From assembly GCA_031271405.1 (NCBI GenBank), contig JAISVT010000015.1, positions 1 to 43,548 on the forward strand: a stretch of DNA of 43,548 nucleotides. Direction: 5' to 3'. Source of the stretch: Candidatus Endomicrobium macrotermitis (GTDB taxonomy: Bacteria; Elusimicrobiota; Endomicrobiia; Endomicrobiales; Endomicrobiaceae). A program made the position numbers and the translations under genes. Positions 1 through 43,548 of this stretch are shown here, piece after piece (positions within the stretch are counted from its first letter, which is position 1; every line of letters begins with the position of its first letter). The notes beneath the pieces are model-generated. The model saw only the letters and a list, made by a program, of their open reading frames with translations, had not been told where the DNA came from and searched no databases.

Positions 1-1
1 G

Positions 2-265
2 ACAGGTATTAATCAGGTTTTGGAAAATTCGATTTCTTTTTTGATTGCAAACCCCGAAAAAGCTGTTTGCGATATGTTTTATGCCTCAAGCAATCTGCGT
101 TTGCAGTCCGCAAAGGCAGTAACGGAATACCTGACGGATTTTTTGCGGATCGACGATGAAGAAATTAAAAGATTTGACGCTCGTATTATTGAAGATATTT
201 TATCCGCAGGCGTTAAAAAGACGGAAATTAAAAATTTTTTAAAGGCGGTTCAAAATGCCGGATAA
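2..265 (+). CDS. AbiEi-type antitoxin, C-terminal part (5' end outside window)
   Basis: The frame is open from base 2, so the gene begins upstream of the window; a TTG at 20 is possible but is probably just an internal Leu. The visible residues include ANPEKAVCDMFY, which resembles the A-x-PEKA-x-xD segment near the end of AbiEi/transcriptional-regulator-type antitoxin domains. The tail is helical and charged. It overlaps the start of the AbiEii-type gene by 11 bases, the usual arrangement for a type IV toxin-antitoxin pair in which the antitoxin represses the operon and counteracts the toxin. The DNA-binding winged-helix part is not visible. The family call rests on the short motif plus the partner gene. 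Confidence 0.72.
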   Translation, partial: TGINQVLENSISFLIANPEKAVCDMFYASSNLRLQSAKAVTEYLTDFLRIDDEEIKRFDARIIEDILSAGVKKTEIKNFLKAVQNAG

Positions 266-1088
266 AGTATTCGATCAAATGATGTCCCGTTATGAAATTT
301 TAACGGATGCGGATTATAATAATGCGCTTCATGAAGTGATGCAGGAAATAGCGCTGGCAGGCTTGTATCGCGGCGGTTTTTTTGAAAAAGCGGCATTTTA
401 CGGCGGAACCGCGCTTAGGATATTTTATAAAACCGACAGATTTTCCGAAGATTTGGATTTTTCTCTCATTAAATCCGATAAGAAATTTAAGTTGGAAGAT
501 TATTTTTCCGATATCGAAAATGAATTTACGGCGCTCGGCAGAAGCGTATCCATAAAGAAAAAAGAAAAACAAAAAATGTCCAATATAGAATCCGCCTTTT
601 TAAAAAACGACACCGAAATTTACGATTTGAAATTAAACGGGCAAAATACAAAGATTAAAATAGAAGTGGATACGCAGCATCCCGGCAGCTTTGAAACGGA
701 ATACAAGGTAATGCTTTTGCCGTTTTCTTTTATGGCAAGATGTTTTTCGCTGCCGGATTTATTCGCCGGTAAAATTCACGCTTTTTTGTACAGGCAGTGG
801 AAAACAAGAGTCAAAGGAAGAGATTGGTACGATTTTGAGTGGTATATAAGAAATAACGCTCATTTAAACTTTAATAATTTTATAAGCAGAGCGCAGCAAT
901 TTTCCGGAAACGGCTATATCCCGAAAAATCATAATGAATTAAAAACCGCGCTAAAAGGGAAAATATTGAAAACGGATATCGAAGCGGCAAAAGCAGATGT
1001 CCGTCCTTTTATTAAAAACCCTGACGATTTAAAAATCTGGTCGCAGGATTATTTTGTCCAATTGGTGCAGATGATGGAATTTTTGTAA
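255..1088 (+). CDS. AbiEii/AbiGii-family nucleotidyltransferase toxin
   Basis: This is the toxin half of a type IV toxin-antitoxin (AbiE) system; family members are DNA polymerase-beta-fold nucleotidyltransferases that cause reversible growth arrest and can abort phage infection. Of 277 residues, positions 50-68 carry the GG-T...D-x-D nucleotidyltransferase signature (GGTALR, then SEDLDFS with D66 and D68). Positions 173-193 carry the second conserved block (AGKIHA, then KGRDWYDF with K173, R189, D190 and D193). All expected catalytic residues appear present and the length is normal, so it is probably intact. Its ATG lies inside the end of the antitoxin gene, which suggests translational coupling. 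It converges on the glycosyltransferase at 1117-2064 with 28 bases between them. Confidence 0.85.
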   Translation: MPDKVFDQMMSRYEILTDADYNNALHEVMQEIALAGLYRGGFFEKAAFYGGTALRIFYKTDRFSEDLDFSLIKSDKKFKLEDYFSDIENEFTALGRSVSIKKKEKQKMSNIESAFLKNDTEIYDLKLNGQNTKIKIEVDTQHPGSFETEYKVMLLPFSFMARCFSLPDLFAGKIHAFLYRQWKTRVKGRDWYDFEWYIRNNAHLNFNNFISRAQQFSGNGYIPKNHNELKTALKGKILKTDIEAAKADVRPFIKNPDDLKIWSQDYFVQLVQMMEFL

Positions 1089-1116
1089 GATAGCTCATTA
1101 CACATTATATAAGGTA

Positions 1117-2064
1117 TTATTTGCCGGCAGTTTTCTTTCCGGAAGAAAAATTGCAGTGGAAATATACTATTTCTATTAAAAGCAAGGCAAAAGCAAACTG
1201 AATTTTCTGCCAAAAGTTAAGGCAGCACCAAACGGAACACATATTTCTGAAATTATCCTTATAGTACCTTTTATTATCCCTGAATCTTGTAAAGATAAAA
1301 GCGAAAAAGCCGCTCTTACTGCAATTATTCAATATATACGCTCTTGTTTTTTTATCTTTTATCATCTGGGCGGAATTTATATAACCGACTGCCCAAAACA
1401 TATTGCGGATACTTTCCGGAACATACACCGCCTCTTCCTTATCGCGCAAATAAAGCGTTTCGCAAGGCGTTCTGTCTGCCCCGCGTAACGGTATAACTTC
1501 TTTTTCAGGAACAAAAATTTTACCTTTATTGTTAATGACCGCGCATGCCGCGCCGAGGTGAGGAAACATATTGGGGATATTGGCCAGAATATTTTGTATC
1601 ACTCCGCCGGTTATGTTTGACGTTTTATATATTCCGGCAGGCAAAAAAGTCAGTTCTTTAAATATTTGGGCGATATTTTGCTTATCTTTAACAAATTTGT
1701 TGACCGTTAAAACCAAATCGTAATTTTTACTCTTTATTGCCTCTTCAACAGGCGGCCACGCAGACCAGTCGAACAAATCATCGTCGCAAATTACCCAGAC
1801 ATACTCTTTAACGGCTGTCGCCAAAGCACGCGCTATATTGCCGTTGCCGCCGATATTTTTATTATGCCTTATGTATTTTATATTCGGGTATTTCGAGGCA
1901 TACTCTTTACAAAGCGCTTCCGTACCGTCCGTAGAGGCGTTGTCCAGTATAGTAAAATCCAACGATTTCAACGGGCTTTGCGCGGAAAATGCGGACTCAA
2001 GAGTATCTTTAAGATATTTATCCCTGTTATAAGTAATTAAAAATATTCCCAAAATATCTTTCAT
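1117..2064 (-). CDS. Family 2 glycosyltransferase
   Basis: A GT-A fold sugar transferase that would use a nucleotide-sugar donor at the inner face of the membrane. The N-terminus has the family 2 opening (GIFLITYNRDKYL), then LDNASTDGT, and a DDD metal-binding triplet in VICDDDLFD. The C-terminal ~80 residues are basic and aromatic with one hydrophobic stretch near the end, possibly a membrane contact. The start chosen is the ATG at 2064, just before the family-typical beta strand and preceded by a purine-rich AGGGGCGGA; an upstream in-frame ATG at 2205 would add 47 residues without family character. It stands alone on this strand, between the AbiE pair and the sugar operon, so its acceptor cannot be inferred. 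Confidence 0.8.
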   Translation of the reverse strand: MKDILGIFLITYNRDKYLKDTLESAFSAQSPLKSLDFTILDNASTDGTEALCKEYASKYPNIKYIRHNKNIGGNGNIARALATAVKEYVWVICDDDLFDWSAWPPVEEAIKSKNYDLVLTVNKFVKDKQNIAQIFKELTFLPAGIYKTSNITGGVIQNILANIPNMFPHLGAACAVINNKGKIFVPEKEVIPLRGADRTPCETLYLRDKEEAVYVPESIRNMFWAVGYINSAQMIKDKKTRAYILNNCSKSGFFAFIFTRFRDNKRYYKDNFRNMCSVWCCLNFWQKIQFAFALLLIEIVYFHCNFSSGKKTAGK

Positions 2065-2465
2065 TATACGTCCGCCCCTGATTATTCTAAATGACCTGCC
2101 GGCCCGATTAGGAATTATATCATTTAAAAAACAAAAAGCAACGTTTGCGGATGCCCAAGCTGAATTTATCGTGTACAAATGTCTATTGCCCTTATTTAAA
2201 ATCAATTATAAAATCAAAATGTTTATAAATAAAAAAACGTCTCAAACGCCAAACAGCTGCAAAGTTTCGCTTTCAAACAAGACTGCCGGGATAATCTTTT
2301 TCAGACAAATGCTTTAACTGTCCGATACGGTTTATTATAACTATTTTTGGCATGCGCGGTGTCTTCAGAAGATTCTGCTAAAGTTCAAAATAATTTGTTT
2401 TATACAATCAAAATTTATTAATATAAGAGGAAAACAATTCTCCTATTCCAATCCGGAAGGCATTT
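2065..2465. other. 401-bp intergenic region between divergent genes
   Basis: No reading frame with coding character is present. It separates the minus-strand glycosyltransferase from the plus-strand sugar operon and should hold promoters for both. On the minus strand TTTATT-17-TATAAT (2233-2205) is a possible promoter for the glycosyltransferase. On the plus strand TTTAAC-17-TATAAC (2313-2341) and TTGTTT-18-TAATAT (2395-2424) are weak candidates for the operon. A GGAAGG ribosome-binding site (2455-2460) serves the ATG at 2466. I see no JUMPstart/ops element and no clear terminator. Confidence 0.4.
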
Positions 2466-3320
2466 ATGAAAAAAGTTCTTTTAACGGGCGCTAGCGGTTT
2501 TGTCGGAAGAAACATTTTGGCATTTTTAGAAAAACACTATGAAGTAAAGGCCCCTAAAAGGCAGGAATTAAACGTCGTTGACGAACACAGCGTTGACAAT
2601 TACCTTAAAGACAATAAATTCGACATTGTCGTACATTGCGCAAACATCTCCCCCCTGAACAATCCGGCAGACAGATCCGAAAATATCCTTGAATATACTC
2701 TCAGGGCTTTTTTAAACATAGCCAAATACTCCGGAGATTTCGAAAAAATAATATATACCGGTTCCGGCGCCGAATATGACAAACGCTTTGACATTAAAAT
2801 GGCCAAAGAAGAAGATATCGGAAAACATATTCCGGCAGATCATTACGGATATGCAAAATATATTTTAAATACTATTGCAAGAAATTCAGAAAACATCTAT
2901 AATTTGAAATTGTTCGGTTGTTACGGACCTACTGACGCGAAAACAAAATTTATCAGAGACGCCATTGACTGCTGTTTGGAAAATAAAGCCGTTTCCGTCA
3001 GGCAAAACTGTTTTTTCGAATATTTATATGTCGGCGATTTGGCAGAAATAATACATTGGTTTATAGAAAATAAACCTAAATACCATGATTACAATATGAG
3101 CACAAATACGCCTACCGATCTTGTAACGATAGCGCAAATGGTTGCGGATAAGATGGGAAACCGCAAAAAAATAGAGATTGCCAAAGAAGGTTTAAATAAA
3201 GAATACACCGCAAGCAATCAAAGGCTTGTGTCGGAACTCAAAAATTTCAGATTTACAACTTTAAGCGAAGGAATAGATAAACAGATAGCTTGGCAAGCCG
3301 ATAAAGGATATTTTAAATGA
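2466..3320 (+). CDS. Extended SDR, NAD-dependent sugar epimerase/dehydratase/reductase
   Basis: A 284-residue extended short-chain dehydrogenase. The dinucleotide-binding loop is GASGFVG at residues 8-14, and the catalytic Tyr/Lys pair is in HYGYAKYI. The serine/threonine segment reads TGSGAEYD, unlike the TDE or TSE of 4,6-dehydratases, so a 4-ketoreductase or epimerase is more likely than a dehydratase. It is the first gene of the plus-strand operon, led by GGAAGG. Its stop overlaps the acyltransferase start by four bases (ATGA). Because a YerE-like TPP enzyme follows two genes later, it may be the ketoreductase acting on that product, as YerF does in yersiniose synthesis; that is inference from position only. 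Confidence 0.75.
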   Translation: MKKVLLTGASGFVGRNILAFLEKHYEVKAPKRQELNVVDEHSVDNYLKDNKFDIVVHCANISPLNNPADRSENILEYTLRAFLNIAKYSGDFEKIIYTGSGAEYDKRFDIKMAKEEDIGKHIPADHYGYAKYILNTIARNSENIYNLKLFGCYGPTDAKTKFIRDAIDCCLENKAVSVRQNCFFEYLYVGDLAEIIHWFIENKPKYHDYNMSTNTPTDLVTIAQMVADKMGNRKKIEIAKEGLNKEYTASNQRLVSELKNFRFTTLSEGIDKQIAWQADKGYFK

Positions 3321-4486
3321 GCGTTGAAGTTAAAAAAGGAATGATTCACGAATTAACGGGATTAAGAGGCCTTGCAGCTTTGTTTATTCTGATTAACCAC
3401 ATATTGCTGGTTACTCCTTATTTCAATCAAACTTTTATAAAGGAATATTTGCAGCATTTCGCCATTATAGGAATGAGTTTGTTTTTTATCTTAAGCGGGT
3501 TTGTGATTGACTATAACTATGCCGAAAAAATTAAGAGTGATCCTAAAAGCGGAATCTTAAAGTTTTTAGTCGCTCGTTTTGCGCGTTTGTACCCGCTGTA
3601 TTTTGTTTTTATAATCGGCTTTTTTATCTTTAACTTGTTTGATTTGCCCAAAGACAGTTCTCTATATGCCGCAAACATAGTGTCTTTACCGACTTTTTTA
3701 GTGGGCATGCAAACCTGGGTGTACGGGTTTATAAACGGCAATGCGCTTATTTTTCTTCAGCATAATGCCAATATCAGTTGGTCAATTTCAAGCGAAGTGG
3801 CACTGTATTTATTGTTTATTCCGATGGTAATTTTCGTTTTTAGAAGCAATAAGATGAAATGGATTCTCGGTTTGCTTGCTTTTGCCGTTATAGGCAGGTT
3901 TATATGGTGTTATTTTTCGTTTTCTGACCCGACGTTAAGTAACTTTCTCATTTCTATCTTCGGCGATCATAGTTCGTACCCTCCTTGGCTATGGCTTGTT
4001 TATCATTCCCCTTATGGCAGAATGTTTGAGTTTTTGGCAGGCTGCGCTATTTCGCGATATTACCTTAACGCCGGCGGCAGGTGGCGGTCAAAACCTGTTT
4101 TCGTTGCCATGTTACTGCTGGCATTAACAGGTATGATTATTGTTTTTATGGGAAAAATTAATATGACTATCGCCAATCATTTGTTTTTCCCCATATTTTT
4201 GATTTTTATTGTTTTTGCGGTAACTCAAATCGGCAGTAAATTTTTAAGAAGTAAGCCGCTTTTGTTTGTCGGAGATGTAAGCTATTCCGCATATTTATTT
4301 CACATAATATTTGTACGGGTCTTTTATTTTACCGGCAGCGGCTGGGACGCGATAGTGCTCAATATTATCGCCTATATTGCCTGCACGTATCTTCTTGCAG
4401 CGTTTTCATACAAATACTTTGAAACTCCCGCAAGGAAATATATAAGGGAATATTTCTTCGGCGTAATAAAAAAGCAGGCAGTTTGA
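3317..4486 (+). CDS. Acyltransferase family 3 (OafA/YrhL-like) membrane protein
   Basis: An integral membrane O-acyltransferase that typically decorates surface polysaccharide sugars with acetyl groups. The N-terminus has the family signature LTGLRGLAALFILINH, with the conserved Arg and His of the active site, and about ten hydrophobic helices follow over 389 residues. FILSGFVIDY and FVGDVSYSAYLFHI are further family-typical segments. No periplasmic SGNH domain is fused at the C-terminus. It overlaps the gene before it by four bases and nearly touches the TPP gene after it, so it is probably co-transcribed and modifies the sugar or repeat unit made by this operon. Confidence 0.87.
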   Translation: MSVEVKKGMIHELTGLRGLAALFILINHILLVTPYFNQTFIKEYLQHFAIIGMSLFFILSGFVIDYNYAEKIKSDPKSGILKFLVARFARLYPLYFVFIIGFFIFNLFDLPKDSSLYAANIVSLPTFLVGMQTWVYGFINGNALIFLQHNANISWSISSEVALYLLFIPMVIFVFRSNKMKWILGLLAFAVIGRFIWCYFSFSDPTLSNFLISIFGDHSSYPPWLWLVYHSPYGRMFEFLAGCAISRYYLNAGGRWRSKPVFVAMLLLALTGMIIVFMGKINMTIANHLFFPIFLIFIVFAVTQIGSKFLRSKPLLFVGDVSYSAYLFHIIFVRVFYFTGSGWDAIVLNIIAYIACTYLLAAFSYKYFETPARKYIREYFFGVIKKQAV

Positions 4487-4488
4487 CT

Positions 4489-6270
4489 ATGAAAAAACGA
4501 GCGGCTGACATTATAATGGAAACTTTAGTTGAAAACGGAATCACCGACGCTTTTTGCGTTGTGGGCGGCGGCGCTATGTTTTTAAACAATGCGCTTGCCT
4601 TAAACAAGAACATAAAAACGATTTTCAACCATCACGAACAGGCCTGCGCTATGGCTGCCGAAGGATATGCGAAGTTTTCCGAAAAGAAACCGGCTTTGGT
4701 CTGCGTGACAAGCGGTCCCGGAGGAACAAACGCGCTTACAGGCGTTATGGGAGCTTATCAGGACAGCGCGCCGATGATTGTCATATCCGGGCAAATAAGG
4801 TATGAAACTACAGTTGCCGAAAGCGGCTTAAACTTAAGAAGACGCGGCGAGCAGGAGTTTGATATAATAAACTCCGTAAAAAATATGACCAAATACGCAA
4901 AAATGGTTATAGACCCGCTTTCAATAAAGCAGGAAGTGAAAAAAGCGATAGATATAGCAATGAACGGCCGGCGCGGACCGGTATGGCTTGATATTCCGCT
5001 TAACGTTCAAAGCGCAATGGTTGAAGAAGAAGAACTTTTGCCCGTACTTGCCAAACCTGAGATTTTAAAATGCAGCGCGCAGGATTTTGAAAAAATACTT
5101 TCCATGCTCAAAGAGGCAAAATCCCCCTGCATTCTTGCGGGAAGCGGTATACGGACAAGCGGGCAAAGAGGTAACTTTTTAAAAATTTTGGATAAATGGC
5201 AAATCCCTGCAGTGTCTGCAAGTCTTGCGGCGGATGTCCTTTACCGCGAACACGAACTTTTTTTCGGCTCTACGGGTATTGCCGGCACAAGAGCCGGAAA
5301 TATTATCTTGCAAAACGCGGACGTTATTTTGGTTCTTGCATGCAGCCTGGGTTTTAAGCAAACGGGCTTTGTGCAGGAAACTTTTGCCCCGAACGCCAAA
5401 ATTATAATGGTTGATACGGATGCCGACGAGCCTAAAAAGAAAGGCTTGCGCGTAAACACATTTGTCAACTGCGACATAAAAGATCTTTTTGAAAAGATAA
5501 ACTCGGGATCGCAACATATTAAATCTTCCGGCGAGTGGCTTAAACACTGCAAGGGTTTAAAAGAAAAATTTGATATTTTCGAAAATGCCCTGCCTTCGGA
5601 CGAAGGCAGGGTGAACGCTTACGGTTTTTGGAAAGATTATTTTTATTCGGAGCCGGAAAACAATATTACCATACTCGGAAACAACTCCGGAGTGGGCGCA
5701 AAACTTCAAAACGGAGTGTTGAAAAAAGGACAAAGAGTCATAGCAAATATTAATTGCGGCTCTATGGGCTATGACATTCCCGCGGCAATAGGCGCCGCGG
5801 CTGCCTCGGGCAAAGAGGTGATTTTAGTTACCGGCGACGGAAGTTTTATGATGAACATGCAGGAGCTTCAAACGATAGTTTACAATAAGCTGCCAGTAAA
5901 AATAGTTATTTTCTCTAACGACGGGTACCGCGGAATCGCGCAGACCTGCAAAAATTATTTTAACTCAAAAAATGTCGGCTGCACTCCCGAATCAGGCATA
6001 AGCATGCCCGACTTTTCAAAAGTTGCCGCGGCTTTCGGATTTGATTTTAACTTATGCAAAACGGATACCGACGTAAAAAATAAGATTTCATGGCTGTTTG
6101 AACAAAAGGGCTTTTGCATTATGGAAGTGCTGCAGCAGTATGATAATCCGGCTTCTCCAAGGGTCATGTCAAAACTTAATGCGGACGGCACGTCGGCTCC
6201 CGCCGCTTTACACGATATGTACCCGTTTCTTGACAGCGCAGAACTCAGCCGGTGTTTTTTTAACAAATAA
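4489..6270 (+). CDS. YerE/acetolactate synthase-like thiamine-diphosphate enzyme (paralog 1)
   Basis: A 593-residue ThDP enzyme with the three domains of the acetolactate synthase family. The catalytic Glu is E50 in NHHEQACAMAAEGYA. The cofactor-binding motif is GDGSFMMNMQELQ followed by SNDGY. The N-terminal GGGAMFLN pattern and the C-terminal DMYPFLDS are shared with the second copy at 19583-21406. Relatives found in O-antigen loci, such as YerE, transfer a two-carbon unit from pyruvate to a keto-sugar. ATG 4489 is preferred to the TTG at 4483, which overlaps the previous stop. The nearby sugar dehydrogenase and nonulosonate genes do not reveal its acceptor. A catabolic acetolactate synthase is unlikely in this context. 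Confidence 0.78.
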   Translation: MKKRAADIIMETLVENGITDAFCVVGGGAMFLNNALALNKNIKTIFNHHEQACAMAAEGYAKFSEKKPALVCVTSGPGGTNALTGVMGAYQDSAPMIVISGQIRYETTVAESGLNLRRRGEQEFDIINSVKNMTKYAKMVIDPLSIKQEVKKAIDIAMNGRRGPVWLDIPLNVQSAMVEEEELLPVLAKPEILKCSAQDFEKILSMLKEAKSPCILAGSGIRTSGQRGNFLKILDKWQIPAVSASLAADVLYREHELFFGSTGIAGTRAGNIILQNADVILVLACSLGFKQTGFVQETFAPNAKIIMVDTDADEPKKKGLRVNTFVNCDIKDLFEKINSGSQHIKSSGEWLKHCKGLKEKFDIFENALPSDEGRVNAYGFWKDYFYSEPENNITILGNNSGVGAKLQNGVLKKGQRVIANINCGSMGYDIPAAIGAAAASGKEVILVTGDGSFMMNMQELQTIVYNKLPVKIVIFSNDGYRGIAQTCKNYFNSKNVGCTPESGISMPDFSKVAAAFGFDFNLCKTDTDVKNKISWLFEQKGFCIMEVLQQYDNPASPRVMSKLNADGTSAPAALHDMYPFLDSAELSRCFFNK

Positions 6271-6280
6271 AGGATTATAT

Positions 6281-7663
6281 ATGAAAAGGCAAACGGTATG
6301 TATTCAGGGATTGGGTTTTGTAGGCGCGGCTATGGCTGTTGCCGTTGCAAACGCCAAAGATTCTAAAGACGAATATTATTTTGACGTTACGGGCATTGAC
6401 CTTGCAAACAAAGCCGGCATTGAAAAGGTTAGAATGTTAAATAAAGGAACTTTTCCTTTCGAGACTACCGATAAAGCTTTGCAGACAGCCGTAAAAAATA
6501 CGTTAAAATCAAAAAATTTTAAAGCCGGCGTTGATCCGGAGGCATTTTCTAAAGCGGATGTAGTGCTTATAGACATAAATCTTGACGTTTACTACGACAA
6601 ACAACAAGAACCGTACCTGAATTTAGATGCTTTTAAAAGAGCTCTAAAAACAATCGGCCAACATATCAAACCCGATGCGCTCGTTATAGTCGAAACCACT
6701 GTCCCGCCCGGAACATGCGAGAAAGTCGTAAAACCTGCGCTTGAGTCCGAACTTAAAAAAAGAAAACTGCCCGCGAACAAACTTAAAATAGCGCACTCTT
6801 ACGAAAGGGTAATGCCGGGAGACGAGTATTATAATTCGATAATAAATTATTGGCGCGTGTATTCGGGTATAGACGAAGTTTCTTCAAAAGCCTGCCGGGA
6901 TTTTTTATCTAAAATAGTAAATGTGAAAGACTATCCTTTGGTTAAACTCGGCTCCACAAACGCCTCGGAAACGGCAAAGGTTTTGGAAAACTCCTATAGG
7001 GCAACAAATATTGCCTTCATGGAAGAATGGGGACGTTTTGCCGAAGATATCGGAATTAACCTTTTTGAGGTTGTAAACGCCGTAAGAAAACGCCCGACGC
7101 ATTCAAATATACGCCAGCCGGGGTTCGGCGTGGGCGGTTATTGCTTAACCAAAGATCCCTACTTTGCGAAACTTGCCACAAAAGAATTGTTCGGCCTCAA
7201 CAACCACGATTTCGAGTTCTCAAGCAAAGCCGTTAAATTAAACAACAAAATGCCTTTAGTTTCTCTTAATAAACTTAAAAAAGCATTGGGCGGCATTTCA
7301 GGCAAAAAAATACTGCTTTTGGGAGTCAGTTACAAGCAAGACGTCGGAGATACTCGTTATTCCCCTTCTGAAATTTTTGCAAAAGAGGCGTTAAAACAAG
7401 GCGCGCGGCTTACTTGTTACGACCCGCTTGTAAACGTTTGGCCGGAGGCAAACGTAAAACTTCTGAATAAACTTCCTCTGAATTTAAACTTTAACGCGAT
7501 AGTGCTTACCGTTGCCCACAGCGAATTTTTAAGCGCACGCTTTGCAAAAAAACTGTCAATGTCAAAAGCCGTCATATTTGATACAAATAACGTGCTCAGG
7601 GAAGAACAAATTAAAATTCTTAAAAACAATAAACTTATGTTTATAGGCAGAGGTGATTTATAA
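6281..7663 (+). CDS. Nucleotide-sugar 6-dehydrogenase (UDP-Glc/GDP-Man dehydrogenase family)
   Basis: Members oxidise the C6 hydroxyl of an NDP-hexose to a carboxylate using two NAD+. The 460-residue protein opens with a Rossmann loop (IQGLGFVGAAMA), has VETTVPPGTCEKVV in the middle, and shows the catalytic cysteine C288 in GGYCLTKDPYF. A C-terminal UDP-binding domain contains LLLGVSYKQDVGDTR. The start is the ATG at 6281, ten bases after the TPP gene; a longer in-frame reading from 6098 would overlap that gene by 170 bases and lacks family character. The substrate could be UDP-GlcNAc, UDP-ManNAc or a related sugar. The next gene starts inside its stop codon. A uronic acid is therefore likely in the same polysaccharide. 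Confidence 0.87.
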   Translation: MKRQTVCIQGLGFVGAAMAVAVANAKDSKDEYYFDVTGIDLANKAGIEKVRMLNKGTFPFETTDKALQTAVKNTLKSKNFKAGVDPEAFSKADVVLIDINLDVYYDKQQEPYLNLDAFKRALKTIGQHIKPDALVIVETTVPPGTCEKVVKPALESELKKRKLPANKLKIAHSYERVMPGDEYYNSIINYWRVYSGIDEVSSKACRDFLSKIVNVKDYPLVKLGSTNASETAKVLENSYRATNIAFMEEWGRFAEDIGINLFEVVNAVRKRPTHSNIRQPGFGVGGYCLTKDPYFAKLATKELFGLNNHDFEFSSKAVKLNNKMPLVSLNKLKKALGGISGKKILLLGVSYKQDVGDTRYSPSEIFAKEALKQGARLTCYDPLVNVWPEANVKLLNKLPLNLNFNAIVLTVAHSEFLSARFAKKLSMSKAVIFDTNNVLREEQIKILKNNKLMFIGRGDL

Positions 7664-8643
7664 TGCAAAAAGTTTTAATAACCGGCGGCGCGGGGTTTAT
7701 AGGACTGCACTTGACAAGGTACCTTTTAGAAAAAGGTTTCGCGGTTGATTTGGCGGATAATTTTTCAAGAGGCGTAAACGATGATGAACTCAAAAAAACC
7801 GCAAACGATAAAAATGTAAAGCTTATTACCGTTGACCTTATGGACACAGGCGCGATTTCCGGCTTGCTTGCAAAAGATTACGATTATATTTTTCATCTTG
7901 CCGCAATTATCGGAGTGGCAAACGTTTTAAAGCAGCCTTATGAAGTTTTACGTAAGAACACCCTGCTTTTGGTAAACATGCTTGAATACGCAAAAACGAT
8001 CGGCAATTTAAAAAGGTTTATGTTTGCTTCCACAAGCGAAGTTTACGCCGGCACGCTTTTGAATTTCGATATGAAAATACCGACGCCGGAAACAACGCCG
8101 CTGGCCGTTACGGACTTAAAAAGCCCGCGCACGTCTTATATGCTCTCGAAGATATACGGCGAAGCATTATGTAATGCTTCAGGACTTCCCGTAACAAATT
8201 TCAGGCCTCATAACATATACGGGCCGCGCATGGGATTAAACCACGTTGTTCCCGAACTTTTAAAAAAAGCTTGTTTTGACAAAGAAAACAAAGGTCTTGA
8301 AGTTTTCTCGCCCGATCACAAACGCACTTTCTGCTATATCGACGATGCCGTAAAAATACTTTACCTTGCCGCAACAAACGATAACTGTCTCGGGGAAACC
8401 ATAAATTTAGGGAATCAGGCGCCGGAAATACCGATGAGGGAAGTAGGCAAAATTGTTTTAGCGACTGTCGGCAGCAAAGCCGCAATTATTGAAATGCAGG
8501 CTACCGAAGGTTCGCCGCCGCGCAGGTGTCCCGACATGTCAAAAACAACGTCGCTTATAGGGTTTAAAGCCGAAGTGCCTTTAAAAGACGGCATAAGCAA
8601 AACGTTTGACTGGTACAAAGAAAATATTTTTTCAAAAGAGTAA
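7663..8643 (+). CDS. Extended SDR, NDP-sugar dehydratase/decarboxylase/epimerase
   Basis: A 326-residue extended SDR. GGAGFIG binds NAD. The active site has ASTSEVYAG with the T-S-E triad and SYMLSKIYGE with Tyr and Lys. T-x-E is found in GDP-mannose 4,6-dehydratases and UDP-glucuronate decarboxylases, so either chemistry is possible. Following a sugar dehydrogenase, a UDP-glucuronate-type decarboxylase or epimerase fits; lying directly before the PtmE-LegC block, a LegB-like 4,6-dehydratase also fits. However, I do not see the W-G-W segment I associate with LegB. RPHNIYGPRMG is the substrate-loop motif. The ATG shares one base with the previous stop. Confidence 0.75.
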   Translation: MQKVLITGGAGFIGLHLTRYLLEKGFAVDLADNFSRGVNDDELKKTANDKNVKLITVDLMDTGAISGLLAKDYDYIFHLAAIIGVANVLKQPYEVLRKNTLLLVNMLEYAKTIGNLKRFMFASTSEVYAGTLLNFDMKIPTPETTPLAVTDLKSPRTSYMLSKIYGEALCNASGLPVTNFRPHNIYGPRMGLNHVVPELLKKACFDKENKGLEVFSPDHKRTFCYIDDAVKILYLAATNDNCLGETINLGNQAPEIPMREVGKIVLATVGSKAAIIEMQATEGSPPRRCPDMSKTTSLIGFKAEVPLKDGISKTFDWYKENIFSKE

Positions 8644-8646
8644 TTT

Positions 8647-9720
8647 ATGGACAAAAACACCCGAAAATATTTCATTTCGCCCGATGCCACCGTAAGGCAG
8701 GCCATTGAAAAAATTCAGGATAACGGCCGTAAAACCGCCTTCATAGTTGACGCAGACGAAAAACTTTTGGGTATTTTTACGGACGGCGATATGCGCAGGT
8801 TCGTTTTAAAAAACGGAAACCTTCAGTCCAAAGTTACGGAGGCGATGAACCCTAACCCGATAGTTTTTAAAGAAAATCAAAAAGAAGAATTGGATAAACA
8901 GCTGAAAGAGCGCGGTTTGCTCGCTTACCCCGTTGTAAACGACACGGGGCAAATAATCAAAGTTGTTTATTGGGATAACAAGGAAGATATTATCCATCCC
9001 TCGCAGGAATTGCCGGAAAATACGGCCGTAATCATTATGGCCGGCGGAGAAGGGACAAGGCTTTACCCTTATACAAAGATTCTGCCGAAACCCCTTATCC
9101 CAATAGGCGAACTCCCCATTTGTACGCGTATTATAAACAGTTTTAAAAAGTTTAATTGTAAAAATTTCAACTTAATACTTAATCATAAAAGCAATATGAT
9201 TAAAGCTTATTATAATGATACGGAAAAAGATTACAGTTTAAATTATTTTACGGAAAAAGAATTTTTAGGCACGGCAGGCGGGCTGGCTCTGCTTAAAGGC
9301 ACAATAAAAGACACCTGTTTTGTTTCAAACTGCGACATTCTTATTGATACCGACTATTCCTGCATTTACAAATGGCATAAGAAAGAAAAGAACTTGATTT
9401 CTATGGTTTGCGCCATAAAAGAAATGCAGATTCCATACGGCGTAATTCATTCCACGGAAGCCGGAAGCATAAAGAACATTAAAGAGAAACCTTCTTATTC
9501 GTTCCTTGTAAACACCGGAGTTTATCTTATAGAACCTCAGGTTATCGACAATTTGCGTCAGGAATTTTTACATATGCCGAACCTTGCGCAGCAATATATA
9601 AAAAAGGGCTTAAAAGTCGGGGTATTCCCCGTATCAAGCGGAGACTGGCTGGACATGGGACAGCTTGAAGAGTTGGAAAATATGTCCGAAAAACTCTCTG
9701 AAAAATTTAAAAAAGGCTAA
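8647..9720 (+). CDS. ptmE: CBS-domain sugar-1-phosphate nucleotidyltransferase (PtmE type)
   Basis: The protein joins a CBS pair (residues ~1-115, including FIVDADEKLLGIFTDGDMR) to a sugar-nucleotide transferase domain (~125-357) with the activation loop MAGGEGTRLYPYTK and LPKPLIPIGE. This architecture matches PtmE, the glucosamine-1-phosphate guanylyltransferase that starts the GDP-linked route to legionaminic acid in Campylobacter. The CBS pair probably senses a nucleotide. It sits three bases after the SDR and three before LegC, fitting an operon. Other mannose-1-phosphate-like guanylyltransferases with CBS domains exist, so the exact sugar is inferred from the neighbours. Confidence 0.8.
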   Translation: MDKNTRKYFISPDATVRQAIEKIQDNGRKTAFIVDADEKLLGIFTDGDMRRFVLKNGNLQSKVTEAMNPNPIVFKENQKEELDKQLKERGLLAYPVVNDTGQIIKVVYWDNKEDIIHPSQELPENTAVIIMAGGEGTRLYPYTKILPKPLIPIGELPICTRIINSFKKFNCKNFNLILNHKSNMIKAYYNDTEKDYSLNYFTEKEFLGTAGGLALLKGTIKDTCFVSNCDILIDTDYSCIYKWHKKEKNLISMVCAIKEMQIPYGVIHSTEAGSIKNIKEKPSYSFLVNTGVYLIEPQVIDNLRQEFLHMPNLAQQYIKKGLKVGVFPVSSGDWLDMGQLEELENMSEKLSEKFKKG

Positions 9721-9723
9721 GCG

Positions 9724-10902
9724 ATGCAAAACAAATTTATTCCTCTTTCGGTACCTAACATAAAAGGCAACGAACTTAAATACGTAACCAATGCAATAAA
9801 AACCGAATGGGTTTCTACTGCGGGCGCCGACATTAAAACTTTCGAAGAAAATTTCGCCAAATATCTCAATGTGCCATACTCGTGCGCCGTTCAAAGCGGC
9901 ACCGCGGGTCTGCATTTGTGCCTGCGTCATTTCGGCATTTCGCAAGGAGACATCGTTTTGGTGCCGTCTCTTACTTTTATTGCTACGGTAAATCCCGTCA
10001 TATATCAAAATGCCGAGCCTGTCTTTTTTGACTGCGACGACAACATGTGTTTGGACCCGGTACAGGTTGAAAAATATCTTTCGGAAGAGTGCTCATTTGA
10101 CGGCGAAAAGACTTTTGAAAAAAATTCTAAAAAACAGGTTAAAGCCGTTATGCCCGTACATATATTCGGCGACACATGCGATATGGACAAAATTATGCAA
10201 TTAGCCGAAAAGTATAAACTTATTGTTATTGAGGACGCGACAGAATCGCTCGGAACAAAATTTATTTCGGAAAACTACAAAGGCAAGTACACGGGCACTG
10301 CCGGACATGCCGGAGTATTTTCTTTTAACGGCAACAAAATAATAACTACAGGCGGCGGCGGAATGGTTGTTTCAAATGACGAGTTCTGTATAAAGCACAT
10401 CAAATACCTTTCGCAACAGGCAAAAGATGATGACGTTTATTTTATAAACAACGAAGTCGGCTACAATTACCGTATGACAAACATTCAGGCCGCATTAGGC
10501 ATAGCGCAACTTGAACAACTTGACAGTTTTATTGAAATAAAAAAGAATAACCACAAGCTTTATGGCAAACTTCTTAAAAACAGCAAGGGTGTTGAATTCG
10601 TAAATTTTCACGCGGCAGATTATGCCAATTACTGGTTTTACTCCTTAAAAATCAAGTCCGGAGATATTTCCGTAAGAGACAAATTTATAAAATATATGTC
10701 TGAAAACAAAGTGCAGGTAAGGCCGCTTTGGAAACTTAACCACACACAAAAGCCCTTTTTGCATTTTAAAAAAACGGACTGTTCCAATGCCGAAAAATTT
10801 TACAAACAGATAGTAAATATACCGTGCAGTTCAAACTTATCCGAAGAAGACGTTGAAAGAGTGTGCAGTTTGATTTCAAATTTTGATTTTGGCGGGAAAT
10901 AG
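9724..10902 (+). CDS. legC: LegC-family PLP-dependent sugar aminotransferase
   Basis: A DegT/DnrJ/EryC1-fold aminotransferase that installs the C4 amino group on an NDP-4-keto-6-deoxy sugar. The 392-residue sequence follows the LegC pattern closely: IPLSVPNIKGNE at the start, TEWVSTAG, VPSLTFIATVNP, and the PLP lysine K205 in SFNGNKIITTGGGG. The lysine is intact, unlike RfbH at 22926-24296, so this is an aminotransferase and not a dehydratase. It is followed after two bases by the acetyltransferase that would act on its product. It is placed in the legionaminic acid branch with good confidence because LegH, LegI and LegG follow in order. Confidence 0.9.
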   Translation: MQNKFIPLSVPNIKGNELKYVTNAIKTEWVSTAGADIKTFEENFAKYLNVPYSCAVQSGTAGLHLCLRHFGISQGDIVLVPSLTFIATVNPVIYQNAEPVFFDCDDNMCLDPVQVEKYLSEECSFDGEKTFEKNSKKQVKAVMPVHIFGDTCDMDKIMQLAEKYKLIVIEDATESLGTKFISENYKGKYTGTAGHAGVFSFNGNKIITTGGGGMVVSNDEFCIKHIKYLSQQAKDDDVYFINNEVGYNYRMTNIQAALGIAQLEQLDSFIEIKKNNHKLYGKLLKNSKGVEFVNFHAADYANYWFYSLKIKSGDISVRDKFIKYMSENKVQVRPLWKLNHTQKPFLHFKKTDCSNAEKFYKQIVNIPCSSNLSEEDVERVCSLISNFDFGGK

Positions 10903-10904
10903 AC

Positions 10905-11483
10905 ATGAAAAAGATTATCTTAATAGGCGCAGGCGGGCATTGTAAATCCTGTATAGACGTAATTGAACAGGAAAACAAGTACAAAATTTCAGGACTTATT
11001 GACATAAAAGAAAGAATAGGGCAAAAAGTTTTCGGTTATGAAATTACAGGGTGCGACGAACATATTAAAAAGTATATAAATGACGACACATTTTTTTTAA
11101 TAGCAATAGGGCAGATAGAATCGGCGGCAAAAAGAGCCGGTATTTACGATTTATTAAAACAAAACGGAGCGCGCATGGCTATCGTAATATCCCCGCTTGC
11201 TTACGTTTCAAGGCATGCCGTAATCGGCGAAGGGACTATTATCATGCACAACGCGCTTGTAAATGCCGATGCGGCGATAGGAAAAAACTGTATAATAAAC
11301 TCAAAAGCACTTATAGAGCATGACGCAGTTATAGGAGACAATTGTCATATATCCACAGGCTCCATAGTAAACGGCGCTGCCAAAATAGGACGCGGAACTT
11401 TTATAGGCAGCAATGCAACGGTCGTACATGGCGCCGATATTGCCGAAAATTCGTTTTTAAAAGCGGGGAGCATATCTAAATGA
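10905..11483 (+). CDS. legH: LegH/PglD-like sugar N-acetyltransferase
   Basis: A 192-residue acetyl-CoA-dependent transferase of the NeuD/PglD/LegH type. The N-terminal Rossmann-like sugar-binding part begins IILIGAGGHCKSCIDV. The C-terminal half is a left-handed beta helix of hexapeptide repeats (VIGEGTIIM, AIGKNCIIN, VIGDNCHIS, KIGRGTFIG). The likely catalytic histidine lies in ALIEHDAVIGD. Placed directly after LegC, it would acetylate the new 4-amino group. Its stop overlaps the LegI start by four bases (ATGA). A NeuD-type O-acetyltransferase role cannot be excluded from sequence alone, but the position favours N-acetylation in the pathway. Confidence 0.87.
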   Translation: MKKIILIGAGGHCKSCIDVIEQENKYKISGLIDIKERIGQKVFGYEITGCDEHIKKYINDDTFFLIAIGQIESAAKRAGIYDLLKQNGARMAIVISPLAYVSRHAVIGEGTIIMHNALVNADAAIGKNCIINSKALIEHDAVIGDNCHISTGSIVNGAAKIGRGTFIGSNATVVHGADIAENSFLKAGSISK

Positions 11484-12469
11484 GCAAAAATAAAGTTATG
11501 ATAATAGCCGAAGCAGGCATAAATCATAATGGCTCGCTTGAGACAGCTTTTAAAATGATAGATGCCGCCGTAAAAGCGGATGCGGACGCGGTTAAGTTTC
11601 AAACTTTTAACACTTCGGAACTCGTTTCTGCAAATGCGCCGAAAGCTGCTTATCAAAAAAAGCATACCGGCGCTGAAGAATCCCAGATGGATATGCTAAA
11701 AAAACTTGAACTCACAGAAAAAGACCATATCGCGCTTATACAATATTGCAGAAAAAAGGGTATAGAATTTCTTTCGACGCCGTTTGATATCCCAAGCGTT
11801 TATTTATTGCATAAACTCGGGCTGAAAACTTTTAAAATACCTTCGGGAGAAATAACGAATTTGCCGTATTTGCGCATTATAAACAAATTAAAAAAACGCG
11901 TTATCCTATCTACGGGAATGAGTACTTTAAAAGAAATATCGGCCGCTTTAAGAGCGCTTAAAAATTGCAAAGTTTCACTTTTGCACGCGAATACCGAGTA
12001 TCCTACTCCGATTGAGCACGCAAATGTTGCAGCTGTAAAAACTTTATCTGAAAAATTTAAACTTCCTTCAGGCTACTCTGATCACACTTTAGGCATTACA
12101 TCCGCCGTATGCGCCGTGGCTCTGGGAGCTGTCATCATTGAAAAACATTTTACTTTAGATAAAAACTTGCCGGGTCCCGATCAGAAAGTATCCCTTGATA
12201 CCGAGGAACTATGTGCCATGGTAAAAGCGATACGCGAAGCGGAATTGTGCCTCGGAAACGGTTATAAAAAACCGTCGCCAAGCGAAATAAAAAATATAGC
12301 AATAGCCCGTAAAAGCATAGCAGCTAAAACGGATATAAAAAGAGGCGATATTTTTACTAACCGTAACCTGACCGCAAAACGCCCCGCAAAAGGCAAATCT
12401 CCCATGCTATGGGACAAAATTATAGGCACACGCGCAAAAAAGGATTATAAGGAAGACGATTTTATATGA
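11480..12469 (+). CDS. legI: Nonulosonic acid synthase (NeuB/LegI family)
   Basis: Condenses phosphoenolpyruvate with a 6-carbon N-acylated sugar to give a nine-carbon nonulosonate, probably a di-N-acyl-legionaminic acid. The 329 residues contain the canonical NeuB motifs: AEAGINHNGS with E11, AVKFQTF with K39, STPFD, KIPSGEITN, STGMSTL, LHANTEYPTP and GYSDHT with the two metal-binding histidines, EKHFTLD, and GPDQKVSL. The C-terminal 60 residues form an antifreeze-like SAF domain with ARKSIAAK. It overlaps both neighbours by four bases. All recognisable catalytic residues are conserved, in contrast to the divergent relative at 21541-22626. Confidence 0.92.
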   Translation: MSKNKVMIIAEAGINHNGSLETAFKMIDAAVKADADAVKFQTFNTSELVSANAPKAAYQKKHTGAEESQMDMLKKLELTEKDHIALIQYCRKKGIEFLSTPFDIPSVYLLHKLGLKTFKIPSGEITNLPYLRIINKLKKRVILSTGMSTLKEISAALRALKNCKVSLLHANTEYPTPIEHANVAAVKTLSEKFKLPSGYSDHTLGITSAVCAVALGAVIIEKHFTLDKNLPGPDQKVSLDTEELCAMVKAIREAELCLGNGYKKPSPSEIKNIAIARKSIAAKTDIKRGDIFTNRNLTAKRPAKGKSPMLWDKIIGTRAKKDYKEDDFI

Positions 12470-13623
12470 AAAAAAGAACAATAGCCGTTTTGACAACATC
12501 ACGCGCAGACTACGGCATAATGTCGGAATTAATTAAAAAACTGCAAAGTGATAAGTCTTTGGATATTAAAGTGATAGTTTCGGGATCACACCTTTCAAAA
12601 CGTCACGGAAGTTCAGTCAAAGAAATTATAAAAGACGGCATAAAAATTTATAAGCGGGTTGACATAGGCATCTCAAGCGACACTCCGAAAGATATAGGCA
12701 AGGTTATGGGACGCGCAACGGAGCTTTTTACAAAAACGATTGAGCAGGCAAAACCCGATATCATTCTTTTGCTCGGGGACAGATATGAAGTTCTGTCCGG
12801 CGCGATAGCCGCTTTGCTTTTAAGGATACCGATAGCGCACCTTCACGGCGGAGAAGCGACATTCGGAGCTATTGACGAGGCTATGCGGCACGCAATAACA
12901 AAAATGTCCCACATTCATTTTGCCTCATGCGAAAAATACAAAAAAAGGATAATCCAACTCGGAGAAAACCCCAAACAGGTTTTTAACACGGGATCGCTCG
13001 GCGTTGAAAATGCCGAAAACATTAAAACTCTTTCAAAACGGGAACTGGAAAAAAGTCTAAACATTAAATTCAATAAAAAAAATCTGATGGTTACATTTCA
13101 CCCCGTTACTCTGGAAGGCGATGAAAAAAAACAAGTTATTGAGCTTCTGAATGCTTTGTCTAAGTTAAAAGAGACCTCTGTTTTCTTTACTATGCCGAAT
13201 GCAGACGGCGGAAATAAAGCAATAGCTTTGGAAATAGAAAATTTCGTTAAACGTAATAACAATGCTTACGCGTTCGGGTCTTTAGGCAAGCTGAAATACT
13301 TTTCAATGTTGAAAAATGTTGACGGCGTTATCGGAAACTCCTCAAGCGGGATAATAGAGGCGCCCAGCTTTAAAATTCCTACGGTAAACATAGGAAGCAG
13401 ACAGGCCGGCAGATTGCAGGCAAAAAGCATTATAAACGCTTTGCCGATTGAGAAAAATATAAGCAAAGCCATACAAAAAATTTACGACCCTGAATTTACG
13501 GCCTTAATTAAACGGTCAAAAAACCCGTACTCAAAACAAAATACGGCAAAAACCGTGATAAAAATTTTAAAAACGTATCCGCTTGACAATATTATTATAA
13601 AGAAGTTTTTCGATCTAAAATGA
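12466..13623 (+). CDS. legG: Hydrolysing NDP-sugar 2-epimerase (NeuC/LegG family)
   Basis: Removes the nucleotide while inverting C2, releasing the free sugar that the NeuB-type synthase uses. The 385-residue GT-B-like fold shows TTSRADYGIM at the N-terminus, HLHGGEATFGAIDEAMRHA in the middle, and GNSSSGIIEAP near the C-terminus; these are typical NeuC/LegG segments that bind the UDP or GDP part. Next to PtmE, LegC, LegH and LegI it is best read as LegG, acting on the GDP- or UDP-linked diacetamido sugar. Start and stop overlap neighbours by four bases. The CMP activation enzyme that should follow the pathway is not in the window. Confidence 0.9.
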   Translation: MKKRTIAVLTTSRADYGIMSELIKKLQSDKSLDIKVIVSGSHLSKRHGSSVKEIIKDGIKIYKRVDIGISSDTPKDIGKVMGRATELFTKTIEQAKPDIILLLGDRYEVLSGAIAALLLRIPIAHLHGGEATFGAIDEAMRHAITKMSHIHFASCEKYKKRIIQLGENPKQVFNTGSLGVENAENIKTLSKRELEKSLNIKFNKKNLMVTFHPVTLEGDEKKQVIELLNALSKLKETSVFFTMPNADGGNKAIALEIENFVKRNNNAYAFGSLGKLKYFSMLKNVDGVIGNSSSGIIEAPSFKIPTVNIGSRQAGRLQAKSIINALPIEKNISKAIQKIYDPEFTALIKRSKNPYSKQNTAKTVIKILKTYPLDNIIIKKFFDLK

Positions 13624-15542
13624 ATAAACTGATAAAAATTTTAAACAATAAACGCGTATACTTTGCAATACTGGCTGTTCTATTGGGTATTTTCTTTGCA
13701 AGGCTTATTCACTTAGACAGTGATTTGCCTTCGTTTGGCGTGGCGCTGTATGCTCCCGTAGATGAAGGAACTTATTCGATAATGGCGTTAAACAAATATA
13801 TTTACGGCGAAGTTAACGTTAAAAACCAAGAATTAAACTCTTTTACATACCCTACGCACAGAATCAATGTGCTTGGAAATGCGCTTTCTTACCTGTCTCT
13901 CAACATATTCGGAAGAAATTATGCCGGATTAAGAATGCCTTCGGTTGTCTGGGCATTTTTAACGCTGCTTTTGGCATTATTTATACTTAATAAGCTTTTG
14001 CAGGGATATGCATACAAAAGACCGGTAATACTCTTATCGGCTGTAATTTTTACCACAAGCTTTGCTTATTTAATGGTTTCAAGGGTTGTTGAGCCGTCGG
14101 TAGTAAGAATGTTTTGCGCCGTATTGCTGTTTGCTTTATATGTTTCCGGAATAAAGCCTTTTTTGAAATTTTTCCTGATGGGCGCACTTTTATCCGTTTC
14201 TCTTTATTTTGTTTACGTTACCAATATATTTTTTCTTTTGCCGTGCGCCTTAATGCTTTTCGTTGATTTGTACGAAACAAAAAGGGTTTTGAATTCCCTT
14301 ATGTTTATTTTAGGAGCGGTTTCGGTTGCAGTTTTGGGCGAACACTATTATAAAACCGTTTGGGGTTTATCCTATTTGCAAAATGCTATTGACTCCGTAT
14401 CGGCATTCGCTTCAACAGCGGGATACGAATCGACTACAAAAATAGGACACCTTTACAAAAATTTCAGATACTTTTTTTCAAATAACGGCTTTATGTTTAA
14501 TATGCCGCTGTTTTTTATGTCGCTATATTTGCTGCCGCCTTTAGTTTTCGGCATTTTTAAAAAGAGGGACATAAACGCACTTGTTCTGTCGGCATTTATA
14601 ATAGGACTTTTGTTTCAGACAATTTATTCGCAGGACTACATACTGCGCAAAGGGATAATAATATTTCCGCATTTCCTTATCTTAACAATGCTGTCTTTAA
14701 AGTATTTCAACTCTTTTTTAGAAAGTATGTGGGGAAGCGAACTAAACAATGCGGGGATTTCATTTGAATTTAACCGGAAAATCTTTAGGATTTCAAAAGA
14801 AAACCTTAAAATTCCTTTTGCCCGCGCATATTTTGCATTTTTTGCGTTTACAGGACTTGTCGCGCTTATATTTTGTTCGAACAGGCTGTTTTTTACAAGT
14901 TCTAACGCTAGGATTGATTTTTCTATTTATGACAAACTTGGCTACATTGTATTTCAGGCAGCACCCGTCATATGTACAATCGCTTACGGATATTTTAAAG
15001 TTTTTAATAACAAAATATCGCCTGCAAGTTTCAAGAAATTTTTATTTGAGTGTATGATACTTATTTTCGCCTGCGGGTTTTTATTTAACGTTTTACTGTC
15101 TTTTGAGTATATTTTCTTTAAGCCTTCATTTAAAAATAAAGAGAGTATGATAAAACTCGGAAAATATGTCGGTAATGATTACGTTTTAGGCGAATGGGCG
15201 TACGCGCATGCGCTATATAACGATATTATGCCTGTTGAAAACACTTATGAAAAGCTTACTCAGTACCTTATAGAAAAACCCGGCGCGAAAATTTTACTCT
15301 ACAGCAATTACAGCATAGACCCCGTACTTATAGAGACGCTTCTATCAAAACACTTTGTTTTCAAAGAAGAATATAAAATAGACAAATCATATACAACATA
15401 CGGAGAGATGCGCCCGTTTGCGCTTTACTCGGTAATCCGATTTAAGGAATATTATTATAAACTGTTTCCGCGCAAAGACAGGCTGTATTATCCGTGCAGA
15501 TCCATAAACAATACCTCACTCTTTATGGATATTGCTCTCTAG
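13620..15542 (+). CDS. GT39/ArnT-like integral membrane glycosyltransferase
   Basis: A 640-residue protein with about ten or more membrane helices, typical of GT-C enzymes that use polyprenyl-phosphate sugars on the periplasmic side. After the first helix comes APVDEGTYSIMALNKY, matching the acidic D-E motif in the first periplasmic loop of the PMT/ArnT superfamily. The C-terminal ~130 residues are soluble and presumably periplasmic. It overlaps legG by four bases, so it probably ends this operon. The acceptor could be lipid A, a protein or an O-antigen unit. The GtrB-like enzyme downstream could supply its lipid-linked donor. That functional link is inferred. Confidence 0.77.
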   Translation: MNKLIKILNNKRVYFAILAVLLGIFFARLIHLDSDLPSFGVALYAPVDEGTYSIMALNKYIYGEVNVKNQELNSFTYPTHRINVLGNALSYLSLNIFGRNYAGLRMPSVVWAFLTLLLALFILNKLLQGYAYKRPVILLSAVIFTTSFAYLMVSRVVEPSVVRMFCAVLLFALYVSGIKPFLKFFLMGALLSVSLYFVYVTNIFFLLPCALMLFVDLYETKRVLNSLMFILGAVSVAVLGEHYYKTVWGLSYLQNAIDSVSAFASTAGYESTTKIGHLYKNFRYFFSNNGFMFNMPLFFMSLYLLPPLVFGIFKKRDINALVLSAFIIGLLFQTIYSQDYILRKGIIIFPHFLILTMLSLKYFNSFLESMWGSELNNAGISFEFNRKIFRISKENLKIPFARAYFAFFAFTGLVALIFCSNRLFFTSSNARIDFSIYDKLGYIVFQAAPVICTIAYGYFKVFNNKISPASFKKFLFECMILIFACGFLFNVLLSFEYIFFKPSFKNKESMIKLGKYVGNDYVLGEWAYAHALYNDIMPVENTYEKLTQYLIEKPGAKILLYSNYSIDPVLIETLLSKHFVFKEEYKIDKSYTTYGEMRPFALYSVIRFKEYYYKLFPRKDRLYYPCRSINNTSLFMDIAL

Positions 15543-15561
15543 GTAATATGTATTGTATAAT
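15532..15561 (+). promoter_or_regulatory. Possible promoter for the GtrB-GtrA pair
   Basis: TTGCTC (15532-15537), 18 bases, TATAAT (15556-15561) lies at the end of the GT39-like gene, 33 bases before the GtrB-like ATG. The -10 is perfect and the -35 keeps TTG. There is no clear Shine-Dalgarno sequence in front of 15595. Confidence 0.35.
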
Positions 15562-15594
15562 TGTTGGTATTGACGTTATATTTTACCGGTATAA

Positions 15595-16530
15595 ATGAAA
15601 AAAATAAGTTTTATAATCGCTTGTTATAATGAAGAAGACAACATACCCCTTATTTACTCTGCTATTTCAAAAATAATGGCAGATATGCCGCAGTATAACT
15701 ACAATTTCACTTTTGCAGATAATGCATCCACAGACAGAAGCAGGGAAGTTTTAAGGAATTTAGCCGCCAAAGACAAACGCGTCCGCGTAATCCTAAACAA
15801 CAGGAATTTCGGTCCGGCAAGAAGCGGCTTTAACGGTTTTATCTCAACCGACGGCGACGCAACGATAAACCTTGCCTGTGACATGCAAAACCCTCCGGAA
15901 CTTATCCCGGTTTTTTTAAAGCATTGGGAAGCGGGAAGCAAAGTTGTTTGGGCCCAGAAAACAAACAGTGAAGAATCATTTTTAATGAAACAAATCAGAA
16001 ATCTTTACTATAAAATTATTAAACTTTTAAGCGATGTAAACCACTACGAAAACGCTATCGGCTGGGGGCTTTATGACAAAAGCATAGTGGACGAAGTAAG
16101 GAGTTTAAAAGACCCTGAGCCTGACATCCGCGATATAGTATCGGACTTCGGTTACGAAGTGACGCTTGTGCCATATGTTCACCCGGCAAGGCGCAAAGGT
16201 AAGTCTTCCTATAATTTTTTCAGGTATTTTGACGCAGCCCTTTCATCTCTTGTCCATACAAGCAAAGTTCCTTTAAAATTGTGTATTTTTCTTGGTTTAG
16301 GCATGTCTTTTTTAAGCGGCCTTGTCAGTTTGTTTTATCTTGTTTATAAGCTGATGTATTGGAACAGCTTTCAGCTGGGGCTTGCGCCGCTGGTTTGCGG
16401 CATATTTTTTATATTTTCCGTTCAAATTTTCTTTTTGGGCATTTTGGGCGAATATGTGCTGTCTATTTTGGGGCGCGTAAGTTTCAATAAATACGTTATA
16501 GAAAAAGAAAGGATTAACTTTGAGGATTAA
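15595..16530 (+). CDS. Polyprenyl-phosphate glycosyltransferase (GtrB/DPM1-like)
   Basis: Transfers a sugar from a nucleotide donor to undecaprenyl phosphate on the cytoplasmic face. Of 311 residues, ~1-225 form the GT2 domain (SFIIACYNEEDN, FADNASTDRS, ACDMQNPPELIP) and two hydrophobic helices lie at ~225-300, the GtrB arrangement. DMQNPPE replaces the usual D-x-D-Q-D-P-P, but the key Asp and Gln remain. The following GtrA-like gene overlaps it, reproducing the GtrA-GtrB pair used for O-antigen glucosylation and related decorations. The sugar is unknown. The ATG at 15595 lies 52 bases after the previous stop. Confidence 0.85.
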   Translation: MKKISFIIACYNEEDNIPLIYSAISKIMADMPQYNYNFTFADNASTDRSREVLRNLAAKDKRVRVILNNRNFGPARSGFNGFISTDGDATINLACDMQNPPELIPVFLKHWEAGSKVVWAQKTNSEESFLMKQIRNLYYKIIKLLSDVNHYENAIGWGLYDKSIVDEVRSLKDPEPDIRDIVSDFGYEVTLVPYVHPARRKGKSSYNFFRYFDAALSSLVHTSKVPLKLCIFLGLGMSFLSGLVSLFYLVYKLMYWNSFQLGLAPLVCGIFFIFSVQIFFLGILGEYVLSILGRVSFNKYVIEKERINFED

Positions 16531-16972
16531 GAGTTTACTTGAAACAAACCGAAAAGAAGTAATCCTTTATCTTATCACGGGCGTATGGAATACGGTTTTC
16601 GGTTACGGAGTATATGCTTTTTTTGTTTGGCTTTTGACCGGAAAATTGCCTGCGGCATATATGTTTGCAAGCGTGATAAGCACTTTTTTTTCGGTAACTA
16701 ACAGTTATTTGTCATATAAGGTTTTTGTATTTAAAACCAAAGGGAATTATATAAAGGAATATATTAAATGCTGGGCTGTTTACGGTTCTGCGGGTATCGT
16801 GAATCTGGCTCTTCTTCCTGTCGCGGTATTTTGCTTTAATACGGTTCTTCCCGATAAATATTTAAACCTTTCTCCTTATCTTGCCGGGCTTGCGCTGTTA
16901 TTCGTTACTACCGTTTTCAGCTTTTTGGGGCATAAAAACGTTACTTTTAAAAAAGGCTCAAAAAACCTCTAA
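16520..16972 (+). CDS. GtrA-like small membrane protein (putative lipid-linked sugar flippase)
   Basis: A 150-residue protein with four predicted membrane helices and the family pattern LITGVWNTVFGYGVY near the start and FSFLGHKNVTF near the end. GtrA proteins are thought to help flip polyprenyl-phosphate sugars made by GtrB across the inner membrane. The start is a TTG at 16520, eleven bases inside the GtrB-like gene, preceded by AAGAAAGGA; no ATG gives a complete first helix. Its stop codon overlaps the stop of the converging gene at 16969 by two bases, leaving no room for a terminator hairpin between them. Confidence 0.83.
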   Translation: MRIKSLLETNRKEVILYLITGVWNTVFGYGVYAFFVWLLTGKLPAAYMFASVISTFFSVTNSYLSYKVFVFKTKGNYIKEYIKCWAVYGSAGIVNLALLPVAVFCFNTVLPDKYLNLSPYLAGLALLFVTTVFSFLGHKNVTFKKGSKNL

Positions 16973-19446
16973 TTTTTTCTTTTGTACACCGTAATAAGTT
17001 CCGAAGACTCTGCCGGCTCATAATCGCCTATCATGTAATCGAACACTTCTTTCACGCTTTCCAGCCTTAAAACTCTCCACAGCGATTCGTTATATGTATA
17101 AACGTTCATATATTGAGGCGAAATAATATCCTGCCCGTACCGGCGTTTCATATCTTTATCGGCAAATAAGTACTGAGGTTTTAATAAATCGAACCTTTCT
17201 TTGATTTTATCGATTTCATCGCGCGTAACAAGCGCGTTTGCAATATCGTTATTATACAGATTGTTGTATTTGTCGGTTATCAGAAGCAAAAGCAAATCGT
17301 ACATTGAAATCATGGAAACCGAATTTTCATTTTGAGAATATTTTTCGATAAGCGCTTTTGAGCCGGCAAAAAAATCCGGATTCATTGTGGATATAAAATC
17401 CGTATTAGGCAAATCCCACTTGTAAGTAACGTGGTTTTTGAATACAGTATCGAACTTCCTTTTGGATTTTACAAAATCCCTGCCGTCGGATAAAAATATG
17501 CACAAAAACACCGCAGCAACAAGCGTAAAAATGAAATTTTTGCTTTTCGCGGAAATATTTTCGGAAATCATGCTTAAAAAAGCGGAAACGGTAAACGCCG
17601 CTATCACAAAAAGCGGCATAAAATGGTCTTTTTGCGGACAAGTTATATAGTAAAACAGCGCGCCCTGCAAATAAAACAAAAAGAACAGCGCGGTATATCT
17701 TTTTTCCGGAACGGCTTTACGGAAATATGCCGATAAAACGTATGCGGCAAATATTACGGACATTATCGCCAAAACTACCGAAGGGCTTACCGGAAAGCCC
17801 GCCATGCCGTATAAAAAATATTTTTGCGAAGCCTGCGCGCCCACATTGGAAAATACATATACCGGAACGGCAAGCGCGGGTATCAATGCCGAAACAACGA
17901 TATCGGTTTTGTTCTTTTCTAACAAGTATTTAATACCAAGGGTCAAAAACAATCCGCCCGATATAAAAATTCCGAAATGCGGATTTATCCCTATGGACAG
18001 CATAGCGAAAAATAACGCAATGAAAATATATTTTTTTTCATTGCCCTTAACATACATATATAAGAAAAACGCAACAAATATATCGAAAAAATGCCTCATC
18101 GGGTTATAGCCTACGGCAAGAACTATGTAAAAATAGCTTGTCCCCAGGCACGAAATTACAGCGGCAGCGGTATTGATAAATACGTATTTTATGTCTGCGA
18201 ACATTTTACGCGATATAAAAAAAGCGGCCAGAACGTAAAAAACGTAAAAAGAAAACGCGATCCTCATCATGGAGCCCAGGCTGAAGCTGCCCGATACCTG
18301 CATTATTTTGCCTATAAAGTAAGTGTTTAAAAAACCGTACATAAAATTTATTTCCCGTACGGGCTTATTCAGCTTAAACATTTCGTAACAGGGATTAAAA
18401 ACAAGCGTATTGTGATGCAGCACCCCCCTGTTAATTACCTGCCACTCCGTTTCAAGGGCGTTTACTTTTTTAAAGAACCTTTGCCGCGAGTCAAGCTGCT
18501 TCTTCTCCCGGTTCATTTTCTCATACAGCTTTAAAAGACTTTCTTTTTCTTCGTTATTTACCGCGATTTGCATCAATATCCCTAAATCGCTTTCCGGAAA
18601 AACTCCGGTTACGGCAAGCCTTTCGCCTGCCATAAAATAAACGGGCAGCACAGAAGCGTCCGTCAGATTGTTGATTTTTTGTATGTCTTTTTCCGTTATT
18701 GCTTTAAGGCTGACAAAAGTTTTAACGGCATCGGTATCGGAAAGATAAACGCTGTTGCCGGAATAAATGTCCTCATCTTTTCTAAAGTCAAATCTTTTAT
18801 GGTATCCCCATAGGCCGATTTCGTTTATGTATCCGAAATTATCAACTATAGAGCCGTCTTTGAGCTTTGTTTGTTCGGGAATGTTCAGGTATTCGTTTAT
18901 TATTTTAGGCGGAGAAAACACAAGAGGCGCAAATATAAAAAGAAAAAATACGGAAAAAATAAGCAAAGCGTAAAAAGATACTTTATCCGTTATTTTCGTA
19001 GGAATCGCCGAAATTTTTTCATATATGAATCCGTAGTTTATAAAAGGCGTAAACAGCAAAACCAGCCATACGGCCGATTTCGTGAAAGCATTAAAATCTA
19101 TCAAAAGGGCAAAATTTGCGGCCGCAAAGAACAAGAAGAAATAAAATTTGAATTTCGCGTCTTTGCTTTTAAACAAATCCGAATATTTTTTGTTGAAACC
19201 GTAAAAATAAAAAAATACGCCGGCAAAAACCAAAGTTACCGGCAGCAGCGCCAAATATACCGAAAAATACCTCATTTTTTCCGGAAAATACCATGCGTAT
19301 GCACCGGGCAGGGGGTCTATAAGTTCCGTAACCGGAACATACGAAACGCAAAACTGCAACACTGCGTTTAATAATCCGAAAAAAGCCAAGGCAAAAAAAA
19401 GAACGACGGCTTTTTTTTCGTTAAAGAATTCAACGGCTGCAGGCAT
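16969..19446 (-). CDS. Large multi-spanning membrane protein of unknown function (possibly GT-C type)
   Basis: I do not recognise the family. The 825 residues show about five N-terminal helices (to ~residue 180), a hydrophilic region of ~200 residues with VFPESDLGILM and many Lys/Glu, then eight or nine helices (~385-640), and a soluble C-terminal tail of ~170 residues that includes ISMYDLLLLL. The alternating membrane and extramembrane layout resembles GT-C glycosyltransferases or O-antigen membrane proteins, but no clear D-E motif was found. The ATG at 19446 is preceded by ACGGAG. It lies 136 bases after the second TPP gene on the same strand and may be the last gene of the CDP-sugar cluster. 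Confidence 0.6.
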   Translation of the reverse strand: MPAAVEFFNEKKAVVLFFALAFFGLLNAVLQFCVSYVPVTELIDPLPGAYAWYFPEKMRYFSVYLALLPVTLVFAGVFFYFYGFNKKYSDLFKSKDAKFKFYFFLFFAAANFALLIDFNAFTKSAVWLVLLFTPFINYGFIYEKISAIPTKITDKVSFYALLIFSVFFLFIFAPLVFSPPKIINEYLNIPEQTKLKDGSIVDNFGYINEIGLWGYHKRFDFRKDEDIYSGNSVYLSDTDAVKTFVSLKAITEKDIQKINNLTDASVLPVYFMAGERLAVTGVFPESDLGILMQIAVNNEEKESLLKLYEKMNREKKQLDSRQRFFKKVNALETEWQVINRGVLHHNTLVFNPCYEMFKLNKPVREINFMYGFLNTYFIGKIMQVSGSFSLGSMMRIAFSFYVFYVLAAFFISRKMFADIKYVFINTAAAVISCLGTSYFYIVLAVGYNPMRHFFDIFVAFFLYMYVKGNEKKYIFIALFFAMLSIGINPHFGIFISGGLFLTLGIKYLLEKNKTDIVVSALIPALAVPVYVFSNVGAQASQKYFLYGMAGFPVSPSVVLAIMSVIFAAYVLSAYFRKAVPEKRYTALFFLFYLQGALFYYITCPQKDHFMPLFVIAAFTVSAFLSMISENISAKSKNFIFTLVAAVFLCIFLSDGRDFVKSKRKFDTVFKNHVTYKWDLPNTDFISTMNPDFFAGSKALIEKYSQNENSVSMISMYDLLLLLITDKYNNLYNNDIANALVTRDEIDKIKERFDLLKPQYLFADKDMKRRYGQDIISPQYMNVYTYNESLWRVLRLESVKEVFDYMIGDYEPAESSELITVYKRKN

Positions 19447-19495
19447 TGTTTTATTCTCCGTAACAAATTATTAACAAACGCGCGCCGGAAAAATC

Positions 19496-19575
19496 TGTCA
19501 TCCGCAGGGGCTATAAATAGCGTCTTTTCTACAGACTCTGCGATGGACGATTGTCTCCGCAGAGTGACAAACGGC
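19496..19575. repeat. Palindromic repeat between the TPP gene and the large membrane gene
   Basis: The 136-base spacer holds ACTCTGCG (19535-19542) and CGCAGAGT (19558-19565), a perfect 8-bp inverted repeat with a 15-base loop. It is bordered by TGTCA/TGACA-type ends like other palindromes in the window. No T-run follows the stem on the minus strand, so it is not a clear terminator. Confidence 0.55.
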
Positions 19576-19582
19576 TGTCAGT

Positions 19583-21406
19583 TTATTTTAAAATATTTTC
19601 TTCAAACTCTTTTCTGTCCAAAAAAGGGTACATATCTTCAAGAGGCGGCGAAACGATTGTCCCGTCTTTAAGTTTTTTTGAAGACAGCTTCGGAGAAAAC
19701 GCATAGTCTTTTTCAACTTCGACCGCGCATATCACGGGACATTTTGAAGCGATAACTTTTTTTACGGTTTCGCTTATCTTTTCAGGTTCGGACAACCGCA
19801 CGGATTTGATTTCGAACGCTTTGGCGATTTTATCAAAATCCGGCAAAGAAACGCCGCTTTCGGGCCCGCAGGCTGTAAACCGGCCTTTAAAAAAGTTTTT
19901 CTGCGTCTGTTTAATGGACGAATAGCCGCCGTTAGATATTACAAAAACTTTTACCGGCAGATTATGGTGTTTTATTGTTTGGAGTTCCTGAAGGTTCATC
20001 ATAATGCTTCCGTCTCCGGCTATGCAGACCACATTGCGTTTTCCGTTTACGGCCAGGATTGCTCCTATGCCTGCGGGCAAATCGTATCCCATAGACGCGT
20101 TTCCCGAATTGGTTATAAAGCGCTGTCCTTTTTTTATTTCCGCCGTTTGAAACGCGCATACCGTAGCAGTCGCGTTCGCCATTACGCAAATATCGTTTTC
20201 TTTAAGATGCCCGGTCAGTTTTCTTATAAAATAATACGGGTTTATGACATTATTTTTATTTTTGTATTCTTCGGCTTTTTCAAAAGAATATTTTTGTTTC
20301 AGGTTTTGACAGAATTCGAGCCAGCCGGATCCGCTTTTTGAAACGCCGGATTGCTTCGTCAAGACTTCGTCTTTCCTCGCAATGACAGCCTTTAAAAGTT
20401 CGGGAAGAAAATCCGCTAGATCGGCATTTACTTTTAAGTCCGCTTTTACGGTTTTTTTGCCGAGTTCAGCTTTATCTATATCGACCGCTATTTTATATGC
20501 GTTTTTTGCGAAACTTTTCCAGTTGTAGCTTGTTTGCCTTATGTTATTTCTTGTTCCGAGAAACAATACCGTATCCGCGTTTTGAAGCGCGAAATTTCCG
20601 GCTCTCTGCCCTATCGAGCCTATGCGGCCTATGAAGTTTTTATTGTCCGATTCGATAATGTCAAACCCGTTTAAAGTCGTTACAACGGGAATATTCGTTC
20701 TTGAAACAAGATTTTTGAAGTTTTGTATTTGGCCTGACAGCCTTATGCCGTGTCCCGCTACTATCAACGGGCGGCGGGACGCAAGGAGTTTGGAAATTGT
20801 TTTTCCGGCCGCCGCGGCGCTGCCGCCTTTTGCGGAGAAACCTTTTTCCGCAGAAAAAGATTTCAGTTTTTTCTCATCTACCATAGCCGCCTGAACGTCT
20901 GCGGGTATGTCCAGCCACACGGGGCCTTTTCTTCCGTTTTGAGCAAGCCATACGGCTTTATCCAAATGATATTTGACCGTGTCCGGGGAAGTTACCATTA
21001 CGGCATATTTTACAAGCGGTTTTACCACGGAAATTATGTCGGCTTCCTGATCTCCAAGCTGTCTCAAAGGCAAATCCGGGCAAGACGCGGCCGTCGTTTC
21101 AAATTTCACCTGTCCGGAAATATAAAGCACGGGAACTGAATCAGTCCACTGTCCGAAAACCCCGTTTAAACAGTTAAGCCCGCCGGGACCGGTTGTAACG
21201 TTTACTAAGGCAAGTTTTTGGTTTACTCTTGCGTAACCCTCGGCGGCCATGGAGCAGGCCTGCTCGTGGTGATTTGCAGTATAAGGAATATATCTTCCAA
21301 GGCTGTCGTTTAAGTGCATGGCTCCGCCGCCGGATACCATGAAAAAATGATTTACCTTATGATATTCTTTCAGCCTTTTGGCAATATAATCGGATAACTT
21401 TATCAT
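19583..21406 (-). CDS. YerE-like thiamine-diphosphate enzyme (paralog 2) in the CDP-sugar cluster
   Basis: A 607-residue ThDP enzyme, homologous along its whole length to the copy at 4489-6270. The catalytic Glu is E48 in NHHEQACSMAAEGYA; the cofactor motif is GDGSIMMNLQELQ with SNGGY. The family includes YerE, which attaches an acetyl unit from pyruvate to CDP-3,6-dideoxy-4-hexulose. Because rfbF, rfbG and rfbH lie on the same strand just upstream, a branched CDP-sugar product is plausible. Residues 341-353 are encoded by a 39-bp dispersed palindromic repeat inserted in frame, in a linker that is shorter in the paralog. The catalytic domains on both sides look intact. Confidence 0.82.
   Translation of the reverse strand: MIKLSDYIAKRLKEYHKVNHFFMVSGGGAMHLNDSLGRYIPYTANHHEQACSMAAEGYARVNQKLALVNVTTGPGGLNCLNGVFGQWTDSVPVLYISGQVKFETTAASCPDLPLRQLGDQEADIISVVKPLVKYAVMVTSPDTVKYHLDKAVWLAQNGRKGPVWLDIPADVQAAMVDEKKLKSFSAEKGFSAKGGSAAAAGKTISKLLASRRPLIVAGHGIRLSGQIQNFKNLVSRTNIPVVTTLNGFDIIESDNKNFIGRIGSIGQRAGNFALQNADTVLFLGTRNNIRQTSYNWKSFAKNAYKIAVDIDKAELGKKTVKADLKVNADLADFLPELLKAVIARKDEVLTKQSGVSKSGSGWLEFCQNLKQKYSFEKAEEYKNKNNVINPYYFIRKLTGHLKENDICVMANATATVCAFQTAEIKKGQRFITNSGNASMGYDLPAGIGAILAVNGKRNVVCIAGDGSIMMNLQELQTIKHHNLPVKVFVISNGGYSSIKQTQKNFFKGRFTACGPESGVSLPDFDKIAKAFEIKSVRLSEPEKISETVKKVIASKCPVICAVEVEKDYAFSPKLSSKKLKDGTIVSPPLEDMYPFLDRKEFEENILK
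20348..20386 (-). repeat. 39-bp palindromic repeat inside a coding sequence
   Basis: Read on the minus strand it starts GTCATTGCGAGG and ends GACGAAGCAATCC. ATTGC/GCAAT and AAGAC/GTCTT form nested inverted arms. It contributes exactly 13 codons (V341 to S353) of the second TPP gene. The same end sequences (GGATTGCTT and GCAATGAC) occur in the rpoC-rpsL spacer at 27999-28049. Confidence 0.8.
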
Positions 21407-21444
21407 TTTAATTTAAATGCGCGATCATTGTTTATTAATACTTC

Positions 21445-21514
21445 CCGCCGGCAATGCCGGCGGCTTGCACTGCCGCTTCCTGACTGTCATTCCCGAATGT
21501 TTTTATCGGGGACG
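21445..21514. repeat. Two hairpin repeats between the NeuB-like and TPP genes
   Basis: CCGCCGGC-AAT-GCCGGCGG (21445-21463) is a perfect 8-bp stem with a 3-base loop. TGTCATTCCCGA...TCGGGGA (21485-21512) is a second stem-loop with the TGTCATTCC end seen at 36776. Neither is followed by a T-run, so they are probably dispersed repeats or mRNA stability elements and not intrinsic terminators. The rest of the 134-base spacer shows nothing recognisable. Confidence 0.6.
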
Positions 21515-21540
21515 GCAAACAACCGGATCTTAACTGCGCG

Positions 21541-22626
21541 TTAAAGCCCTCTTTCGCAAATTTTCTTTCTAAGGCTTTCATTATAAGCATAGGGAGAATC
21601 GATATCGTCAATTTTTATGGGAGCGTCTTTTTTTACCGGTTTAAGCAGCACTTCTCCGTTCATAAGTTCGCGGCATGAAATTTGCCCTTTCTGCAGAGGT
21701 ATCGCCAAATAAACATCTTCGTCGGTAAGGACATCGCCTTTTTTAAGATTATGTCTTGCGTAAACGCCGCGTACCAGATCGTTCAGATATTCGATCTCTC
21801 TTTTTGGAGGGATTCTTTTTAATTCCCCTGAACTTCCGCACAGCTCTTTGGCCTTTTGATAAGCTTTCATCCATCTGTCTATATCGGAAGGAGCCGAGCA
21901 ATAAGGAGACATCTCTTTATCGTCGTCATATTCGATATCGACATGCCTTTCAAACGTTCTTGCGCCTTTCGCGTATGCGATAAGCATGGCGGATTCTATG
22001 TCTTCGTTGCGTTCGTGCGTGGAAAAACCTATGATGTGTCCCGGATAACGGTTTTTTAAAAAATCTATCTGGTTTAATTCCAGTTCGTATTTTTCGGAAG
22101 GGTAGAGCGAAACGCAATGGTTTATGGCAAGCGGGATATTTCTGTTGTCAAAAAATTTGACTATGTCGTCTATATCTTTAAGAGACGACCCTCCTGTCGA
22201 AAAAATCGCGGGTTTTCTTGTTTTTGCGATCTTTTCAATCAATACCCAGTCGTTGATGTCCGAAGAAGCTATTTTTATTATATCGATTCCCAGATTTACG
22301 CACACGTCTACCGACACTTCGTCAAACGGCGTGGAAATAGTAATCGCCCCGGATTTTTTTATCGCTTCGGTCAAAACGGTATAGTCGTCGTAACTCATTT
22401 TTGTCTGAAGGGTTTTGTTGATATACCTTATGTCGTCCCTGCCTTTAAAATCTTCATGGACAAACGTGTCCACATCCCTAAACTGCAGTTTTATTGCGGT
22501 ACGAACGTTATTGAATCTTATTATTCTCGAAAAATCAGTTATTATTTTTTTCCCTCTTTCTATGTTTCCCCAATGGTTGTTGGCAAGTTCCAAAACGAAT
22601 AAATCTTCAAAGATCGTATTTTTCAT
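21541..22626 (-). CDS. Divergent NeuB-family (PEP-condensing) sugar synthase with SAF domain
   Basis: A 361-residue relative of sialic/legionaminic acid synthases. Retained features are the active-site Glu in LELANNHWG (E13), Lys in AIKLQF (K46), STPFDEVS, KIASSDIND, STGGSS, the metal-binding His in NHCVSLYPSEKY, and a C-terminal SAF-like domain (GVYARHNLKKGD). Differences from canonical NeuB are GFSTHE in place of GYSDHT, ERHVDIE in place of EKHFTLD, and no GPDH motif, with DDDKEMSPYCSAP in its position. Chemistry is probably still PEP addition to an aldehyde or hydrolysed sugar, but with a different acceptor from LegI. It lies between the HAD remnant (3-base gap) and the TPP gene, inside the CDP-hexose cluster. 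Confidence 0.78.
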   Translation of the reverse strand: MKNTIFEDLFVLELANNHWGNIERGKKIITDFSRIIRFNNVRTAIKLQFRDVDTFVHEDFKGRDDIRYINKTLQTKMSYDDYTVLTEAIKKSGAITISTPFDEVSVDVCVNLGIDIIKIASSDINDWVLIEKIAKTRKPAIFSTGGSSLKDIDDIVKFFDNRNIPLAINHCVSLYPSEKYELELNQIDFLKNRYPGHIIGFSTHERNEDIESAMLIAYAKGARTFERHVDIEYDDDKEMSPYCSAPSDIDRWMKAYQKAKELCGSSGELKRIPPKREIEYLNDLVRGVYARHNLKKGDVLTDEDVYLAIPLQKGQISCRELMNGEVLLKPVKKDAPIKIDDIDSPYAYNESLRKKICERGL

Positions 22627-22629
22627 TTT

Positions 22630-22929
22630 TTATCCTTTCAAACCCGTTCCCGTAATTTCCGAAATGGCCGTATAGATCCCTATGACATCATCGCATTTTT
22701 TATCGGCATTTTCAAATTCGCAAGCGCCGCCGTAACCGTATAAAACCGTGCGTATCATTTTATCCGGCGGCAGGCCTGTTTCGATATGCGTTCCGGACGC
22801 GATACGGCAACCGTTTTCGGCAATCGCTCTTACGATATCGTAAGCGGAATCCGTTAAAGTGCCGTCCAAATCGAACAGGATATTTTTTATTTTGCTTTTC
22901 TTTTCAAGCTTTATTACGGAAGAAATCAT
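22630..22929 (-). CDS. Short HAD-superfamily hydrolase, apparently truncated
   Basis: The 99 residues begin with a short basic lead and then HAD motif I, ILFDLDGTLTDSA, with both catalytic aspartates. The next ~60 residues resemble the cap region of phosphoglycolate-phosphatase-like enzymes, then the frame stops at GTGLKG. HAD motifs II, III and IV, expected over another ~110 residues, are absent, and the next gene begins three bases later, so the missing part is not hidden in another frame nearby. The ATG overlaps the rfbH stop by four bases (ATGA), so it is probably still translated. It may be a deletion remnant or a small protein with a new role; phosphatase activity is doubtful. Confidence 0.6.
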   Translation of the reverse strand: MISSVIKLEKKSKIKNILFDLDGTLTDSAYDIVRAIAENGCRIASGTHIETGLPPDKMIRTVLYGYGGACEFENADKKCDDVIGIYTAISEITGTGLKG

Positions 22930-24296
22930 TTTACGGAAAGATTGTCAAAAAACTCTTTAAATTTGGAAACTGCGTATTCAAGATGTTTTTCGCTCAGGCC
23001 GGGCCATACGCCTATCCAGAAAGTCGAATTCAGCACGGTGTCGGTATTGGGAAGCATATTATAATCCTGCTCGGTCAAAGAGTTCGATTTCAAGAGAGCC
23101 GAATTCCTTATTCTCATTTCTATTTCATTATCCGTAAATACGGGCTGCCTTAACAAATTGCCGGCAAAAAGCTGCCTTGTGCCTATATTATTTTCTTCCA
23201 AAAATTTTACAAGCTCCATTTTTTTGAATTTATCGTTAGGCTTGACCGTAATCGTAAACCCGAACCACGAAGGCTGAGCATTGTCAGGAGTTTCGGGAAG
23301 TATCAAATAGTCTTTAAATTTTTCAAGTTCCCTGTAAAGATATTTAAAATTTTCATTTCTTTTTTCCATAAAACCGTTTAAACGTTTAAGCTGCGCCGAA
23401 CCGCAAGCCGCCTGCCAGTCGGTTATTTTAAGGTTATACCCCAAATGCGAATAAACGTATTTATGGTCGTAACCGAGCGGCATATTTCCGAACTGCATCG
23501 TAAATCTTTTCCTGCACGTATCGTCTTTTCCGGGCGCGCACCAGCAGTCCCTTCCCCAGTCGCGAAACGACATTATTATTTTATACAACCGGGAGTCGTT
23601 TGTAACGACCGCTCCGCCTTCGCCCATTGTTATGTGATGAGCCGGATAAAAACTGAACGTCCCTATATGTCCGGCCGTACCGGTAAATTTTCCGTTAAAT
23701 TTCGAGCCGAGCGCGTCGCACGAATCTTCTATAAGCCACAAACCGCGCTTATCGCATATTTGTTTTAATTTGTCCAAATCGAAAACGCTGCCCAAAGTGT
23801 GCGCCACAAAAACGGCTTTTGTTTTGGGCGTCAGCGCTTCTTCCACCTGATTTAAGGCTATATTGTAATTGCCTATTTCAACGTCAACAAATACCGGCAC
23901 AAGCCCGTTTTGGATAATCGGCGTAACGGTTGTAGGAAAACCCGCGGCAACGGTAATGACTTCATCGCCTTTTTTGAGCCGTTTGTCTCCCAGCTTGTGG
24001 GAAGTCAGCGCCGCAACGGCAAGTAAATTTGCAGATGAACCGGAATTGGCTGTAAGCGCGTGTTTTACGCCCAGATAAGAAGCAAATTCTTTTTCAAACT
24101 CATCGTTAAACCTGCCCGCCGTAAGCCACATATCGAGCGAAGCGTCTATCATATTTTTAAGCTCTTCGCCGCCCAGCAATTTGCCCGAAACGGCAATATA
24201 TTTGCCGGATTTTACGTCCGGTTTTGCAATACAATAATATATGCCCGCCAAAAACTTTATACACGCTTTTAAAAAATTTGAAATTATTTTTTTCAT
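22926..24296 (-). CDS. rfbH: CDP-4-dehydro-6-deoxyglucose 3-dehydratase (E1)
   Basis: A PMP/[2Fe-2S] enzyme that removes the C3 hydroxyl from CDP-4-keto-6-deoxyglucose on the way to 3,6-dideoxyhexoses. The 456 residues include H220 in FYPAHHITMGEGG where DegT aminotransferases have Lys. They also have C193, C251, C253 and C261, the exact C-x57-C-x-C-x7-C pattern of the Yersinia E1 iron-sulfur site. This makes the call firm. The N-terminal ~28 residues are hydrophobic and unusual. It lies downstream of rfbF and rfbG across a 163-base spacer with a palindrome, and its stop overlaps the HAD gene. The partner reductase E3 is not seen in the window. Confidence 0.95.
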   Translation of the reverse strand: MKKIISNFLKACIKFLAGIYYCIAKPDVKSGKYIAVSGKLLGGEELKNMIDASLDMWLTAGRFNDEFEKEFASYLGVKHALTANSGSSANLLAVAALTSHKLGDKRLKKGDEVITVAAGFPTTVTPIIQNGLVPVFVDVEIGNYNIALNQVEEALTPKTKAVFVAHTLGSVFDLDKLKQICDKRGLWLIEDSCDALGSKFNGKFTGTAGHIGTFSFYPAHHITMGEGGAVVTNDSRLYKIIMSFRDWGRDCWCAPGKDDTCRKRFTMQFGNMPLGYDHKYVYSHLGYNLKITDWQAACGSAQLKRLNGFMEKRNENFKYLYRELEKFKDYLILPETPDNAQPSWFGFTITVKPNDKFKKMELVKFLEENNIGTRQLFAGNLLRQPVFTDNEIEMRIRNSALLKSNSLTEQDYNMLPNTDTVLNSTFWIGVWPGLSEKHLEYAVSKFKEFFDNLSVK

Positions 24297-24459
24297 AATA
24301 TGTTCTCTATAAAAGCCCCGTATGATCCGATTGTTGTCTCCGGGGGAGATTTAAAAACAGCCCGGATCCCGTGTCAGGCACGGGATGACAGCATTGTGTT
24401 TATGCAGAACCTATTAATTTATCGACACTGCGGCTCCGCACAGCGGGGCGCATAATTTT
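24297..24459. repeat. rfbG-rfbH spacer with palindromic repeat
   Basis: ATCCCGTG-tcagg-CACGGGAT (24366-24386) is a perfect 8-bp stem followed by GACA. It matches the general style of the TGTCA-ended palindromes at 21485 and 36776. A smaller inverted pair, TGCGG-ct-CCGCA, lies near 24428. No T-run follows, so rfbF-rfbG transcripts may continue into rfbH. Confidence 0.6.
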
Positions 24460-25563
24460 TCAAGATCCGGTTCCGAAACTTATCTGCTCCGCATATTCGT
24501 TTATTTGCTTATTTGAAAATTTCAGCATATCTTCGCCGTCATTATACGCTTTATACCACTTCATCGTTTCGTCTATGGCTTTTGTTACCGTATATATGGG
24601 CTCCCAGTTTAATTCTTTATCGGCTTTTTCTATACACAGCTGTAATAATCCGGCTTCGTGCGGGTGTTCCCCTTTATCTATCGAATAACTGCCTTTTTTC
24701 AAAATTTTTATTGCTTCTTTTACAACGTTTTCCACCGTAATAACCGAACTTTCGTAAGGCCCGAAATTATAGGCCGACGCATACTTTGCGGCCGAATTTC
24801 TGTCTTTTGACAAAAGTTTAACGCCTAAAAGCAAATATCCCGACAAAGGCTCTAAAACAAACTGCCACGGGCGCACGGCGTCCGGGTTTCTCAAAACTAT
24901 TTTCTCGCCCGAATAAATCGCTTTAATAAAATCCGGGATAAGCCTGTCTAAAGAATAATCCCCGCCGCCGATAACGTTGCCGGCCCTTGCCGAAGCCAAA
25001 GCCGTATTGTGTTTTACGCCGATATGAGCAGGATTAAAAAACGAACTCCTGAAAGAAGACGTTACAAGCTCGGAACACGCTTTCGAGTTGCTGTACGGAT
25101 CGTAGCCGCCCATAGGGTCGGTTTCTTTATAAGCGTAATTTTCTTCTTTGTTGTGGTAGCATTTGTCGGTAGTAACGTTTACTATGGCTTCTACGCCGCC
25201 CGACATTCTTGCCGCTTCCAAAACATTTACTACGCCCATAACGTTAGTTTGATATGTTTCCAGCGGAGTTTTATATGAAACTCTGACCAAAGGCTGGGCT
25301 GCAAGATGAAAAATAATATCCGGCTTAAAAGAACCTACCGACTTTTTTAAATTTTCAAAATCGCGTACATCGCCTAATATATGCTTTTTTACCTTTTTAT
25401 CCAAACCCAAAATATTAAATAACGCCGGCTCGGTATCGGGCGCGAGCGAATATCCGCAGACTTCAGCCCCTAAATTTGTAAGCCAAAGCGCAAGCCACGA
25501 GCCTTTAAAACCCGTATGTCCCGTTAAAAAAACTTTTTTGCCCTTATAAATATCAAAATCCAC
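24460..25563 (-). CDS. rfbG: CDP-glucose 4,6-dehydratase
   Basis: Converts CDP-glucose to CDP-4-keto-6-deoxyglucose with bound NAD+. An extended SDR with FLTGHTGFKGSWLALWL, the diagnostic RfbG N-terminus, then TTDKCYHNKE, the Tyr/Lys pair in YDPYSNSKACSE, RAGNVIGGGDYS and RPWQFVLEPLSGY. The GTG at 25563 is chosen because it gives a start only a few residues before the Rossmann strand, as in Salmonella RfbG. A GTG at 25575, overlapping the rfbF end, would add four residues and is nearly as likely. The order rfbF-rfbG-rfbH is the classical 3,6-dideoxyhexose arrangement. Confidence 0.95.
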   Translation of the reverse strand: MDFDIYKGKKVFLTGHTGFKGSWLALWLTNLGAEVCGYSLAPDTEPALFNILGLDKKVKKHILGDVRDFENLKKSVGSFKPDIIFHLAAQPLVRVSYKTPLETYQTNVMGVVNVLEAARMSGGVEAIVNVTTDKCYHNKEENYAYKETDPMGGYDPYSNSKACSELVTSSFRSSFFNPAHIGVKHNTALASARAGNVIGGGDYSLDRLIPDFIKAIYSGEKIVLRNPDAVRPWQFVLEPLSGYLLLGVKLLSKDRNSAAKYASAYNFGPYESSVITVENVVKEAIKILKKGSYSIDKGEHPHEAGLLQLCIEKADKELNWEPIYTVTKAIDETMKWYKAYNDGEDMLKFSNKQINEYAEQISFGTGS

Positions 25564-25565
25564 GG

Positions 25566-26345
25566 TTATTCCCACACTTTCCAGGGCGCTTTATCGTTTT
25601 CCCACAAATAATTAAGTTCGTTTTTTTCGCGCAAAGTATCCATAGGTTTCCAAAAGCCGTTATGTTTATAAGCGTTAAGCTGCAAATCTTTTGCGATACT
25701 TTCAAGCGGTCCGCGTTCAAAAATAACGCCGTTCCCTTCGCCCGGGATATAATTTAAAACTTCGGGTTCGCAGACAAAAAACCCGCCGTTGATCCGGCTT
25801 TCCCCGCCTTTGGGCTTTTCCATAAACGACGTTATAATGCCGTCCTCTTTTATGGTTAAAGCGCCGAATCTGCCTGAAAGCTGAACGGCCGTTATTGTCG
25901 CGAGTTTTTTTGATTTTTCGTGAGACTCTATAAGCCGCTTTATGTCTACATCCGCGACGCCGTCGCCGTAAGTCAGTAAAAAGCGTTCTTTTCCTATATA
26001 GCTTTCCGCTTTTTTGATTCTGCTTCCGGTCATTGTGTCAAGCCCTGTGTAAAGCATTGTAACTTTCCACGGCTCATGGCGCGTTTTATGTATTTCAACG
26101 CTGTTGTTTTGCATATCTACGGTAATGTCGGAATAACGGTTGTAATAATTTATGAAATAGTCTTTAATAACGTGGGATTTGTATCCGGTAAGGATTACAA
26201 AATCGTTAAATCCGTAATGCGAATATATTTTCATTATATGCCACAAAATCGGTTTGCCGCCGATTTCAATCATCGGTTTAGGCAATAAAGTCGTTTCTTC
26301 GCTGAGCCTTGTGCCGAGCCCTCCGGCAAGTATTAAAACTTTCAT
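25566..26345 (-). CDS. rfbF: Glucose-1-phosphate cytidylyltransferase
   Basis: Makes CDP-glucose from CTP and glucose-1-phosphate, the first step toward CDP-linked 3,6-dideoxyhexoses. The 259 residues start with LILAGGLGTRLSEET and LLPKPMIEIGGKPILWH, and contain LTYGDGVADVD and NGGFFVCEPEVL, all typical of RfbF. The C-terminal segment HNGFWKPMDTLREKNEL is also family-specific. The ATG at 26345 is preceded by GGGAAG. It is the first gene after the ribosomal/RNA-polymerase operon terminator (26386-26419). I found no convincing promoter in the short spacer, so it may depend on read-through or on a weak promoter. Confidence 0.96.
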   Translation of the reverse strand: MKVLILAGGLGTRLSEETTLLPKPMIEIGGKPILWHIMKIYSHYGFNDFVILTGYKSHVIKDYFINYYNRYSDITVDMQNNSVEIHKTRHEPWKVTMLYTGLDTMTGSRIKKAESYIGKERFLLTYGDGVADVDIKRLIESHEKSKKLATITAVQLSGRFGALTIKEDGIITSFMEKPKGGESRINGGFFVCEPEVLNYIPGEGNGVIFERGPLESIAKDLQLNAYKHNGFWKPMDTLREKNELNYLWENDKAPWKVWE

Positions 26346-26385
26346 AATTTTAACTTCCCGTATTTTTTATTTTCCGCAAATAAAA

Positions 26386-26419
26386 AAATGCCGGCGTGAT
26401 GTTTTTTACGCCGGCATTT
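26386..26419 (-). terminator. Intrinsic terminator downstream of the zinc-ribbon gene
   Basis: A perfect 12-bp stem, AAATGCCGGCGT paired with ACGCCGGCATTT, with a 10-base loop. Read on the minus strand it is followed directly by a run of seven T residues. It would end transcription of the rplJ-to-zinc-ribbon operon before rfbF. Confidence 0.88.
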
Positions 26420-26479
26420 ATTATATTAATGACAATGCAAACAAGAAATTCTTATTTTTGTTATCATTTTAAACATTCC

Positions 26480-26737
26480 CTATTTTTGCTGCTTCCAACG
26501 CTTTAATCCGGGAATAAACCTTGAAAAGAGCCACGCTTTAAAGCCCGACATTCCCATCTCTTTCATTTTGTTTTTGCAGAATTCCTGCATTTCTTTTGCA
26601 GTACAGTCTGCGGTAAACTTGCCGTTTTCGTAACAATAAGAACAGTACATCCCGCTTTTTGACCCGTCGGCATTTGTGCCCGACCCTTTAGGATCCTGCG
26701 CCATAGGCATTCCGCAGCTTTGACAAAATTTTTCCAT
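26480..26737 (-). CDS. Small zinc-ribbon protein
   Basis: An 85-residue protein with CxxC pairs at C5/C8 and C32/C35 (FCQSCGMPM and MYCSYCYENG), which match a widespread putative zinc-ribbon family. A further Cys (C45) lies in TADCTAKEMQEFC. The C-terminal half is helical and basic (SRFIPGLKRWKQQK). No specific function is established for the family that I can name. It follows rpsG on the same strand after 137 bases and precedes the terminator, in the place where fusA or tuf often lies. It may be co-transcribed with the ribosomal genes or have its own promoter. Confidence 0.8.
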   Translation of the reverse strand: MEKFCQSCGMPMAQDPKGSGTNADGSKSGMYCSYCYENGKFTADCTAKEMQEFCKNKMKEMGMSGFKAWLFSRFIPGLKRWKQQK

Positions 26738-26874
26738 CGTGTACCCCTATAAGAGTAAAGATTGAAAAGCGGAGAGAATATGTTTTTGCCTTACAAAAAC
26801 TTATAACCTGTTTCGGCTTTGGCGAAACTCTATATCTTCACTCTTCACATTACGCTCTTAACCCTGCCGTTAAA

Positions 26875-27354
26875 TTACCAGCGGTAGTGGGCGAATGCTT
26901 TATTGGCTTCCGCCATTTTGTGCGTATCTTCTCTTTTCTTCATAGCGGCGCCTTCTTTTTTGCTGCCGTCTATTATTTCCTGAGCAAGCTTTTCGCACAT
27001 AGGTCTGCCGGTTTTGCTTCTGGATATTTCTATAAGCCAGTTAAACGCAAGAGTAGTGGAACGCACCATCGGCACTTCCATAGGAACCTGATACGTCGCT
27101 CCGCCGACTCTGCGGGGCCTTACTTCGAGAAGCGGCCTGATATTTTCTATTGCCCTGTTAAAAACAGCTACCGGATCTTCGCCGGTTTTTTCTTTTATTA
27201 TGTCGAAAGCATCATAAAATATCGCTTCGGCGGTGCTTTTTTTACCTTCAAAATTTAATTTGCTGATAAATCTGGCTATCAGCACGGAACCGAACTTCGA
27301 ATCAGGATCTGGCAATCCTCTTTTTTCTCTTGGTTTCAACGCTTTGCGTGGCAT
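26875..27354 (-). CDS. rpsG: 30S ribosomal protein S7
   Basis: Binds the 3' major domain of 16S rRNA and starts assembly of the small-subunit head. The 159 residues include [17 protein letters not shown] at the start, [16 protein letters not shown]-like core sequence, and the expected [15 protein letters not shown] end. The ATG at 27354 is chosen because the protein then starts with the family-typical MPRK and has AGAGGAAAAT before it; an in-frame ATG at 27408 would add 18 non-family residues. It is separated from rpsL by 176 bases, longer than usual, holding an inverted repeat. Confidence 0.97.
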
Positions 27355-27371
27355 ATTTTCCTCTTTAAAGA

Positions 27372-27513
27372 CAGAGTGGAGAGTGAAGAGTGGAAAGCGG
27401 AAACACAAAAAGACATCTTAAATCCGCTTCCAAACCTGCTCTGCACATCATGTTTTATATTTTACATTTTAATCAAAATTCAGAGAGAGTTTTTATCTTC
27501 ACTTTTCACTCTG
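27372..27513. repeat. Imperfect inverted repeat in the rpsL-rpsG spacer
   Basis: CAGAGTGGAGAGTGAAG (27372-27388) and CTTCACTTTTCACTCTG (27497-27513) are inverted copies matching at 15 of 17 positions. Related GTGAAGAGTG-type tracts occur on either side of the zinc-ribbon gene (near 26756 and 26836). The enclosed ~108 bases show no coding character. Confidence 0.5.
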
Positions 27514-27530
27514 AGTAATAACGCTTCGCG

Positions 27531-27914
27531 TTATTTCGCGGCGGCTTTGCCTCTCTTGGCGCCGTATTTGCTTCTGCCCTGCTTTCTTCCGTCAACGCCC
27601 GTAGTATCCAAAGTCCCTCTTATTATGTGATAACGAACGCCAGGCAAATCTTTCACGCGTCCGCCTCTTATGAGAACGAGCGAATGCTCCTGAAGATTGT
27701 GGCCGACGCCCGGAATATACGATGAAACTTCATATCCCGACGTAAGCCTTACTCTTGCGACTTTCCTTAAAGCCGAATTAGGCTTTTTGGGGGTCGTGGT
27801 ATAGACTCTGGTGCACACGCCTCTTCTCTGCGGGCAGTCTTTAAGCGCAGGCGCTTTTGTTTTTTTGATTGTGTCTTTTCTTCCGTCTGCAATCAACTGA
27901 TTAATCGTTGGCAT
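27531..27914 (-). CDS. rpsL: 30S ribosomal protein S12
   Basis: Decoding-centre protein of the small subunit. The 127 residues carry [13 protein letters not shown], the strongly conserved [16 protein letters not shown] block, and [17 protein letters not shown]43 is the wild-type residue at the classic streptomycin-resistance position. AAAGGAAAG precedes the ATG at 27914. A GC-rich 9-bp hairpin lies about 20 bases upstream of the start. The gene follows rpoC by 168 bases on the same strand, the common bacterial rpoBC-rpsLG order. Confidence 0.98.
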
Positions 27915-27933
27915 TTTTCTTTCCTTTTATTTT

Positions 27934-27955
27934 CCGCACCGCAGCAGCGGTGCGG
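27934..27955 (-). promoter_or_regulatory. Hairpin in the 5' region of rpsL
   Basis: CCGCACCGC-agca-GCGGTGCGG is a perfect 9-bp stem with a four-base loop. On the minus strand it ends about 20 bases before the rpsL ATG and just before its AAAGGAAAG ribosome-binding site. It lacks a T-run, so it is more likely an mRNA processing or translational control element than a terminator. Confidence 0.45.
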
Positions 27956-27998
27956 ATTACTGATTTTGTTACTTGTTTTATTTACAAACGGCAGCCCC

Positions 27999-28049
27999 GG
28001 ATTGCTTTCCCCGGCAAAGACGCTTGGGGACAGGCTCCTTGGCAATGAC
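27999..28049. repeat. Palindromic repeat in the rpoC-rpsL spacer
   Basis: It begins GGATTGCTT and ends GCAATGAC, the same ends as the 39-bp element inside the second TPP gene, with a different ~33-base middle. It lies in a non-coding spacer, where elements of this kind are usually found. Confidence 0.6.
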
Positions 28050-28082
28050 GGCAAAATTTGCCGTTATTTACCGGCTGCCTTT

Positions 28083-31000
28083 CTAGGCTTCATTAGGCTT
28101 AAGTCCGGTTCCCGCAGGGATAAGATGCCCTATGGAAACGTTTTCTTTTAAGCCTCTGAGCGGGTCAATCTGTCCGGAAACCGCGGCTTCCGTCAAAATT
28201 CTTGTGGTTTCCTGAAACGACGCCGCCGAAATAAACGAATCCGACGACAATGACGCTTTCGTTATACCCAGAAGAATCGGATGAGCGACCGGCGCTTTGC
28301 CGTTTCTGCTCTTAACGGATTTTCTGTCGCTTTCGTATTTGTATCTCGAAACGATTTCTCCGTTAAGGTATTTGCTGTCTCCCGAATCCGTTATTCTGAC
28401 ATTAGACAGCATCTGCCTTACTATTATTTCAATGTGCTTATCGTTGATCGTAACGCCCTGCAGCCTGTAAACCTGCTGTATTTCGTTTACGAGATATTCC
28501 TGAACTTCTTTGTAGCCTTTGACTTTAAGAATATCGTGAGGATTTACCTCGCCGTCGGAAAGGGCTTCCCCTTCCTTTACCCTGTCGCCTTCATAAACTA
28601 TCAAATGTCTTCCGGCGGGAACAAGATAATCTTTTTTCATCTTGGTTTCGGGATTTTCTACTTCCAATTTAATGCTTCCCTTTGCAGTAGGTCCCCCGAG
28701 ATGGACTATCCCGTCGATTTCCGAAACGACAGCGGCGTTTCTCGGCCTTCTGCCTTCAAAAAGTTCGGCAACTCTGGGAAGACCGCCGGTAATGTCTCTG
28801 GATTTCGAAACTTCCTGCGGTATTTTTGCCAAAACGTCGCCGGCTTTAACCTTATTTCCGTCGTGAACGACAAGAGTCGTATCGACCGGAAGCGGATATT
28901 CGACAACAGTTTTGCCCGCGCTCTTTATAACGATTCTCGGGCTTTTTCTGTCGGTCGGATGCTCTATAATCACTCTTTCAATCTGCCCGGTTATCTTCGA
29001 TTTTTCTTTCTGCAAAGTTACGCCGTCTTTAACGTCGACAAACTGCACCGTGCCTTCAAATTCCGAAATAATCGGTTTCGAATGCGGATCCCATTTTGCT
29101 ATCAATACGTTCTTTTTCATTCCGGTGGCGGCGTCGGTCTTTATTTCGACTTTCGCCCCGTCCTGAATTTCTATTATGGCGCCGTAAGGTATCTGGTACA
29201 CCTGTCTGCGGTGTATGGGAAATTCCGTATAAGCAAGTTCGGTATTTCTGCTTAATACAAGCGTTTCACCGTCCCTGTTTTGAATTGTTTTCAAATTATA
29301 GAAATCGGCGGTACCGTTGTTTTCCGCATAAATTTCCGAACGCTGCACGACGCGGCTCGCGGCTCCTCCGATATGGAACGTTCTCAGCGTAAGCTGCGTT
29401 CCCGGTTCGCCTATGGACTGCGCGGCTATGATTCCGACCGCTTCGCCCACTTCAACCTGTTTGCCGGTCGCGGGATTTACTCCGTAACATTTTGCGCAGA
29501 CTCCGTGTTCGGATTCGCACGTCAAAACGCTTCTGATACCGATTTTGTCGATGCCGGCTTCCACAAGTTTCTGCGCTTTTTCGGGAGTAATGAGTTCTCC
29601 GCGCTTTACTATCAATTCGTCGTGAACAATGTCAACGACGTTATCAAGCGCTATTCTTCCGACAACGCGCTCGTCTATTTTTTCAACCACTTCGTCTCCG
29701 CTCTGGAGAGTTCCTATAAACACTCCGTTGACGGTTTTGCAGTCCGCGTCTCTTACGACCACGTCGTGCGCCACGTCGATAAGCCTTCTGGTAAGGTATC
29801 CGGCTTCCGCCGTCTTTAACGCGGTATCCGTCAAACCTTTACGCCCGCCGTGAGTGGAAATAAAGTATTCCAATACGGTAAGCCCTTCCCTGAAGTTGGA
29901 GATGATGGGCGTTTCGATAATTTCGCCGACGCCTCCGGTAAGCTTCTTCTGCGGTTTTGCCATAAGACCGCGCATACCCGCAAGCTGCCTTACCTGCTGC
30001 CTTGAGCCTCTGGCGCCGGAATCCGCCATCATAAATATGGAATTGAAACGGTTTTCGCCTTTTTTAAGCGGTTCCGTTTCCTCTTTTCTCATTTCGTCAA
30101 ACATGATATCGGCGACTTCGTCGGTAACTCTCGTCCAGATATCGATGATTTTATTGTATCTTTCGGATTCCGTTATCAACCCGAGCTTTGCCTGTTTTTC
30201 GATTTCTTTTATTTTGGCTTTCGCTTCTTTGACCATTTTCTCTTTTTTAGGCGGAATTTTCATTTCGTCTATCGAAATCGAGATGCCGGCCAAAGTCGCA
30301 AATCTGTAACCCATCTTTTTTATTTCGTCAAGCAGCACGACGGTTCTGTACTGGCCGAGCTCTTTATAGCATCTGCCGACAAGAGCGCCGAGCTCTTTTT
30401 TCATCATATTTTTATTTTGATATCCCAAAGCGTAAGAACCGTCTTCGTTTTTAGGAAGATTTTCGTTAAAAAGCACTCTTCCCACGGTAGTATAATTTAC
30501 GGTTTCCGTGCCGTCTTCGGTTTTATAGTTTTTCCACTTTGAAACGTCTTTCTGGTCGCCGTCTTTCAGTTTTTCGTCTCTGATATTTGTGATGCCGACA
30601 ACTTTGATCTTCGCCTGCAAATCCACTTTTTTGAACTGGTACGCGCTTATGACTTCGTCCACCGACGAGAAAATTTTGCCTTCTCCCGGAACGCCGGATT
30701 TTTCTTTAGTCAAAAAGCAGCTGCCCAAAACAATATCCTGCGAAGGCACCGCGATAGGTTTTCCGGACGCCGGCGACAGAATGTTTCTGGTAGCCATCAT
30801 CAGGACTTTTGCCTCAAGCTGGGCTTCAAGAGATATCGGCAAATGCACGGCCATCTGGTCGCCGTCAAAGTCGGCGTTAAAAGCCGCGCAGCTGAGAGGA
30901 TGCAGCTGTATGGATTTGCCTTCGACCAAAACGGGCTCAAAAGCCTGGATGCCGAGCCTGTGAAGCGTAGGCGCCCTGTTTAAAAGAACGGGATGGTTTT

Positions 31001-32813
31001 TCGTTACTTTTTCAAGTATGTTCCAAACTTTCGCGTCGCTTCTTTCAAGCATTCTTCTTGCCGATTTAAGAGTCGCGTTTTCCTGTTTTATAAGTTCTTT
31101 TATAATGAACGGCTTGAAAAGTTCCAAAGCCATTTCTTTAGGAAGCCCGCACTGGTTAAGTTTCAAATTAGGCCCTACTACGATAACGCTTCTGCCGGAA
31201 TAGTCAACGCGTTTTCCGAGCAAATTCTGTCTGAAACGCCCCTGTTTGCCTTTGAGCGTATCGGAAAGAGATTTCAACGGCCTGTTGCCCGCGCCTGTTA
31301 CCGGACGCGTCCTGGAATCGTTGTCTATCAAAGCGTCAACGGCTTCCTGAAGAAGCCTTTTCTCGTTATTTATCATCACGGCCGGAGCTTTAAGCTGTTC
31401 TATATGGCGTAATCTGTTATTTCTGTTTATGATTCTTCTGTACAAATCGTTCAAATCGGAAGTCGCAAAACGGCCTCCGTCCAAAGCGACAAGCGGTCTT
31501 AAATCGGGCGGAATTACGGGAAGAACCGTAAGAATCATCCACTCGGGCCTCGTATCCGAATTCAAAAATCCTTCGACTACCCTGAGTTTTCTGATAAGTC
31601 TTGCTCTTTCCGCGTCGGATTTTGTCTTTTTGATTTCCGCGTGTATGTTTTTAGCTTCTTCGTCAAGTTTAATTTCTTCAAGCAGCTTTCTTACCGCCGC
31701 GGCTCCGATATCGACTTTCAAGTTGTCTCCGAAACCGTTTTGAAGGTTTTTAATGTCGCTTTCTTCAAGCAAAAGCGCGTTTTCCGGTTTTGAGAAATTC
31801 TTCATAAAAGGGATTTCGTTTCTGGCGATTTCTATTCTCAAATTGCCTTCAAACTTCTTTAAACTTTCGGGATTTTTTCTCAAAGCCGTAAAAACGTTTT
31901 CTTTTCCGATGTCGAAAAATTCGATTCTGAGCTTTTTGTCCGGCTCGCCTATGGAAAAAGTTTCGTCTTTCTGGAAATGTTCTCCCAAGATCTTTTTTAT
32001 TTCGCCGCGCGCCGTTGAGTCCAAATCGTTATAATAATACACGCAGTGCGATTTAAAATAGCACTTATAGTAAGTGTCGCCTTTGTCTATGTTGGCGATT
32101 ATTTTTTTCGCCGCTTCGTCCGCGGACATTCCGGACTGCTCGGCCTGATATTTTACAAGAGGCTTAAGCTGCTTTAAAGCTTTTGAAGCGTCCGAATCCG
32201 GGGTTATTTCTTCGGCAACTATGCCGTCGAGAATATTTTTAAATTCTTCTTTTACCACCGGGCTTGATATTCCGTATTTTACCAAGTCGAACTCTTCTTC
32301 TTTCAAAAGCATTCCCTTTTCCACAAAAGAAGAAACGCCCGCTCTGTCGCGCAGATCGGAAGTAACGACGTATTTCGTATAATAAATGACCTTTTCCAAA
32401 TCGGAAATCTTCATATTCAAAAGTATTCCGATTCTTGAAGGCGGCTTTCTCAAAAACCACAAATGGGCTACAGGAACCGCCAGGTCGATATGGCCGAACC
32501 TTTCGCGCCTTACCTTCGATTCGGTAACTTCGACTCCGCACCTGTCGCAGACCGTGCCTTTGTGTTTGATATATTTATATTTTCCGCAATGGCATTCCCA
32601 GTCTTTCGTAGGCCCGAAAATTCTGTCGCAGAACAATCCGTCTCTCTCCGGCTTGAAAGTTCTGTAATTTATGGTTTCCGGCTTTTTTACTTCGCCGTAA
32701 GACCACGCTTTTATCTGGTCGGGGCTTGCTACGGTAACTTTAACCGCGTCGAAATTCGAGAAATTCGGCGCTCCTGTTTTTTTCTTTGATTCTTTAAAAT
32801 TTATTTTTGTCAT
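28083..32813 (-). CDS. rpoC: DNA-directed RNA polymerase subunit beta'
   Basis: Catalytic subunit of RNA polymerase, 1576 residues. The first zinc site is C74, C76, C89 and C92 (ECHCGKYK...VCDRCGVEV). The catalytic magnesium motif is [12 protein letters not shown]. The second zinc site includes [10 protein letters not shown] and [13 protein letters not shown]. It is clearly longer than the E. coli protein (1407). Much of the extra length lies at residues ~135-390, where lineage-specific sequence interrupts the usual clamp region before [18 protein letters not shown], and in a lysine-rich segment at ~750-900. The ATG at 32813 begins one base after the rpoB stop codon, so translation is probably coupled. 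Confidence 0.99.
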
Positions 32814-32814
32814 A

Positions 32815-35800
32815 TTATTTACCGCCGTCGGCTTTAGTCTTTTCCTGCTTATCTTCAGCGCCTTTTTCGTTTAAAAGTTCGACGTTAAGGCTGAGCGCCT
32901 TAAGTTCGCTTACCAACACTTTAAACGATTCGGGAACGCCGGGCTCGGATATCGACTCGCCTCTGATTATTGAATCGTACATTTTTACTCTTCCGTCAAC
33001 GTCGTCCGATTTGACGGTCAAAAATTCCTGAAGTATGTGAGCGGCTCCGTAACCTTCGATAGCCCACACTTCCATTTCTCCGAATCTCTGTCCGCCGAAC
33101 TGCGCTTTTCCGCCCAAAGGCTGGCGCGTAATAAGCGAATAAGGGCCGGTAGAACGCGCATGCATTTTATCTTCGACAAGATGGTTGAGTTTCATTATAT
33201 ACATTACGCCTATGGTAACCTTTTCCATAAAAGGTTCGCCGGTTCTTCCGTCGTAAAGGGTAACTTTGCACTCGTTTGTCGGAAGGCTTTCTTTTTCGTA
33301 TTTGGAAAGCGCTTCTTCAAGCTCGCGCCCCTTAAGCCCTCTTGCCGACAAATCTTTTTTCTTAAATCCTAAAAGTTTTTCTTTCGCTTTTCCGACGTAA
33401 TCTTTCACCTGTTCTTCGCTGGCGCCGTCAAAAACCGGAGTTATCATCTGCGTGTCAAGCTCTTTTCCCGCCCATCCGAGCATAATCTCGAGCAGCTGCC
33501 CCACATTCATACGGGAAGGAACCGCAAGCGGCGAAAGCACGCAGTCGACCGGCGTTCCGTCCGGAAGCCTCGGCATATCTTCGACCGGCAAAATTCTTGC
33601 CACAATGCCTTTGTTTCCGTGCCGTCCCGCGAGTTTGTCTCCTACCTGCACTTTCAATTTTGCCGCTATGTAAACTTTTACTATTTTGTTCACCGAAACC
33701 GGCAGTTCGTCGCCTTTTTTGAATCTTTCTTTTTCGGTTTCGTAGTTTTTCTTTAATATTTCTTCTTTCGCCTGATAAAGAGTTTCTATTTTTGCGGATT
33801 CGGCCTTATTGGCGTTTGCAAGCAGCTCTTTTTTGTCCTTGCGGAGTTTCGCTTTCGACGCGTCGTAAGTTTCGCGCATTTCGTCCTGTTTCTTCTTTTT
33901 CTCTTTATCCGTAAGTTTCTCAAGGCGGACAAATGTGCGCACGCCTATAACTTTACCCGACACTCCCGGCGGAACTCTTAACGAAGCGTCCTGAACGTCT
34001 TCCGCTTTTTTGCCGAACAATACCCTTAAAAGCCTTTCTTCGGGCGTTGTCTGCTGTTCGCCTTTGGGAGCGGTCTTTCCTACCAAAATATCGCCTCTCT
34101 GAACGTACGAGCCGACTTTTATGACTCCGTCTTCGTCAAGGTTTAACAAATCTTCCGAACCGACATTCGGGATATCTTTCGTTATTTCTTCCGGTCTGCC
34201 TTTTGTTTCCCTTGCTTCTGTCTGGAATTCTCTAATATGTACGGAAGTGAATCTGTCGCCCTGTATAAGTTTTTCGGACAAAAGCATCGCGTCTTCAAAG
34301 TTGTATCCGTCCCAAGGCATATAAGCTATAAGTAGGTTTTGGCCTAAAGAAAGCTGCCCGTCTTTAGTAGCGGGGCCGTCTGCTATTATCTGGCCTTTTT
34401 TAACATGATCGCCGAGTTTGACCAAGGGTTTCTGGTCTATGCAGGTATCCTGGTTCGAACGGGCGTATTTTCTTAAATTGTAAACTTCGATTTCGCCGGA
34501 CTTTGAATTTATCATTATTTCGTCTGCGGAAACCGAAACGGCTTCTCCTTCGGATTTAGAAACTACCACGACTCCGGAATCTCTTGCCACTTTTTCTTCT
34601 ATTCCGGTGGAAACCAAAGGCACTTCCGCGCGAAGCAAAGGAACGCCCTGACGCTGCATGTTGCAGCCCATCAAAGCGCGGTTCGCGTCGTCATGCTCGA
34701 GAAAAGGAATAAGCCCCGCAGAAACCGAAATAACCTGCATAGGCGAAATGTCCATATAATCTACTTTCGAAGGAGGCTGGAAAATAAACGAATCCCAACT
34801 GCGGCCGTGAACCGTATCGGTCGATATTTTGCCTTTATCGTCCAAAGGCGTGTTTGCCTGCGCGACGAAAAATTCGTCTTCTTTATCGGCAGTCAAATAT
34901 TCTATTTTGTCGGTGGCCTTGCCGTCTTCCACTTTTTTATAAGGCGTTTCTATTAAGCCGTAAGGATTGACTCTCGCGAAAGTCGCAAGAGACGCTATCA
35001 AACCGATATTCGCGCCTTCCGGAGTTTCAATAGGGCATACGCGGCCGTAATGAGTGTGATGAACGTCGCGTACTTCAAAACCCGCTCTTTTTCTGTTAAG
35101 GCCTCCGGGCCCCAAAGCCGACAAACGGCGTTTATGCGTAAGTTCGGCAAGAGGGTTTATCTGGTCCATAAACTGCGACAGCTGCGAAGTTCCGAAAAAC
35201 TTCCTTATCTGAGCGACAAACTGCGTGATGTTCGTAAGCGAACGGGGCGTAACGTTCGACTTGTCCTGATTGTTCATATGTTCTTTGACAAGCCTTGCCA
35301 TCTGGACAAGCCCGATTCTTATCTGGTTTTCAAGAAGTTCGCCGACAGAACGTACGCGCCTGTTTCCCAAATGATCTATGTCGTCCAAACTTATTTTGAT
35401 AGCCTGTTTGCCTTCCGCGAATTCGGTCTCGCCGTTGTAAAGCGCTATCAAATATTTAAGAGTAGCGACAATATCTTCCCTGGTCAAAGTTCTTTTGCTT
35501 TCCGAAGGGGTAGGCAATTTGAAATTTTTCGAATAATATTCGTATATAGGGGCGAGTTTTTTCAATATTTTGTATCTGCCCACCATCGTGAGGTCATATC
35601 TTCTTACGGATTTGAAAAGAAGCTCTTCCAAAAATCCCTGAGCCCTTTCCTGCATTATGAATTCCTGCGTCTTTAAAACTTTATATATGTGGTTTACCGC
35701 TTCTTTCTGATTTTTTATGAAATCTTTTTTAAGCGTCAAAAGAACGGAAGCGTCCTTGAGAACAAGAACGGTCGTAAAACCTTTCAACTGAAGTTTTTTT

Positions 35801-36588
35801 ACGAGTTCTTCTTTTAAATCTTTTCCCGCGTCGGCAATAACTTCGCCGGTAGCTTTATCGTAAACGTCTTCAGCGAGATACTCGTTCGCCAAAGCCGCCG
35901 AAGGAGCGTCCAACGATACTTCTTTGGATTCCTTAAAAAGGCCTAAAATTTCTTCGTCGGTCTCAAAACCCAAAGCGCGCAGCAGCGTAGTCGCGTATAT
36001 TTTTCTTTTGCGGTCGATTCTTACGTATAAAACGCCGTTTTGGTCGAATTCGAATTCTACCCATGCGCCTCTGTAAGGTATCATTCTGGCAAAATACAGG
36101 GGTTTTCCGAAAACGGTCACTCTTTTTTCTTCGTCTTCTTCAAAAATCACGCCGGGAGAACGGTGTATCTGGCTGACGACCACTCTCTCCGCGCCGTTTA
36201 TAATAAATGTGGCTGTGTCTGTCATTAAAGGTATGTCGCCGAAATAAACTTCCTGTTCGGACAATTCTTTTTCTTTTCCGTCTTCCTTTCTGTGCATAAG
36301 TCTGAGTTTGACTTTCAAAGGAAGCGCGTACGTGGCGTCTCTGGCGATGGATTCTTCGACAGAATATTTAGGTTCGCCGAAAGAATAAGAAACATATTCC
36401 AAAACAAGACTCTCGTCCGAGTTTGTCAAAGGGAATATGTCTCTGAAGGCGCCTTCAAGCCCCTGAAGTTTTCTTTTTTCTACAGCGGTATCCTTTTGCA
36501 AAAACTCCGCAAAAGAATCTTTTTGCATCTTTAAAAGAAGCGGCGGATCAATCGGAGCTCCGATTTTTCCAAAGTTAATTTTGTTCAT
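32815..36588 (-). CDS. rpoB: DNA-directed RNA polymerase subunit beta
   Basis: The 1257-residue beta subunit. The rifampicin pocket reads [13 protein letters not shown] then [14 protein letters not shown]512, Q513, D516, H526, R529 and S531 (E. coli numbering) are conserved, but N518 is Ile. Downstream family motifs include [16 protein letters not shown] and [11 protein letters not shown], and the end carries [18 protein letters not shown]. An insert rich in Lys and Glu lies near [22 protein letters not shown]. The start is the ATG at 36588, preceded by AGCAGGTT; a longer frame from 36630 adds 14 residues of no family character. A strong internal promoter lies 63-92 bases upstream. Confidence 0.99.
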
Positions 36589-36643
36589 TTTTAACCTGCT
36601 TTTATATATAAAATGGCCGTAATATGACAATAAATGACAAATA

Positions 36644-36671
36644 AGTATTTATTATATATAAAATAAATACT
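36644..36671. repeat. Inverted repeat overlapping the rpoB promoter -10
   Basis: AGTATTTATT (36644-36653) and AATAAATACT (36662-36671) form a perfect 10-bp inverted repeat with an 8-base centre. It covers the -10 hexamer and most of the spacer of the promoter at 36651-36680, so it could be an operator or simply AT-rich symmetry. Confidence 0.5.
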
Positions 36672-36680
36672 CTTTGTCAA
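36651..36680 (-). promoter_or_regulatory. Internal promoter for rpoBC
   Basis: On the minus strand TTGACA (36680-36675), 18 bases, TATAAT (36656-36651): both hexamers are perfect. The predicted start near 36644 would give a 5' leader of about 56 bases to the rpoB ATG. It allows rpoBC to be transcribed apart from rplJL. Confidence 0.8.
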
Positions 36681-36775
36681 ACAATTTGTTTATTTTTAAA
36701 TGTTTTTTTGATAATTGAACCTTTAAACGGAAATGCATGAATGCGCGGACGCACAGATGCATGGCAACAGCCTTA

Positions 36776-36806
36776 TTGTCATTCCGTGACTTACACGGAA
36801 TGACAA
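36776..36806. repeat. Perfect 13-bp palindrome in the rplL-rpoB spacer
   Basis: TTGTCATTCCGTG-actta-CACGGAATGACAA forms a 13-bp stem with a 5-base loop, with the TGTCATTCC/GGAATGACA ends seen in other spacers here. It lies 20 bases after the rplL stop on the minus strand. There is no T-run, so an RNase III-type processing site or dispersed repeat is likelier than a terminator. Confidence 0.75.
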
Positions 36807-36825
36807 AAGGGCGTATTTTGTTTAA

Positions 36826-37212
36826 TTACTTAAGTTCAACCGCCGCGCCTGCTTCGGTAAGCTTTTTCTTTATTTCTTCCGCTTCCGCTTTCGCAACGTT
36901 TTCTTTCACGGTTTTGGGAGCGCCGTCAACCAAGTCTTTCGCTTCTTTCAAGCCGAGACCCGTGACTTCTCTCACAACTTTAATAACGTTTATTTTGTTT
37001 GCGCCCGAACTTGCGAGCACAACGTTAAATTCCGTTTTTTCTTCAGCCGCCGCGCCTGCTGCCGCGCCTGCCGCCGGAGCCGCCGCTACCGCTACGGGAG
37101 CCGCTGCCGATACGCCGAACTTTTCTTCCAAAGCTTTTACAAGCTCGGAAAGTTCGATAACCGTAAGTCCTGAAATTGCTTCAATCAACTGATCTTTCGA
37201 TAATGCCGCCAT
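36826..37212 (-). CDS. rplL: 50S ribosomal protein L7/L12
   Basis: The flexible stalk protein that recruits translation GTPases; it binds L10 as dimers. The 128 residues have the N-terminal dimerisation domain ([22 protein letters not shown]), an Ala/Pro-rich hinge (~37-55), and the C-terminal domain with [20 protein letters not shown] and the usual GAAVELK end. GGAGG precedes the ATG. It is 54 bases downstream of rplJ and is controlled with it by the L10 leader. The 237-base spacer to rpoB carries a palindrome and an independent promoter. Confidence 0.99.
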
Positions 37213-37266
37213 TTTACTGCCTCCGTTTTTTAGTTAGGAGATCATTCATAATTCCTAACTTATGTT

Positions 37267-37782
37267 TTATGCCGTTTGTTTTTTACCGATTGCGTCCAAA
37301 ACCGTTACCAAACCGCGGATATTTGCGGCAAGAACGTTTACAAAACCCGTAATAGGCGAATTCATGCTGCCGAGCATTTTCGCTATCAAGACTTCTCTTG
37401 ACGGCAATGCCGACAACTGCTCTACTACCGCCGCGTTTACGAATTTCCCTTCTACAAAACCCGCTTTCACTTTAAGTTTCGCGTGGGTTTTTGCAAATTC
37501 AACCACAACTTTAGCCGGACTTACAATGTCGCCGTTTTCGATAACCAAAGCTGTCGGCCCGTTGAAATTGTCGCCGGTTTCTATGCCGATTTCTTTAAGG
37601 GCAAGTTCCGACAAAGTGTTTTTTACTACCGTGTACTCGCTGTTAAGCGGGCGGAGTTTAGAGCGGAGTTCGGAAATCTCTTCTACGTTAAGGCCGTGAT
37701 ATTCTGTCAATATCAAGCCTTTCATAGCTTTAAACTTCTCGGTTAAGCTCTTGAGCTCCTGTTGATTTTTTAAATTCGGCAT
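37267..37782 (-). CDS. rplJ: 50S ribosomal protein L10
   Basis: Anchors L7/L12 dimers to the ribosomal stalk base and, with them, binds its own mRNA leader. The 171-residue sequence starts MPNLKNQQELKSLTEKF, has TEYHGLNVEEISELRSKLR and VVKNTLSELALKE in the rRNA-binding domain, FNGPTALVIENGD, and a C-terminal helix for L12 binding (ITGFVNVLAANIRGLVTVLDAI). AAGAGGTGG precedes the ATG at 37782. It is the first gene of the operon, about 235 bases after its promoter. Confidence 0.98.
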   Translation of the reverse strand: MPNLKNQQELKSLTEKFKAMKGLILTEYHGLNVEEISELRSKLRPLNSEYTVVKNTLSELALKEIGIETGDNFNGPTALVIENGDIVSPAKVVVEFAKTHAKLKVKAGFVEGKFVNAAVVEQLSALPSREVLIAKMLGSMNSPITGFVNVLAANIRGLVTVLDAIGKKQTA

Positions 37783-37867
37783 TTTGCCACCTCTTTATGA
37801 CTTCAATTAATAGTAACCGCTCTGTAATAATCCGCCTGCGCGGTTGTTTTCAGGCTATGCCCAAAAA

Positions 37868-37895
37868 CAAAAAACCTCTCCGAGAAAGAGAAGTT
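37868..37895 (-). terminator. Attenuator terminator of the L10 leader
   Basis: An 8-bp stem (AACTTCTC with GAGAGGTT, one G-T pair) with a 7-base loop and a six-T run on the minus strand, 85 bases before the rplJ ATG. Its loop can pair with the upstream CCGAGA, which makes it conditional. Confidence 0.82.
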
Positions 37896-38018
37896 CATAA
37901 ATAAAATTTATTTTCTCAGTCTCGGTAAGAAAGGGACGAAATCCCTTTTTAATGCCCTCGGGCATCTTACTGTCTTTGACTTTTTGCTGCTCTGACAACG
38001 TCTGAAAGAACTAAATGT
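37868..38018 (-). ncRNA. Ribosomal protein L10 leader with attenuator
   Basis: A cis-acting RNA upstream of rplJ. On the minus strand AGTAAGA (37971-37965) pairs with TCTTACC, followed by GAG, enclosing two hairpins: ATGCC/GGCAT and AAAGGGA/TCCCTTT. This is the three-way, kink-turn-like layout of known L10 leaders. Downstream, AACTTCTC/GAGAGGTT plus six T residues (37895-37868) is an intrinsic terminator. CCGAGA at the base of the L10-binding fold (37925-37920) can instead pair with TCTCGG in the terminator loop (37885-37880), giving an antiterminator. Binding of the L10-L12 complex would favour termination. Confidence 0.88.
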
Positions 38019-38024
38019 TCGAGA

Positions 38025-38053
38025 ATTATATCACAAACGCGAAAATATGTCAA
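38025..38053 (-). promoter_or_regulatory. Main promoter of the rplJL-rpoBC operon
   Basis: On the minus strand TTGACA (38053-38048), exactly 17 bases, TATAAT (38030-38025), a perfect consensus sigma70 promoter. The predicted start near 38018 is just before the L10 leader. The -35 lies 11 bases after the stop of the sulfatase-like gene. Confidence 0.92.
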
Positions 38054-38064
38054 GCGCTATTTAA

Positions 38065-39978
38065 TTACTTCATCCATTTGTTGTTTGTTATCAAATCATA
38101 CACCGCTTTTTCCGTTGAAAACAAAAGTTTTGTTTCCGGGTTTTCCGAATCGGGATTTCCGCTGCCGGAATTATTTTGCCAGTTTTGTTCGGCATAACCG
38201 TTATTCGTTATCAAATATGTCTGCTCTCCTTCGTAAGAAAGAAAGACAAAACGGCCGGGGTCTTTTGAAAACAGACTTTTTCCCAAAGACGAATAAGGGT
38301 CTTCAATATTCAGCATATCCATAATAGTAGGAACTATGTCAAACTGCGAACCCAAAACATCCGTTTTCACCGGTTTAAATAATGCGGGGCAATAAATAAT
38401 CATAGGTATTTTAAAAAGTTTGTCGGCCTTTGTTTTTTCAAAGCTGCCGCCCATTCCTCCGACGCCGTAAGCCTGATGATCGGAACACATTATAAAAACG
38501 GTATCGTCAAACCAGCCTTCACGCTTGGATTTCTTAATGAATTCTCCGAGGGCGTAATCCGAATAATAAAGCCTGTTCAAATATCCGGTAGCTTCCGTAT
38601 CGTCTTCCGGATATTTTTCCAAAGATTTAAGAACCGTTTTCGCGTAAGGGATATGGGTGGTCGTAGTGAAATAAAAGGCAAAGAACGGCTTTTTTAAAAA
38701 TTTGATTTTGCCGGCAAAAAATTCAAAACCTTCCAAATCGTACCCTTTGCTTATGGATAAATAATCGTGCCTGACCGGAATATCCTGTTTTCCGTAAGCG
38801 GCTTTAAAACCGAGATAATGAGCAAGCGCTATGGCGTTATCCGATTCCCTTTTGTCGCCCTGCACGTATATGTTGTCATATCCGTTTGCTTCGAGTATCA
38901 AAGGAAGTTTTGTCTGTCCGTAATTTTCAAGACCGTAGCCCATATACGTCAAGCCTTTGACATACGGAAAACTGAAAAAAACCGACATCAAACCCATAAT
39001 GCTTCTTTGCCCGTTTGCGTAAAACCTGTCGTAAACTATCGCTTCTTTTGCCAGCTCGTCAAAATTCGGAGTAACGCCGTAATTTGAGCCCGAGAGGGAA
39101 TCTATATACTCTTTCTGCCAGCTTTCAAGAAGAATAAAAACCACATTATAATTTTTAGCGTTGACGTTAAACTTGACCCTCTGGCGCATTAGCGGATAGT
39201 TTTCATCCGGGAAAACTTCTTCGTTTGCGTCAATGAGGTTTTCCCTTACGGTTTTTAAGGCATCGCCATAACTTATATTTATTTTATTGCCGTCCGTGCG
39301 CGATCTTATGCTTATAAGCGACGTAAAAACGCCGTTCAATTTTAAATCCCCGCTGACGCGGCCTGCTTTATAAGCGTCGCCTATCGAAAGGATCCTTTCC
39401 TGAAGCCCTCCCCGGGCCGCGATTATAATCGAAACGATAATAATAACAAGAGTTACGGCATTAAATATAATTTTACGGCTCGGTAAAACGCAGTATTTGC
39501 CGATTATTTTAAACGAAAAATAAAACATAAGAACCGAAAAAAGCGCGACAAAAAGCGTAACGAAAATATAATCCCCGAAAGCCAGGCTCAAAAAATAGCT
39601 GAAATGGCTTTGCATAAGCAAAGGTTCGGTCGTAAGATGCTTTGCAAACACTTTGAAATATACTATGTCGGCCGACAGGAAAAACGAGAAAAGCAAAATA
39701 AGGGTATTTAAAAAACCGCTTACGGTTTTTACGAACAATTTGGAATTTACGGGAATATTCAGTAAAAACAAAAAAACGCCGCAAAATACCGCTATTACAA
39801 AAATATCGAATCTCAAACCTTCCAGAAAAGAACAAAAAACGGCAAACGCAGGCAATTCTTTAAAAAAATCCCTTTCCGAAACAAAAAACACAAGCCTTGC
39901 GATTGTAAAAATTGCAAGAAATATAAAAACATACGCGCCGGTAAGTTTCAACCGGAATAATTTATTTTCTTTACTCAT
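38065..39978 (-). CDS. LtaS-like sulfatase-fold membrane transferase
   Basis: A 637-residue inner-membrane protein with about five N-terminal helices (to ~residue 200) and a large periplasmic alkaline-phosphatase/sulfatase-fold domain. Relatives transfer phosphoglycerol or phosphoethanolamine to glycans or lipids. The domain shows FILLESWQKEY (metal-binding Glu), GVTPNFDELAKE, ANGQRSIMGLMS (a Ser in place of the usual nucleophilic Thr), and MCSDHQAYGVGG (metal-binding Asp-His). The ATG at 39978 follows a GGAAT-type site and a 17-base gap from the TMTC-like gene, so the two are probably co-transcribed. The substrate is not determined. Confidence 0.82.
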   Translation of the reverse strand: MSKENKLFRLKLTGAYVFIFLAIFTIARLVFFVSERDFFKELPAFAVFCSFLEGLRFDIFVIAVFCGVFLFLLNIPVNSKLFVKTVSGFLNTLILLFSFFLSADIVYFKVFAKHLTTEPLLMQSHFSYFLSLAFGDYIFVTLFVALFSVLMFYFSFKIIGKYCVLPSRKIIFNAVTLVIIIVSIIIAARGGLQERILSIGDAYKAGRVSGDLKLNGVFTSLISIRSRTDGNKINISYGDALKTVRENLIDANEEVFPDENYPLMRQRVKFNVNAKNYNVVFILLESWQKEYIDSLSGSNYGVTPNFDELAKEAIVYDRFYANGQRSIMGLMSVFFSFPYVKGLTYMGYGLENYGQTKLPLILEANGYDNIYVQGDKRESDNAIALAHYLGFKAAYGKQDIPVRHDYLSISKGYDLEGFEFFAGKIKFLKKPFFAFYFTTTTHIPYAKTVLKSLEKYPEDDTEATGYLNRLYYSDYALGEFIKKSKREGWFDDTVFIMCSDHQAYGVGGMGGSFEKTKADKLFKIPMIIYCPALFKPVKTDVLGSQFDIVPTIMDMLNIEDPYSSLGKSLFSKDPGRFVFLSYEGEQTYLITNNGYAEQNWQNNSGSGNPDSENPETKLLFSTEKAVYDLITNNKWMK

Positions 39979-39995
39979 CAGAGGTATTCCTGCCT

Positions 39996-41483
39996 TTAGT
40001 CTGCCGAATTATCCGCAAAACGAAGTTTTAGTTTTTCATCAATAAATTCCCGTACTTTCAAAGCGTTTTCATTATCGTTCCGAAGCTTATATATCTGCTC
40101 TATCCTTGCCAATACCGAGATATTGTCAAAACCGGTCTGCTGCGCGAAGAGCGTAAGAATTTGAAGCGCTTCGTCAAAGCGGCTTCTTCTTACCAAAGCG
40201 TCGGTATAAAATAAAACGGGCAGAAGTTTTACCTGCGGAGCTTCGCCGACTATTTGCCCCCACATAGACAAATCGTCTTTATAAATGTATTCGTGCTTGA
40301 AAGTTATATAAGACGAAAGGATTATAAGAAACGATATTATAAAAACGGCGATGTTTTTTTGCTTGTCTTTGAGCCGGCTTATAAAAGAAAAAATTATGAT
40401 CAGGATAAAAAAGAAACCCTCATAAATCCTGTTGGCCTGAAAAAAGAATCTCATAACCACAAAACTCGGGATAAAAAACATTAAAATCGCCGTAATGCAA
40501 AAGGCATTTTGTTTTATCAATTTTTCATCCGCTTTCCAAAACGCAAAAAATAAAATCATTAAAACAGAAATTATTCCCAGAATTATGATTTTTATTTCTA
40601 TATGTTCTGCGGAAGGTGCCCTAAAAAAAACTATGGCGGAAAGCATATCTAAAAATCCGGCGCAGTTTTGCAAAAATGCCAAGCTTCCTTCAGATTTAAG
40701 CATATTTTGAAATTGCCCCGGCACAACTGCGGATTTTACAAGAAAAAAAGCGGCAAGAACTAATGTCCACAAAACATATATGCCGGCATTTAATTTACTG
40801 TAGTTTTTTTTATCGAGAAAGTAATACAAAAATAACAAAGGAACGACTACCACGGCAGATTCTTTCGTTCCTAAACAAAACAATAAAAACAGCATATGAA
40901 GAAATAAAAAATGCCAATCTTTAGTACGCAAATAATCTATAAAGAAAGCAAAACAAGGGATAAAAAACATCAAAAGAAGAGAATCGTTGCGTCCAGGAAT
41001 CCAAGCGACCGTTTGCAAGGCAATCGGATGAGCCGCAAACAAAGATGCCGCGGCAAAAGAAAGTTTAAAATCGAATAAGTATCTGCGGAAAAAGAAAAAT
41101 ACAAGTACAGCGCAAAGGCAATGCAGAATTATATTTGTAAAATGAGCAAAATTTACGGTAGAAACCGAAATCGAAGCCGCTTCCAGCGCTTTTACAATTT
41201 TACTGTCAATTATAAAAGACAGAGAAAGCATCGGCCGGTAATAAAATACATATGTGTCGGTATCATAAAAAACATTATTTACAAAAGCCAAAGCGATTGA
41301 ATACGGACGCTCATAAACTGGCGCCAATACTTTGACAAGTTTTACATCATCCGGACTGGTAATCCCGAATTTTAACGTAGGCGCATATAAAGCAAACGTA
41401 AGGAAAAAGATAAAAATATACGCCGCGGGAAGTTTAAACCGGAATAATTTTTCTTTATTTATTAATATTAAAACATTTTTCAT
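39996..41483 (-). CDS. TMTC-like GT-C membrane protein with C-terminal TPR-like helices
   Basis: The 495 residues have about eleven helices. The first loop carries SPDDVKLV, an acidic pair as in GT-C mannosyltransferases. AAHPIALQTVAWIPGRND matches the H-P...E/Q-x-V-A-W-I-x-G-R-x-D pattern of TMTC-type proteins. The last ~80 residues are helical and TPR-like (ALVRRSRFDEALQILTLFAQQ). Function is probably transfer of a sugar from a polyprenyl carrier, but the acceptor is unknown. It is paralogous to the partial gene at 42567-43548 (YYRP-x-LSLSF and GRNDSLL shared). No Shine-Dalgarno is seen and its promoter implies a leaderless or near-leaderless transcript. Confidence 0.74.
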   Translation of the reverse strand: MKNVLILINKEKLFRFKLPAAYIFIFFLTFALYAPTLKFGITSPDDVKLVKVLAPVYERPYSIALAFVNNVFYDTDTYVFYYRPMLSLSFIIDSKIVKALEAASISVSTVNFAHFTNIILHCLCAVLVFFFFRRYLFDFKLSFAAASLFAAHPIALQTVAWIPGRNDSLLLMFFIPCFAFFIDYLRTKDWHFLFLHMLFLLFCLGTKESAVVVVPLLFLYYFLDKKNYSKLNAGIYVLWTLVLAAFFLVKSAVVPGQFQNMLKSEGSLAFLQNCAGFLDMLSAIVFFRAPSAEHIEIKIIILGIISVLMILFFAFWKADEKLIKQNAFCITAILMFFIPSFVVMRFFFQANRIYEGFFFILIIIFSFISRLKDKQKNIAVFIISFLIILSSYITFKHEYIYKDDLSMWGQIVGEAPQVKLLPVLFYTDALVRRSRFDEALQILTLFAQQTGFDNISVLARIEQIYKLRNDNENALKVREFIDEKLKLRFADNSAD

Positions 41484-41491
41484 ATCGTGTT

Positions 41492-41520
41492 ATTCTATAT
41501 TTTTCTGTCTTTGAAAACAA
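41492..41520 (-). promoter_or_regulatory. Promoter for the TMTC-like/sulfatase-like gene pair
   Basis: TTGTTT (41520-41515), 17 bases, TAGAAT (41497-41492) on the minus strand. Only eight bases separate the -10 from the ATG at 41483, so transcription should start at or within about three bases of the start codon. Confidence 0.55.
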
Positions 41521-41530
41521 TTGTTTTAGT

Positions 41531-41560
41531 TTGTACATCTTCCGGTTTTTATACTATAAT
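41531..41560 (+). promoter_or_regulatory. Promoter for the HExxH protein, predicted leaderless
   Basis: TTGTAC (41531-41536), 18 bases, TATAAT (41555-41560) on the plus strand. Six bases lie between the -10 and the ATG at 41567, so the expected start site is the A of the start codon. No ribosome-binding site is present. Confidence 0.6.
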
Positions 41561-41566
41561 TTCCAC

Positions 41567-42553
41567 ATGATTAAGAAAATAACTGCCGTATTTATCGTTT
41601 CGTTTATGCTCTGCGGCGGCGCGGCTTATGCAGCTCTCCAGGGACAAACGCCCTATAAACCGCCTTCCGAAAAACAATTCAGGGAACTAAAAAAAATATT
41701 TCCGGATTTTTCCGCAAAAGACATAGAAAAATCAATAAATCTTTCAAAAAATCCCGAAAAAATCGATTTAATCAACAATATCTTGGTTTTTCTTCAATAT
41801 AAACAGCTTGTAAAGCAGATAAAAAAACTTCCGCCGATTTTTTTGATTTACTCCGAAAACAATCAAATCCTCGATTATAAAGGCGGTCTGTATTTTGACA
41901 ACGGCAATATAATTCTTTTAAACGCCAATATGCTTATGGAAAACGGCCCGCAGCGCGATGAATTGCCGAAACACATACAAGCAGCCGTGGATTTTGTGGT
42001 TTTTTCGGCAATTTTAAGCCATGAGCTTATGCATTACGAAGACTTTTTGAACGTCAATGACATAGAAAAAATGGACTCTTCCGCTTTAAGCGAATTGAAC
42101 GCTTACAAAAGGTCTGAAAAAACCGTAGATTATTTTATAAAAATGCCTGAAGCCGAAGCCGACGAACTGATCCCGATTCCTTACTTTTATAAATCTATAC
42201 AAATGGGAACGGAATATTTTACCGATATGCGCAAAAATTATATAAAATCGGCTCAGGCGGCAGATATATTTCTAAACAATGAAAGTAAAATCCGCAAAAC
42301 TTTTGCGATAGACAAAGAAATGTTCAAAATGATCTCTTTTCTGCCTCATCTGCAGTTCAACGCAAAAAACGGCGGACATATAATAAAATTCGAATCGGAC
42401 CTTTTTAATTTCCCGCAAAAACTAAAATTCAGCATCAACATATTGACCGAAACATTGGATATTTTAAACACGCCAAAAGAAATAGCGGCAATAAAAGAAC
42501 AGGCAAAAAACGTAAAAATCCTTGATAAATATTCTTACCTTATGATAAGATAA
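41567..42553 (+). CDS. Exported HExxH putative metalloprotease
   Basis: A 328-residue protein with a signal peptide at residues 1-22 (MIKKITAV...GGAAYA, cleavage after AYA). The mature part has SHELMHYED with the zinc-binding HExxH (H152, E153, H156). About 20 residues later E176 in SELNAYK could be the third ligand, as in gluzincins. The rest is charged and helical and I recognise no named family. ATG 41567 is used because it gives a complete signal peptide; a frame from 41531 would start inside the promoter. It sits between two TMTC-like genes and could process an exported or glycosylated protein, but there is no direct evidence. Confidence 0.68.
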   Translation: MIKKITAVFIVSFMLCGGAAYAALQGQTPYKPPSEKQFRELKKIFPDFSAKDIEKSINLSKNPEKIDLINNILVFLQYKQLVKQIKKLPPIFLIYSENNQILDYKGGLYFDNGNIILLNANMLMENGPQRDELPKHIQAAVDFVVFSAILSHELMHYEDFLNVNDIEKMDSSALSELNAYKRSEKTVDYFIKMPEAEADELIPIPYFYKSIQMGTEYFTDMRKNYIKSAQAADIFLNNESKIRKTFAIDKEMFKMISFLPHLQFNAKNGGHIIKFESDLFNFPQKLKFSINILTETLDILNTPKEIAAIKEQAKNVKILDKYSYLMIR

Positions 42554-42566
42554 AAGACAAGCAAAA

Positions 42567-43548
42567 ATGTGTATCCCAAATATTCCGCAAAAATTAATAA
42601 CCGTAATCTTATCGCTTATTTTGACAGCGGGCGTGTTTTTTTTCTTTAAAAGAACGATTAACTATAAAGCTATACAGCTGGATGACGTTTTATTTGCAGA
42701 CGCTCTCATCGAACAATATAAAACGCCGGAAATTATTAAAAAAATATTCACTACTCCCGTTTACATAATTTATACTTCCGCCTACTACAGACCTATCCTT
42801 CCGCTATCTTTTTATATGGACAATGTTATATCAAACGGGGTAAAAAATTTTTCCGTAAACCACAGCACAAATATCCTGCTCCACTTGGCGTGCGTACTCT
42901 TATTGTTTTATTTTTTAAAAACATATTGTTTTAATGTTTTTATTTCTTTTTTAATTTCAGCGGTTTTTGCGTTGAATATTTTTTCCGTTCACACAACCGC
43001 GTGGCTTGGCGGAAGAAATGACTCGTTATTATTTCTGCTGCTGTTTTTATCGTTTATATTTTTTATAAAAGCAAACGAAGAGGAAAGAAAGAAATATACA
43101 TATTTATTTCTACACATTATTTTCCTTGTCCTGTCTTTGCTTACAAAAGAAACGGCCTTCTTGATTCCGCTGCTGTGTTTTGCTTACGAAATTTTAAAAA
43201 AATATAAAAAAAACACGCATCTTTACATTGCATGGCTGCTAATCACCGGAGCATTTTTAATATTAAAAACAAAATACAGTAACAATATCACGTTTAATTT
43301 TTTATTTAATGCGGTTGAGTTAAAAAAAAACATTTATATGCTTTCGGATTATTTTTCAGTTGCTTTTTTATTGTCAAAAGATGAAATTTATCCGGAATTT
43401 AACAAATTCATTTTAGTCAAAGGAATATCAATCCCGATTTTAATCGCTGCTTTGGCTTTTTTTTCCAAAAATAGAAAAGAATCCTTATTTTTTTTATCGT
43501 TTTGCGTTATTTTTCTACTTCCCAACTTCATGATAGACAGAGTGTTAT
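42567..43548 (+). CDS. Second TMTC-like GT-C membrane protein (3' end outside window)
   Basis: From the ATG at 42567 the frame stays open for 327 codons to the window edge, so the gene is cut off. It starts MCIPNIPQKLITVIL with a membrane helix, then QLDDVLFADALIE with the acidic pair, YYRPILPLSFYMD, NILLHLACVLLLFYF, and HTTAWLGGRNDSLLF. Each of these aligns with the gene at 39996-41483. At least eight helices are visible. It lies 13 bases after the HExxH gene and is probably in its operon. The start lacks a strong Shine-Dalgarno sequence. The function is likely the same class of polyprenyl-dependent glycosyl transfer. Confidence 0.75.
   Translation, partial: MCIPNIPQKLITVILSLILTAGVFFFFKRTINYKAIQLDDVLFADALIEQYKTPEIIKKIFTTPVYIIYTSAYYRPILPLSFYMDNVISNGVKNFSVNHSTNILLHLACVLLLFYFLKTYCFNVFISFLISAVFALNIFSVHTTAWLGGRNDSLLFLLLFLSFIFFIKANEEERKKYTYLFLHIIFLVLSLLTKETAFLIPLLCFAYEILKKYKKNTHLYIAWLLITGAFLILKTKYSNNITFNFLFNAVELKKNIYMLSDYFSVAFLLSKDEIYPEFNKFILVKGISIPILIAALAFFSKNRKESLFFLSFCVIFLLPNFMIDRVL

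Follow-up and report, generated by a model that had tools for sequence, protein, structure and literature searches.

A 39-bp palindromic repeat lies in frame within a gene for a thiamine diphosphate (ThDP) enzyme, in the window analysed here (the whole stretch of DNA, 43,548 nucleotides). In all likelihood it is one copy of a dispersed, non-autonomous REP family of the Endomicrobiaceae (tag CGTC/TGTC, tail CC(A/G)) that landed in a linker of the enzyme, and the peptide it encodes is tolerated rather than selected. The features concerned are the following.

19583..21406, minus strand: host gene, a 607-aa ThDP-dependent acetolactate-synthase-like enzyme; three of three Pfam TPP domains match, and the HHEQ and GDGS motifs are kept.
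20348..20386, minus strand: palindromic repeat of 39 bp, CGTC/TGTC-tagged, in frame, encoding VIARKDEVLTKQS, residues 341-353.
20387..20387, minus strand: tag base (T of TGTC) before the element.
4483..6270, plus strand: paralogous ThDP enzyme without the insertion.
27999..28049, minus strand: second copy of the family, 51 bp, with a different interior.
36777..36805, no strand assigned: related intergenic palindrome TGTCATTCCGTG...CACGGAATGACA of the GTCATTC sub-family.

On the minus strand the element reads GTCATTGCGAGGAAAGACGAAGTCTTGACGAAGCAATCC, and both the sequence and the open reading frame bear out the initial annotation, which had described a repeat adding 13 residues to the enzyme with the frame kept. 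The copy carries a TGTC tag and a CCG tail, and four of its six reading frames are open. Together with both tag bases it would measure 41 bp, which is no multiple of three, and this counts against the explanation that we prefer.

The paralog, 41% identical to the host protein, was said to lack the extra residues, and the alignment indeed opens a 12-residue gap exactly at the site. The insertion is located between the middle domain, where the Pfam match ends at residue 337, and the C-terminal domain. The AlphaFold2 model keeps a normal fold (mean pLDDT 90.8); in it a helix is prolonged through residue 343 and followed by an extra short helix at 345-351, after which the model becomes uncertain. 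The element lengthens a linker that falls to a mean pLDDT of 54 at residues 351-360. The best relative in the PDB is JanthE (8rph), with 35-36% identity in Foldseek. Around the ThDP gene, at 11480-26345, we observed two NeuB-like genes, a UDP-GlcNAc 2-epimerase, a DegT aminotransferase, a sugar dehydratase and a nucleotidyltransferase, probably a surface-sugar cluster of the nonulosonic acid type.

Orthologs were compared in an alignment of loci L021-L130, of which L021 is the window gene. The 13 residues are present in none of the orthologs on the 109 other loci, some of which represent one genome fetched twice; distant orthologs thus do not share them. When the peptide is removed, the window protein falls back to the usual length of the inter-domain linker, with 13 residues from the LP motif to a conserved W as compared to 15-16 in L023, L026 and L051. 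The nearest ortholog (L022 of genome G017, 70% identity) has 22 residues between the same two points and no repeat-like DNA, which implies that this linker tolerates changes in length anyway and likewise counts against the explanation that we prefer.

The genome itself, which we take to belong to the genus Endomicrobium, holds 11 matches to the pattern GTCATNGC-N(8-38)-GCAATCC, and the reversed pattern used as a control gave 0. The intragenic ones include copies in mfd and in an RluD-like gene, and the majority of the family's copies sit between genes, as had been expected for an element of this type. The copy at 27999-28049, earlier proposed to have the same ends, does have them and is intergenic. 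Two other copies of the 39-bp class in this genome are 86-87% identical to the window element, and the same-genus genome G002 has a copy differing by one base (G002:C1:38720). A plasmid collection searched with the 39-mer gave no match. Other intergenic palindromes in the window start with TGTCAT (19496-19575, 21485-21513, 24360-24390 and the one at 36777-36805); they are of GTCATTC and GTCATCC types and apparently form sister families. The genome has 26 GTCATTC..GAAT matches, a number in which each perfect palindrome enters twice, once per strand.

Among 150 surveyed relatives, 54 carry the family, with up to 86 copies per genome (69 in G002) and almost none of the reversed pattern; these copy counts are based on pattern searches and partial lists. 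One genus, g8, made up of about forty mostly small genomes and including most of the smallest ones, has 0-3 copies per genome. This scarcity can be likened to the situation within Rickettsia, where to our knowledge R. prowazekii and R. typhi are without CGTC REPs. We infer that g8 corresponds to Endomicrobiellum, the endosymbiotic genus described in PMC11257099.

The ends, the tail and a covarying stem place the window element in the family. The GTC of the tag and the CC of the tail are set by the search pattern; in 210 copies the base before GTC was C in 130, T in 73, A in 7 and G in 0 (a C/TGTC tag in 203), and the base after CC was A in 171, G in 38 and T in 1, giving 171 CCA and 38 CCG tails. 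Copies of the 39-bp class have a two-part stem, with 5 bp in the outer part, about 5 bp in the inner part and a loop of 3 nt. Among 26 distinct copies of this class the outer stem, ATTGC/GCAAT, hardly varies. The inner stem shows covariation: 98.3% of the cells are paired as compared to at most 54.9% in sliding controls, double-sided changes number 38 (10.1 in shuffles), and the covariation score is 0.380 against 0.136.

Such strong covariation could also mean that the repeat works as DNA or RNA, for instance as an mRNA hairpin or a binding site for gyrase or another protein, and that its coding is incidental. The window hairpin folds as RNA with -17.3 kcal/mol (z -2.25), in line with such a role; as DNA, however, its fold is not unusual (z -1.24), and the covariation is equally expected of a palindromic mobile element. 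Related genomes vary from 0 to 86 copies, which argues against a general role of this kind, and we consider it very unlikely. That the element is a chance resemblance or an artefact of a draft assembly, the genome being in 64 contigs, has a negligible probability. The match extends over 39 bp, the phenomenon recurs in eight genomes, one of which (G001) is a single contig, and the reversed-pattern control, the survey of many genomes and the PyrK alignment described below refute this reading.

The contexts of the 210 copies were fetched from eight genomes and cover part of the copies present (27 of 69 for G002). Of the 210, 53 were scored as in frame, which required an ORF of 150 aa or more in which the copy is flanked by no fewer than 30 and 25 aa. 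About thirty of these ORFs can be recognised as genes by a Pfam domain or by clear homology; ORFs that match no Pfam domain may be spurious. The hosts supported by Pfam are the ThDP enzyme, Cas6, SDR, IspE, MnmE, CoaBC, TrpF, DUF362, PyrK, QueE-like, RluD-like, AAA, mfd (two genomes), KsgA (two genomes), PriA, a pyridine-nucleotide oxidoreductase, U32, PurQ-like, MiaB-like, LplA, NnrD-like, two radical-SAM proteins and MurB; the mfd of the window's own genome, CoaBC of G003, PyrK of G001 and the RluD-like gene of G032 were added as homologs of tested hosts. The MnmE copy of G002 shows no net insertion in a PDB comparison with T. maritima MnmE and is therefore not counted as proof of insertion; TrpF and KsgA gave no match in the PDB at strict cut-offs. 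In the Cas6-family protein (G000:C29:9470-9515, L136), an in-frame match of 46 bp shares the ends but has a degenerate interior; it may be either an old copy or due to chance.

Alignments of mfd, the RluD-like protein and PyrK showed that the peptides encoded by the repeats are insertions, found in some Endomicrobiaceae only. The repeats in these linkers differ between species, and the linkers of the outgroups are short. Most relatives have a short mfd linker past the UvrB-interaction domain, but different repeat tracts fill it in G000 (the window's genome), G002, G030 and G032; in G001, G003 and G004 it is also lengthened by added tracts. The linker of G002 reads VIARNGEALTKQS, encoded by GTCATTGCGAGGAATGGCGAAGCCTTGACGAAGCAATCC, and that of G000 (G000:C21:77353-77403, L134) has a 51-bp copy in frame and another repeat-like tract (RSEERGVKSVDEDN). 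The C-terminal linker of the RluD-like pseudouridine synthase holds a 34-bp copy in reverse orientation in G000 (G000:C31:22035-22068, L137) and two copies in G032; in G017 it is longer without a recognised repeat. PyrK has family copies in G001 and G003, and different tracts at the same place in G002 and G000. We also observed further short in-frame repeats nearby, e.g. the LRITNYE and SEEWGVKSED tracts; LRITNYEL/LQITNYEL occurs in frame in Endomicrobium relatives, namely in IspE, PyrK and mfd (L199, L239, L424, L425, L387).

The reading frames are mixed among the hosts (forward VIAR..KQS, forward HCEE..AIQ, reverse GL.R..RND, reverse DC..AMT), which argues that any open frame is tolerated and speaks against a single domesticated peptide. 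The initial annotation had called the ThDP copy domesticated. If it were, the peptide would have gained a function in the enzyme, such as an oligomer contact or regulation, and be kept by selection; in its favour, frame and repeat sequence are both intact, residues 345-351 form a short helix in the model, and G002 has a nearly identical peptide, VIARKDNVLTKQS, in a ferredoxin-like DUF362 protein. The intact sequence is, however, better explained by a recent insertion, and the peptide is missing from the orthologs. No gained function is shown, linker length varies naturally, and the peptides differ by locus; with several of the six frames in use and no conserved peptide, the term is unsupported, and we regard domestication as highly improbable.

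According to the explanation that we prefer, tolerated insertion of a REP copy, the family would spread through Endomicrobiaceae genomes as a non-autonomous element, mostly between genes. Copies landing in genes would survive only if the frame is kept, no stop is added and the linker is tolerant. In the ThDP gene, a copy would have transposed into the linker that joins the middle domain to the C-terminal one, where the 13 added residues would be neutral, and the decorated enzyme is presumably made and active.

The family resembles the CGTC-tagged REPs described by Di Nocera et al. 2013 (PMC3733652), whose marks are a CGTC tag with TGTC or CCTC variants, a CCA tail and AT at the start of the stem. 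The tag, the AT at the first stem positions, the CCA tail, the palindromic form and the mostly intergenic location with a minority within ORFs are common to both. Another shared trait is that no dedicated transposase was found, here in a search for Y1_Tnp (PF01797) only, in ten genomes. Y1 transposases are missing from G001, G002 and G032 despite their many copies, and the Y1 genes of other genomes have no repeat copies in the fetched flanks. CGTC families 1-4 usually form a single stem of 8-9 bp with a loop of 4-5 nt (PMC3733652), unlike the two-part stem of the Endomicrobiaceae elements. We therefore place these outside families 1-4, as superfamily-like by tag and tail, and the label that fits best is a REP-like, CGTC-tagged family of Endomicrobiaceae, structurally variant in its stem, whose copies often lie in frame inside genes. 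GTAG REPs associated with a RAYT are likewise short dispersed palindromes, some of them intragenic (PMC3733652); a RAYT-driven GTAG REP was rejected, as the tag is not GTAG and no RAYT neighbour was found in the Y1_Tnp search of ten genomes and the fetched flanks.

The CGTC superfamily includes RPE-4 and RPE-6 of Rickettsia (PMC3733652). For RPE-4, 6 and 7 of R. conorii and R. japonica, orthologous sites are filled by different repeat groups (PMC3767692, PMC3733652). The initial annotation had pointed to the protein-coding Rickettsia elements, and the likeness stands: a mostly intergenic palindromic repeat is found in frame in a linker. As with RPE-4, RPE-6 and RPE-7, the insertions are in frame in unrelated genes, with DNA-repair and tRNA-modification genes among the hosts, and the ATGAC motif (PMC3767692), the complement of GTCAT, recurs, a likeness drawn from published descriptions. 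The inserts of R. japonica are 68-192 bp, as compared to single copies of 25-51 bp here, and belong to another phylum. Homology between the two is plausible. The phyla listed for CGTC REPs are Proteobacteria, Chlorobi, Bacteroidetes, Spirochaetes and Thermotogae, without Elusimicrobiota (PMC3733652). In the literature, as far as it was covered, we found no report of intragenic palindromes in Elusimicrobiota or Endomicrobium, and a text search for the repeat letters returned only papers with unrelated titles.

It is conceivable, if rather unlikely, that Endomicrobiaceae repeatedly gain new protein sequence from REP insertion, in that the same few linkers (mfd, PyrK, the RluD-like protein, CoaBC and KsgA) would have been rewritten over and over by different palindromic repeats, with some of the peptides now functional. 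Rickettsia and Wolbachia are the chief known carriers of protein-coding palindromes, and intragenic REPs are scattered elsewhere. The phenomenon is known in kind and new in place, as it extends to the Elusimicrobiota, a phylum absent from the published list. For annotation, this means that many Endomicrobium proteins have tracts encoded by repeats, which alignments should handle as insertions. Protein-coding palindromes at scale in another phylum, a single-contig genome included, offer an independent setting in which to study how REPs move when no transposase is known, which linkers tolerate them, and whether such peptides ever become useful.
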